A stretch of 64,000 nucleotides of DNA from Morchella semilibera (taxonomy: Eukaryota; Ascomycota; Pezizomycetes; Pezizales; Morchellaceae). The stretch lies in the NCBI GenBank assembly GCA_009192285.1, contig WBVU01000004.1, positions 2,936,001 to 3,000,000 on the forward strand. The letters run 5' to 3'. The notes under the pieces were generated by a model. The model searched no databases, had not been told where the DNA came from, and saw nothing but the letters and a program-made list of their open reading frames with translations. This document shows positions 1 through 64,000 of this stretch, piece after piece (position 1 is the first letter of the stretch; each line of letters begins with the position of its first letter). Made by a program: the position numbers and the translations under genes.

Positions 1-196
1 GTATCTCTTGATATTTGGGCAGCAGTAAGTCCTGTCTTATGGAGGGTAATGACAGCTTGTCTCTTGTCATATCTTGAAAGCTCCCTTTTGGGGGGGGTGG
101 TTGTGGCTTCATGGTGTTGCGCAATGGTTGCGGGGGGGTGGGTGTTGCGGGCGTTGACACGGACAAAAAACGGCGGAAATTAGTTGAGCGCGACTG
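1..196 (-). mobile_element. Tc1/mariner element, terminal part, cut by window edge
   Basis: Reading the minus strand inward from 196, the end has the Tc1-like form CAGTCGCGCTCAACTAATTT. It is followed further in by the start of a helix-turn-helix transposase domain; residues LSRYDKRQAVITLHKTGL are readable at about 35-88. The element sits at a TA (197-198) inside an LTR-A copy, as expected of this superfamily, and LTR-A resumes directly as CATAGGAATC. An eight-G run (90-97) puts the nearest upstream ATG (on the minus strand, near 112) out of frame with the domain, so the gene may be frameshifted or start elsewhere. The rest of the element lies outside the window. Confidence 0.7.
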
Positions 197-475
197 TACA
201 TAGGAATCTACTCCTATTCTCAAGCCATAGCTCCCCGTACCTCAAGATTCTTTCCTCTAAAAGAGGAAAGCTATAGTACCTCTCATCGTTCTCGTTGAGG
301 TGCATCCGGTCCTCACCTTCTCTGCCCTGCGCTCTTGTGCCTTAGCTCTTACCTTTGCCTTCGTCGGTGCCTGTGCTTGGGCCTGCCCGGCACTGTTCCT
401 GTCTTCGTCAGTCTCCTCGAATCCTTCTGCGTCATCATTGTCATCTTCTACTTTGCGTCGGGTTACTCCGTCACA
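197..475 (+). repeat. LTR-A, 3' half, cut by the Tc1 element
   Basis: This matches the second half of the LTR-A consensus seen whole at 27406-28038 and ends in CCGTCACA. Its 5' half would lie left of the Tc1/mariner insertion. Confidence 0.8.
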
Positions 476-519
476 GATATTCTGGTATGATGGAAAACAA
501 TAAATTATGAGTTAAAAAA
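476..519 (+). repeat. Possible 3' end of the poly-A retroposon family
   Basis: The stretch ends AATTATGAGTT followed by eight A. The retroposon at 30167-30898 ends AATTATGAGTT followed by sixteen A. Only this short tail is shared, so the assignment is tentative. The DNA from 520 to 642 shows nothing recognisable. Confidence 0.3.
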
Positions 520-647
520 AAGTTTACTCTAGAATATGTATTCCTGTAGCACAGGATTTAGACTCGCACTTAAGGTATTAATAAATACTATGATTGACTT
601 GTTGCTTGAATCCTGTTGTCCGAAAATACTCCGGAGTTCTGTATTCT

Positions 648-1276
648 TGTAACGGAGTGATTCGACGCAAAGAAGAAGATGACTATGATGACGCAGAAGG
701 ACTGGAGGAGCACAGTCTACTCGACGAGGGTACCGACAAAGACAGAGGCAATACCGGCCAGTCACAAGCACAGGTACCGGCAAAGGTAAAGGCAAGGGCA
801 AGGGCACAAGAGCACAGAGCAGAAAAGGTGAGGGCCGGATGGACCTCAACGAGAACGATGAGAGGTACTATGGTTTTCCTCATTAGAGGACAGGATTTTG
901 GGTACGAGAGGCTATGACTTGAGAATAGGAGTAAATTCCTATGTACTGAGATAACAGGAAGATGAAACAGAGAGAAAAGAAAGAAAGAACTAAAGAAAAC
1001 ATCTATCCCCGTTATTTAACACTTTCCCTCCTCCAGACCGCTATGACTCATACATCAGTTCATAGAAACCCACAGAAACCCGTCGCATCCACACCTCATA
1101 TTTCTCCCCACCATCTTCGCTATTTACCTTACAAATCCATCACGCCATCGAACCTCCTAGAACCCAATGACGACAACCTCCTTTAGCATACCCCCTCCTC
1201 ACTTAACCATTCCTAAACAATGACAACAGCGCTTTGACTACCGAACCCTCGGGACCGATGCCAAGACGCCGGGACA
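648..1276 (-). repeat. Solo LTR-A
   Basis: A complete 629-bp LTR read on the minus strand, from TGTAACGG (648) to CCGGGACA (1276). The 5-bp target duplication ATTCT is exact (643-647 and 1277-1281), so this is an independent solo LTR. Confidence 0.9.
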
Positions 1277-1329
1277 ATTCTTTGCCTTAGTGATTTATTA
1301 TAACTGTAAAATATAAGCAAACAAGATGG

Positions 1330-1666
1330 GTAAAAAGTCCTTTGTCTATTTTCATTATAGAGCTGGGCGGGACGAGAATGGAATAAGCCTAAGTACACAA
1401 CCGAAGTAGAGTGGAATAATGCAAGGCAAAGGACATGGTAAATGAAAACACGAGGACTATAGACGAGGCAGGGGCTAGGAATATTCTCCTGTCTCCCGAG
1501 GGACAGTAGAAACATCTTGGCAATAACTAAGAGTGCTAAAGTATATATTGACTAAGAGTACAAGAAGGTTGCGTGAAGAAGAAAAGAGAGAAAAAGAAGT
1601 CCTACAAGCGAGAAAGAGAGCTCATTATATATAGTCTCAATACTCCTCCACTGACTCATCTCACAG
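1330..1666 (-). repeat. Degraded LTR-C-like fragment
   Basis: The stretch resembles LTR-C (28764-29265) in the same orientation. It has a run similar to GGTTGCGTGAAGAAGAAAAG, then a TATATATAG-like box and GACTCAT. It is interrupted by the LTR-A copy at 1667-2292, and about 35 bases of its 5' end (CATGACTAATC and following) appear beyond that at 2293-2328. Confidence 0.5.
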
Positions 1667-2292
1667 TATGACGGAGGAACCTGACGTAAAGTAGAAGATG
1701 ACAATGATGCAGAAGGACTCGAGGAGCACATCCAGCACAACGAGAAAATCAACGAAAACAGAAACAACACTGAGCAGGCACGAGTACAGTCACCGGTGAA
1801 GGCAAAGACAAAGGCAGAGGCAAAAAGGCGCAGAGCAGGGAAGGTGAGGACCGGATGGACCTCAACGAGAACGATGACAGGTACTATAGATTTCCTCTAA
1901 ATAGGATAGAATCTTGAATGCGAGGGCTTATAGCTTGAAGATAGGAGTATATTCCTATGTACCGAGATAATAGGAAGGAGAAACAGAGAGAAAAGAAAGA
2001 AAGAACTAAAGAAAACATCTATCCCCGTTATTTAATACTTCCCTCCTCCAGTCCGCTATGACTCACCCATCAGCTTATAGAAACCCATAGAAACCTATCA
2101 CAACTACAACTCGTATTCCTCCCCACCATCTCTTCTATTTTTATTACAAATCCATCACGCCATCGAACCTCCTAGAACTCAATGACGACACTGTCTCTTT
2201 AGCACACTCCTTCCTCACTTAGCATTACTTTAACAATCACAACAGCACTTCGACTACCGAACCCTCTGGAGCGATGCCAAGATGCCGGGACA
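1667..2292 (-). repeat. LTR-A copy inside an LTR-C-like fragment
   Basis: The copy runs from TATGACGG to CCGGGACA. The flanks (CACAG and GAAAG) do not form a clear duplication, so one side has probably been lost. Confidence 0.75.
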
Positions 2293-2328
2293 GAAAGCCA
2301 TGACTAATCTTTTTTCCTGCAATATTGC

Positions 2329-2466
2329 TGTGATGGAGTAACCGAGACGCAACATTACAAATAACAATAATGTCGTAGAATGACTCGAGGATCACAGCCA
2401 GAGGCAGTAGGGACACCGAGTAGGTATAAGAATAGGCACCGTCGAGGGCAAAGAGAAGGACAGACT
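2329..2466 (-). repeat. Diverged LTR-A fragment
   Basis: The TGTGATGGAGTAACCGAGAC start and the AGGATCACAGCCAGAG stretch match LTR-A on the minus strand. It is cut by the two adjoining MITEs. Confidence 0.5.
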
Positions 2467-2573
2467 CATCAGCAAGATTTCACAAGTCTCAGGGGGTTAT
2501 TTGGATCTCAGGGGATTCAGAAGACTGTCAGAAGTCTCAGGAGACTCCAGCTACAAATGGTTAAGCTTGCTGA
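2467..2573 (+). mobile_element. CATCAGCAA MITE, short type
   Basis: It begins CATCAGCAAGATTTCAC, ends AAGCTTGCTGA, and carries repeated CTCAGGAGACT units. It abuts a second copy directly, sharing the sequence CTGACATCAG at the junction. Confidence 0.8.
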
Positions 2574-2710
2574 CATCAGCAAGACTTCGTTTGTCTCCTG
2601 ATATCTCCTGAGCCTCAGGAGACTCAAAAAATATGCAGGAGTCTCAAGAGACTCTCAGGAGACCCAGGAGACTGTTGGGAGACCACAGTCACAAGTTGAG
2701 TTTGCTGATG
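2574..2710 (+). mobile_element. CATCAGCAA MITE, 137-bp type
   Basis: It runs from CATCAGCAAGACTTCG to GAGTTTGCTGATG and is exactly 137 bp. It lies head-to-tail behind a short-type copy, so no separate duplication can be read. Confidence 0.85.
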
Positions 2711-2726
2711 GATAGAAGCGGAAAGG

Positions 2727-2936
2727 TGTAACAGGGTAACCGGGAGGCCAGGTAGCGGAAGACAATGATGATGCAGAACGACTCAAGGAGCATAGCCTGA
2801 ACAATGAGAACACTGACGAAGACGAAGAAAACACCGGGCAGGCATAAGCACAGGCACCAGTGAGGGCAAAGGCAAGAGCAAAGGCAAAAGGGCACATGAC
2901 AGAGGAAGTAGTAAGAACCGGATGGATGTTCCGGCG
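2727..2936 (-). repeat. LTR-A fragment
   Basis: It begins TGTAACAGGGTAACCGGG and continues through the LTR-A segment with ACACCGGGCAGGCATAAGC. It is truncated where the next, plus-oriented LTR-A begins. Confidence 0.6.
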
Positions 2937-3315
2937 TTCTGGCATCGGTCCCGAGTTTTCGGTAGTCGAAGCACTGTCGTGGTTGTTTTAGTAATGTTAA
3001 GCGAGGAGAAGGTATGCTGAGGAGGGGGTATCGTCATTGGGTTTTAGGAGGTTAGATGGCGTGATGGATTGGTAATGTAAATAGGGAAGATGGTGGGAAG
3101 GAATACGAGCTGTGGTAGCGATGGGTTTCCATAGAGTTCTATGAACGACAGTGTGAGTAATAGCGGACTGGTGGAAGAGGTGTGTTAAATAACGGGGATA
3201 AAAGTTTTCCTTAGTTCTTTCTTTCTTTTCCCTCTGTCTCGTCTTCCTGTTATTTCGGTACATAGGGATCTACTCCTATCTCTAAGCCATAGCTTCTCGT
3301 ACCTAAAACTCCCTC
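2937..3315 (+). repeat. LTR-A that received the Plavaka transposon (left part)
   Basis: It begins TGTTCCGGCGTTCTGGCATC and runs to the insertion point of the 11.3-kb transposon. LTR-A sequence resumes at 14641 (CCTCTACGAGGAAGTCC) and is cut again at 14676. Base pairs TC at 3314-3315 are repeated at 14641-14642. Confidence 0.75.
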
Positions 3316-3382
3316 CATCAGCAAGCTTGCAGTTGTCTCTGGGCGCATAACCCTCCGCCCTGGCGCAAACTTTGTGGTTACC

Positions 3383-3508
3383 CTGCGCCAGGTGCCACCC
3401 TGGGAATCACTCTGCGCCAGGCGTTATCCCGTGAATTATTCTGCGCCAGGCGTCATTTTCTGGGATATTCTGCGCCAGGCGCCATCCTCTGAATTATTCT
3501 GCGCCAGG
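3383..3508 (+). repeat. Left subterminal tandem array, 29-bp period
   Basis: CTGCGCCAGG occurs at 3383, 3412, 3441, 3470 and 3499, exactly 29 bp apart each time, with partly conserved spacers (GAATTATT, GGGATATT). An inverted CCCTGGCGC lies just outside at about 3358. In CACTA transposons such arrays are where the element's own protein binds. That role here is inferred. Confidence 0.85.
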
Positions 3509-3640
3509 CGCCCTCTTCTTTTTCTCCATTCACGCTAGGAGATTTCCCGTGTCCCATACGGCACCTGGCGTTCCAGGAGATTTGGCGATAGCTCCTTTCA
3601 CTATCGCGAGTCCCTACGAAGTTGTAGGTAGCCTATATAT

Positions 3641-6600
3641 CTAACTAAATTCATTCCATGTCCGCAGATCTATTCTAGTATTCACAAGCCAGTTTCCCCT
3701 GTCTATCTCAAATAAATGTGCCATCCCTAAAATACACCGTATATTCACTACCAAAATTTGGTTACTACTTTTTCTAGAGGCTTTAAGAAGACCATGAGAG
3801 CTATCGGGAATCCCTAGGTCCTTGGCCTCCAAGAGTTCGATCGCGCATAGCCGGTGCGCCCGTCCCCTATTATCTCGTAGCTTAAATAAAGCCTCCAGGC
3901 GTCCTGGTAGCCTTGCCCCGAACGCTCCCCATTGATCTCGAGTCCCCACCGTTACCCATGTCCAATCTCTCCTCAGTGATCCTTTTCTAAATGCTGCATT
4001 TCCCGTGCAGCGCAGGTTATGAATTTCGTATGCATCTGGTCTTTGAAAAATTGGAACTGGAACCTGGAGGCAGGTAAATCGTTCAACTCGGAGCTCGCCA
4101 AGGTTTTCAAGGCTTCCGCCAAAGCTCTCTGAACACCCCGCATCCTCCGCATATTCTCTTATCATGCGATAAAATCTTATTCTACTCATCTTGAGTTCAT
4201 CTGCAATATCGCATAGGCTTTCTAGCCTGGTAGAGCGGTTGCAAAGCCTTTTTAAGGGCAACTCGGAGTTGATTATAGGCCGTTCATTCGGTGCTCTCTT
4301 GCGGTCTTCTATCTTAAAAATATCAAGTAATTCCCGCAAGTTCTCACGATGCTCTCATAGGCTCTCGTTGCGGTTCTTAGAAGATCCGTCAGCTTCCACG
4401 ATATCCTTGAGGTTCAGTATCCGTATTTCTAGTGCCAATCGTCTTCCGCCGTAATCAAGAATTTGGGTCGCCGCATCAACTTTGTTTGAAGCGGCGTATG
4501 CTTCTTTGATTTGGTGTACGTGGGCCAGTTCGCTGATATCCGTAGAGAACATAGGAATATTCCCGAATCGCTCCACATGCTCTCGGTAATGTGATAATTG
4601 ATGCAATTTGATGAAGTTGAAATGAGATTTCTCGCGGATCTCGCGGACCTCTTCTAAGCCACAGTCAATCCTCTGAAAGCCCTCCTGCCGGAGAGCCCGT
4701 GTTCGATTCTTTGCATCCTTCTTAGTTTGCTTGTAGGCTCGAAATTCTAAAAAGATATCCTTATACCTATGGAAGTCCTTGAGATAACCCTCCAAATATT
4801 CAAGTGTACTCTTGGTATGATTCCCGTATTGAGCCATCAGGTGAAAGTCAATCAGTGCCCGAACGCATTTCAAAGCCTTTCCGAAGTCAGCTCTGACAGA
4901 GCTCCCTGGATTTCTCAGAGCCACCGCCAAAGCTCCCAGAACTATACGTCCTAGGTTTCGCATCTCTTTCCCCTGCCATTGCGTGGTTGCCCTATAAGGC
5001 TTGTTCGGTACTGGCAAGCCGAGGATAAGGCCCAATCTTTGACCATGCTATATCGAACGCGTCGAGACGCCCGTGTTTTTTTGAGAAATCCTTGAACCTA
5101 TTCCATCATATGCTTTAACATTCCAAGGTAGATGTTGTGCAATAGATCCGGTTTGTTCAAGTCGTACACCTTGTATCTCGGCATACCCCATAAAGCATTG
5201 AAAAGGGTCTTCAAAGACCTCGATACAAGGTATTCTACTGGTGATGTATTCATGGAGTTCTCATTAAACTGCCGTACCATCTTCTGGTAGGTCTCTTGAT
5301 CACTCATAGAGCTCTGCCGATAGTTTCCAAGGTTCTTATACTCCACCTCACATCTTGAGCAGGCGAAATTGGTGATGTTTTGCAACGAGGCATGCTCAGG
5401 TTGGTCCGCGATCCACCCAAACAGTACAGGAAAACATAGCCGTTCATATCCATCCGCGCAGGATATCAACTCGCCCTCCTCGCCACTACTTTTCAGGCTT
5501 TTGAAGATATCTTTGAGAGCGTTGTGCAGAGCCATCTGCGATTCCTGATGCAAAGCTGCATTCGCACTCGTATTTGAATTGAGCTTATAGGGCACTGGTA
5601 ATAGCGCTAGGAGTACTAACGAGTGCCCAGAGACTTTCATTCTCACAGAGGAATTGCTATTCCTAATTGTGAGATAGATTGACCATGCCTTTTTATCACC
5701 ACTAAAGTTCCTAAGGTGAGTGCCACCCGAGGCACTGATTACCGGAACTAACGTTGAACCCTCAGTGAGAGAATTCTTTTTGAGATCAGTCATGACTTTT
5801 CTGACTCTAACGAAACCTCCTAAAGCTCTCAGAAAGCTTCCCCTCACCTGTGTTTTCCACTACCAGTCCCCTGTATGTATTTCGCCGTAAATTCTCTCTC
5901 CCTTCTCGTTGTACTCCATTGACGGTGCAAATATAAGAGACTCCTTGAAGGCCCATTGTCCAAGAAGGAATCGAATAATTGTCATAGGGTCGCGATAGTA
6001 GTATGGTATGTTTTTCCCTCCTATAACAACCTCCGCATGGTTCCATGTTGACCTCCCTAGGCAATCGTTCATTTCCTCCATTTTTCGTATAAAACCTCGC
6101 CCATTTCTATAGGAGCTATGGCGATGGTCTCCGGGGGCATGTAGAAAGAAGCTATCGATACTTTCTTGTGATGCTTTGGACAAAATAAAGTACCGCGCCA
6201 TCCGGAATTCATACGATGAGTTGAAAGGTTGCCACGGATTGCCGAGAAGCCGTTGTACGCTTTTCTGATAGCCCTCAGAGCGATATAGAGCCTCCCCAGC
6301 ACCTTCATAGACCGTGGTGGATGCATCGCGAGTAATTCTCAACTCCTCCTCACAATCCTCCCTATCGTCTACAAAGTAAGACTCTGATTCTAGGTCTGAA
6401 TCTCCAGCAGCTTGTTGAGAGAAGTCAGAATATGTAGATGACCCGTCCTCGCAACTAGCATCATCCAGATCAAAGCCATCTGAAACCTTGTGAGACTCCT
6501 GTAGTCGTTTGTGATTCTCTTGCAAAAGATCGCATTGATTTGTGAACCATCCATCCGCTTCGTTAAGGTGATTATTCCGTAGGTGCTTCTCAAAGTTCGC

Positions 6601-6645
6601 TGAGGAGCTGTATTGCTTGCTGCAAAAAGGACAGGAGGACTTCAT
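3641..6645 (-). pseudogene. Plavaka-type transposase, decayed
   Basis: The gene starts at 6645 with a C2H2 zinc finger (C-x2-C-x12-H-x4-H) in its first 26 residues. It continues through NIPYYYRDPMTIIRFLLG and YGEIHTGDW, then THLRNFSGDKKAW and LVLLALLPVPYK, then PYRATTQWQGKEMRNLGR, and ends WLVNTRIDLRTWNEF. This order of motifs is that of fungal Plavaka transposases. A probable intron follows WKTQ (donor GTGAGG near 5845). Three in-frame stops are visible: TAG where the second W of the WW motif is expected (just after HTGDW), TAG after HMME near 5098, and TGA at about 4350. All are explainable as TGG to TAG or CGA to TGA. At least two frame changes lie between 5035 and 5098. This copy cannot make a full protein. 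Confidence 0.75.
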
Positions 6646-7428
6646 TAGGTGTCGCGATAGCTCCCATCGCTCTCGGAGGTGTCAAAATTACTACTGCCAA
6701 GCCTGTGGATTACTAATACTTGTGAGGGTGTATTGGAGGGCACACAACCTCTTGCCAAACAAACTTTCTAGCAACGTCATATATTCACGTTGAAAACTAA
6801 CCAACATATGCTTTCAAATCAAACTCAACATCTATCGCACATATCGGCCAAACCTTCTAGGGATTCACCACTACTCCAAAAGGTTTCACGAGTACCCTCG
6901 AAATCGTGGCTCAAAATCGTGGGCAATGCCGAGAAATCCGTATCTTTTGATACCCAAATGACTACATCTGTACTTGAAAACGAGATCAGAACAGCTAACG
7001 ATTCGAAGAAAAGCCATCATGCCAACACCAAAACGGACTCGAATACCAACACTCATACTAATCTACATCATTTAGTAACTTGCCCAAAACCGTCGAAACA
7101 CACCTGAGCAATCAATGATTCTGGCTCTGTGCGTTCTGGCGAAGACTGTGGAAGCTTTCGAAAGATCCTCTCATAGCTCTTAATGACTAATTTGATTTCG
7201 TTTGAGTGTTGGAAGAAGAGGTATAAGAACCTCTTCTTCCACCCTTGGGAGACCTTTCTTCACCATCCCCATTACTCTTCACAACCTCGCCAGGCATTGA
7301 GCTGGTGCGTTCTACCTATATTACGTTAATCATTCTTGTTCGTTCAGCCTTTTCAATTTCATTTCAACTTGATATCATCCACTTCGACACTTTCAACTTG
7401 ATACCTCCCCAGAATTTCCAGTTGAAAG
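6646..7428. promoter_or_regulatory. Divergent intergenic region between transposase and second transposon gene
   Basis: About 780 bp separate the two divergent start codons. The motif TCGCGATAGCTCCC (6652-6665) sits a few bases upstream of the transposase ATG, and related AGCTATCG motifs recur elsewhere in the element. No convincing reading frame lies here. Shared promoter function is inferred from position only. Confidence 0.4.
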
Positions 7429-10358
7429 ATGCCTCCCAACGCTACTAAGAGTACCCCTGGGAAGGTAGTATATAAACACCACATGGTTGTTCCCTAATCA
7501 CTATACATTAGTTTCTAACATACCTCCAGTCCGGTGGCAAGTCGAAAGGCCCCTCCCATCGTACTATCATGGCTCCGCCTCCTGTACCCCGCCTTCCGCT
7601 AAGGCGTCTTCGGAACAGAGTTGTTGGATAATATCGGTCGATGTCGGAAGTAGAATGATGGATTAGGAAGGAACTTGGGTAGTAGAATGTAAGCGCTAGG
7701 AGGAATTGGGCAGTAACAGATAGAATTGGGGTTATTGGGAATAGTATGGGTGGTACGGGAGTATAGTAGTTTCTATGGGTTTCTATGGTATGAGTCATTG
7801 GTGCGGGGGATAATTGTATATATAGTGTTTGTTCTTTCCTATGTTTCTGCCTCTCTAGGCAGCGTCTTCTTTCTGTTAGCAATACATTACTTTGGCCTCG
7901 GCCCTCCTGTCTTTGCATCATCCCTGAATCTGAACCTGAACCTGAACCTGTCTCGCCTCGGGTATCTCCTGAGCCGACCCTGTCTCCGTCCTCGTCCCTG
8001 GATCCACTCCGCTTAGCCCTTGACCCGACCCTGCCCCGTTAGACGTACTCACGATACCTTACAAAGCACTGCCAAAAGCCCTAGAGTAGAGATCCCAACC
8101 CCCCGAAAGCGTCAGCGCCAACCAGTCCCTGAATCTGAAGACGATATTGCCACAAGACCCCGTCATTCGAACCCACAAGCTCTTGATAGCCCTCCCCAAA
8201 GCTCTCCAAGATTGTTCGCAACCCCCCGAAAACGTGGGTGCCAACCAGTTCTTGATTCCGAAGACGAGATTGCCACACGACCCCATCGCTCGAACCTGCA
8301 GGCTCCTGATAGTCCTGACATCACTCCCAGAAGCCCTGAAAGATCTCGACCAACCCCTCGAAAGCGTCTGCACCAGCCTATCCCCGAAGCTGAAGAGGAA
8401 GAGTTGACTATCCTCTCACATAGAGTAGGAATTCCCTGGAGTTACGACGGTCCACCACCAGACCTCACCCTTAAACAGGCGCTGACACCCACGAAGACTG
8501 CTCCCGCGCCACCCAAGGCTTCGCAAGCACCCAAGGCCCCCCCAGTTTGGAAGAAGGCAACAGCAGCAGCAGATATCGCATTAGCTAAAGCTTATCCAAG
8601 CACTCCAGAGACTATCACATCTCCCAAAGCCCCAGAAACAACTTCCAGAACCACAGCAAAAACTTCCAAAACCACCCCAGCATCAGCAACACGGACCGCT
8701 GTCGCAGGCCCAAGCATTCCAAAAGATACCTCCAAAACCACATCAGCATCAGCAACAAGGACTGCTGTCGCAGGCCCAAGCACTCCAAAAGTCACCTCCA
8801 AAGCTCCAAGAGCAACAGCAACAGCACCAACCGCCCGACAAGATCTGCGGTCTGGGCCATCCTCTACTACTAATTCTCAGCCTGCTAGTACACCCCCGAG
8901 AGCCATCCACAAAGCTCCCAGAGCTATCGCGATATTCAAGAGCGCACATCAAAACGAAGATAGAGACAAGCACAATCATCCTGAGGACGGAGACGAAAAC
9001 GAAGACGAAGACGAGGACGAAGACGAGGACGAAGACGAGGACGGTGACGGAGACGACGAAGACGAACCTCGCCACGCCTCACAAGAACGTCGTCAGAGAC
9101 AGAAAAAAAAAAGGCTTTCAAGGCAAGGTGGTCAAAGGAGGTTGTTTCGATGGACGCAAGCACTGCCAAGGTGACTTTGGGATTGGCCGCCTCCCCAAAG
9201 GGTTACAACAGATTGAGGAAAGACCTCGCCGTAGAGATGACAAGAACAAGATGGGTCAATAAAAGAACTAGCGGGCTTACTCATTTTAATGAGTTGGTGG
9301 CATGGCTTCTTGAACAGAGGCCTCTGGTAGGTTTGGCCACGATCATGGGAGGCCAGAGGAATAGCGCCAGGGCCAAGATACAGGAAGCACTTACCTGGCT
9401 AGTGGTCAATGTCAGTCGGAAGGAAAAGGTCTCTAAGGGCTTGGGGAATCGGGAATTCACTGAGATTGACGCTCACGACCCCGAGCTGGACGCTGACGAT
9501 TCGGATGATCTGCCACAAGGGCTCTCAGGGCACTCGGCAAAGCGCCAAAAGCTATCGCCACAATCTGAGCGGACTAATATCTGGGTCACCGTTGTCGACC
9601 CTGACCGTTTTAATGAATACGATCCTGATGCTAGGAGACGGGAATACACTTGGACCCATGCACATAATGAGCCTAGTTACGCTGCCGTGATGACTCGGAG
9701 GAATATCCAAGAGCTTGGAAGAGTCGCCTGCAAGCATATCCCCATTGGTCGGTTGGTCCGGGAATTCTATCGCTCGATAAACCAACCAGCCGAACTGGAA
9801 GAGGAGCCAGCCTGGGTCCGCATAATGGACACTGAGGAAGTAGAAGCCTGGATGCTCGGAAGTCTGGCGAAACCTCTCCGTGTTCTGGCCATACTTCACA
9901 GAGTAGGCCAGACTGAACCCCATGGTGGTGATGAAACCCCTCCTAGAAGACTATACCAGCCATACACAACTAGTGACGATTATGGACACTTTGATTATCC
10001 GGCTGAAGACTCTGAGTTTGAGGGCGGAGTTAGAATGACCTCCATTGGAACCAGGCTTATCATGCCGAAGAGTGATGCGTTGTTCCAGGTAAACCTCCAC
10101 AAGATCTCGTCACGCCGGAATAGGCAGCAATCAGCCCTTGAGCTCCTCAATCAGAAGTACCTTAATAAGTACCCTGTGGGTGTTGGTATTGCGGACCCTA
10201 ACTTCAGAATCAGGCGTGTCTGGGGGGCTGCGGAGATCGCTCAGAAGCGTGAGGAGGACAGAGCCAAAAACCCGCGGCACCGCGCAACGGGAAAGCTGAA
10301 GACTCCCTTGGTTCCCCTCCCCGGAGGTAGTGGTGATGGTGGTGGTTATAGTGTTTAG
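7429..10358 (+). pseudogene. Transposon gene 2, unknown acidic protein, interrupted
   Basis: Exon 1 (7429-7464) starts MPPNATKSTPGK. An intron with GTAGTA donor, CTAAC branch point and CAG acceptor follows (7465-7529). Exon 2 starts at 7530 and is split after codon HR by the LTR-E insertion (7565-8043). The reading frame resumes cleanly at 8049 (THDTLQSTAK) once the duplicated CGTAC is discounted. The protein has a basic proline/threonine-rich part with repeated PTPRKR motifs, an Asp/Glu run (about 8990-9066), then about 400 residues that look globular (9150-10358). The two halves are in different frames, joined at a run of ten A (9103-9112). On the other side the frame reads sensibly as KKKAFKARWSKEV. 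I recognise no family. It may belong to the transposition machinery or be cargo. Confidence 0.55.
7565..8043 (+). repeat. Solo LTR-E inserted in transposon gene 2
   Basis: A 479-bp LTR starting TATCATGGCTCC and ending CCCCGTTAGA. The target duplication CGTAC is exact (7560-7564, 8044-8048). It contains TGAGTCA (7791-7797), TATATATAG (7817-7825), a pyrimidine-rich stretch and a short run of repeated CTGAAC hexamers. Confidence 0.85.
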
Positions 10359-10528
10359 GCCTATTTGGCGAGAGTTTGGACAGGTTTTGCGAGATTCTAG
10401 TGAGTTATTCGCATTTTAGCATGATTAATCTATTAACTGACCCACAGATTTTTTTCTTCCACTATTTTTGTTAGGGTATACAGAGATTTCGAAAGGTTTG
10501 GTGATAGCTTTAAGAGCTCTCAACATGG

Positions 10529-11162
10529 TGTCCCGGCGTCTTGGCATTTGTCCTGACAGTTCGGTAGGCGATGTACGGTTGTGGTTGTTAGGGAAATGTT
10601 AAGCGAGAGCGGGGAGTGCGAGGTGGAGGCTGTCGTCATTAGGTTCTGGGAGGTTCGATGGCGTGATGGATTGGTAATGTAGAATAGCGGAGATGGTGGG
10701 GAGGATTACGGGGTGTGGTAGTAACGGGTTTCTATGAGGTTCTATGAGCGGAGGTGTGAGTCATATTGAACTAGTGGAGGAGGTGTGTTAAATAGCCGAG
10801 ATAGATGTTTTCCTTAGTTCTTTCTTTCTTTTCTCTCTGTCTCGTCTTCCTGTTATCTCGGTACATAGGAATCTACTCCTATTTCTAAAGCCATAGCCTC
10901 TCGTACCAAAGACTCGATCCTCTGACAAGAGGAAACTCATAGTACCCCTCATCATTCTCGTTGAGGTCCCTTCGGTCCTCACTCTCCCTGCTCTGTGCTC
11001 TTGTGCCCTTGCTCTTGCCTTTGTCTTCGCCGGTGCCTGTGCTTGTGCCTGCCCGGCGTTGTCCCTGTCTTCATCGGCCCCCTCGTCGAGTACACTGTGC
11101 TCCTCGAGTTCCTCTTCGTCATCATTGTCATCTTCTTCTTTGCGTCGGGTTACTCCGTCACA
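10529..11162 (+). repeat. Solo LTR-A inside the Plavaka transposon
   Basis: The copy is 634 bp, from TGTCCCGGCG to CCGTCACA. The flanks are CATGG and CTTGG, a target duplication with one difference. It lies between genes 2 and 3 and breaks neither. Confidence 0.85.
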
Positions 11163-11609
11163 CTTGGTCGGTAACAGCTTTGTGTTCGGTATTATTTGTT
11201 GTTTCCTTGGTCCGCGCATGTTAACCACGTAGCATTTTGGGTGATTACTATTATTAGAGAGTGTTGATTTGAGGCTTGGTATTATTAGAGAGCGTTGATT
11301 TATTCTTAAGTTGGGAGCATTTATTTGATACTGATAGGTAGCGAATATCAAAGTGATTTGAAGCCTTCTTGAATGCTACTAGTGATCTCGAAAGCTATCG
11401 CGAAGCCTCCTGAAAACATCATTATTGCGAGTGATTACCGATGAGACTATTTTAACCCAAATTGGTGTGCCCAGCCCATCTAATTAGCCAATTTTAGTCT
11501 GTATGTGGTTAACTTTAGATTACATGAAAATTTTCACGCCAAGCACTTCTTTTGATTAGAAATCAGGACAGCCTTCAAAACCCTCAGGAGAGCCCACACA
11601 GGCATCAAG
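11163..11609 (+). promoter_or_regulatory. Upstream region of transposon gene 3
   Basis: This 447-bp stretch lies between the nested LTR-A and the gene 3 start codon. It holds GAAAGCTATCGCGAAG (11390-11405), a copy of the motif recurring across the element, and an imperfect direct repeat of TTGGTATTATTAGAGAG type. No gene is visible. Confidence 0.35.
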
Positions 11610-13991
11610 ATGCCTCAAGCAAAGCGTCCCTCAACGTCGGAAACGACCAAATCCACTCCAAGCCTCCCTGACCCTGAAGACCACAATGGGGAAACTACAG
11701 AGCAAGATTCGAACGAGGGTGACGCTGTACCCGAGAAAGCTCCCAACACTCTCACGAGAGTCAGCACAACCACAAAGAAAGCTCAAGGAAAGCGGCTGCC
11801 CCAAAGGAGTACTTCTTCTCGTAAACGCTTTAGGCCCCCAAATGAAATCTCATCGGATGAGGACCTACCTGACCCCCCAGAGCGCCGCTCGACCAAAGCG
11901 TCGACCAAAGCCCAGGGAATCCCCAAATCATCTCTTAAAGGCCATTCTCGACAGAACAAAAAATCTAGAAAATCCGGTGTTCGAGTAGAGTTTAACCTCG
12001 AAAGATACCCGTCCGAGGGAGAGCAAGAGGTTCAAGAGCGCCTTACAACCAGTTCTTCAGAATATGATGATGACCTAGACACTCCAGTACTACGCGAACA
12101 AAGCGTGAGGCATCAGTTCGCAGACAAAAGACCCCCGGGTACGCAGGTCGGAGATAAGAGACCCCCGGGTACGCAAGTGGCCGGAAAGAGACCTCCGAGT
12201 AGCCAGGTAACGACTGCCAGAGGTGTGGCGAGTGCTCGGAGAAAGCCCACCGGTGCGGTTGCTGAGGCAATTGCGTCGTCAGAAGTGGAGATTAACGTTA
12301 TTCAAGTAATTAACCCCAGTCTTTTTTTTTGATAAGTGACTGAGATGAAAGAAATTTTAGAAGGGAAATCGTACATCGTCGAAGCCAACGAAAAATCCAT
12401 CAAGCGCTCCACAAAGACCGCCGATGACTCCTGTGGACCCAGTGATGGCTCCTATTGCTACCCATTACTCTTCATCTTTTCGTATCCCCCCCCCTTCCTC
12501 TTCTAGGTTAGGAGAATCGTCACCAACACCAATGGCATTGAATCCTGGATTCATGCCACCAAGCGATAATAGCTCCTGGGGCGGTTCTCTGAGCTTTGGG
12601 ATTAGCTCTCTAATGCCTCGAACAATGGAGCCATCCCCACTAGGGAGACCACCTCAGAATAACGATACAGCGAACCCTAACTATCTGTCGCCTTCACCTT
12701 CTTTACCTCCGCCTCATGATGACGACAGGTATTCTTACCAAACTCCTGAAAGCTCTCATCAAGCCTCTGCTGGTCAGATACCTCGTACACCTGCTCCAAA
12801 CTCTAGGAGTGCGAGTGTGCTTCCTTTGGAAGCTCAAAGGATTGAGAAAAAGTGTAGTATATTGATAGGTGATCACACACTGTTTGAAGAGCCGTTTCCA
12901 AGCCCTGCGAGACTCTCGGTATTGGTGGTGAATATGTGGGTACAAGCAAGTTGTAGTTTGGGAATCAGCGCAGAAATCGACGAGGTTATTATAAAACAGG
13001 TGAGTGTCCCCGAAGATCCCATGATAGCTTCTAGGGAACTGAGGAGGCCCCACAGGTTAGAAGCTTGCACTCCCGAGTGCGGTCACACTTGATGAGCGCA
13101 GTGAAGGAACGGCTAGCAGACTCCAGGATTTACGGAATTGCAAAAATTCGCACACAAGTGGAGAGGGCCGAAAGAGTCGACTATCTTTTGAGGAATGATC
13201 GGTTCATCAGCCATCCAGCGCATTATGAGGTATATCCAAATTCTTGGGAACCACGACGATAGCTCTAACAAGCCTTAGGCATGCAGCTGCAAATTCTTAG
13301 CTCCGGAGATCATCGAGGTTTTATATTATAGGCTTTTTGATGGGGCTAGGAGGCGAGGAGCCCGTGAACCAGATCCCCTCGACCGAATAAACCATACATT
13401 GATATGCCTGATAGCAACCGCCATTTGGCATGGGATTCGCGCATGGTCCACGGGGAATTATGTGATACCGCAAAATTTCCAGACTCAAAATGATAGTGTA
13501 GTGAGTAAGTATTTCTCATAGCTCCTGGAGGTATGGCGGGTTCTAACTAAGGTGTTACAAATGCTCTAGAAACCTTCACGAGGATGGTAAACACTTGGAG
13601 GTCACGTAGTCGTTTCAACCAGGAAGGAATCTTGAAATTGATAAAGGACAATCTTCGAGACAAGGTAAGAGCCCGATCTTAATTACCGACTATAATAACC
13701 CAAACTGATAATTTGTAGATACAAGAGAAGAAGGGGGTTACGGTCGAGGATATTCCGGTTGAGGGTCTTAGCGAGGACGATGATGCTCTGGCGGAAGCTC
13801 TGGAAGCTCTCAGGAGTGCTCGGGGAGATCAAGGCCAGAAATCTAAACCCGGCCAAACTAACCTTCCACCACACGGGCTTGAATATGGTACGGATGGAGA
13901 GCCGGACCTAATGGAAAAAGAGGAGGAGATAGAGGAAATAGTGGAGGAGGAGGGTGGAGAAATAACAGAAGATGAGAGCTATAATAACTAA
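11610..13991 (+). CDS. Transposon gene 3, 700-residue protein with DUF6532-like C-terminal half
   Basis: The hand-built model joins exons 11610-12305, 12361-12999, 13056-13229, 13279-13504, 13570-13664 and 13719-13991. All five introns are GT-AG and 49-65 bp; three show a clear CTAAC or CTGAC-type branch point. The exons sum to 2103 bp, giving 700 residues with no internal stop. The N-terminal third is Ser/Thr/Pro/Lys-rich and holds three 10-residue repeats of the DKRPPGTQV type (about 12118-12207). From exon 3 on it looks folded: RVDYLLRNDRF, then LYYRLFDGARRRGA, HTLICLIATAIWHGIRAW, STGNYV and NTWRSRSRF. This resembles the fungal DUF6532 family as I remember it, which is common near transposons. 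It ends in a Glu-rich tail. Function is unknown. It is complete while the transposase next door has decayed. Confidence 0.7.
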
Positions 13992-14263
13992 GGGAATAAC
14001 AAGATCTCTAAGAGGTATGGGGAAGTCTGTAGAGACAGTAATATGTATTATTATAATTGTTATATAGTGGCGAGACCATAAGTGAATATATCCGTACCAT
14101 TCGAGGAATAGAAGAGATCTCTGAAAGCTATCGTGAAGTGAATAAATACATGAAAAGCAGCAGGTAGCACCAGGAGCTAGATGTACGCGCCAGGGACACT
14201 CAGGCGCGATGAATGATAAAAAGTATGTTACCAGGGGAGATAGGGGCGGAAAAGTAAAGCCCA

Positions 14264-14400
14264 CATCAGCAAACTCAACTTGTGACTGGAGTCTCCCAAC
14301 AGTCTCCCAAGTCTCCTGAGAGTCTCCTGAGACTCCTGGATATTTTTTGAGTCTCCTGAGGCTCAGGAGATATCAGGAGACAAATGAAGTCTTGCTGATG
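14264..14400 (-). mobile_element. CATCAGCAA MITE, 137 bp, TSD CA
   Basis: It starts CATCAGCAAACTCAAC and ends GTCTTGCTGATG, flanked by CA on both sides (14262-14263, 14401-14402). It is nested near the right end of the Plavaka transposon. Confidence 0.9.
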
Positions 14401-14630
14401 CAGGCGGAGCCAGGCGGAGCCAGGCGCCAAAGGTTTCCGCCAGGGGCGTTCCTGAGAGAAAACCTAACTCCTGGCGCTAACCGAGGTTGTGATATGGTTC
14501 AGGGCGCTCAGGGCGCTGAAAGCCCCGCCCGGAGCGCCCTGAGGTTTGGCGAGGTTCTCAGGAGAATGAGTTTTTATCCCGTGCGCCCTCAGCGCCCTGA
14601 ACGCCTGGAGCGCCCCATGAAATCTACAGG
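14401..14630. repeat. Right subterminal GC-rich repeats of the Plavaka transposon
   Basis: Repeated GGCGGAGCCA units are followed by many GGCGC/GCGCC-containing motifs such as CTCCTGGCGC and GAGCGCCC in both orientations. They are less regular than the left array but share its GCGCCAGG/CCTGGCGC core. Confidence 0.65.
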
Positions 14631-14640
14631 TTTGCTGAAG

Positions 14641-14676
14641 TCCTCTACGAGGAAGTCCATGGTATCTCTCATCGTT
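14641..14676 (+). repeat. LTR-A remainder right of the Plavaka transposon
   Basis: TCCTCTACGAGGAAGTCC and the following CTCTCATCGTT match LTR-A and continue the copy interrupted at 3315. The next LTR-A starts at 14677. Confidence 0.65.
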
Positions 14677-15309
14677 TGTCCCGGCGTCTTGGCATTTGTC
14701 CCGACAGTTCGGTAGGCGATGTACGGTTATGATTATTAAGATAATGTTAAGCGAGAGCGGGGAGTGCGAGGTGGAGGCTGTCGTCATTGAGTTCTGGGAG
14801 GTTCGATGGCGTGATGGATTGGTAATGTAGAATAGCAGAGATGGTGGGGAGGATTACGGGGTGTGGTACCGACGGGTTTCTATGAGGTTCTATGAGCGAA
14901 AGTGTGAGTCATAGCGGACTAGTGGAGGAGGTGTGTTAAATAGCGGGGATAGATGTTTTCCTTAGTTCTTTCTTTCTTTTCTCTCTGTCTCGTCTTCCTG
15001 TTCTCCCAGTACATAGGAACCCACTCCTATCTCTAGGCCATAGCCTCTGGTACCAAAGACTCGATCCTCTGACAAGAGGAAACCCATAGTACCTCTCATC
15101 GTTCTCGTTGAGGTCCATTCGGTCCTCACTCTCCCTGCTCTGTGCTCTTGTGCCCTTACTCTTGCCTTTGCCTTCGCTGGTGCCTGTGCTTGTGCCTGCC
15201 CGGTGTTGCCCCTGTTTTCATCAGCCCCCTCGTCGAGTAGACTGTGCTTCTCGAGTTCCTCTGCGTCATCATTGTCATCTTCTTCTTCGCCTCAGGTTAC
15301 TCCGTCACA
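14677..15309 (+). repeat. LTR-A copy
   Basis: The copy is 633 bp, from TGTCCCGGCG to CCGTCACA. Left flank TCGTT and right flank ATGGA do not match, so it probably marks an exchange between LTR copies. The right flank (15310-15389) is a piece of a minus-oriented LTR-A. Confidence 0.8.
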
Positions 15310-15389
15310 ATGGACCTCAACGAAAACAATGAGAAATACTATGGGTTTACTCGTTACTAAGGACAAAGTCCCAGGTCAAAGGGGCTACG
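15310..15389 (-). repeat. Short LTR-A fragment
   Basis: ATGGACCTCAACGAAAACAA and the following bases match the middle of LTR-A on the minus strand. It is wedged between two plus-oriented copies. Confidence 0.55.
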
Positions 15390-16021
15390 TGTCCCAGCGT
15401 CTTGGCATCGATTCTGTGGGTTTAGTAGTCGAAGTACAGTTGTAATTGTTTAGGTATTGCTAAGCAAAGAAGGGGTGTGCTGAGGAGAGGGTATCGTCAG
15501 TAGATTCTAGAAGGTTCGATACTGTGATGGATTTGTAATGCAAATAACAAAGATGGCGGGGAGGAATACGAGGTAAAGCTGCTATGGATTTCTATGGGTT
15601 TCTGTAAGTGAACGTGTGAGTCATATTGGATTGGTGGAGGAGAAGTGTTAAATAGCGGGGATAGATGTTTTCCTTAGTTCTTTCTTTCTTTTCTCTCTGT
15701 CTCGTCTTCCTGTTATCTCAGTACATAGGAATGCACTCCTATTCTCAAGCCATAGTTCTCCGCCTACAAGATCTCGTCCTCGTTAAGAGGAAAACTTATA
15801 GCACTTCTCATTGTTCTCGTTGAGGTCCATCCGGCCCTTACTCCCTGTGCTCTGTGACCTTGTGCCTTTACCCTTGCCTTTGCCTTTGCAGGTGCCTATA
15901 CTTGTGCCTGCCCGGCGTTATTTCTGTCTTCGTCAGTCTCCTGATCCCACTGACTGTGTTTCTCGACTTCTTCTGCGTCATCCTTGTCATCTTCTACTTT
16001 ATGTCAGGTTACTCATTCACA
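15390..16021 (+). repeat. LTR-A copy
   Basis: The copy is 632 bp, from TGTCCCAGCG to a diverged end CATTCACA. No target duplication is visible. Confidence 0.75.
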
Positions 16022-16262
16022 TTCTAGATCGTTGTTGCTTCATTTGATAGTTATCACAGCGTACCACGGACTTCGCAGAAAAGGATGATATTCGAGAATG
16101 GGTTTTCTGATCGGGGTGTTTTCTTTTGCGTTCTTGGAGTTTCTATAGGTTTCCATTACACAATGTTATGAGTCATAACTGTACAGGGATTAAGAGGGGT
16201 ATATATATGTTGCTACGGATCTTTCCTTTGTCCTGTTCTTCTTCTTTCTTTTCCTACATGTT

Positions 16263-16390
16263 CATCAGCAAGTTTTACCACTTGTGACTGGAGTCTCCTG
16301 ACTCTCCTGACAGTCTCCTGAGTCTCCTGAGACCCTTGTAATCTCCTGAGACCCCTGTAATCTCCTGAGACTTGTAAAATCTTGCTGATG
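16263..16390 (-). mobile_element. CATCAGCAA MITE, 128 bp, TSD TT
   Basis: It starts CATCAGCAAGTTTTACC and ends AATCTTGCTGATG. TT flanks it on both sides (16261-16262, 16391-16392). Confidence 0.85.
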
Positions 16391-16645
16391 TTCTTCCTGT
16401 TACCAACCCTACGGTTTAGTTCTGTTTGTCTCTTGTCTCTAGTTCTGAATAAACGACGTCATCCTCATAGTTCCGCCAAGATTCCCTGAGGTCTTCCATA
16501 GTATCTTGCCTCGTATTCATTCTTGCTTCGCTTCGTCTCGCCTCGACCATAGTCCATGACCGTAGTTCGTATCATCTATTGGTATCTTCGCTTACACAAC
16601 TTTGTCCGAGAGGCTCTTTGGGCTCTCTGTCCTACCACCCTACTC

Positions 16646-16782
16646 CATCAGCAAACTCAACTTATGACTACAGTCTCCCAACAGTCTCCCGGGTCTCCTG
16701 AAAGTCTCCTGAGACCCCTGGATAACATTTGAGTCTCCTGAGGCTCAGGAGACATCAGGAGACAAATGAAGTCTTGCTGATG
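16646..16782 (-). mobile_element. CATCAGCAA MITE, 137 bp, TSD TC
   Basis: CATCAGCAAACTCAAC to GTCTTGCTGATG, with TC at 16644-16645 and 16783-16784. Confidence 0.9.
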
Positions 16783-16812
16783 TCCTTGGATAGATTCTCT
16801 CGCCCTCGTACC

Positions 16813-16949
16813 CATCAGCAAACTCAACTTATGATTGGAGTCTCCCAACAGTCTCCCGGGTCTCCTGAGAGTCTCCTGAGACCTCTGGATATTTTTTGAG
16901 TCTCCTGAGACTCAGGAGACATCAGGAGACAAATGAAGTCTTGCTGATG
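16813..16949 (-). mobile_element. CATCAGCAA MITE, 137 bp, TSD CC
   Basis: CATCAGCAAACTCAAC to GTCTTGCTGATG, with CC at 16811-16812 and 16950-16951. Confidence 0.9.
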
Positions 16950-17031
16950 CCTCGTCTGCATTATTGTCTTGCCTCGGTTGTGTGCCTCGGTTCTCTTGCT
17001 CGTTATCTCCGTGTTGCTCCGTAACAAGAGT

Positions 17032-18690
17032 GCAGGGTCATGGTATAGTGGATGGGGTTTTTGTTGCCATGCGAAATAATTAGAACTTTTGTCATCCTAC
17101 AATACCATTAATTCTGCTCTAACGAGCTCTAAATGGTAACTAAATATAAGTTTCCTCATCCTTTTCGGTTCAATTACTAGTTTTTTCGAAATTAAGTCTT
17201 TTTAGAATTGTGCTTTAATATTAATACTCAAATTAATACTCATAGAAATACTCGTACTTTTGCTAATATAGGCAGACAGTCAAGTAACTGATTGTAATGA
17301 AGAACGTTAAACATATGTACATATTATATCAAGAGTCTTCATTGTGAAATTCACATATGCTAGAAGTAGTGAATATAGTATTGGTTTAGTACTTGCTTTA
17401 GAGTCATTTTGAATATTTCTATAAGTAATATTTTTAGCACTAATACTACAGCATGGTTGTATAAACACTTAATTTTGAGAAAATTATTAATTGAACCCAA
17501 AAGGGTGGAAAAGATTGTGTTTGATGCCCAATTTAGCATAATTAAGCGTCTTTTGGGAGAGAATCATATATGAAGGAAAAGAGTTATCAAAAACTGTAAA
17601 TAAATTAGAGTGAAGGCTAGAACTTAGAGATATCACATTCTTCCTCTTCATTTCCATCTCCATCTCCATCTTCATACCTTCATCCCCACAACTTCATTTC
17701 TATACCTCTCCGCAGCTCTCCGCCCTTACTAATTATATATGAACTAATCAGTATAACAGTGAATGCAAGCAGCGGATCAAGTAGATATGTTAAGTAGGTA
17801 GGCAGGCAGAATTGCAGGTAGGTAGGCAGACACGTGAATCTGCAGTGAAGACTTAATCGTGAAATAAATAAAAATTTCACTCACGAAATTCATCAGCAAG
17901 ATTTTCTAAATCTCAGGAGATTGCAGGGGTCTCAGGAGACTCAGGAGACCGTCAGGAGACTCAAGAGACTCCAGTCACCAATGATAAAGCTTGCTGATGT
18001 TTATCTGTATATAATAAGCGTGAATATTGGCCTACCTGTGTATCGGGGTTTTTTATCGAATAAAAAAATTCTTATAAAGCTATTAAAATCATTTACTAAT
18101 ATGAGGATTAATCGAAACCTAGGTCAATAAGAGCCTATAGAAAAAAACATATTAAAAATCAAAAAAAGTCCTACAATAGAAATATTAATTGCTTAATATA
18201 GCTTTATATTCTTATGGGAACTATCACTAATGTGTATCCGAATCTTTCAGTGAATAAAATTAGTTTCATATTGGCATTATCATGTACCATAATTTTCAAG
18301 TTCAGCGAATTTAAAGTCCAATTAAGACTTTACCTAAATTATCAGTTATAAAATTATAAAGGCTTCAAGTCTAGTTGATATTTTTATATGATCAGATGGT
18401 AAAGTAATTAAGACTATAGATTAGATCTAGAGACAAAGTATCTGACAAGGAAAAGAGGAATATCATTAAGAAAATTGATCATCGACCACTGCCGACAGTC
18501 CGAACTTATTTTGGACACCCCCTTTGTCGAACCTCTCGTACTCTAGTATCCCTGCAGCCCTGAAAACAGGCGATTTTTGGGGCCCATAGTACGTCATAAG
18601 TACATGTATCTATCTACCTACTTACGCGAATGGGCCTTGGAGTTTCTCTCAAGCTCAATCCACCTTGTCCAAATCATCGTCACGTCAGGC
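17032..18690. other. AT-rich intergenic DNA
   Basis: This gene-free stretch is strongly AT-rich to about 18480 and contains one MITE (17891-17999). At 18500-18560 there is a sequence with the look of a Tc1-type end (CAGTCCGAACTTATTTTGG), but no partner end was found. The last 200 bp before the COA1 start codon should hold its promoter; no clear TATA box was seen. Confidence 0.5.
17891..17999 (+). mobile_element. CATCAGCAA MITE, 109-bp short type, TSD TT
   Basis: CATCAGCAAGATTTTC to AAAGCTTGCTGATG, with TT at 17889-17890 and 18000-18001. It lies in AT-rich DNA outside any LTR. Confidence 0.88.
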
Positions 18691-19387
18691 ATGGCTACAC
18701 AAATCTTGAACCGCGGTCTCTTATCTTCTTCAAGGTTTTTTCTCCACAGCGCGCGCTCAATTCGGTCCCGTAACATCATCGTTGCTCCGAAAACTGGCCA
18801 GGTTTTAACAGAGAGAAGGAGCGACCGTGCGTTACCAGGTCAGATTCGGGTCTTGATTCTCCAGGTTACTATAACTAACTACAAGGACACTATTAGCCGT
18901 GGGTCCCCGCCGCTCAACGTTGATCTCTGTCCCTATCTTTCTTGTCGTATTAGGAGCCAGTACACTTGCTCTTTTTAACTATCAAAAGTCATCCACTTCT
19001 GTTGTTTCATCGACCTTATATGCGCTCCGCGTTCACCCTGAAGCTCGACAGCTTCTTGGCGATGAAATTTCGTACAAATACAAGATACCCTGGATCAGTG
19101 GGAAATTGAGTCAACTCCATGGGGATATTGATATATCCTATAAAGTAAAAGGAACGAAGGGTGAGGGTCTCTTGCGTTTCAAGAGCGTAAGAAGGACCAG
19201 GATGGGGATGGTACATTTCCCTTAGCATCCTATCTCATAAACTCCTGAAGCGCTTATATAATAATACACGGTTTTATAGTTCGAGACATTGCGGTGGGAT
19301 CTTATCATGGACGATGGACGTCAAATAGTTCTGCTTGATAATTCCAGAGTCGATCCATTCCCCCAATTAGAATCCTCCCAGGCTTGA
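18691..19387 (+). CDS. COA1: Cytochrome c oxidase assembly factor COA1
   Basis: Hand-built exons 18691-18838, 18897-19210 and 19280-19387 give 189 residues. Intron 1 (58 bp) has a CTAAC branch point and ends TTAG; intron 2 (69 bp) runs GTACAT to TATAG. The protein starts with an Arg/Ser-rich mitochondrial presequence (MATQILNRGLLSSSRFF). It then has ERRSDRALP, a membrane segment (LISVPIFLVVLGASTLALF) and the family signature NYQKSSTSVVSSTLYALR. This is followed by LLGDEISYKYKIPWISGK, a Gly-rich beta region and FETLRWDLIMDDGRQ. In yeast, Coa1 is an inner-membrane factor that helps Mss51 and Shy1 assemble complex IV around Cox1. The length is normal and the gene looks intact. It converges on NUC-2, with 189 bp between stop codons. 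Confidence 0.88.
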
Positions 19388-19576
19388 GTATTCCTCGACG
19401 CTTTTAAACTTCAGGGTCCAAGTATTATGTACATAAGGGGGTAAATTAAGGCTCTACTTATGGGGGGCATCTGGAAAATGAACTCAATGTCCCCTCGGCA
19501 ATCCCACTCCTATAGAAAAGAAGGAGGGTCCCGGAGTCAAAAGAAAATAGTAGTACATAAATTTCCTTCTAATAGT

Positions 19577-22500
19577 TCACATATCAATTGTCTCTTCGAA
19601 CTTTAAAACCCCCTCTTTCCTTAAAACACCATCGACAGATGCGATAATGGCTGGTGATGGGTCAGTTGCAGTGTGAGCAACTAATACCAAGCCTGCGACT
19701 TTTACACTTTGTGCAAGTGCCGGTACAGTATCCTGCAAAATAAATGAATTTGCCTACTCAATGCATATTTGGAAGTTGAATTAAACTTACTAAGAGTCGA
19801 GACGAGCATATAAGTCCCATCAAATTGTTGTTTGATGCAAACCTGACAGCCTCCTTGATAGATGTACAACTTCTGGCGCTCGAGGCTACTTCGTTCAAGT
19901 CATCTCCTGGCTCTTTCCCAAGATCATTACCATAAAACACCGGATCTGCAATAGCAGGTGTTAGCTTCGGTCGGGTTGTCGACGTTCAAAATTCGGGAAA
20001 ACCTCACAATTCGGCTGTTTCCAATTCAGCGCCGTGCAAACGTTGGAATTTGACGAAGAGAAGACAATGGATCTTGTCAGATCATGTGATGTTTTCTTTA
20101 ATGCCCTGGCATGGTCGAATACGGTGTTTAATATAGCATCGACGCAAGTGTTAACATTTGGCGTGGTTGTCAATCCGTATTCTTGTTCCTCAGCAATTGT
20201 AGGATAGATAATGTTAAGATCAAGGTGAACCTCGCTTGGTAGCATTGACAGAACTTCTCTGAGAGCAGTGAATGAATATGCCAGTATGAGATGAGCTTCG
20301 GAGTGACTGCTGGCTGCCAATAATTTTTGTTTGATGTTTAACACACCAGACTGAGCACCCAGCTTTTGAAACTGAGCGAAGCTGACCTGAGAGACAGGAA
20401 CCTCGAGTTCATTGAAGGGTATGGTCCATCGAGGATATAATACAGGAACGCAATCCCTGGTTAGCTGAATATAAAGACGAACATATTCTCCGGATAGGGA
20501 TGATCCAGTAATAAGTGCATTTGGATGAGACTCGAATTGACTTGTTGCTTTCCAATAAGTTGCGAAATGGGTTATCTCGAGCGGAACTCCTTGGAAAGGT
20601 TTGATGATTTGGAAGTCGAAGGATATCCGCCCCATGGCTCGGAGGCGAGGGTCAAACAGTGGTAAGATACAATGGCCAGAGCTATTTGAGCTAAAGGTAT
20701 TCGGCAGAGCAATCGTCCGCGCAATCACCTTAGACCCAAAGGTGGGATATATGTCGAAATCTATCGTAAACTGATCCACTGTGTCGATTTGGAAAGAAAT
20801 CGTCTTGACATCTTCGCTGAGAGGGAGAAGAAGATTTCTGGGAATAAGATCTGATGATTTGGATGATATAGTGAGTCTGGCTGCGGGATATTTATCGTCC
20901 TGGTAAAAGAGTATTGGTTCAGTGCCCGCCTCGTGGAAGGTGAGTTGAACGAATGTCTTATTTTCAAGAAAGTTATGTCCGTATCGACGCAAAGGGAGAA
21001 TGGGAGGGGGGAGAGAGAGATCGGGGATTCCATCCGAGTCAATAGTCATGTGTGTTCCAGACTGTGTTGAAGCGATTGAGGCGGGTGATGGTTTGTGAGG
21101 AAGCGTTCCGGCAATGCCAAGTCCTCCTCCTGCTGCTGAAAGAAGTTGCATACACTCGAGATGGCCTTCCCAAGCTGCATAATACATAGCAGAAAGCTCT
21201 TTCTCATCTAAAATATCACTCCTAGCGCCACTCTCTAGAAGAGCCTTTAGGCATTCTACATGCCCTTCGCTTGCAGCATGGAAAACAGCAGTCCATTGAA
21301 ATAGCTTGTCCACCTCGTTCAAATTGGCTCCATACTGCTTTAACAACATCAAAAGCCGTACTGATTCGCCAGATCTTGCGACCAGGTGCTGAGGGTAAAG
21401 GCCCTCTGCATCTGGTAAGATACGAGCATTATGTTTCAAGAGAATTTCCGAAATCTCGCAAAGACCGTACTGGCAAGCAAGGTTTAGCGGAATATAATCC
21501 TGCTCATGTCTCGGATCTATCCGTGCATTGCAGGCAATCAGTTTGGAAACACATTGCTGTTTGTTGTGTGTTATAGCGTGTATCAACGGAGTGAAATTAT
21601 CGTGATCCATGGCATCAATCGTTGACGGCTTGACATCAACCAATACCTGTACCATTTCAACATGTCCATGGATGCAGGAATAGTGCAATGGTATTCGACC
21701 ATAAACATCAGCACGAGCAACATCAATCCCTTGCTCTAATCCAACCTTAAGAATGGACATTCTACCAGCATTTGCAGCTTCGTGAAGACAATTTCTCTCA
21801 TTGATCTCATCTTCTGAGTGATAGTCAATCAGATTAGTTTCCATCAGAACTCCGAGAGACTCCTCGGAGCCTTCCGGAATGGCAGCAAGAAATGCCCTAG
21901 TAACCTTCTCACGCGCGTTTCCAGACCCCTCCAACCGGGTTATCCATTCTTTCAAAACCGTAGTATTCTCAGAAAAGATAGCTCTCAAAAATTCTGCATC
22001 GGCATCACTCTCATCTGTGCCGAGTAACCGCCCACTGAGGGCACCTTCGCCCCCCTTTCTGTCGAAAGAGATGTTCTCACCCTCTGCCCAGGCCTCGAGC
22101 TCAAGGAGACTAGTTGTTGCTTGGTCCGAGAGCTCTGTTATAACATCTCTATTAAAACATGGCTGAACCTCAACGGCTCTAGAGAGATAAAGTTCCTTTG
22201 TCCGAGACTGTGAGGTAATTTGTAAGTAGCTTGGCCTCAAATGACTGAATTGGTTAACCTAAATACCTTAGATGATTTATCCCACTACAAGTATTCTATT
22301 AGCAACCTGATTTATCGGTATTGTAGATATGCGTCTTTAGATCACCTTTTTCAAAATCTTTGAAAATGCAGTAGCGTTGACTTCAACAAACTGCTGTAAC
22401 TTGCTCAGGTCATGCTGAAACTGCCGGAATCCCTCTTGCAGGGTAATGTATGTTGCGGAAATTTTAGAGGTAGTCTCGCTCCTAGATTGAATAAGTCGCT

Positions 22501-23068
22501 TCTTATCTATCAATGTTTTCAATCGAAGTTTCAGCTGCCCCCTAGGTTAGTAGCCCTATATCTGATACGATGAGGATCTGTCTTACTTCGGCCTCTTTAT
22601 GCAAATAATACGTATTCACCTTCTCCAACTCTCTTTCCTGTACCCATTCGCCCCCAATTCAGCGCTGATCATGCTAATATGTAATAGATCAAACTAACCA
22701 GTTTAAAAAAGAAGGTAGCTTTGTTTGCTTGTAAGGTGACCTGTGGGTTACTGAAAGAGCGACCCCCTGGGCTTTGGAAAGCTACTTGTGGAGCTGGTGC
22801 TTTTACTCCAATGCCCAGTGATTTGATAAGCTACGTCAGAAAACCGTTAGATTTTAGTGCAATGATCCCATGTGAGCTAAAGTAGAGAAAAGTGCCTTTT
22901 TAAGAGCTTTGTAGTTCACAAAGCTGGCCGCATACTCGGGAATGTCTAATTGCCGCTTTGCTAAAGTTTTTCCGAACTTCCTGTACACACTCGGAATGTC
23001 AGTTTATTCCGTGGATCCCATATCGCTATAGACTTCCTCAAGGGCAGCGAAATACGGTTTTCTCACAT
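19577..23068 (-). CDS. nuc-2: PHO81/NUC-2-type phosphate regulator (SPX, ankyrin repeats, GDPD-like)
   Basis: The hand-built minus-strand exons are 23068-23067, 22980-22896, 22830-22699, 22637-22587, 22534-22346, 22284-22267, 22207-20008, 19945-19791 and 19732-19577. They sum to 2988 bp, or 995 residues. The N-terminal SPX domain (about 1-165) begins KFGKTLAKRQLDIPEYAASF and includes NYKALKK, FQQF-like FRQFQHDLSKLQQFVEVN and FSKILKK. About six ankyrin repeats span roughly 290-525, and a GDPD-like domain ends ALNWKQPNYPVFYGNDLG, GLICSSRLL and EETIDM. In Neurospora NUC-2 relieves the PREG-PGOV cyclin/kinase block on NUC-1 when phosphate is scarce; SPX domains bind inositol pyrophosphates. Oddities are a start codon split AT|G by the first intron, one GC-AG intron (22831-22895) and an 18-nt microexon encoding WDKSSK. 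Confidence 0.9.
22267..22284 (-). other. nuc-2: 18-nt microexon of NUC-2
   Basis: The microexon reads WDKSSK and is flanked by AG upstream and GT downstream on the minus strand, between introns of 61 and 59 bp. It restores the KILKK-WDK-SK-SRTKELYLSR run expected at the end of SPX domains. Without it that lysine-rich turn would be lost. Confidence 0.8.
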
Positions 23069-24596
23069 GCTGCTATTTGATGTTGCCGCCGTTGGCTTGT
23101 GGTGAGGCTCCGGAGATGGCGGGGCACAACTGCTCGGGCTACCCGCTTCCTCCTATCACGTGGGGAGAATGAGTACAGCTATAACCCAGGGAATGGAAGG
23201 TTGAGTGCTTGGTAGGTGATGCGAAATAGGGATGAAGAGGGGAGTGTGCAGACGGAAGGCCGAGCTTCACAGTAGCTGTCAGTCTCCTTAGTGAAAGTTG
23301 CTGGCATCTGTATTCAACCTACCCTCCTCTTTCCTTCACTCTATCTATCTTTGCCCCTCCCTTCGAAAAGTAGTTGGCGGCCAGCGAGCGCGGAGGAATC
23401 GGCCGTGGATTCTAACTATCGTGAAGCGATTTATGGTTGAGAGCCAATGAGGGATGTGTAAAGACAAACGTGCTCTCTTCTACGGCTGTTGTTGTTGGCT
23501 TGACAAAATGTTGGCAAGGACCGGAATCCAAGAATCGAGCTCGATCTACAGGGCCTGAATCACTGTCTTTATTTATATCGACCTAACCGACTGGATCCAC
23601 CGCAAGGAATAAAAGGAAGGAAGAATCTAGAATCTAATTTCACCTCACATCTAGCTGTTTTCTCCTTATTCTGCTCATATATATACCCATAATGCTAATT
23701 TATAAAAGCCCAATTGTAACTTTGCTGTACTTCGGTGTTCAGTTTGGTACCACCGGAACGATGTGGGTGGATGTGATGCACCATGTAGTATTACCCGGAT
23801 TTTAAGCGAGGCTTGGCCAGTGATCGGCTTCGAAAAACGCAGGTCTCAGATCCAGCATCATCGTTTTCACTTCAAGGCAGTCAACGTGGCTGAAATTACC
23901 TGTGGAACATCTCATGTCATTGGCTCCCTAGCGTTGGTTTTTCGCGAACAAAATTCATGGTCTACGGCAACCATACAGTCGAATCGCCTTATAAAGGTTA
24001 AAAAAGTGGCTCGAAGTCGTATATAGGGAGAGTTTGTGTCTGCAAAGGTCATAACGTCAGTTCTCAAGAAATTCACTATCCCCACGTCGCTAAATCTTAA
24101 TTCCGGGTGAGAAAAACAAGTGAAGTTTGATTCGCCAATTCACCTTGGTTCGGACATACAAATATGGGGATAGTGGATTATTCGAGAATTGGCGGTATCC
24201 AGTATGTTAGTCCGAGAGCCCATACTCATATAAAGTACCCTTATAAAAGGTACCATTATAGGGTGATTGGACCGTATTAAATTGTGGCAACGACAAATAG
24301 GTACCGGGTATGCACCTTAAATACCGAGACAACTAGATTGATTGGGTAAATTTGTATGGGCGCCATGTGTGGCAACCAAAAGCATCAAGATTTGTATGGG
24401 GAAAGAAGTACGGAGACACTTCACATATTGTCATTCAAAAAATCTAAATTTTTGCGAAAAATACAAAAAAATAACTGTTGTATAGCATCCAACCTCAGTT
24501 TCATCTAAATAATGATTTGAGTTTAACGAAAACATTTTGGTAAAGTTTGAAAGTAATGAGGGTGGAAAAGAGGTTGAAGAAATGATTGTGACGGAG
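23069..24596. other. Intergenic region upstream of NUC-2
   Basis: No gene is recognisable in this 1.5 kb. The first few hundred bases should hold the NUC-2 promoter; CT-rich tracts near 23310-23360 are the only notable composition. The small inverted-repeat element at 24070-24179 lies inside. Confidence 0.4.
24070..24179. repeat. MITE-like inverted repeat, 110 bp
   Basis: AATTCACTATCCCCA (24070-24084) is mirrored by TGGGGATAGTGGATT (24165-24179), 14 of 15 matching. A second inverted pair, CGCCAATTC and GAATTGGCG, overlaps it near 24132 and 24186. No target duplication is clear. Confidence 0.5.
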
Positions 24597-25005
24597 CAAC
24601 CAAGGCGTAACGTGACAGATGACAATAATGACGCAGAAGGGCACAGCCAGGAGCACATCAGCAAACTCAACTTATGACTGGAGTCTCCCAGCAGTCTCCT
24701 GTGTCTCCTGAGAGTCTCCTGAGACTCCTGGATATTTTTTAAGTCTCTTGAGGCTCAGGAGATATCAGGAGACAAATCAAGTCTTGTTGATGCAGCGAAG
24801 ACACCAAGCGGGCACAAGCACTGGCACAGGCTAAGGCAAGGGCAAGGGCACAGGCAAAAAAGACGCAGTGCCGAGCAGGGAAAGCGAAGATCAGGTAAGG
24901 CCCCGAGCGAGGATAAGAAAAAACTATAGAGTCACCTTCTATGAAGGCAAGGTTGAAGGCAAAATGCTGTGATTATGGATAGAATTAAATTCCTGTTTAC
25001 GGTTG
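24597..25005 (-). repeat. Diverged LTR-A fragment with nested MITE
   Basis: It starts TGTGACGGAGCAACC and shows the GACAATAATGACGCAGAAGG and CACCAAGCGGGCACAAGC stretches of LTR-A. It is truncated before the next copy at 25024. Confidence 0.6.
24656..24792 (-). mobile_element. CATCAGCAA MITE, 137 bp, TSD CA
   Basis: CATCAGCAAACTCAAC to GTCTTGTTGATG, with CA at 24654-24655 and 24793-24794. It is nested in an LTR-A fragment. Confidence 0.9.
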
Positions 25006-25376
25006 TGGCGGAGTGACCGGCAGTGTCCTGACGTCTTGGCATCGGTCCTGATGGTTCGGTAGTCGTAGCGTTGTTGTGACGGATGAAGTTAGGTTAAGCG
25101 AGGATGAGGTAAGATGAGGGGAGTTTGTCGTCATTTGATTCTATAGGGTTCGGTTGCAAGGAGGATTGGTAATAGGAATTGGCGATATGGTGGGGACGAA
25201 TACGAAGTGTAGTTGCGATGGATTTCTATGGGTTTCTATGAGCTGATGTATGAATCATACCGGACTAGTGGAGAGGAGGTGTTAAATAGCGGGTATAGAT
25301 GTTTTCCTTAGTTATTTCTTTCTTTCCTCTCTGTCTCGTTTTCCTGTTATTCCGGTATATAGGAATTATCACGCCT

Positions 25377-25597
25377 CCGCCTCCTGCACCTCGCCTTCCG
25401 CCAAGGCGCATTCGGAACAGGGTTGTTGGATAGTATCGGTCGATGTCGGAAATAAAATGATAGGTTAGGAAGGAATTCAAGTAATGGAATGTAAGCGCTA
25501 GGAAAGATTGGGTAGTAACGAGATAGAATTGGGTTATTAGGAATAGTATAGGTAGTACGGGAGTATAGGAGTTTCTATGGAATTCTATGGTATGAGT
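25377..25597 (+). repeat. Truncated LTR-E
   Basis: It starts TATCACGCCTCCGCC and matches the first 220 bp of the LTR-E copies at 7565 and 35768, up to ATGAGTCAT. There a MITE takes over and the rest is missing. Confidence 0.7.
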
Positions 25598-25734
25598 CAT
25601 CAGCAAACTCAACTTGTGATTGGAGTCTCCCAGCAGTCTCCCAGGCCTCCTGAGAGTCTCCTGAGACTCCTAGATATTTTTTGAGTCTCCTGAGGCTCAG
25701 GAGACATCAGGAGACAAATGAAGTCTTGCTGATA
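25598..25734 (-). mobile_element. CATCAGCAA MITE, 137 bp, no TSD
   Basis: CATCAGCAAACTCAAC to GTCTTGCTGATA. It forms the junction between LTR-E and LTR-A and its flanks differ, so sequence was lost around it. Confidence 0.8.
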
Positions 25735-25827
25735 TAATCTCAAGTCATAGTTCCTTGCATCCAAGATTTTGTACTCTTTAGAGGAGAACTTGTAGCACCT
25801 CTCATCGTACCCATTGAGTTCCATCCG

Positions 25828-25935
25828 CATCAGCAAACGCAACTTGTGACTGGAGTCTCCCAACAGTCTCCTGGGACTCCTGAGATTCTCCTGATACTCA
25901 GGAGACATCAGGAGACAAATGAAATATTGCTGATG
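25828..25935 (-). mobile_element. CATCAGCAA MITE, 108-bp variant, TSD CG
   Basis: CATCAGCAAACGCAACTTG to AATATTGCTGATG, with CG at 25826-25827 and 25936-25937. The LTR-A target CCATCCGGTCC is recovered when one CG is removed. Confidence 0.88.
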
Positions 25936-26017
25936 CGGTCCGCACTTGTCTTGGCGTCTTGGCATCGTTTCTGATAGTTCGGTAGTTGTAGCGCTGTTGT
26001 GACGGATGGAGTTAAGT

Positions 26018-27158
26018 TGTGACGGAGTAACCCGACGTAAAGAAGAAGATTACAATGATGACGCAGGAGGACCCGAGGAGCACAGCCCGGGCGACGAGGA
26101 AATCAACAAAGACAAGAGCAACACCGGCCAGGCACAAGCACAGGCCCCGGCAAAGGCAAAGACAAGGGCAAAGGCATAAGGGCACAGAGCAGGGAGAGTG
26201 AGGACTGTATGGATCTCAACGAGAACGATGAGAGGTACTATGGGTTTCCTCTTGTTAGAGGATCGAGTCTTTCGTACGAGAGGCTTTGGCTTAGAAATAG
26301 GAGTAGATTCCTATGTACCAAGATAACAGGAAGACGAGACAGAGAGAAAAGAAAGAAAGAACTAAGGAAAACATCTATCCCCGCTATTTAACACTCCTCC
26401 TTCACCAGTCCACTATAACTCATACATCTCCTCATAGAAACCTGTAGAAACCAATCTATCACGGCATGGAACGTACTTAGTAATGTTGCGGAAAGGAGGA
26501 TTAGTCAGGGATTTTCTATAGTGTTCTATGAGTTTCTGAGCAGGGATTCTATGAGTTAACGCTGTGTATATATTTCTAATAGTAGGATTTCCTTTGGGTT
26601 CTCCGAGATTCTATGGTATGAGTCAGCGAAGAGGTTTTGGAACTATATATAGGGAGTGCTCTCCCTCGCTTGTAGGGCTTCTCTTTTTTTTGCTTTCTTC
26701 TTTACGCAACCTTCCTATCCTTTAGCCAAATACTAAAGCTTTAGAATCTTTAGTTATTCTCGAGTTTCCCCGCATCTCTCCTCTAGCAGGAAGGAGGACA
26801 TCCATACTCCTCACTTCGTGTCTTACTCCGCCTCGCTTTGTCTCTTGTTCTGTACCATCTGCCTTGTACCTCGCTTAGTCTATTGCTGTCCACTTCGTCT
26901 CGTCTCAACATGGTTGTGTACCTTGGCACCTCTCGTCCTTCCCCTCGCTTCGCTCCGTGATATAATCGCTACTACACCTAGTATTCCTCCCCACCATCTT
27001 CTACTATTTACATTACAAATCTATCAAGCCATCGAACCTCCCAGAACCCAATGACGACACCTTCTCCCAAACACCTCCTCCTCGCTTAACATTACTCCAA
27101 CAACCACGACAGCACTTCGACTACCGAACCTTCGGACCGATGCCTAGACGCCGGGACA
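26018..27158 (-). repeat. LTR-A split by LTR-C, TSD TAAGT
   Basis: The copy runs from TGTGACGG to CCGGGACA, with exact TAAGT at 26013-26017 and 27159-27163. It is itself interrupted by LTR-C at 26457-26962. Confidence 0.85.
26457..26962 (+). repeat. Solo LTR-C nested in LTR-A
   Basis: The copy is 506 bp, TATCACGGCATGG to CTCCGTGATA. Flanks CAATC and TAATC are a duplication with one difference. It holds TGAGTCA (26619-26625) and TATATATAG (26644-26652). Confidence 0.8.
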
Positions 27159-27405
27159 TAAGTTAAGCGAGGATGGGGTGAGATGAGGTGGGATTGTTGT
27201 TTCATAGGTTGTATGAGGTTCAATGGCGTAAAGGATTGGTAATAGGAATTGGCGAGATGGCGGGGAGGAATACGAGGTGTGGTCGCGACGGATTTCTATG
27301 GGTTTCTATGAGCTGATATGTGAGTCATAGCGGACTAGTAGAGGAGAGGTGTTAAATAGCGGAGATAGATGTTTTCCTTAGTTCTTTCTTTCTTTTCTCT
27401 TCGTC

Positions 27406-28038
27406 TGTCCCGGCGTCTTGGCATCTGTCCCGACAGTTCGGTAGGCGATATATGGTTAGGATTGTTAGGGTAATATTAAGCGAGAGTGGGGAGCGCGAGG
27501 TGGAGGTTGTCGTCATTGAGTTCTGGGAGGTTCGATGGCGTGATGGATTGGTAATTTAGAATAGCGGAGATGGTGGGGAGGATTATGAGGTGTGGTAGCG
27601 ACAGGTTTCTATGAGGTTCTATAAGCGAAAGCGTGAGTCATAGCGGACTAGTGGAGGAGGTGTGTTAAATAGCAGAGATAGATGTTTTCCTTAGTTCTTT
27701 CTCTCTTTCTTCTCTGTCTCGTCTTCCTATTATCCTAGTACATAGGAATCTACTCCTATTTCTAAGCCATAGCCTCTCGTACCAAAGACTCGATCCTCTG
27801 ACAAGAGGAAACTCATAGTACTTCTCATCTTTCTCGTTGAGGTCCATTCGGTCCTCACCTTCCCTGCTCTGTGCTCTTGTGCCCTTGCTCTTGCCTTTGT
27901 CTTCGCCGGTGCCTGTGCTTGTGCCTGGCCGGTGTCGCCTCTATCTTCGTCAGTCCCCTCGTCGCGTGAACTGTGCTCCTCGAGTCCCTCTGCGTCATCA
28001 TTGTCATCTTCTTCTTTGCGTCGGGTTACTCCGTCACA
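27406..28038 (+). repeat. Solo LTR-A, TSD TCGTC
   Basis: The copy is 633 bp, from TGTCCCGGCG to CCGTCACA, with exact TCGTC at 27401-27405 and 28039-28043. Confidence 0.9.
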
Positions 28039-28334
28039 TCGTCTCGTCTTCCTGTAATCTTAGTACATAGGATTTTACTCCTATTTCTCAAACCATAGTT
28101 CCTCGCCTCCAAGATTTTGTCCTCTTTAAGAGGAAAACCCAAAGTACTTCTCATCGTTCTCCTTGAAGTCCATCCGATCCTCACTCTCCCTGCCCTGTAC
28201 CCTTGTGCCTTTGCCCTTGTCTTTGCCTTCGCTGGTGCCTGTGCTTGTGCCTCCCCGGTATTGTCCCTGTCTTCGTCAGGCTCTTCTGCGTCATCATTAT
28301 CATCTTCTACTTTGCGTCGGGTTACTCCGTCACA

Positions 28335-28518
28335 TCACTCTCCTTGCCCTGTACCCTTGAGCCTTTACCCTTACCTTTGCCCTCGCCGGTACTTCTACTT
28401 GTGCCTGCCTGGCGTTGTCCCTGTCTTCGTCGGTCTCCTCGTCGCGTTGGCTGTGCTTCTCGAGTTCTTCTGCGTCATCATTATCATCTTTTACTTTGCT
28501 TCGGGTTACTCCGTCACA
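28335..28518 (+). repeat. Tandem partial duplication of the LTR-A 3' end
   Basis: Directly after CCGTCACA at 28334, about 184 bp repeat the last part of the LTR (from CACTCTCC through TACTCCGTCACA). The following 28519-28758 is AT-rich with nothing recognisable. Confidence 0.7.
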
Positions 28519-28763
28519 TGTTCTAATATTTCAAGTAAAACGTTTTGAGTAAAAACTAAATCATTATATTTAGTCTCTTCAACTGTACCATAAAAATGTA
28601 TTATGATTCCATCAGGTGCCGTTACTGCTTGATATTTCAAACAATATTTCCGCTTTCAACCGTTATAGATACTATTTTGTCCATAAATTAGAAGTGAAAC
28701 CTCTGATAAGGTACTATATATGAAACTAAAATAGATTTCCAAATGTGTACCATGTTAACGTAT

Positions 28764-29265
28764 TCTCACGGAGCGAAGCGAGGACGAGGGCGAAAGGTGC
28801 CAAGGTACACAACCAAGGCGGAACGAGGCGAGGCAAATGGGTATGAGACTCAGGCAGGATAAAGAGCGGGGTTCGGGGACGAGGGGCAGAGTGAGGCAGG
28901 GGTTACGAGGCAAGGGCTATAGGACTTCCTTCTACCTTCGGAAGGCTAGGAACAGGGGAACCTCAGAGTGACTAGAGTTCCTAAAGCTTTTTTTTGGCTA
29001 AAGGATAGGAAGTTTGCGTGAAGAAGAAAGGAAAGAAAGAGAAACCCTACAATCGAGGGAGAGCGCTCCCTATATATAGCCCTAAAATCTCTTCGCTGAC
29101 TCATGCCACAGAAACCCATAGAACTCAAAGAAAATTCTTCTATTAGAAATACATTCGCCACGTTGACTCATAGAATCCTTGCTCAGAAACTCCTAGAATA
29201 CCATAAAAAACCCCTGACTAATCCTTCTTCCCGCAGTCTTACTAAGTACGTTCCACGCTGTGATA
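28764..29265 (-). repeat. Solo LTR-C, TSD CGTAT
   Basis: A 502-bp LTR read on the minus strand from TATCACAGCGTGG to CTCCGTGAGA. The exact duplication CGTAT lies at 28759-28763 and 29266-29270. TATATATAG lies at about 29075. Confidence 0.85.
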
Positions 29266-29462
29266 CGTATAGCTAGTGTGAATGTGACTAAATGTTCAAG
29301 TGTTAATCTCACTGAATCGAAAACCAGAAGGTATTTCCATTTCTTGCCAGTGTATATCCAAATAAGAAGGGTATTGACTATCCGTGAAACTCGCTCAAGT
29401 TGCCATCTAAATTTAAAGTACAGATCGGCTAAATTGTTTGGCTAAGAGAGTTGAACTACATA

Positions 29463-29595
29463 CGCAAAACTTCATTTGTCTCCTGATTTCTCCCGAGTCT
29501 TAGAAGACTCAAAAAATATCCAGGAGTCCCAGGAGACTCCCAGGAGACTCGAGAGACTGTTGGGAGACTCTAGTCACAAGTTGAGTTTGCTGATG
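29463..29595 (+). mobile_element. CATCAGCAA MITE with shortened left end, TSD TA
   Basis: The left end is CGCAAAACTTCATTTG, lacking a few terminal bases. The right end is GAGTTTGCTGATG. TA flanks both sides (29461-29462, 29596-29597). Confidence 0.75.
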
Positions 29596-29717
29596 TAATA
29601 GCATACACAGTGTAGTAATGCCATTCTTAAAAATTTGATTGTCACATTCTATTCGATCTGGTATTCGTATGCATCGTGAAAAGCTATACAATTTATTGCG
29701 GCTGAATCTTTTATCAT

Positions 29718-29921
29718 CTAAGTATTGTAATTGCTATATGGATTTATAACAACATACTTAATGTACATATTCCAAGCGTCACCCGCTTCAATAGGACCAC
29801 CTTCATGTACCTGCCCGTGCCATCGTGTATTATCGCTTCCGAGTCTAACTGCATGTGCCAGCACTTCCAGCTCTGCAACACTTGTAGAAAATTCTAAATA
29901 AAGATCTTGGAGTTCAGCCAT
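29718..29921 (-). CDS. Possible small protein or gene remnant, 67 residues
   Basis: An ATG-started frame begins MAELQDLYLEFSTSVAEL and contains GSDNTRWHGQVHEGGPIEAG. Its composition is more protein-like than the surrounding AT-rich DNA, which is the only reason to list it. No homologous family is recognised, and no splice partner is visible up- or downstream. The tail after YIKYV is low-complexity. It may be the relic of a longer gene. The surrounding 29266-30150 holds nothing else apart from one MITE. Confidence 0.25.
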   Translation of the reverse strand: MAELQDLYLEFSTSVAELEVLAHAVRLGSDNTRWHGQVHEGGPIEAGDAWNMYIKYVVINPYSNYNT

Positions 29922-30166
29922 TAATAGAGCTCTTTTCCCTCTTTACAGAAAGTCAAAAATAGTTCGATTCCGTCAAGTATTGGGAAAGTTATAAGGATTC
30001 GTTGATGAGGGACCTAATAATGATGATTGGTGTAAGGGCTCTATATCTAGAGCTGGCTCTGTGTGGGTGTGGCGTAGCAACGCCAAGCTGCACTAATATG
30101 GAGCTGGCTCTCGCAACGCAAATTCTCTAATATAGATACTAAGCATACAACCTAAAGAACAAGACA

Positions 30167-30898
30167 TCCCTCTTGCTCCTCTCAACCCCGTTCTCAACAC
30201 CGCCAAGACTTGAGAATAGGGGGGATCACCCTCCTCCACAGACTTTTCTTAGGCTTCATTGTCTACGAAAGGTTAAAAACTCCTTTCTCACTGTGACGTT
30301 CCACTCTCTATGGACGTTGGCTCTCCATTCTCTGCGACGCCCTTCCTACCTCTGAGCTCTTAGGTTATTGGTCGCCTTCCCCGGAAGGATGACGTTCTTG
30401 AGACAAGTATTGCTAGTCAATGAGCGTGTTCTTGGGGCGGCCCCTAAGGGCGTGTTCTTTCGCCGCCGTGTTCAAGTTACCACTATCTCCTGTTTTGTGG
30501 CCCTAAAAAGCCCACCCTCCCTCACGATTTTTCTGCCTCGACAGAAATTTCAACCTGGGGTCTTACCCCGCACGGGATCCCATCCTCGGATTGTAACCGG
30601 ATTCCACCCACCCACACCTCCCAGTGGTGACGTGTCTTGTACCACACACACGCCCACCCTGGCTCGCTACCGCTCGCACTTATTTCGGCAAACCTCGGTT
30701 ATACCAAAACCACTCTCTTCTTTCTTTTACTTTTCTCTCAGTTTTTTTAACGAGGCCTCCTTGCGGGGTACTCTTTTTTTTTAAAGGCGGAAAAAGGTCG
30801 TTTGGGGATAGGTTTTATTTATGCCATAGGGTTTCCCTGCATGCAACATTCTTGTACCTAGAAATCAATGAAATTATGAGTTAAAAAAAAAAAAAAAA
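30167..30898 (+). mobile_element. Poly-A-tailed retroposon, 732 bp, 16-bp target duplication
   Basis: The element starts TCCCTCTTGCTCC and ends ATTATGAGTT plus sixteen A (30883-30898). The 16-bp CCTAAAGAACAAGACA flanks it exactly (30151-30166, 30899-30914). A poly-A tail plus a 7-20-bp duplication is the mark of target-primed reverse transcription, so it is a SINE, a truncated LINE or a processed copy. It has no reverse transcriptase. A 138-codon open frame (30368-30784) is unrecognised. I could not find convincing polymerase III A and B boxes. Confidence 0.75.
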
Positions 30899-30914
30899 CC
30901 TAAAGAACAAGACA

Positions 30915-32383
30915 GACTTTGGCTCCGGCTAACAAAAGGCAGAGTCGGAAGGGGATAGGCATAATAGCATTGGGGACAAGTATCAAAATATCATATATCT
31001 ATCGGCCAAAAAATAAATAGATATACTCAGATATCACGGGGTAGAGACGGAGCGAGCCAAGGCAAACAACCAAGGCACGGCGGAGACTAAAGGCGAAACG
31101 AAGATAAGTACAACTGACTTTTTTTTTTTTTAAAAAAAAGCTTCCATCCACCCTAGGCCTGTACTCCCCATTCCACAACGTTTTCGAACATAACTGCAAC
31201 AAAAACCCCACCAAGCCACATATATATGGTATGTAATGGTGGTTGGGTTCGAAAACGATGTGAACTGGGGAATACCAACTACTCGTCCCTCTCAACACGA
31301 CCAACGCCGCGCCCCATGTAAAAGGGAGGGCTTGGCACTCTTTTATGCGTATCAAGAGCAGGTATGTTCAGCGTCATGAGGTTATATTAGTACCCGTATC
31401 TACATGGAATAGGGCCATCGCCCCAGTCAAAATGGAAAAGAAAACGGTATAATTCCACTCAACTAAAAACCACTCAACTAGAAATACCACCAGAGATCAA
31501 AAACCAACAGCTCACAGGTTGGTTGGGGAATTGAAGGAGGTGCAATACTCCGCAGTTCTCTCAAGTCGGTAGTTGTTGCTTCTACTGGGAAATCTTACTG
31601 GGAATGCGGAGCGGAGGGGGGGGGGGGGGACGCTCCGTAACTGTGCCGGAGGTACATAGGACTTAGTATCTTAAATCCAATAGCTCGCAGTTGCGAGGCA
31701 ACTTTAAATGGTATTAGGAATAGGGAAATAATATGGGTTAAAATATCACAGAGCGTAACATCACCTTTCAGTCGAGAGATATCCAACAATAACTCATGAA
31801 ACCACTAGATACCGCGCACACGATAACTGACCCATCATCCCTAACCCAACATCTCAAGAAACATTTACCCATCACTCAGAAAAAAAAGTACATTCAGTAT
31901 TACCAATTTTCAGCTAACCCAAACAATTTTCAGAATGCACAGTGTCAATATCTCCAACATTAGAACAGGCCAATACTTCGCCTTCTCCCTCAAAGAAGCG
32001 ACGTGTCAAAGTGAGGCAAAGGGTCAAAAAAGGAAACAAGCAGGAACTCAGGATAAGTAGGCAAAAAAAGTGAAGAAAAGAGAGGAAGAAAAAAAAGCAC
32101 TAGACTCCGTACCTTTGGCAGATGGTTCAAATGTGCAGTTGAGGAGAGGGATAAATGATAGGGTACAGAAAGGTGAAAAAACGACCTCATAATACAACCT
32201 TATATGATGATGCAATAACACCTTTCTGGATTCCCGGGCCGCAAAGGTATGCTATATAAGAAGAGTGTACTCAAGAAAGTGTTATTAGAGAAGGACAAAA
32301 AGAAATGGCTATCCAGTCTTCGGTATTGTCCGAAAACCTTAAAGGTTCCTGGTGAAATACCGCTTATTGAGACCCTGCATTGA
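30915..32383. other. Intergenic region downstream of the Mid2-like gene
   Basis: No gene is seen. It contains a T14A8-type homopolymer block (about 31119-31139), a poly-G run (about 31615-31629), an inverted-repeat element (31166-31270), and presumably the 3' untranslated region of the gene ending at 32384. Confidence 0.4.
31166..31270. repeat. Inverted-repeat element, 105 bp
   Basis: CCCCATTCCACAACGTTTTC (from 31166) is mirrored by GAAAACGATGTGAACTGGGG (to 31270), with three or four differences over 24 bp. The interior (CCCCACCAAGCCACATATAT and TGGTATGTAATGG) resembles 57765-57840, suggesting a second diverged copy there. Confidence 0.5.
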
Positions 32384-33842
32384 CTAGAAATTCTGGGCAA
32401 TACCACTATTCCCTTGCTGGGGAAAGTGAGTGCTTGTGGGTGTTTCGATACGGGTGTTCCGTCTGGCAGAGACATCTCTTATGACGGGAGCCGGTCCGTA
32501 GCCATTGTCTCCGGAATAGGGGTGTGCAGGATTCCTCGAGGAGTAATATGCATCTTCATACCCGTCATCCACACCATAATATTGGGCATCGTGATGCGAC
32601 ATGGGTTGACCAATGTCAGACTGGTCTGATTGAGTCATGGCGGAATAATTTGAAGACGCGTTCGAAATGCCCCTATGAATACCCCCAGAATTTTCTGCCG
32701 CAGCGGGGCCGTTCATGGCACCAATAACACTAGAATCTGCTGTCAAAGGTCGGCTCCCGTGTATCAAAGGAGCATTGGAACCATCAACAGAAGGCGAGTT
32801 GCCCACAGGAAATGTGGATGTGCTGGGTGATGTTGCCACACCTGTATACCCGTCTGGCCCAGGACTAATGATACCTTGCTGTTGAGTGAATCCTCCATCT
32901 GAAAACGCCATCCCGACAGGGGACAGTGGTACACTATTTCCTACACTCGAGCCAATATTCGACGGTTTCCGTCCCCCGTTTGTTGACCCCCATCCTCTAT
33001 AACCTGCCCCATTGCTCTCGGTCATTTCATAAAGAGTTTCTTCGCCGTTACTATTGCTTCGAGCAACTCCAGCGCCTGCCGCTGTTACCGCCGTGCCCCC
33101 ATGGGGGTCGTTGTTAGGGTTATATCCATATTCCTCGACCTCTTTCCTCCTAGCTTCCGCGTCGGCCCTGGTTTTTTGTCGCCTCTTCCACAAGAATAAC
33201 ATGAGGATTGCGACAAATGCGACCCCAATAATAGGCACAATCACAGCAACGACCACTTTTGCAGTTCCACTTATTCCCCCGCCTCCATCATTGGAGTTAT
33301 CCACTAATGAGCTGGTCGGTTGGTTTGCGGTAGAACTATCGGTAGCTGAGGTACTAGGGGTATCAAGGGATGACGGAGCTGTCACGTCACTTCCCCCTGA
33401 GGTGATACTGGGACTCGAAGTGATTGTCTGTGTTACTGTGGTAGGAGCTGCATCTGATGGCGAAACAGTAGTTACAATGACGGTTTCGAAGATACTAGTA
33501 AGTGGCGCTTGAGTGGTGGTGACAATAACAGGGCCTGTTGAGGTAGTAGTAGTTGGTGTGGTGGTTAGGGTTAGAGACGTAATTGTTTGGGAGGTTGTAG
33601 GAGGAGTCGCAGGAGGAGCCGCTTGGGATGTAGTAGCGGGGGGGGTGCTCGTAGATGAGGGTGGTAGAGGTGTAGGGTCGCGCGCTGCGGAGGTGGCGGG
33701 GGTCACAGACGTAGAAGGAGTTGATACAACGGCGGGGGGTGCTATAAACGTCAGCAAGGAATCTGGCATGGTAAGGAAGGGGGAGGGGCGGGTGTGTGGT
33801 GAAAAGAGACAGGTACGCACTGGCAGTATTAGAGCTAGACAT
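32384..33842 (-). CDS. Mid2/SKG6-like single-pass membrane protein
   Basis: Preferred model: exon 1 33842-33821, a 58-bp GTGCGT-CCAG intron (33763-33820), then 33762-32384, giving 466 residues starting MSSSNTANSLLTFIAPPA. The alternative is an unspliced start at MPDSLL (33769). About 190 outer residues are Ser/Thr/Pro-rich, suiting heavy O-mannosylation. One membrane helix (VVVAVIVPIIGVAFVAILML) is followed by the basic stop WKRRQK. The long cytoplasmic tail ends in the distinctive VSARRNTRIETPTSTHFPQQ and GNSGIAQNF. This layout is that of fungal cell-wall stress sensors and SKG6/AXL2-type proteins. A sensor role is inferred from architecture. No classical signal peptide is seen in either model, so the protein may be type III. 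Confidence 0.75.
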
Positions 33843-35767
33843 CGTGTAGATAGTAACTTTCACGGCGTGCGCTTGGTGTGCAGATCGTTAGGCAACAGGC
33901 TTAGAGGGCTTCGATAGTTCAAAGCAAATGTGATGCAACATGCAGAAAAAAAAATTGTAAAGGAAACCTGTATCGATGAAGATAAAAGGGAGGGGGAGTG
34001 GAAGCGCAAGAAACTGGCGAGAATAATTGCGGTTATGGGGTTAGAAGAGCGACTGAAATCAAAAGCGAGAGCGACAACAAGCGAATGCGTCTAACTAGTG
34101 ACTAAATGAGTGGATAGGGTACAAAGCTGACCCAGAACGAAAAGGCAGTGACCTGGCAGGGAATCTGGCAACAGTTGAAAAGCCAGTGGGTCGAGGGTGA
34201 GAAACGGAAGTGGAATGAAGGGAGGGGGAATACGAAGGCGACGGGGTAAAAAGAGGAAATGAGTTTGGGTCTATATTCAGCTTAGAATATATGCACCTTG
34301 GAACACGCGAAAAGATACGAGTATTCTAACGTTGTAAAGCCCCTGTGCAGAAAAGGATGGGCGGTAAGGGGCTTTCTTTTTTACTTTACACTCGTTTTTG
34401 CATGAGCTGTAACCTAAGGTGAAGCCTACGCGAAACCATACAAGTGCTGTCTAGAAAACCCTTATCCAAAAGAGGTACAAAACATAGGCACCTGCGGGGA
34501 AGGGTGGGGCTAACAATACAAACCTATCATAAAGTACATGTACATGTATTCACTCTGCCAAAATTATAATAATATATTTAACCAAATGATATGGTGCCGC
34601 CCTCCGTAAAGGTGACACAAATTGGTCCGGGAATAACTTTTTAGTTATTGGCGACCGGTTTTTGGTGTGGATAGACCGCCGGGAGCTCAAAATTTGGGTT
34701 TTGCCAAAATGCTCTAATACAGGAGGATATCAAAAAATAAGTATTATAAAGATTATATAGATTTTTGATATCCGATCTAGTTGAAAGGTTATTAGCGATG
34801 CCATCCCCGATTTGAATATATAAAAGACACCAAAACTTGATGAAGTCTCTACCACGCCAGGAAATGCATCGTTTGTTGCATTTCCGATCTATTATCCATA
34901 CAAGGACGAGTTACTAGTGCCTCATGTGATGAATTAGCTGACGAAGCCTCTGAAAAGTAGGAATTTTGATGTATTATTGATGCATTACCGACGCATTATC
35001 GATGCATTATCAACTACTTTACCGCCAGTCCACATATTATTATCAGCCTGATATAGGGTTTAGTTAAACAGGATATATGGCTGATTTGGCGTTTCATATG
35101 ATATTTTTTATCTTGCCTCGTTGAAGCTAACTTTTGGCTCAGTCTGAGATTTTTATCATATGATATCATGAAGAAGTCATATATAATATTGATTTTACTC
35201 ACTGAAAAATTCAAATTCGCAGGTAGGCCAGTATTCACACTTGTTCTGCATAGGTAAATTTCACAGATTAAATTCTTATTTATTTCATGATTTAATACTA
35301 TATATATATGTTTAAAAATTATTACTATACCTGCTTGCCTGCCAGTTACATTGCATGCGCTGTACGGTACGCTACAGTATGGTACATTTCAGTACAGTAC
35401 TTGATTCCGCCGGCATGCTCGTTTGGATTTGCTGGATTTGCTGGATTCACTATATTCGCTGGATTGGGTGCTGGATTTGCAGGATTGGGTCACTAATTCA
35501 CTGATTAGCTAGTATCCTAATGATGATGATGATTGATTGGGAGGATGTAGTAGATGAATCCGTAAAGATGAAGCTGTAGAAATTGATTGATTGATTGATA
35601 CTTCAAGCTGTAGAGATGAAGCTGTAAAGTTAGAGCAGTAGAGATAGAGGTATAAAGATGAGGCTGTGGAGGTAAAGGTGTGGAGGTGAAGGTATAGGGA
35701 AGGTGTAGAAGGCGTGATATCTACAAGTTCCCAACCCTAACCCTCATTTCCGCTGAGGTTCTTTGAT
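33843..35767. other. Intergenic region with short tandem repeats
   Basis: The first few hundred bases are the presumed promoter of the Mid2-like gene. An inverted pair AAAGCCCCT/AGGGGCTTT lies at 34336-34375. Imperfect repeats GATGCATTA(T/C)C occur at about 34967-35010, GCTGGATTT/GCTGGATTG units at about 35428-35488, and GATGAAGCTGTA-type units at about 35568-35700. No gene is supported. Confidence 0.45.
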
Positions 35768-36385
35768 TATCACGGCTCCGCCTCCTGCACCTCGCCTTCC
35801 GCCAAGGCGTCTTCGGAACAGGGTTGTTGAATAGTATCGGTCGATGTCAGAAGTAGAACAATGGGTTAGGAAGGAGCTCGGGTAATGAAATGTAAGCGCT
35901 AGGAAGGATTGGGTAGTAACGGGATAGAATTGGGGTTATCGGGAATAGTATGGGTGGTACGGGAGTGTAGTAGTTTCTATGGGATTCTATGGTATGAGTC
36001 ATCGGTGCGGGGGGATAGTTGTATATATAGTGTTCGTTCTTTCCTATGTTTTTGCCTCTCTAGGCAACGTCTTCTTTCTGTTAGCAATATATTACTTTGG
36101 CTTCGGCCCTTCTGTCCGCCTCGTTCCTGAACCTGAACCTGAACCTGTCTCGCCTTGGGTGTCTCCTGAGCCGACCCCGTTCTTGTTCCTGTCTCCATCA
36201 GCAAGACTTCATTTGTCTCCTGATGTCTCCTGAGCCTCATGAGACTCAAAAAATATCAAGGGGTCTCAGGAGACTCTCAGGAGACCCAGGAGACTGTTGG
36301 GAGACTCCAGTCAGAAGTTGAGTTTGCTGATGTCTGTCCCTGAACTTGTTCTACTCTGCCCCAGTCCCGATCCCGTCCCGTTAGA
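35768..36385 (+). repeat. Solo LTR-E with nested MITE, TSD TTGAT
   Basis: TATCACGGCTCCG to CCCGTTAGA, with exact TTGAT at 35763-35767 and 36386-36390. TGAGTCA is at 35995-36001 and TATATATAG at 36022-36030. The MITE at 36196-36332 is inserted near the 3' end. Confidence 0.88.
36196..36332 (+). mobile_element. CATCAGCAA MITE, 137 bp, TSD TC
   Basis: CATCAGCAAGACTTC to GAGTTTGCTGATG, with TC at 36194-36195 and 36333-36334. Confidence 0.9.
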
Positions 36386-36600
36386 TTGATAATCTGATTT
36401 CTCCGTAAATGATTCACTCCAAAAGGACCCTTAATTGAGCCTGATTAGCATATGAATAGGCTCCAGATATTAGAGTTATCGCCCAATGAGGAAAAATTGA
36501 GGCTGATTCTACATCTACAGCTCATATCACGCTCTAATCAGACCCAAGTCTCAAAATCAGCCTGATATTTTTATACGGACCGGCGGTAATGTACCTACCC

Positions 36601-36737
36601 CATCAGCAAGACTTCATTTGTCTCCTGATGTCTCCTGAGCCTCAGGAGACTCAAAGAATCTCCAGAAGTCTCAGGAGACTCTCAGGAGATCCAGGAGATT
36701 GTTGGGAGACTCCAGTCATAAGTTGAGTTCGCTGATG
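36601..36737 (+). mobile_element. CATCAGCAA MITE, 137 bp, flanks differ
   Basis: CATCAGCAAGACTTC to GAGTTCGCTGATG. The left flank is CC, the right TA. It sits exactly where LTR-D loses its first bases, so a deletion probably removed one flank. The 210 bp before it (36391-36600) shows nothing recognisable. Confidence 0.85.
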
Positions 36738-37270
36738 TACTACGGATTGCAATGGAAGGGAGCATATTGGGGACTGGTTTCGATACCACGGGTTTCTGTT
36801 TTGAACTTTAGGTTTTCTATAGGTTTCCATTACATAGGTTATGAGTCACCCCTGGACAGGTGTGTATGCTAGTATATATATTCGGTTATGGGTCTTTCCT
36901 TTGCTGCTTTCTCTTTCTTTCTTTTCCTATATGTTCTTCCTGTTTTCAGCCCTACTCTTTAGGTTCTTTTGTCTCATATGTTTCTGTTTGTTTCACTTCC
37001 AGATTCTTTAAACTACGTGAATCTTGTTTGAATACGATTTGAACTGTTATACTTATATCTCGTCTTGCCCTAGTGTTCTTGTCTTGCTCAATCATAGGCG
37101 TCGTTCTGCCATAGTCCCCACTTCACTATCGTCTCCGTTGCGCATCGTCCCTGACTATAGTTCACGTTGTCTTCTGCCTTTATCCCGCTCCGACGCTACT
37201 TTCGTCCACGTCAGGCCTTGGTTGTGTACCTTAGCTCACTTGATCTTTGTCAGCGCCAAGCACTGTAACA
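36738..37270 (+). repeat. LTR-D, 5'-truncated
   Basis: TACTACGGATTGCAATGG onward matches the copy at 16052 and ends CACTGTAACA. TGAGTCA is at 36842-36848 and TATATATAT starts at about 36873. The 480 bp that follow (37271-37752) are AT-rich without recognisable features. Confidence 0.6.
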
Positions 37271-37752
37271 GAACCCCGTTTTGGGAAATTTTTTAAAAAG
37301 GGTTCTACTGAATGCTGTGATTGTTCTGATATATATAATACTTTGAATAATATTATACTTAGCAGCTAAACTAGTATTTGGATAGTCTTCCATGTAACTT
37401 TTTCAACACAACCTCCATCACCGCAATTTAACTCTCATTTACCTACAAATTCATCGGAACAACAACTTTTGATAGGCACTAAGGAATCAAAATACTACTG
37501 AGAGAAAGTAAAAGAGGACTATACTATAGTTTTTTTCATAGATTATCTTCTCTATTATGTATTGTTTTAAGAGTCACTCCCTTAATAAATTCAACTACGA
37601 AATATATAATAGAAAGATACTGGAAATCATAAGATGCTTTGAGGAATCTAGGTCCTAGCTTATACCTGTGACTAAATAAATTAAGATGCTCAATTACCTT
37701 TGAGCTCTAGATTTTATCAAGACATGGAACATGCTTATCAATATTGCAAAAA

Positions 37753-38192
37753 TATGATAGAGTAACAAAAACCACTAAGGGAACAGATGAAGGTGATAAC
37801 GCAGACAAGGTCGAAGGGTATGGCTAGAGCTAACGGAAGTGTAAGGCAATCGTGAAGGCAAAGTCAAACACACGATCGAGAACAGGGCAGGGAGAGTGAG
37901 GGGTAGACAAGGACCTCGAGCGAGAATAAGGAGAAACTATAAACTCATCTTTGTGGGAAAGCGAGTTTGGAGACGAGATAAGCTATGACTATGAATAAGA
38001 GGAAATTACTATATATTATGATAACAAGAGGACAAGACGAAAAGAAAAAAAAAAGAACTAAATGAAAATTCTATGCCCGCTGTCTAACTCCCCCCCCTAC
38101 TAGTCTACTATGACTCATACATCAATGCATAGAATCCAATAGAAATCCGTTGCTACCATACCTTGTATTCCTCCCTACCATCTCTTTAAATC
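37753..38192 (-). repeat. Diverged LTR-A fragment
   Basis: GATAGAGTAACAAAAACC, then AGGGCAGGGAGAGTGAGG and TATGACTCATACATCA, follow LTR-A order on the minus strand with many differences. It is cut by the next LTR at 38193. Confidence 0.5.
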
Positions 38193-38962
38193 TGTCCCGG
38201 CGTCTTGGCATTACATCAGCAAACTCAACTTGTGACTGGAGTCTCCCAACAGTCTCCCAGGTCTCCTGAGAGTCTCCTGAGACTCTTGGATATTTTTTGA
38301 GTCTCCTGAGGCTCAGGAGACATCAGGAGACAAATGAAGTCTTGTCGATGTAGTTCCGAGGATTTGGTAGTCGAAGCGCTGTTGTGGTTATTTAGGTATG
38401 GTTAAGCGAGGAGGAGGTGTGCTAAACGGAGGGTGTCGTCATTGGGTTCTAGGAAGTTTGATGGCGTGATGGATTGGCAATGCAAATAGCGGAGATGGTA
38501 GGCAGGAATACGAGATGTGGATGCGATGGATTTCTGTGGGTTTCTACGAACTGATGTATGAGTCATAGTGGACTGGTGGAGGAAAGAGGTTAAATAGCGG
38601 GTAGAGGTGTTTTCCTTGGTTCTTTCTTTCTTTTCTCTCTGTCTCGTCTTTCTATTATCTCGGTACATAGGAATCTATTCCTATTTCAAGCCATAGCTTC
38701 TCGTATCAAAGATTCTGTTCTCTAGGAAGGGGAAATTCATAGTACCTTTCATTGTTCTCGTTGAGGTCCATCCGGTCCTCACTCTCCCTGCTCTGCGCAC
38801 TTGTGCCTTTGCCCTTGCCTTTGCCTTTGCCAGTGCCTGTACTTGTGCCTGCCCGGTGTTGCCCTTGTCTTCGTCGGTTTCCCCGTCGCTTAGGCTGTGC
38901 TCCTCGGGTCCTCTTGCATCATCATTGTCATCTTCCTCTTTGCGTTGGGTTTCGCCGTCACA
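38193..38962 (+). repeat. LTR-A with nested MITE, abutting Gypsy-1
   Basis: TGTCCCGGCG to CGCCGTCACA. It lies directly against the middle of a Gypsy coding region rather than its beginning, so it is not that element's original 5' LTR in its original place. Confidence 0.75.
38214..38350 (-). mobile_element. CATCAGCAA MITE, 137 bp, TSD TA
   Basis: CATCAGCAAACTCAAC to GTCTTGTCGATG, with TA at 38212-38213 and 38351-38352. It sits 21 bp inside LTR-A. Confidence 0.9.
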
Positions 38963-39235
38963 AACATGAATTAAAAATGAAGAATTTGAGGACTGAGAGA
39001 GAGATTGATGTAATTGATGGAAGGCTTATTGAGTCAGGGAAGGTAACCAGGAAGATGATGTTAGAGCTTGAAATTAATTGACATGTGGAAGAATATTCTT
39101 TCTTTGTTACAAAGCTAGGACATTATCCAATTGTGATGGGAATACTCTGGATGAGGAGGCATAGAGTCATGATTGATAGCGGAAAAAATGAGATTTACTT
39201 CCGGTTGTCAGTATACCTTGAACACTGCATAGCCA

Positions 39236-39372
39236 CGACAGTAAGACTTCATTTGTCTCCTGATGTCTCCTGAGCCTCAGGAGACTCAAAAAATATCCAG
39301 GAGTCTCAGGAGACTCTCAGGAAACCTGGGAGACTGTTGGGAGACTCCAGTCACAAGTTGAGTTTACTGATA
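39236..39372 (+). mobile_element. CATCAGCAA MITE with mutated ends, TSD CA
   Basis: CGACAGTAAGACTTC to GAGTTTACTGATA, 137 bp, with CA at 39234-39235 and 39373-39374. Comparison with the empty site in Gypsy-2 (near 53430) confirms the boundaries. Confidence 0.85.
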
Positions 39373-39959
39373 CAACCGCAAACCTATTGAGGCCCGAGGA
39401 ATTCCAACCCTAATACCAGAGAGACCAGTTACACATATTCTGGCAGTCTCTCCTCGATAATTTGGAAAATTGTCCTAGGACCCTACCGTTCATTTTTACT
39501 CGATTACCCTTTATGCTGTTAATAAAATATTGGAAATGCTTGCCAACCCTGATGAGAGGATTTCGGTAGACTACCAACAATTCCGACAACTGTTCAATGA
39601 AACCAATATATCTCGGTTACCACCACACTGTCCCTATGATTATGAGATAAAGCTACAGGAAGGAACGGTACCACTTTTTAGTCCCATATACAGTATGTCG
39701 CGGGAGGAACTAAAGGCCCTGAAATATTATTTGGTTGACAATTTGAAAAAAGGATTCCTTCGTTCTAGCAATTCGCCAGCAGGCGCACCTGTGCTATTTG
39801 TTAAGAAGGCAGCTGGGTCTCTACGTTTATGTTTGGACTACCGGAAGTTGAATGCTATTACAGTCAAGGATCAATATCTTGTTCCTCTTATACCAGAGGT
39901 TATGGCCAATCTAGCATAAGCTAATTGCTTTACCAAGCTGGACCTGCGTTGGCAGAATT

Positions 39960-40592
39960 TGTCCCAGCGTCTTGGCATTAGTCCCGAGAGTTCGGTAGTC
40001 GAAGCGCTGTTGTGATTGTTTAGGAATGGTTCAGCGGGGAATGGGTGCGGTAAGGGAGGTTGACGTCATTGGGTTCTAGGAGATTCGATGGCGTGATGGA
40101 TTTGTAATGTAAATAGCGAAGATGGTGGGGAGGAATACAAGGTGTGGATGCGACGGGTTTCTGTGGGTTTCTATGAACGGATGAATGAGTTCTAAGTAGA
40201 TTGGTGGAGGAGTAGTGTTAAATAGCGGGGTTAGATGTTTTCTTTAGTTCCTTTTCTTCTTTTCTCTCTGTCTCGTCTTCCTGTTATCTTGGTATATAGG
40301 AATCTACTCCTATTCCTAAGCCATAGCCTCTCGTATCAACGACTCGATCCTCTCACAAGAGGAAGCCCATAGTACTTCCCATCACTCTCGTTGAGGTCCA
40401 TCTGGTCCTCACTCTCTCTGCCCTGTGCCCTTGTGCCCTTGCCCTTGCCTTTGCCTTTGCTGGTGCCTGTGCTTGTGCCTGCCCAGTATTACCTTTGTCT
40501 TCGTCGATCTCCTCGTCGCTTAGGCTGTGCTCCTCGGGTTCTTCTGCGTCATCATTGTTATCTTCTTCTTTGCGCCAGGTTACTCCGTCACA
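39960..40592 (+). repeat. LTR-A inserted in Gypsy-1
   Basis: The copy is 633 bp, TGTCCCAGCG to CCGTCACA, lying inside the reverse transcriptase region. The flanks GAATT and CTATC do not match, so some host sequence was changed or lost. Confidence 0.8.
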
Positions 40593-42470
40593 CTATCATC
40601 AGATTCGGATCAAGGAAGTAGATGAATGGAAGACAGCCTTCAAGACGCGTTATGGACATTGGGAATATTTGGTGATGCCTTTTGGTCTAACAAATGCGCC
40701 TGCTAACTTTCAACGCTGGAGTAATGACATCCTTTGGCCTCTTCTTAGATCGTTGTGCCACTGCCTATCTTGATGATATCCTCATTTACTCAGAAACCTT
40801 GGAGCAACACCAACAGGATGTGCGATAAGTACTGGAAGCTCTGGAAGCCAATGAGGTTCATTTGAAACCAGAGAAATGCGAATTTAGCGTGCAAGAAACT
40901 AAATATTTGGGCATGATATTGACCCCTGGAGGAATGAAGATAGATCCTGCGAAGGTACAGACAATTGTGGACTGGGAGGCGCCGAAGACAGTGAAGGAGG
41001 TTCAAGAGTTCCTTGGGTTTGCCAACTTCTATCGACGTTTTATTTATGCTTACTCCCGAGTGGCTCGGCCGCTGACTACCCTGACGAAAAAACATGTGCG
41101 ATTTGAGTGGACTCAGAAGGTTGAGCAAGCTTTCCAAAAACTCAAAACTGCCTTTACCACCGCTCCAGTGCTGATGCACCCGGATCCTGAGAAGGAATTT
41201 ATTGTGGAGACAGATGCATCAGACTACGTGTCGGCAGGAATATTGTCACAACGGGATGATGAAGGGATACTCCACTCAGTTGCTTTCTTCTCCAAGACAC
41301 ATTCGCCGGCGGAATGCAATTATGAGATTTATGATAAGGAGTTGCTGGCGATTATTCGTTGTTTTGAGGAGTGGAGACCTCACTTGGAGACAGCTCAATT
41401 TCAAGTCAAAGTGCTCACCGACCATCGTAATCTTGAGTACTTTATGTCAACTAAATTGCTGAATCGGCGGCAAACTCGTTGGGCGGAGTTTTTGTCTCGA
41501 TTCAATTTTGTTATTCAATATAGGCCCGGGAAGCAGGGAAGGAAGGTCGATATTCTGACTAGAAGGCCTAAGGATTTACCCAAAGAAGGGGACGAGAGAT
41601 TGGAACAGCAAAGTCGAGTGGTTCTGAAGAAGGAGAATTTGGATACAAAGATAAGTTTGTTGGCGGGCTCTTTGTCAAATGAACCCGCTAAAGGATCGTC
41701 CCCCATACTTGATTTATTTAACAAAGCTTACCAGTGTGATAGCTTTCCGAACAAAGTCCTATCTATGCTTCGGAACGGCGTTCGACAATCAAAGGAGATT
41801 TCGTTGGGTGAGTGCAAGGAAAGCGAGGAGGGGTTACTGCTTTATCAGAATACCCTTTATGTCCCTGACTTTGATGAGCTCAAACTCTATCTGTTGCGGG
41901 AGTATCACGATAAACCTTCGGCTGGGCATCCTGGACGATCAAAGACATTGGAACTTCTTAGCCGGGAATATTATTGGCCGACCATGCGGAAATATACAGA
42001 CCGCTATGTCCAGAACTGCCATACCTGTCGGCGAAGCAAGACGAACCACAACCCCCTACAAGGAGTTCTACGCCCCTTATCGGTACCCAAAGGACCCTGG
42101 ACGGATGTCACGATGGACTTTGTAACGGGACTCCCGGGGAGTCAGGGATTTAATGCCATTCTAGTAGTGGTGGATCGGTTGACAAAAATGAAGCATTTGA
42201 TTCCCACGACGGAAAATGTCAACGCCAGAGATCTGTCTCGTCTATACCTGCAGCAGGTATGGAAGATACATGGGTTAGCCGAGACTATCGTTTCAGATCG
42301 AGGGACACAGTTTACTGCTGAGTTTTGGAAGGCTCTCTGCGAACGATTGGAAATTGTCCCTCGTTATTCCACAGCATTTCATCCTCAGACCGATGGGCAA
42401 ACGGAAAGGACCAATGCGATTATGGAGCAGTATCTTCGTAGTTACGTCTCATATCAACAGGATAACTGGG

Positions 42471-43104
42471 TGTGACGGAGTAACCCGACGCAAAGAAGAA
42501 GATGACAATGATGACGCAGAGGGACTCGAGGAGCACAGTGTACTCGACGAGAGGGCCGATGAAGACAGGGACAACGCCGGGCAGGCACAAGCACAGGCAC
42601 CGGCGAAGACAAAGGCAAAAGTAAGGGCACAAGAGCACAGAGCAGGGAAAGTGAGGACCGAAGGGACCTCTACGAGAACGATGAAGGATACTATGAGTTT
42701 CCTCTTGTCAGAGGATCGAGTCTTTGGTACGAGAGGCTATGGCTTTAGAAATAGGAGTAGATTCCTATGTACCGAGATAACAGGAAGACGAGACAGAGAA
42801 GAAAGAAAGAAAGAACTAAGGAAAACATCTATCCCCGCTATTTAACACACCTCCTCCACTAGTCCGCTATGACTCACACTCTCGCTCATAGACCCTCATA
42901 GAAACCCGTCGCTACCACACCTCGTAATCCTCCCCACCATCTCCGCTATTCTACATTACCAATCCATCACGCCATCGAACCTCCTAGAACCTAATGACAA
43001 CAGCCTCCACCTCGTACTCCCCACTCTCGTTTATCATTACCTTAACAACCCCAATCGTGCATCGCCTACCGAACTGTCGGGGCGACTGCCAAGACGCCGG
43101 GACA
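42471..43104 (-). repeat. Solo LTR-A inserted in Gypsy-1, TSD CTGGG
   Basis: The copy is 634 bp, from TGTGACGG to CCGGGACA, with exact CTGGG at 42466-42470 and 43105-43109. The same site is empty in Gypsy-2 near 55885. This copy defines the full length of LTR-A. Confidence 0.95.
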
Positions 43105-43834
43105 CTGGGCGGACTTTCTACCTCTGGCTGAATTTGCTACGAATAATCACATCTCTGAAGCTACTAATATGTCCCCTTTCCAAGCAAATTATGGAAGACA
43201 CCCGAGAATGACATTTGGGCCGTTGCAACATGGGCAGACGATAAATGAGGACCAAGCTAACGGGTTGGCACGGGAGATGTCCCAGGTGTTTGATTTTTTG
43301 AAGAGCAAGATGTTTAGGGCTCAGAAGATACAGGAGGAGATGGCTAATTTACATCGCACCCCCGCACCTCGTTATGCTGTTGGCGACTTCGTCTGGCTTT
43401 CGACTAGAAATATTGAAACCAAACGACCCTCGAAAAAACTTGACTGGAAACAAATTGGTCCCTACTCGGTTAAACGAATTGTGAGTCCTTATGCCTACGA
43501 GTTGGAGTTGCCCGCTTCTATGAAGATACATCCGGAATTCCATGTTTCATTATTGTCACCGACAGTTGGAGATCCTGTTCCTGGACAAATTGTTGAACCA
43601 CCCCCACCGGTAGAGGTTGAGGGAGAGACTGAATGGGAGGTAGCGGAGATATTGGATTCGCGGAAGAGGGGACGACGGGTCGAGTACTTGGTCAGATATG
43701 TTGGATACAAAGAACCGTCCTGGCAACCTTCAAGTGATTTGGAACATAGTCCTGATCTTAGAAAAGCATTTCACAAACAATATCCTTCGAAATCTCGGCC
43801 TATCAGGAGCTAGGCCCTTGGAGGGGACCTGATC

Positions 43835-44466
43835 TGTCCCGGCGTCTTGGCATCTGTCCCGACAGTCCGGTGGTGATACCTGGTTATGATTGTTGTGGTA
43901 ATGTTAAGCGAGAGCGGGGAATGCGAGTTGGAGGTTGTCGTCATTAGGTTCTAGGAGGTTCGATGGCGTGATGGATTGGTAATAAAGAATAGCGGAGATG
44001 GTGGGGAGGATTACGAGGTGTGGTAGCGACGGGTTTCTATGGGGTTCTATGAGCGAGAGTGTGAGTCATGGCGGGCCAGGGGAGGAGGTGTGTTAAATAG
44101 CGGGGATAGATGTTTTCCTTAGTTCTTTCTTTCTTTTCTCTCTGTCTCGTCTTCCTGTTATCTCAGTACATAGGAATTTACTCCTACTTCCAAAGCCATA
44201 GCCTCTCGTATCACAGACTCGATCCTCTGACAAGGGGAAGCCCATAGTACTCCTCATCGTTCTCGTTGAGGTCCATCTGGTCCTCACCTTCCCTGCTCTG
44301 TGCTCTTGTGCCCTTGCCCTTGCCTTTGCCTTCGCCGGTGTCTGTGCTTGTGCCTGCCCGGTGTTGCCTTTGTCTTCGTCGGTCTCCTAGTCCTCCGACT
44401 GTGCTCCTCGGGTTCTTCTGCGTCATCATTGTCATCTTCTTCTTTGCGTCAGGTTACCCCGTCACA
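43835..44466 (+). repeat. 3' LTR-A of Gypsy-1
   Basis: The copy is 632 bp, TGTCCCGGCG to CCGTCACA, directly after the chromodomain region. It links LTR-A to this Gypsy family. Confidence 0.85.
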
Positions 44467-44750
44467 ATTTGTAATATAATTAGAGAAGATGGTTGGGGGG
44501 AATAAGAGATGTAGTTGCGATGGGTTTCTATGGGTTTTTATGGATGTAGGTATGAGTCATAGTAGACTGGCGAGGGGGGGTGTTAAATAGCATGGGGAGA
44601 CTTTTCCTTTAGTTTCTTTCTTTCTTTTCTCTCTGTCTCGTCTTCCTGTTATCTCGATACATAGGAATATACTTCTATCTCCAAGCCATAATTCCTCTCC
44701 TCAGTAGCGAAGAAATCCATAGTACTTTTCATCTTTCTCGTTTGGTTCCA

Positions 44751-44887
44751 CATCAGCAAGACTTCATTTGTCTCCTGATGTCTCCTGAGCCTCAGGAGAC
44801 TCAAAAAATATCCAGGAGTCTCAAGAGACTCTCAGGAGACCTGGGAGACTGCTGGGAGACTGCAGTCACAAGTTGAGTTTGCTGATT
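44751..44887 (+). mobile_element. CATCAGCAA MITE, 137 bp, TSD CA
   Basis: CATCAGCAAGACTTC to GAGTTTGCTGATT, with CA at 44749-44750 and 44888-44889. The uninterrupted LTR-A target is GGTCCATCCGG. Confidence 0.9.
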
Positions 44888-44948
44888 CATCCGGTCCTCA
44901 CTCCCCCTGCCATATGTTTCTTTTGCCTCTGCCCTTTCCCTTGACCCC

Positions 44949-45579
44949 TGTGATGGAGTGGTCAGGTGCAATGTTACAGATGACGATAATGATGCAAGAG
45001 AGCTTGAAGAGTACAGCAAGTACAACGAGAACACTAACGAGGAAGAGAAGAGAGCCAGGCAGGTGCAAACGCAGGCACTGGCAAGGGCAAAAGAAAGGGC
45101 AGAGGCAGAGGGCGCAAAACTAGGTAGGGAAAGTGAGGACCAAGTAGGGCCCGAAGCGAGGATCAAAGAAGTTATGAGATTCCCTTTTGCAAAGGCGAGT
45201 TTGGAGGCAGAAAACTATAGTTCATTGGATAGGAGTATATTTTTATATACTGAGATAACAGGAATACTAGACAGAGAGAAAAGAAAGAAAAAACTAAAGG
45301 AAAAGTCTTCCTGCGCTATTTAGTCTCTCCTCTGACAGTCCATTATGATTCATACCTTCATCCATGGAATCCCATCAAAATCTCATTATTCCCACACTCC
45401 GTATTCCTCTCTACCATCTTCTCTACTACATTACAAATCCATCACACCATAGAATCCCATAGAACCCAATGATGACAACCTCCCCTTGTTACATCTCCTC
45501 CTCACTTAACATTCCTTTATTAGTTACAACGGTGCTTCGATTACCGAACGCTCATAATTGATGCTAAGACGCTGAGACA
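44949..45579 (-). repeat. LTR-A copy nested in another LTR-A
   Basis: TGTGATGGAGTGG to CGCTGAGACA, 631 bp and rather diverged. The flanks ACCCC and CCCTC are not a clean duplication. Confidence 0.7.
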
Positions 45580-45927
45580 CCCTCGCCGGTGTCTATGCTT
45601 GTACCTGCCCGGTTTTGCCCATGTCCTCATCAGTGTCTTTATTGTGCTGGCTGTGTTCCTCGAGTTCTTATACGTCATCATTGTATTCTGATACCTTACC
45701 TCCCGGTTACCCTGTCACAATACTCTACTCAACGTCCTCTCTTCCCTGAGTCCAATATCTTCTCCACCTCCTACTCAACTTCTCCTTCTATCTCCATAGG
45801 TGGAAAGCAGTTTGATAACTTGTGCAGGAGCGGGATCACTAATCGATGGCGATAATAAAGAGACATAGAAGACAGGATGTATCTTTACAGTGGATGGTAA
45901 ATCTAATTCATATGCATAGGGGCTCAC

Positions 45928-46842
45928 TATAACAGAGCCATACTAGTGGTTAGGAGAATAGTTCACACCGGGCCTGTTATGGGGTTAGAGCCATTGATAG
46001 AATCCAGTAGTTACAGTGAAAGGAAAGTATTTGTAGTGAGGACCGCAACCTGCTGCAAGTGTATCTACCTTCTGACCACTAGGGTAGAGACCTATTCATG
46101 GAAAGATAGGCTGACGAGTCTAGGCCTTGTCAGTGAATAGAGAACCAGCTACATCAGCAAGACTTCATTTATCCCTAAATATTTTCTGAGTCTCAGGAGA
46201 CTCAAAAAATATGCGGGATTCTCAGAAGACTTTAAGGAGACTCGGGAGACAGTTGAGAGACCTCAGTCACAAGTTGAGTTTGCTGATGTAGAGAAAGGTT
46301 TCTAAGTGCCTAGGCATGTACAGTATCTTTATCTGCAAGAATAACCCTGCTGTAAGCGGCAATGGTTATGTCTAGAAATAATCTACAATGGGTTACAGCT
46401 CGGCAGTCACCTTCGGTATATCATCTAAGCGGCAACTCATCTAATGTAGGCCTACAGCTGTGTGACAGTCGGGCTGTAGGTAATCCTTGAGCTTGGCCAA
46501 GAGTAGTTACTCTACTAGTAGCACCAGAAACACCCACTAACGCTTAGGGAGAAGCGGGGTAGGGCAGCAATTATTACCACTCCAAAACGGAGTTTTCACC
46601 AAAACCTAGTATGAGCTGTAGAAGCAGGAAATTGAGAGATTTGGAGTATAAGTACCCATTTCTATTTCCTTCCACTAGTTCTAGTTTTCTTCATCAAAAT
46701 CGATTGTAACAAGTGGAAATAGACTATTAAGATTATTCTAAATCTGGCAGGAAGAATATTTATTCTCCAAACCTAATTTCTATCTTCTACCGGCCCTCTT
46801 GCCTCCTACACTCTCGCTTATTAGAGGCAAAACCCAGTCACA
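45928..46842 (+). repeat. Solo LTR-B with nested MITE, TSD CTCAC
   Basis: TATAACAGAGCC to CCCAGTCACA, with exact CTCAC at 45923-45927 and 46843-46847. A TATA-like GAGTATAAGTACCC lies near 46645. It is about 778 bp without the MITE. Confidence 0.88.
46152..46288 (+). mobile_element. CATCAGCAA MITE, 137 bp, TSD TA
   Basis: CATCAGCAAGACTTC to GAGTTTGCTGATG, with TA at 46150-46151 and 46289-46290. The interior is more diverged than in other copies. Confidence 0.88.
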
Positions 46843-47092
46843 CTCACAACTCTTTTTACTAAATAGGGACGGATCTTTTTTCAATCCAGTTTTTTCGACA
46901 GGCGTTTTGTTTGTAACTTCTGAGTTGATAGCCACACTTTATCCCCAATAATGTAACACGGTGCAGGAGTACAATGTAAGTTGGCCATATCCTCTTGTAT
47001 TCTCTTACCCATAAATATTTTGTTTTGAGAAAAACAAACACATGTTTCATTTCTCTTGCCAATCCATTTTGTCCCAGCGTTTTAGCATCGGG

Positions 47093-48310
47093 TGTGACGG
47101 AATAACCCGACGCAAAGTAAAAGATCATAATGATGACGTAGAAGGACTCGAGGAGTACAGCCAGCACAACGAGGACACCGACGAGGACAGGGACAACACC
47201 GGTCAGACACAAGCACAGGCGCCGGCGAAAGCAAAGGCAAAAATAGAGGCAAAGGAGCACAGGGCAGGGAGAGTGAGGACCAGATGGATTTCAACAAGAA
47301 CGATGAGAGATACTATAGGTTTCTTCATAAGAGGACAGGGTCTTGGGTAGGAGGAGCTATGATTCTGAGAATAGGAGTATATTCCTATGTACCAAAATAA
47401 CAGGAAAACGAGACAGAGAGAAAAGAAAGAAAGACTTAAGAAAAACACCTATTTCTGCTATTTAACAGCTCTCCTCTATCAGTCCCCTGTGACTCATACA
47501 TCATGTGACGGGGCTCTGCCTCTACTAAACAAGAGTGTAGGAGACAAGAGGGCCGATAGAAGATAGAAATTAGGTTTAGAGAGTAAAGCTTCTTCTGGTA
47601 GACTTAGAATAATCTTAAAGTCTTCTTCCATTTGTTACAACTGATGATGAGGAAAATAGTAGAACAGGTGGGCGAAGATGGAGATGAGTACTTATACTCC
47701 AAATCTCTCTATTTCCTGCAGTCCACCGCTCTTACTAAGTTCCAGTGAAAACTCTGTTTTGGAGCGGAAATAATTCCTCTGCTACCCCGCTTCTCCCTAA
47801 GCGCTAGAGGGTGTTTTCGGTCCTAGAGTAAGCAACGTTAGCGAGAGTCAAGGATCACCTGCAGCCTGACTGTCACACCGCTCCGGGCCTGCATTAAATG
47901 AGTCTCCGCTCAGATGATCTACCCAAGGTAGCTACAGATCTGTAACTTATTATAGATTATCCCCGGGTATAGCCATTGCTGCCTGCAGGAGAACTATACT
48001 GAAAATGCCCGGCACTTAGAGATCCTTCTCCAGCCAGTCCTCTATTCACTGACAAGGCCTAGATTCGTCAGGCTATTCTTTCATGAATAGATCTCCACCT
48101 TAGCGGTCAGAAGCTAGGAACACTTGTAGCAGATTGCAGTACTCACTGCAGGTACCTTTCCTATCACTATAACTGCTAGAATCTATCAATAACCCTGAGC
48201 CTATAACAGGCCCTGTGAGAACTATTCTCCTAACTGTTGGTATGGCTCTGTTATGCATCAGTTCATAGAAACTGGTAGAAATCCGTCGCAACCACACCTC
48301 GTATTCCTCC
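47093..48310 (-). repeat. LTR-A split by LTR-B
   Basis: LTR-A starts TGTGACGGAATAACCC, is interrupted at 47503 and resumes at 48256-48310. There another LTR-A cuts it off. Confidence 0.75.
47504..48255 (-). repeat. Solo LTR-B, TSD CATCA
   Basis: A 752-bp LTR; on the minus strand it runs CATAACAGAGCC to CCCCGTCACA. CATCA is exact at 47499-47503 and 48256-48260. It is collinear with the copy at 45928. Confidence 0.88.
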
Positions 48311-48889
48311 TATGGCGGAGTAACTTGACGCAAAGTAGAAGATGATAATGATAACGCAGAGGAACTCGGAGAGTATAGCCAGCACGACGAGGACACCAAC
48401 GAAGACAATGGTAACACCGGGCAGGTACAAGCACAGGCACCGGCAAAGGCAAAGGCAAAGGCACAGAAGCGCAGGGCAGGGGGAGTGAGGACCGGATGGA
48501 CCTCAACGGGAATGATAAGAGATACTAAGGATTTCCTTCTGAGAGGATAGAATCTTGGGTAAGAGGGACTATGAGTTGAAGATAGGAGTACATTCCTATG
48601 TACCAAGATAACAGGAAAACGAGACAGAGAGAAAAGAAAGAAAGAACTAAGGAAAACATCAATACATGCTATTTAACACCTCTCCTCCACCAGTCTGCTA
48701 TGAGTCATGCATCAGCCGATAGAAATCAGTCGCAACCACACCTCGTATCCCTCCCCACTATCTCTGCTATTTACATTACTATTTAATAACGCCATTGAAC
48801 CTCCTAGAACTCAATGACAATACCCCCTCCTTAGCACACCCTTCCTCGCTTAACAATACTGTGTTAATCACAATAGCGCTTCAACTACC
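48311..48889 (-). repeat. LTR-A, truncated by Gypsy-2
   Basis: It starts TATGGCGGAGTAAC and stops about 40 bp before the expected CCGGGACA, where the 5' LTR of Gypsy-2 begins. The missing piece is not found on the far side of Gypsy-2. Confidence 0.7.
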
Positions 48890-49073
48890 TGTCCTGGCAT
48901 CTTGGCATCTGTCCCGACAGTTCGGTAGGCGATGCATGGTTGTGGTTGTCAGGGTAATGTTAAGCGAGGGTGGGGAGCGCAAGGTGGAGGTTGTCGTCAT
49001 TGAGTTCTGGGAGGTTCGATGGCGTGATGGATTGGTAATGTAGAATAGCGGAGATGGTGGGGAGGATTACGAG

Positions 49074-49713
49074 TGTCCCGGCGTCTTGGCATCTGTCCCG
49101 ACAGTTCGGTGGGCAGTGTACGGTTGTGGTTGTTGGGGAAATGTTAAGCGAGAGCAGGGAATGCGAGGTGGAGGGTGTCGTCATAGGTTTCTAGGAGGTT
49201 CGATGGCGTGATGGATTGGTAATGTAAATAGCGGAGATGGTGGGGAGGATTACGAGGTGTGGTAGCGACGGGTTTCTATGGGCTTCTGTGGATGATGATA
49301 TGTAGTCTTGGCGGACTGGTGGAGGAGGTATGTTAAATAGCGGGGATAGATGTTTTCCTTAGTTCTTTCTTTCTTTTCTCTCTGTCTCGTCTTCCTGTTA
49401 TCTCGGTACATAGGAATCTACTCCTATTTCTAAAGCCATAGTCTCTCGTACCAAAGACTCGATCCTCTGACAAGAGGAAACTCATAGTATCCCTCATCGT
49501 TCTCGTTGAGGTCCCTTCGGTCCTCACTTTCTCTGCTCTGTGCTCTTGTGTCCTTGACCTTGCTCTTACCTTTGTCTTCGCCGGTGCCTGTGCTTGTGCC
49601 GGCCTGGCGTTGTCCCTGTCTTCATCGGCCCCCTCGTCGAGTACACTGTGCTCCTCGAGTCCCTCTGCGTCATCATTGTCATCTTCTTCTTTGCGTCGGG
49701 TTACTCCGTCACA
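49074..49713 (+). repeat. Solo LTR-A nested in the Gypsy-2 5' LTR, TSD ACGAG
   Basis: The copy is 640 bp, TGTCCCGGCG to CCGTCACA, with exact ACGAG at 49069-49073 and 49714-49718. Confidence 0.93.
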
Positions 49714-49975
49714 ACGAGGTGTGGTAGCGACGGATTTCTATGCGGTTCTATGAGCGAGAGTGTGAGTCATAGCGGACTAGTGGAGGGGGTGTGTTAAATA
49801 GCGGGGATAGACGTTTTCCCTAGTTCTTTCTTTCTTTTCTCTCTGTCTCGTCTTCCTGTTATCTCAGTACATGGGAATCTACTCCTATTTCTAAGCCACA
49901 GCTCTTCGTACCAAAAACTCGGTCCTCACAAAGAAGGAAACCCATAGTATCTCTTATCGTTCTCGTTGAGGTCCA

Positions 49976-51316
49976 TGTGACGGAGTAACCCGACGTAAAG
50001 AAGAAGATGACAATGATGACGCAGTGTGACGGAGTAACCCGATGCAAAGAAGAAGATAACAATGATAACGCAGAAGGACCCGAGGAGCACAGCCGAATCG
50101 ACGAGGAGACCGACGAAGACAAAGGCAACACCGAGCAGGCACAAGCACAGGTACCGGCAAAGGCAAAGGCAAAGGCAAGGGCAAAGGCACAAGGACACAG
50201 GGCAGGGAAAGTGAGGACCAGATGGACCTCAACGAGAGCGATGGGAAGTACTATGGGCTTCCTCCTTTGTGAGGACCTGTCCCGGCGTCTTGGCAGTCGT
50301 CCCGACAGTCCGGTAGGCGATGCACGATTGTGGTTGTTGAGGTAATGATAAGCGAGAGTGGGGAGTACGAGGTGGAGGCTGTCGTCATTAGGTTCTAGGA
50401 GGTTCGATGGCGTGATGGATTGGTAATGTAGAATAGCGGAGATGGTGGGGAGGATTACGAGGTGTGGTAGCGACGGGTTTCTATGAGGTTCTATGAGCAA
50501 GAGTGTGAGTCATAGCGGACTAGTGGAGGGGGTGTGTTAAATAGCGGGGATAGATGTTTTCCTTAGTTCTTTCTTTCTTTCCTCTCTGTCTCGTCTTCCT
50601 GTTATCTCGGTACATAGGAATCTACTCCTATTTCTAAAGCCATAGCCTCTTGTACCAAAGCCTCGATCCTCTGACAAGAGGAAACTCATAGCATCCCTCA
50701 TCGTTCTCGTTGAGGTCCCTTCGGTCCTCACTCTCCCTGCTCTGTGCTCCCGTGCCCTTGCTCGTGCCTTTGTCTTCGCCGGTGCCTGAGCTTGTGCCTG
50801 CCCGGCGTTGTCCCTGTCTTCATCGGCCCCCTCGTCGAGTACACTGTGCTCCTCGAGTCCCTCTGCGTCATCATTGTCATCTTCTTCTTTGCGGCGGGTT
50901 ACTCCGTCACAGGACCGAGCTTTTAGTACGAAGAGCTATGGCTTAGAAATAGGAGTAGATTCCCATAAACTGAGATAACAGGAAGACGAGACAGAGAGAA
51001 AAGAAAGAAAGAACTAAGGAAAACGTCTATCCCCGCTATTTAACACACCTCCTCCACTAGTCCGCTATGACTCACCCTGTCACTCACAGAATCCCATAGA
51101 AATCCATCGCTACCACTAGAAATCCATCGTTACCACACCTCCTATTCCTCCACACCATCTTCGGCATTTACATTACCAATCCATCACGCCATCGAACCTC
51201 CTAGAAACCTATAACAACCTTCCTTAGCACATTCCTCCCTCGCTTAACTATTCCTAATCAATCACAACAGCGCTGCGACTACCAAATACTCGGGACCGAT
51301 GCCAAGACGCCGGGAC
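49976..51316 (-). repeat. Solo LTR-A nested in the Gypsy-2 5' LTR, TSD GTCCA
   Basis: TGTGACGG to CCGGGACA, with exact GTCCA at 49971-49975 and 51317-51321. Its first 49 bp occur twice in a row (49976-50024, then from 50025). It contains another LTR-A (50278-50911). Confidence 0.9.
50278..50911 (+). repeat. Solo LTR-A nested inside a nested LTR-A, TSD GGACC
   Basis: The copy is 634 bp, TGTCCCGGCG to CCGTCACA, with exact GGACC at 50273-50277 and 50912-50916. It is the third layer of insertion. TGAGTCA is at 50506-50512 and TTAAATAG at 50537-50544. Confidence 0.93.
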
Positions 51317-53241
51317 AGTCCATCTGGTTCTCACTCTCCCTGCACTGTGTCCTTGTGCCTTTGCCTTTGCCTTTGCCTTCACCGGTGCCTGTGTTTGTGC
51401 CTGCTCGGTGTTGCCTTTGTCTTTGTCGGTCTCCTCGTCGCTTCGGCTGTGCCCCTCGGGTCTTTCTGCGTCATCATTGTCATCCTCTTCTTTACATCGG
51501 GTTACTCCGTCACACTAAGACGAGACCACCCTTACTCGACTAGCACAGTCCGAGTTCCTCGCATCATAGTTTACCATGACCTCTTCAGCCACCAATGCAT
51601 TTGATTATCAAAAGCTCCATACGGACCTCGAAGGGTTCTTTGTCGCTCACCCTCAAGTGGACTCCGCCACAACGGAAGAAGCAAAACAAGCGTATGCCCT
51701 CCTTCAAAGAGCGTACAGAGGGGTCCAGCAATATGCGGTCGACATCACCACCCATCGCTCCGAAACTGAACAAGGCCGGGCCGAGTTCCACAAAGAAATT
51801 CAGGGACTACGGGCTAAGATTAAGAAGTTGCAAGAAGGAGTCTAAGGAGGTCTAGAGGAGCTCCACGACGGCTTAACCAAGCCATCTAAATTAGAGAAAC
51901 TCCCTGACTCGGAGAAATACCAGGGCGATCGCAAGACTCTCAGGACCTTCCAGAGGCAACTACAGATTAAGCTCACAGCCAACCTCGATTGTTTTCCTAC
52001 CTCGGCCCAACAATTGGCATATTCTATTTCTCGACTGCAGGGACCGGCGGCGGATCAATTTTTAGTTTATATCACGGATGAAGGAATCGCTCTTGACTCC
52101 ATGGCGGAGTTTTTTGAGATTTTGGATAATGCTTTTGGGGATCCAGACCGCGCCGCCACTGCCCCTCGTAATTTGAGGGAGATCAGGCAGCGCCAACGCA
52201 TCTTTTCTGAGTACTTTGCAGACTTTCAGCGATATGCTGCCGACTATGAGTTCAACGAGGCGGCTAAGATTGAATGTTTGTTGGAAGGACTTAACCAGGA
52301 CCTAATGGCCCTGATGATTCAGAATGAAACACCAACCACGATTAAGGACTGCGGGCTGCTCCTCCAATGTCTTGATAGCAAGCAACGGGCACTACAGGCC
52401 AGGATGGGGAGATTTCATTTTCAGATTCCAAGTGCTCTTGCTCCGCGTCCCTTTGCTCCTCGTCCTCCCGTTGCACCAGCAACATCCCCAGTCGTACGAG
52501 GACCACTCCAATCACCACCGAAGAGTGCTGCGCCATCGGCCCACCCTTCTTATACTCCTGGGGGAGCTGTCCCCATGGACTTGTCTAATAGTTATCATCG
52601 CCCGGACCCCAGAGAAAGGGAGGCACGTCGCGTGGAGAATCGTTGTTATTACTGCGGGGGGGTTGGATATTTGGTTAGAGACTGTAAGCTTTCGCCTTCG
52701 GGAAGTGCAGCACCGAGGATGAGGGGAGCATTGTTGGAAGCGAAGAAAGAAAAGAAGGAAAAGGAAGAGGATTTGTCGTTGGATGAGGAGGAGTTAAAAG
52801 ATTCGTCCCTGGCCTAAGCGGCATAGCCCAGGGACCTCCTAAAGTTTTTTCTAGGGTGTCTATTTCTACGTTTTCAGTATCAGAAGGGGACATGGATGGG
52901 AATCAATTGATTGTAGTTTGTTCTATTTTGCAAAATAAAAAATCTATTGTACCCACCTATGCCTTGATTGATACTGGAGCGTCGGGATATGCATTTATTG
53001 ATGAAGACTTTGTACGCCGCCATGAACTGAAGATGAAAAATTTGAGAACGGAGAGGGAGATTGATGTGATTGATTGAAGACCTATTGAATCAGGAAAGGT
53101 GACCAGAAAGATGACGTTGGGGCTGGAGATTAATGGACATGTTGAGGAATGCCCGTTTTTTGTTACAAAGCTGGAACACTACCCGATCGTGATAGGGATA
53201 CCTTGGATGAGGAGATATGGAATTCTTATTGATAGCGGAAG

Positions 53242-53378
53242 CATCAGCAAGACTTCATTTGTCTCCTGATGTCTCCTGAGCCTCAGGAGACTCAAAAAAT
53301 ATCCAGGAGTCTCAGGAGACTCTCAGGAGACTTGGGAGACTGTTGGGAGACTCCAGTCACAAGTTGAGTTTGCTGATG
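53242..53378 (+). mobile_element. CATCAGCAA MITE, 137 bp, TSD AG
   Basis: CATCAGCAAGACTTC to GAGTTTGCTGATG, with AG at 53240-53241 and 53379-53380. The same site in Gypsy-1 (near 39180) is empty, which fixes the boundaries. Confidence 0.92.
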
Positions 53379-56300
53379 AGGAATGAGATTAGTTTCCGGT
53401 CCTCAATGTGTCTTGAACACTGTATAGCTAACCGTAAACCTATCATTGCTCGGGGGATTTCGACACCACCACCAGAGAGGCCAGTTACACATATCTCAGC
53501 AGTTACTCCTCGATCGTTTAAAAAACTTTCCCAGGACCCTACTGTTCAGGTTTACTCGACTACTTTATATGCTGTTAATAAGATATTGGAGATGCCTGCC
53601 AACCCTGATGGAGCGATCCCAATCGATTAGCAGTGGTTTCGACAGCTGTTCGATGAGACCAATGCCTCTAGACTACCGCCCCATCGTCCCTACGACCATG
53701 AGATCAAGCTCCAGGAAGGAACAGTACCACCCTTTGGTCCCATGTATAGTATGTCACGAGAGGAGTTGAAGGCATTGAGGGAGTATTTGGCCTATAACCT
53801 ATAGAAAACATTTCTGAGATCTAGCAATTCTCCAGCTGGCGCCCCGGTGCTATTTGTTAAAAAGGCTGATGGTTCCTTACGCTTGTGTGTCGATTATCGG
53901 AAGTTGAATGCTATTACGGTTAAGGATCGATACCCTCTTCCCCTTACACCAGAAACGATGGCCAACCTAGCCCGAGCTAATTATTTCACCAAGCTGGACC
54001 TACGATGGGATTATAATCAGATTAGGATTAAAGAAGGGGATGAGTGGAAAACTGCTTTTCGAACACGCTATGGACATTGGGAATACTTGGTGATGCCTTT
54101 TGGTCTAACCAATGCGCCTGCTATCTTTCAACGCTGGATTAATGATATCCTTCGACCCTTTCTGGATCGTTGGGCTACTGCCTATCTGAATGATATCCTC
54201 ATCTATTTGGAAACGTTGGAGCAACACCAACAAGATGTGCGACAGGTATTGGAAGCTCTAGAAGCCAATGAGGTCCATTTGAAACCGGAGAAGTGCGAGT
54301 TTAGCGTACAAGAGACTAAGTATCTAGCCATGATTCTCACTCCTGGGGAAATGAAGATGGATCCCACCAAGGTCCAGACGATTGTGGATTGGGAGGCGCC
54401 GAAGACGGTGAAGAAGGTTCAGGAATTCCTTGGGTTCGCCAATTTTTATCGACGTTTTATTTATGCTTACTCCCGAGTAGCTCGACCTTTGACTACTTTG
54501 ACGAAAAAGCATGTACGGTTCGAGTGGACCCAGAGGGTAGAACAAGCTTTCCAGAAGCTCAAGACTGCTTCTACTACCGCTCCTGTGTTGATGCATCCTG
54601 ATCCCGAAAAGGAATTTATTGTGGAAACCGATGCGTCGGACTATGTACCGGCCGGAATATTATCACAACTAGACGACGTGGGGATACTCCATCCAGTTGC
54701 TTTCTTCTCCAAGACACATTTGCTTGCGGAGTGCAATTATGAAATCTATGACAAAGAGTTACTGGCCATTATTCGTTGTTTCGAGGAATGGAGACCTCAT
54801 TTAGAGACAGCTTAGTTCCAAGTCAAAGTACTTACGGATTACCGCAACCTTGAGTACTTTATGTCGACTAAGCTACTGAACCGGCGTCAAACCCGGTGGG
54901 CGGAATTCTTGTCTCGATTTAATTTTCTTATTCAATATTGGCCAGGGAAGCAGGGAAGGAAAGTGGATATTTTGACCAGGAGGCCGAAGGATTTACCGAA
55001 GGAAGGGGATGAAAGATTGGAGCAACAGAGTCGTGTGGTATTGAAGAAGTAGAATTTAGAGGCAAAGATAGGTTTGTTAGTGGGTTCTTTGTCAAATGAA
55101 CCCGCTGAAAGAACGTCTCCTGTACTTGATTTATTTAATAAAGCTTATCAGTGTGATAGCTTTTCGAGTAAAGTCCTATCCATGCTTCGGGACGGCGTTC
55201 GACAATCGAAAGAGATTTCGTTGGCCGAGTGCAAGGAAAGTGAAAAGGGGTTATTGCTTTATCGGAACACCCTTTATGTCCCTGACTTTAACGAACTCAA
55301 GCTCTATTTGCTACGAGAGTATCACGATAAACCTTCGGCTGGACATCCTGGACGATCAAAGACTTTGAAACTTCTCAGCCGGGAATATTACTGGCCGACC
55401 ATGCGGAAATATACAGACCGATATGTCCAGAATTGTCATACCTGTCGGCGAAGCAAGACAAACCATAATTCCCTACAAGGAGTTCTGCGCCCATTATTGG
55501 TGCCTAAAGGACCCTGGACTGATGTCACGATGGATTTTGTAACGGGACTTCCGGAGAGTCATGGATTTAATGCGATTCTAGTAGTAGTGGATCGGTTGAC
55601 AAAGATGAAGCATTTGATTCCCACGACGGAGAATGTTAACGTCAGGGATCTGTCTCGTCTATACCTGGAGCAGGTATGGAAGCTTCATGGACTTCCGGAG
55701 ACTATTGTTTCAGACAGGGGGACACAGTTTACCGCTGAGTTTTGGAAAACCCTCTGTGATCGTCTAGAGATTGCGCCCCGATATTCCACTGCCTTTCATC
55801 CTCAAACAGATAGACAAACAGAAAGGATCAATGCGATTATGGAACAGTATCTCCGCAGCTATGTATCGTATCAACAGGATAATTGGGCCGACTTTCTACC
55901 TTTTGCTGAGTTCGCTACCAATAATCACATTTCTGAGACCACCAATATGTCCCCCTTTCAAGCTAACTATGGGAGGCATCCGAGAATGACATTCGGACCA
56001 TTATCACACGGACAGACGGTAAATGAGGATCAGGCTAATGGGTTGGCACGGGAGATGTCCCAGGTCTTTGATTTCTTGGAGAGTGTAATGTTTAGGGCTC
56101 AGAAAATACAGGAGGAGATGGCCAATTTACATCGTTCTCCAGCACCTCGATACGCAGTCGGCGACTCTGTCTGGCTTTCTACTAGAAATATTGAAACCAA
56201 GCGACCCTCGAAGAAACTCAATTGGAAGTAGATCGGTCCATATCTGATCAAACGAATCGTGAGTCCCTATGCTCATAAGCTGGAATTACCTACCTCTATG

Positions 56301-56612
56301 AAAATACATCTGGTATTCCATGTTTCACTGCTGGCACCGATGATGAATGATCCTGTTCCTGGACAAATTGTGGTACCACCCCCACCTGTGGAAGTTGAAG
56401 GAGAAACAGAATGGGAATTAGCGGAGATATTGGATTCTAGGAAGAGGGGGCGACGGGTGGAGTACTTGGTTAGATATGTTGGATATGAAGAACCGTCCTG
56501 GCAGCCTTTAAGTGATCTTGAACACAGTCCTGAACTTCGAAGAGCGTTTCACTATCAATATCCTTCGAAACCTCGGCCTATCAGGAGCTATGCCCTAGGA
56601 AGGGATCTGATC

Positions 56613-57251
56613 TGTCCCGGCGTCTTGGCATCAGTCCCGAGGGTTCGGTAGTCGAAGTGCTGTTGCGACTGTTTAGGAATAGTTAAGCGAGGAGGAGGGT
56701 GTGCTAAAGAAGGTTGTCGTCATTAGATTCTAGGAGGTTCAATGGTGTGATGGATTTGCAATATAATTAGCGGAGATGGTGGGGAGGAATACGAGGTGTG
56801 GATGCGATGGGTTTCTGTGGGTTTCCATGAACTGATGTTTGAGTCATAAGCGAACCGGTGGAGGAGGTGTGTTAAATATCGGGGATAGAAGTTTTCCTTA
56901 GTTCTTTCTTTCTTTTCTCTCTGTCTCGTCTTCCTGTTATCTCGGTATATAGGAATCTACTCCTATTTCTAAGCTATAGCTCTTCGTACCAAAAACTCGG
57001 TCCTCTCAAAGGAGGAAACCCATAGTATCTCTCACCGTTCTCGTTGAGGTCCATCTGGTCCTCACCTTCCCTGCCCTGTATCCTTGTGTCTTTGCCCTTG
57101 CCTTTGCCTTTGCCTTTGCCGGTGCCTATGCTTGTGCCTGCTCGGTGTTGCCTTTGTCTTCGTCGGTCTCCTTGTCGCTTTGGCTGTGCTCCTCGGGTCC
57201 TTCTGCGTCATCATTGTCATCTTCTTCTTTACGTCAGGTTACTCCGTCACA
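56613..57251 (+). repeat. 3' LTR-A of Gypsy-2
   Basis: The copy is 639 bp, TGTCCCGGCG to CCGTCACA, without insertions. Confidence 0.9.
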
Positions 57252-57855
57252 GGAAGAGGGTGATACTAGTAGAGAACCAATCCTAAATGAAAAAGGCTTT
57301 AATATAGAGATTGGAACTTTTGATTTCTTTGGACACATCTCAAACTTCTTCAGGTCTTTGATGATTTTTTGAGTACCTGACGATGATAGTTTTCTTTTAT
57401 GAACAATGAATAAGAATAAGCTGGACCTTTGCTAATCCTGTCGGGGTTACTACATTGTAGGATGGTTTATGTGTAGAAGAGTTTTGGATGGAACAAGTGT
57501 GTTCACAGTGCATTTATTGGCCCCGAGAACGTGAACCAAATAGATGCCGTGAACGATGATTTATTGATGATGATAATTGTGTAAAGGAAAGAAAATGAGC
57601 CCGCCTATGCTCTTCCGGCCACGTGACATGACTACACCAGATCAAGCGCGCAAATCTAATCTAATCGGATTTAGCCACATCACTTGCAACTTCACAGGTT
57701 GCCTCACAACGTGTACTCGCAATCTCATAGCGTTTTTGAAAACGACCAATATTGCATACACATAAAAAACCCACCAAGACTACATTTTTTGTATGGCATG
57801 TAATAGCGGTTGTGTTCAGAAGCGTCATGAAGTTGGGAGTAGTACAAGAAACCTA
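57252..57855. other. Gene-free DNA between Gypsy-2 and the Fot1 element
   Basis: No gene is recognised. Around 57765-57840 the sequence resembles the inverted-repeat element at 31166-31270 (AAAACCCACCAAGACTACAT, then GGCATGTAATAGCGGTTG). Confidence 0.4.
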
Positions 57856-59783
57856 CTACCGCCAAAACTCGATAAATTGGCTATCTCCGGCCAGGGATGT
57901 TGGCGATCATGCAAGCCACAGAGCTGTATTAGGAAATACAAAGTGATACCTAATGATTGAGGTGAGTCAATACCATCGCTTCGCTTAGGAAGGGTAGGAA
58001 GCTGAGAAGTAATTTAGTACTCGCAATCAAATCATCATGACTCCCCGGTCTACAGAAGAAGTCCCACAAAATCTGGTACTATCGGAATCAACTCTATGCT
58101 GCTTAGTAGGGAGTGGAGTCAATACTGGCCCTAAACCACGAAGAGGTCCGAAGCCCAAACCTATTCATGAGCGCACCCTCAAGGATGTACGCCCTATACA
58201 GCGTGTTGAACGGTCATGGAGTCAGCGGCAGAAGATACGGACTTTAGTTTTCCTTTCCCACCACCGGATTCCAGTAATCACAGATAAAGGAGAATATTTT
58301 CTGCGTCCTCCTACCCAGATTGAAGCTTCAGATCTATTTGTTATCCCGCAACGTACAATAAGCAATTGGTTGAAAAAGCAAGAAGACTTGGAAAAGATTG
58401 GGGCAGGCAGTACTATAAGGAGTAAGCGGACAGAGGCTGCACTTATCTGTAGATGGCCGGAACTTGTGACAAGATTGTATAGTCTTTTCCTTGAAAGAAG
58501 ATCAAAAGGGTAGGCTATAAGGCGGGGTTGGTTTAGGAGACATGCAAATCAGATATTCCGTGAACTGTTTCCCAACAGCGCTACCTCACTATTTCGCTTT
58601 TCCAACGGTTGGTTCAGAGCTTTCCTAGGACGGTTCAGAATAAGCATACGATGCATCACCAAAAAAGCTCAAAAAATACCTGAGGATTATCGACGGCTAG
58701 TAATCAGTTGGCTACAGTTTAATCAAGGCGTCTCACAGCCACCTTGCAGTAACTGGATGCAGACCGTACTCAATAGAAGTGTTGGCAGGTTCCTCCTCAG
58801 CAATATATGCAACATCGATGAGACACCGTTACCATTTGAATATCTCAGTGGACGCATCTACAATGCTGTTGGTTCCAGAACAGTTTGGGTTAAGGAATCT
58901 CGGAGTGGGTGGGATAAACGACAGGCTAGCTTTGTACTGTGCATCTTTGCAGATGGTGCCAATCGAATACCTCCTCTTATCATCTTTCACGGTAAAGGAA
59001 CTGTATATGAACGAGAGACATCGCTTTACCATCCTGGCGTACTTGTCGAATTTAATAACGAGGCATACATGAATGATCAACTATTCCTTAAGTACATCAA
59101 ACAACATCTTTTACCAGCTTTAAATGGTCGCCCTAGTCTTCTAACGATGGATCTTTGCACCTCTCACAAGACACCGACCGTACTCACCACTTTAAAGAAT
59201 CATGATATTATTCCCAGTTTAATTCTGGCAGGATGCACTAGTTTAATTCAACCTCTTGATATATCTATTAATAAACCATTAAAGGATAGGATTAAAGAGT
59301 TAACAGATGAAGCAATTATTGAATGTGAAAGCGCTGATGATTTTGAAAGGTGGGGTGTTGGGGAGCGAAGAGTCTTGACAACCCAATGTGTTGGAGACGC
59401 ATGGTACCAGTTTTGTGTTGAAAGGGCCGATGTCATAAAAGCCTCCTTTTCTAATGTTGGTTTATGTCTACCAGTTGATGGAAGCGCTGATTATAAGCTT
59501 AACATTAAGGGTTTTGAAGATCTTGTTATTGGAGATTGGAGTCAAGCGTCAGAAAGTCTTTACAGTCCTGTAGATCCAAACCCTGCAGAATTATTTGCAG
59601 ATGTTCCGATAGAAGATGATGATAGTGAGACTGTGGAGTTTATAGCATATGGAGAATAATTAATAGCCTTTTGTTAACTGTTCCTTCATTTGTTCGCTCA
59701 GAATTAGTTGCGGCTCGCTCAGCCTTGGTCCGGACTTACAAACCCTGGCCGGAGATAGCCAATTTATCGAGTTTTGGCGGTAG
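57856..59783 (+). mobile_element. Fot1/pogo DNA transposon with perfect 41-bp inverted ends
   Basis: CTACCGCCAAAACTCGATAA and 21 further bases (57856-57896) are mirrored without a difference at 59743-59783. The left neighbour is TA, the right TG; the family duplicates TA, so one base has probably changed. The length of 1928 bp and the single transposase gene fit Fot1 (about 1.9 kb). Identical ends suggest recent activity. Confidence 0.88.
58037..59659 (+). pseudogene. Fot1/pogo transposase with one in-frame stop
   Basis: The frame spans 540 sense codons plus one internal TAG (58511-58513), close to the roughly 540 residues of Fot1. The N-terminal part holds a helix-turn-helix (LFVIPQRTISNWLKKQ) and the beginning of the CENP-B-like domain. 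Residues after the stop continue in the same frame: IRRGWFRRHANQIFRELFP. The DDE_1 catalytic core has its three acidic positions in NIDETP, LLTMDLCTSHKTP and LIQPLDISINKPLK. An acidic tail ends the protein. Nothing else is broken. The enzyme cuts and pastes the element at TA. The TAG could be a CAG to TAG or AAG to TAG change, or it might be read through. Without read-through no full protein is made. Confidence 0.85.
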
Positions 59784-60685
59784 TGCTCTCCCACACTTGG
59801 CCTTGCCGGAACTCTATTTTCCACATCTTCGCATCGTCTGAATGACAAGGTTGCCGATCTTTCTATTGCTGGCTCAGCGTCAATCACTATTGGATCCTGC
59901 ACCTGTGCAACCCGTGGCTCCATGGTAAATCGAGTCCCTATCAATCCAGGCGTCCCGGTACCCGGTAGATTGAAATCATTAATTTAATACATACATTATG
60001 GGTTTCACACGCATCTACACATTTACTAGTGAGCAAAATATAATCCAGTCAATACTACAATCTATATTGTACTTATACAAAAAGAAAAGAAAAGGTCTAA
60101 GGCCTGGATGTTATCTAAGACTGACCATCCTTTATTTCAAGGGGAAGTCAGTAATAAATGTAAAATAAGGAAACGGAATGTATCGCCACTTGACAGTAAA
60201 AAAGAGATGTACCATTTTACTGAAAATACCCACCCACAAGTCCCTAAGTCCCATATGGCTTTTGTCCTCAACCTCTGCGATTATACTAGACACATGAAAA
60301 CGGAAGGATACCCATTGGCAAATGCATATATTTTAGAAACATACCTTCCATCTATCCGGACAAACGAAAGCACGCACTGCACGCAATTACATCTAAAACA
60401 TAGCTTTAAAATTCAAACGACCACCTCTGCTCTCGTAACTCACGTCGTTATTGGTTGATTTATGCTTGCAATTGGCCCGACCTTATGCGATATTACCAGA
60501 ACCTCCAAAATCTTAAACAAAAGAGTATAGGAAATCAAGAAAATATTGCCGCCAGCTACTAACGTCCCTTTGAATTTGGAAATCATCATTGTCGAAACGT
60601 TGGCCAAAATAACCTGTACACCGTGACGAAAGAAATCTATATCGGATCCAAACACCTTATATAATTCACAACAGGTTGTGTCTCT
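59784..60685. other. Gene-free DNA between the Fot1 element and the membrane-protein gene
   Basis: On the minus strand a short frame starting MEPRVAQVQDPIVIDAEP (59921 downward) runs straight into the Fot1 end at 59783. It may be a piece of something the transposon split, but no continuation is visible on the other side. The remaining 700 bp show nothing, apart from the expected 3' untranslated region of the gene ending at 60686. Confidence 0.35.
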
Positions 60686-62713
60686 TTACTTGCGCATATC
60701 CCAGGTAGGTTTAAGGTTCGATGTAATAGCTTCTTTTGCGGGAACGACATCCTGGGGAATGCGCGACACGCGGTACGCGCCATTCCTAATGTTTTGGATC
60801 TGCTGCGCTGTTACGCCGCTGTTATTACTCCTAATGCTTCCTGCATCGCTTATCGCATCGTCATTCTTAAATTTGCGAGGGGGAGCGAAATCAAGCCCGG
60901 TAAATGTAGAAGAGTTCCTTAGGCTATGGGGGTTGGGAAGAACTGAGAGTTCATCGAAAGCAGACGCAAGTGGTACGTGCGGGGATACACTGGGCGAGTA
61001 TGGTCGAAGCCCTCCACGAAGACCTGGTGATTCCATGCCATCCCCTGGAATTCTTGATGAAGGCGCAAAGATAACTGGTGAAGAAAACGCGTCCTCCTTC
61101 AGCATTGAAGGTGTAGGCAGAAGGTGAAGCGGCGCGGGGGGGGCCATTGGCTTTCGTTGTGGGGGTGGTCCCCCAGGGCCCACCCGTCCACTCGCAGAGG
61201 AGAATGATCGGGGACCAGGCGGCATAAAGTGGCCACTGGCAGCGGACCTTGGCTGGGGGCCACCAAAGCTTGGCGGCATACGAGGGGGAGGCGTCATTGC
61301 ACGCCGGGTGGGGGCTTCTGCAAACGGCCTTGCTCCCGGTATTACAAATCTACCAGTCTCTTGATCGTAAACCGCAACACTATCATCGTGATATTCCCCC
61401 TGGTGTTCATCTTGCCTGTTGAGCCTGGGCTGTGTAGGCATAGGAGGAGCAGGAGATGTATCCTCAAAATATTCCTTATAGAAGGACCTAATTCGCATCG
61501 CCCGTTCCTCTGCGTTCTCGTCCGCTGTTCCTTCTGGGGGTAGGGGACGAAACCCAATCGAAAGCCTGCGATCTTCAAAGGTTCCTGGGGCCAAGCTCTT
61601 TCGAGTGACCGCTTGAGGAATTGGGTCTTCTGTTGCACTTCGCTCTGAGGCCATAGATAGGCGGAATTGAGGCCCTTCGCCGTATTCGCTTTGACTGTCT
61701 GAAGGGGGCCTTGAAGGTTCTGTCAAGTCAAACTGAATATCAATTTGAGATTGTTGAGAGGAGCCAATTGTGAGCGCAGGGGGGAGGACATTGGTTGGCT
61801 GTTGGGGGCTAGGCTGCTGTACCTCGATTTTGTTGAGTGAAGTGTTTCGTTCTTGATCTTCATGAGTATTAAGCCTGGCAGGGGGGCTCAAAGGCAGTCC
61901 AAAAGCAGTGGATTTCATAGCAGCAGGGGATGGAGCTGTAATTTGCGGAACATTATGGGAAGGGTTGGGCATAGAAGGTTTCCGCGGATGTGGAGGTGTG
62001 GACATGGGCATTGGTGAAGCACCACTAAGCAGCCCTCCATTCATACTTGTCCTAGAACCATCGGGGCTGTCGTCTTGACGTATGGAATGTGCGTATATCG
62101 ACGAATCCCTACCAGCTGTCATGGGACGTCCATATCTGTCATCACTACTTGCGCCCATTGTCTGTAGAGTATCGTGCGAATTATGGAGGCCTGCCGGAAG
62201 GAGATACGGTGATGCAACGTCGAGGTCAAGCGAAACCTGACGGCGGCTACGGCTCTCCGACTTTTCCCCATCTGCAAGATGAGCGGGGGGAATTTTGGAA
62301 CGCTTTCCACTATTACCACCGCTGCCAAACTCCATGCCAAAATCCATACTTTTTGTCTTGTCCATGGCATCCTCTTTCTTCAGTTTTTGAGTATGTCTGC
62401 GGTGAAGATAGACCAGAACCAGGCATGCAATAAAAATGGGAACCCTAGCGGGGGTCAGTTAATTAATAGAGTTTAAGAATTCACTAAAAAAAAAAACTCA
62501 CATTGCGCCCAATAGAATTGGAAGTGTTTGATTAGTGGCATTTGCTGGAAGTTCACATCGTGGGCTTGGATCTCCTGCCGTGCATGTGGCTGTCAGAGCA
62601 ACTGTTGTCGTGCTTGCACGCTTGTTGAGGCTTGCTGTAGCCACATCATTGACAGTATTTGGTATCTCTCGACGGACAAGTTCGTGCAAACGGTGGTGTC
62701 CGTGGGTATGCAT
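60686..62713 (-). CDS. Conserved fungal single-pass membrane protein with long disordered tail
   Basis: Hand-built exons 62713-62502 and 62444-60686 give 656 residues; the intron (57 bp) runs GTGAGT to CTAG. The start MHTHGHHRLHELVRRE follows a probable 5' UTR intron. A short Thr/Cys-containing outer part (TCTAGDPSPRCELPANATNQ, with one N-glycosylation motif) leads to a membrane helix near residues 67-87 (LPILLGAMVPIFIACLVLVY). LHRRHTQKLKKEDAMDKTKS and MDFGMEFG follow. The remaining 550 residues are Pro/Ser-rich with motifs such as SFYKEYFEDTSP and YDQETGRFVIPGARPF, and the protein ends WDMRK. I recall the juxtamembrane HRRH...DKxKSxDFGM motif from Pezizomycotina proteins of unknown role. Orientation suggests a cell-surface or polarity-linked protein; this is an inference. 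Confidence 0.72.
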
Positions 62714-62720
62714 GGTAACA

Positions 62721-62789
62721 CTGAAAAGGACTTCCGACCTCATGTTAGGCACTGCATCATTGCATCAAGATCTAGATATCATTACTCAC
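62721..62789 (-). promoter_or_regulatory. Probable 5' UTR intron of the membrane-protein gene
   Basis: On the minus strand the 69 bp run GTGAGTAATG to CCTTTTCAG with a CTAAC branch point (GCCTAACATGAG) 27 bp before the acceptor. The acceptor lies seven bases upstream of the ATG at 62713. This supports that ATG over the in-frame upstream ATG at 62743, which would be inside the intron. Confidence 0.6.
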
Positions 62790-63890
62790 CTCGAACAATG
62801 TACGGGTACAGACTATTACAGCTGATTGTTGAAGCACAGCCAGATTGGGATACTCTATTATCAGTGCTCTGGTGGTTGTATTAATGCAAAAGGAGGGATG
62901 GTTAGGCTACTTGATCTAGGTGAAGTAATATTTACGGATTAATCGAAGGAATGTGTTTGGCGTAATAAATTGTTTCTAAAGAGGGAAAGAGATTCATATA
63001 ATAGCGAATTGGGGGTACGGAGTGGGGATTAAGGAATGACTGTAGTGAAAGATAAAAAGAGGGTTGATCGTGGGCGTCGAGAGTTAAAAGAGTGACTGAA
63101 TGAGGCTTACAGGCTATGAATCGTTGGATAAAGAGCCTCTATCTAGCAGCCCGACGATGTGGTGACGGTAGAGGTAGAGAGAGAACGGAGGAAGAGAAGG
63201 GAGGGCGGTAGTGGTTATGGGCTGGAAACAACGAAAACGGGAAAAGGAAAGGAGAGACTGTGAAGGGATTAACTACATGTAAGAACTGACCGTTGTCTAG
63301 GCCTGAATAATGATGATGAGACACCAGCGGCTGTGGAGAGATTGGCCAGGTTCATGAAGAAGAGTAGGAAACATGGGACCTCTTGCCTCCCTTTCTGCCT
63401 CTTTGGGCGTGCTTCCTACCGTAAACACCCTGAATGGTAAAACGCTCCCAAGCATGTCGCTGCATCCTGCATCGATTTCCCTCATCGCTGGTGGCAGGGA
63501 TTAAGAAGCGGGTACCTGTCCAGCCCATGCGAGCCGTCGAGGAACGCGAAAGGGGTCACACCTACAAGGATAGAAAAGCAACGGAAATTGCGGTTCTTGG
63601 CAACCTGGTCAGTGGATCATAGCACTCTAGCTTTCCTCCCACGCAAATTACAGTAATCATAATCATAAGGTGCTAGATACATGTACATGTAGCTCTCTCT
63701 AAATATAACACACACGCATATTTCCCTTCCACGGGATTTGGCTCTACATCAGTAAATAAGTGGTCCGCAAACAAATCTAGGCCCAGAAACAACATATATG
63801 TGCCTTATGTGGCCTATTAGCCGTCAGGATCACACACCTGGACATGTAGGTATAATCATTGCCATTAGAGGCTGTGGTAGCTCGGATTAT
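62790..63890. other. Upstream region of the membrane-protein gene
   Basis: This 1.1 kb holds the presumed promoter and leader, with long CT-rich tracts on the minus strand (about 63160-63260), common upstream of fungal genes. No other gene is supported. ACATGTACATGT lies at about 63680-63691. Confidence 0.45.
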
Positions 63891-63980
63891 GTACTACGGG
63901 TGTAGGGGTAAGACTGTAGACAGCGGTCGTGGTTGCAACAGCAGTAGGTGTCTACAGACTTACCCCTACACCCGTAGTAC
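63891..63980. repeat. Near-perfect 31-bp palindrome, 28-bp loop
   Basis: GTACTACGGGTGTAGGGGTA starts the left arm (63891-63921) and TACCCCTACACCCGTAGTAC ends the right arm (63950-63980); 30 of 31 positions pair. The 28-bp loop (63922-63949) is unrelated. It could be a very short MITE or a structural hairpin. The flanks ATTAT and GTTAC show no duplication. Confidence 0.8.
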
Positions 63981-64000
63981 GTTACCGAACCTTTGCACAT

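Follow-up and report, generated by a model that had tools for sequence, protein, structure and literature searches.

Plavaka transposons with defined ends have been described before. In Marasmius oreades, inverted ends have been characterised for both KDZ and Plavaka elements (PMC8290104), and reconstructed Plavaka families include PlavakaB, whose ends read CATCA..TGATG and whose target site duplications are 2-3 bp (Kojima, 2025; PMC12730594, section 3.2.2). Since these ends are already published, the premise of the earlier note that complete Plavaka elements are essentially unknown is not supported (PMC8290104, PMC12730594). Giant repeats of the non-fungal protist Amoebidium also place many genes beside a Plavaka transposase, but they are clusters of up to 50 kb with intron-poor genes and many tyrosine recombinases (PMC11244446). 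En/Spm (CACTA) belongs to a related transposase clade, has subterminal repeat regions and uses more than one protein: TNPA binds the subterminal repeats, and TNPA and TNPD are both required (PMC2613891). VANDAL elements have an anti-silencing system, VANC, in which an element-encoded factor goes with many short motifs on the element (PMC10398659, PMC5735166).

The element described here is a DNA transposon on Morchella semilibera contig WBVU01000004.1, where it spans positions 3316-14640, end to end, of a 64-kb window (the whole stretch of DNA analysed). The left end at 3316 reads CATCAGCAAGCTTGC and the right end, ...GGTTTGCTGAAG, closes at 14640; the terminal inverted repeats (3316-3337 on the plus strand, 14619-14640 on the minus strand) are imperfect, matching at 16 of 22 positions. 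The transposon inserted into a Ty3-type LTR (LTR-A; left part 2927-3315, right remnant 14643-14675, both plus strand) and duplicated TC on either side (3314-3315 and 14641-14642). This interrupted target is real, because the flanks, once rejoined with a single TC, can be aligned across the junction with each of the 5 LTR-A copies tried, apart from a 3-base gap immediately to its right. An alternative right end at 14400 (terminal repeat 18/22) was discarded, since it lacks the LTR continuity and is part of a MITE that has a CA duplication of its own. Both ends have GCGCC-rich subterminal regions. On the left, a 29-bp unit with GCGCCAGGCG is repeated in 4.5 copies at 3383-3512 (plus strand; TRF), and on the right 14401-14620 is rich in GGCG/GCGCC; counts of GCGCC/GGCGC are 11 in 3316-3615, 9 in 14401-14640 and likewise 9 in the much longer 3616-14140. 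The boundaries, the 2-bp duplication in an LTR-A target and the subterminal array claimed in the earlier note are thus all seen.

Three later insertions account for about 1.25 kb of 3316-14640. A MITE and two LTR retroelements, the latter now solo LTRs, are nested in the transposon: LTR-B at 7565-8043 (plus strand) with the 5-bp duplication CGTAC, a further LTR-A at 10529-11162 (plus strand) with CATGG/CTTGG (4 of 5 bases), and a CATCAGCAA MITE at 14264-14400 with a CA duplication. The LTR-B copies at 25367 and 35768 begin at the same base as the nested one. CATCAGCAA itself occurs 30 times in the window (0.53 expected), in many cases at the ends of separate short MITEs. Of 14 MITEs with these ends (4 composite rows of 18 dropped), 12 have a 2-bp duplication. 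Such MITEs consist of TCTCCTGAG units about 10 bp long and are strongly periodic at 9.5-10. The 11.3-kb element, which had been called whole, is therefore complete at both ends but not intact, given these insertions and the breaks in its transposase and gene 2.

The broken transposase gene (3641-6645, minus strand) matches PF18759 at E=1.3e-46 (profile 101-322) and 2.8e-09 (profile 17-94), which upholds its proposed Plavaka type; the two pieces are neighbours in one frame with a stop between them. It has in-frame stops at 5862, 5100 and 4357, a probable intron near 5775-5846 that was placed by eye, and one or two frame changes between about 5090 and 4990 (the second presumably near 5083). Unseen introns could in principle absorb some of these breaks, but the stop at 5862 is hard to explain by one because the Plavaka profile continues there (94 to 101). 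The breaks presumably hit conserved tryptophans, the first catalytic Asp is seemingly absent, and we take the C-terminal part to resemble that of other Plavaka proteins. PlavakaB transposases have C(2)C and H(3-4)H motifs between the second D and the last E; here CSRC is seen in the frame at 5101-5859, and the H motif was not identified. Scans of non-fungal collections (viral contigs, genome contigs, plasmids) with transposase pieces returned no relative.

The left terminus is exactly the CATCA of PlavakaB, while the right one, fixed by the duplication and the LTR, reads TGAAG rather than TGATG (1 of 5 bases off); the TC/TC duplication is within the 2- or 3-bp range of that family. These termini are not the TGT..ACA of PlavakaA, nor do the 2-bp TC and the CATCA end fit EnSpm/CACTA elements, with their 3-bp duplication and CAC..GTG ends. 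We have very little doubt about the PlavakaB identity and the boundaries, and the copy is decayed and very probably inactive. It resembles the PlavakaB of Kojima (2025) in its PF18759-type transposase, its CATCA left end and its 2-bp duplication, and differs in the TGAAG right end, in its decay, in carrying a DUF6532 gene, a domain absent from the main text of that paper, and a second gene, and in giving no Pfam match to a TET/JBP dioxygenase in the 10 pieces scanned or in spliced gene 3 (PMC12730594). The Plavaka elements of M. oreades are defined by the same Pfam model, and the treatment of their ends describes neither accessory genes nor a sequence period (PMC8290104).

As had been noted, two further genes lie on the strand opposite to the transposase. 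Gene 2 (7429-10358, plus strand) is broken: the solo LTR-B sits in it, and its frame changes between 9048 and 9174, an interval that includes an A10 run at 9103-9112. Gene 2 matches PF24465 (Tri-helical) only at E=0.049, and no DNA-binding domain exceeded the Pfam cut-off in the pieces scanned, which lie downstream of LTR-B; one gene 2 piece had no relative among viral contigs, and an AlphaFold model of the C part (418 aa, no alignment) was discarded at pLDDT 31.6. Gene 3 (11610-13991, plus strand) is the open frame previously reported: six exons (11610-12305, 12361-12999, 13056-13229, 13279-13504, 13570-13664 and 13719-13991), joined across GT..AG introns of 49-65 bp, give 700 codons without a stop. 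Residues 404-572 of the 700-aa product match DUF6532 (PF20149) at E=2.4e-15, with 57.4 bits against a curated cut-off of 24, over profile positions 8-177 of 194 and so most of the domain. Gene 3 has no DNA-binding domain above the Pfam cut-off, and a piece covering exon 2, some intron and only the start of DUF6532 (12361-13092) had no relative among viral contigs. Nothing beyond weak and unrelated matches came from searches of the PDB (best E 0.056, 0.62 and 0.11) or of NCBIfam (three pieces tried). DUF6532 is listed alongside Plavaka in one genome survey (PMC8955403).

Apart from its subterminal ends and the LTRs nested in it, the element carries at the DNA level a ~10.5-bp purine/pyrimidine phase together with a dispersed degenerate motif of AGAGCT type (3541-14261; weak in 9102-10358). 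The period is a new observation; like the gene content, it is known here from one copy of the element. Power near 10.5 bp per 120-bp window is 2.69 in the element (n=157), 1.18 elsewhere (n=692) and 1.27 in the nested LTRs (n=19), with 40 mixed windows set aside; the period and motif computations used preliminary LTR ends (8041 for LTR-B, final position 8043; 11165 for LTR-A, final position 11162), and a one-base offset affects some of the non-coding segments. The period is found in introns, untranslated parts and codon choice, and in both exons and introns of gene 3, while neighbouring host genes and the nested LTRs lack it. Power goes beyond that of synonymous shuffles in 7 of 7 element coding pieces and in 0 of 7 other coding stretches. 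Taken one by one, non-coding stretches vary against random sequence: 10359-10528 is not significant (26/200), 11166-11609 is reached by 4/200, and two others by 0/200. The signal is weak in the C part of gene 2 (1.68), and the left subterminal array lacks it (0.66). Ten stretches elsewhere include two raised ones, 1-2900 (3/100) and 14643-16640 (2/100), both of which contain MITEs; Gypsy interiors are slightly up at 1.46, which the shuffle control attributes to the proteins encoded there. The period is estimated at 10.25 in one half, 10.75-11 in the other, 10.8 and 11.0 in long-lag fits and 10.5 overall.

The motif was tested in both directions with 30-wide models, using the strictest of three thresholds. 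Trained on 3540-7564, it scores 26 times (4.8/kb) in the gene 2/3 half, never in the nested insertions and 13 times (0.25/kb) outside; trained on the gene 2/3 half, it has 18 (4.47/kb) in the transposase half, 1 nested and 25 (0.47/kb) outside. Lower thresholds shrink the enrichment, for example to 9.05 vs 1.94 per kb, with 3 nested hits, at threshold 6. These runs exclude 8961-9069, a GAA-rich acidic run that was all the reverse model learned in an initial cross-validation; the motif of the transposase half had already recurred in the other half there. About 50 copies score in the element, and a joint model gives 11 hits outside it, 5 of them in MITEs. Free EM collapsed into very degenerate models, and 14-wide models were also raised in host GDE1 (5.2 and 4.35/kb in one run, 4.35 and 2.61/kb in another) and, in the second 14-wide run, at 60686-62458 (3.38/kb). 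Across nine ~4-kb stretches, two of them overlapping, the de novo motif excess is 38 and 44 in the element and -1 to 26 in the others. A hairpin reading of the palindromic-looking consensus was dropped: with loops up to 6 only, 28 sites average no better than chance places (6.25 against 6.16 of 11 pairs at 400 random places).

Several origins of the period can be weighed. It may be a nucleosome code, in which purine/pyrimidine blocks of ~5 bases bend the DNA at each turn and set their own phasing with no element-encoded binder. The pattern resembles the published YRRRRRYYYYYR nucleosome motif (PMC3097165, PMC3691935) and is specific to the purine/pyrimidine alphabet (R/Y 2.73, W/S 1.00, K/M 0.99), but the phase is gone past about 35 bp (the 10.5-bp amplitude falls from 0.056 at lags 4-35 to 0.008 at 36-67), unlike a 147-bp nucleosome track, and AA/TT/TA power stays at host level (1.46 vs 1.44), with AA alone somewhat up (1.92 vs 1.49); this origin is rather doubtful. 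Equally doubtful is a functionless by-product, left as decayed tandem repeats after ~10-bp units had slipped or been duplicated and so enlarged the interior. The CATCAGCAA MITEs are built of ~10-bp units, but the element spectrum peaks at 10.5, not at 9.5-10, and the period crosses the conserved transposase core (3.05 vs 2.07 in synonymous shuffles, none of 100 reaching the observed value), where repeats are unlikely to have expanded. A source in amphipathic protein helices is very improbable and already largely refuted: transposase synonymous shuffles do retain some power (2.07-2.74), but none of the 7 coding pieces has more than 3 shuffles in 100 that match the observed power, and the non-coding parts are equally strong (3.17, reached by 0 of 300 Markov sequences).

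Membership of genes 2 and 3 in the element is a separate question. The transposase-half motif recurs in the gene 2/3 half, which ties the transposase and the two genes together, and motif and period are shared by both halves and lacking in the nested LTRs (0 or 1 motif hit in the nested insertions at the strictest threshold), which supports membership; subterminal composition also matches on the outer sides of both genes. The alternative, chance enclosure of host genes or of a separate element nested here, gains from there being a single copy in which to judge co-mobilisation, and from gene 3 being open beside a broken transposase: at the transposase rate, counted with 4 or 5 breaks, 2.9 to 3.6 breaks would be expected and 0 are seen (rough P 0.03-0.06). 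An inverted pair (10503-10521 and 14114-14132, 19 nt, 89%), one of 21 such pairs in 6700-14300, moreover brackets gene 3 with GT outside both arms. Such pairs are expected, however, because both arms are copies of the dispersed motif, and a 2-bp match outside them has a chance of 1 in 16. Chance enclosure is quite unlikely, and we hold with good confidence that genes 2 and 3 are integral to the transposon.

The locus is probably a once-autonomous PlavakaB cut-and-paste transposon, now present as a decayed copy. In life its DDE-type transposase would have acted on the CATCA ends, and gene 2, gene 3 (DUF6532) or both may have supplied accessory DNA- or chromatin-binding factors with a role like that of TNPA or VANC. 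An accessory DNA-binding or anti-silencing role for the two genes is possible, if short of probable. The phased sequence would be read along the element by such a factor or by nucleosomes, and this reading could help the element to stay accessible or to be assembled for transposition. That PlavakaB elements write a helical purine/pyrimidine code, synonymous codons included, which the DUF6532 or gene 2 protein or nucleosomes read to keep them accessible or resistant to silencing, is a tentative proposal that we consider rather unlikely. The An/Tn clusters of C. elegans likewise recur with a helical period. They link a DNA signal to silencing resistance, but are A/T-based and non-coding, in contrast to the short-range purine/pyrimidine signal, with no strong/weak component, seen here (PMC7725773). 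VANC may offer a parallel in role, although its target motifs are tandem repeats in non-coding parts of another transposon superfamily and the signal here includes coding sequence (PMC10398659, PMC5735166). En/Spm differs in its CACTA ends and 3-bp duplication (PMC2613891), the signal here is element-wide, and the comparison of genes 2 and 3 with TNPA is one of role.

A gene of the DUF6532 family, which has no known function, is now placed in a transposon with both ends fixed, which opens it to tests of an accessory function there. The helical-phase signal offers a prediction that is simple to compute: should other PlavakaB elements exceed their synonymous shuffles, the idea of a DNA-level code on transposons could be put to the test; should they not, the period is a quirk of one family. 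If the code reading is true, a eukaryotic DNA transposon would carry, along the whole element, a cis-acting code for anti-silencing or assembly.

The decayed PlavakaB-type DNA transposon spans 3316–14640, is flanked by TC on both sides and ends in inverted repeats identical at 16 of 22 positions. Its left flank is a copy of LTR-A, one of the long terminal repeat families of the window, which begins at 2927 and resumes at 14643. When the flanks are fused with a single TC, the alignment crosses the junction in all five LTR-A copies tried, leaving a 3-base gap immediately to its right. This rejoining bears out the boundaries, the TC duplication and the interrupted LTR-A described in an earlier note. 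Inverted ends at 14400, 16782 and 16949 match better (18/22), but those are the ends of distinct MITEs, each 137 bp long and flanked by a 2-bp duplication of its own. The two ends of the element are tied together independently, because GCGCC or its complement is dense at both (11 occurrences in 3316–3615 and 9 in 14401–14640, against 9 in 3616–14140). A solo LTR-A is nested at 10529–11162, with the duplication CATGG/CTTGG.

Plavaka was reportedly named by Iyer et al. in 2014. The transposase lies on the minus strand and matches PF18759 in two adjoining pieces (1.3e-46 and 2.8e-09), confirming the Plavaka-type assignment; at its start there is a weak C2H2 finger (0.0017, under the cut-off). The gene is broken: its protein-carrying frames contain three stops (5862, 5100 and 4357), and between about 5090 and 4990 the frame shifts, which we take to be two changes. 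Unrecognised introns could explain some of these breaks, though hardly the stop at 5862, and the stops could stem from changes of the C-to-T or G-to-A type seen in the MITEs. Gene 2 begins at 7429 on the plus strand and is interrupted by a solo LTR-B, of a second repeat family (7565–8043, duplication CGTAC). Its only profile match is PF24465 (0.049, under the cut-off). Its frame changes between 9048 and 9174, a stretch containing a run of ten A (9103–9112), where mutation, sequencing error or slippage may be the cause; sequencing error explains the transposase stops less easily. Gene 3 (11610–13991, plus strand) is open across six exons and 700 codons, as the earlier note had read it, and contains DUF6532 (2.4e-15; the score of 57.4 bits exceeds the cut-off of 24). 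Had gene 3 broken at the same rate as the transposase, it should hold 3.6 breaks (counting five in the transposase) or 2.9 (counting four); none is seen (rough P 0.03–0.06), a weak hint of constraint. The transposon is thus whole, as had been claimed, in having both ends complete, but not in its transposase and gene 2 frames.

A dispersed, degenerate AGAGCT-type motif recurs in the element. In a k-mer comparison 10.1 kb of element contained 9 copies of AGCTATCG and the 52.3 kb outside none; the 9.4-kb interior holds 8, while 200 dinucleotide shuffles averaged 0.21 and peaked at 2. A 30-wide motif from the transposase half, applied at the strictest of three thresholds, has 26 sites in the half with genes 2 and 3 (4.8 per kb) and 13 in the 52.7 kb outside (0.25 per kb); the nested insertions (1.25 kb) have none. 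The opposite direction, learned on the gene 2/3 half and counted at the same stringency, gives 18 sites (4.47 per kb), 1 nested and 25 outside (0.47 per kb). A motif from the non-coding parts only (width 24, threshold 9) has 27 coding sites, where 60 synonymous shuffles average 6.5 and peak at 11, and in none of the nine settings tried does any of the 60 shuffles reach the observed count. The joint motif consists of AGAGCT-like blocks in series, spaced about 10 bp.

The motif signal reduces to a period. Purine versus pyrimidine autocorrelation has maxima at about 10–11, 21 and 31 bp, with minima between, in both halves, and the phase is gone past about 35 bp. With 40 mixed windows (1.52) set aside, 120-bp windows of the element average a power of 2.69 at 10–11 bp (157 windows), against 1.18 for the rest (692). 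MITE windows average 5.01 outside the element (38) and 3.70 in the nested copy (4); the nested LTRs average 1.27 (19) and the interiors of Gypsy elements 1.46 (115). Spans of 9.4 kb from 14700 on reach at most 1.67, against 2.74 for the element. The spectrum of the element stays near 1 outside about 9.5–11.5 and tops at 10.5, that of the MITEs tops at 9.5–10, and estimates of period length run from 10.25 to 11. The strong/weak (1.00) and keto/amino (0.99) classes have no period in the element. In each of the seven coding pieces of the element, no more than 3 in 100 synonymous shuffles reach the observed power, compared with at least 15 in 100 in each of the seven other coding stretches; in the non-coding element sequence (2.1 kb) the power is 3.17, reached by 0 of 300 Markov sequences. 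The period is weak in the C part of gene 2 (1.68, still over its shuffles), absent from the left subterminal array (0.66) and not significant by itself in one 170-bp non-coding stretch. Both period and motif, noticed post hoc and cross-validated afterwards, concern one element in one window. Nucleosome phasing, for which a YRRRRRYYYYYR motif is in print, is a rival and somewhat less probable source of the signal, as are, to the same degree, decayed short repeats.

Genes 2 and 3 have, with high probability, long been in the same element as the transposase, and the best evidence is that the signal is common to both halves and absent from the nested LTRs. Our confidence was lowered slightly because an inverted pair (10503–10521 and 14114–14132; 19 nt, 89%), with GT outside both arms, encloses gene 3 and the nested LTR-A. 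Gene 3 may on that account belong to a nested element, but each arm is itself a copy of the dispersed motif, and the pair is therefore taken for chance.

The short CATCAGCAA MITEs are many in the window. One is nested in the element at 14264–14400 (CA duplication); others lie at 2467–2710, 16263–16949, 17891–17999, 24656–24792, 25598–25935, 36196–36737, 38214–38350, 44751–44887, 46152–46288 and 53242–53378. In 14 scored pairs (18 rows, less 4 composites that joined two MITEs or took in the end of the element) they measure 108–137 bp, and 12 have a 2-bp duplication. The ~10-bp TCTCCTGAG-type units of which they are made differ from the subterminal ones of the 11.3-kb transposon, which suggests that a second subfamily of PlavakaB is present. 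In the 137-bp MITE (14 copies), C-to-T or G-to-A changes make up 59 of the 100 single-base departures from the consensus; 10 of the 59 fall on the only CpG of that consensus, a strongly raised number, such as methylated DNA would give, pointing to methylation-driven decay. LTR-A copies occur in both orientations, with dense clusters at 1–3315, 14677–16021 and 48313–51516. Ty3-type Gypsy elements lie at 40829–43813 (integrase, Tf2-1-like and chromo domains) and at 51846–56231 (LTR-A copies either side at 50278 and 56613), and a Pogo/Tc5-type element at 58013–59659 (DDE_1, 1.4e-14), with a stop near 58511 dividing its reading frame.

The view that this group is mostly known from the transposase alone is not supported: the literature describes PlavakaB families with CATCA..TGATG ends and 2–3 bp duplications (PMC12730594), and characterised KDZ and Plavaka inverted ends in Marasmius (PMC8290104). 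Gene clusters with a flanking Plavaka transposase are described from Amoebidium (PMC11244446), and DUF6532 (PF20149) is simply listed beside Plavaka in a single publication (PMC8955403). In the main texts of open-licence papers no report was found of a DUF6532 gene inside a bounded Plavaka element or of a purine/pyrimidine period in Plavaka.

A role of gene 2 or 3 in accessory binding or in anti-silencing is tentatively favoured, by analogy with En/Spm and VANC. The subterminal repeats of En/Spm are bound by TNPA, which is required together with TNPD (PMC2613891), and VANC proteins bind motif-rich non-coding parts and take off silent marks (PMC10398659). The product of gene 2 or gene 3 would then act on the element as an accessory binder or an anti-silencing factor.
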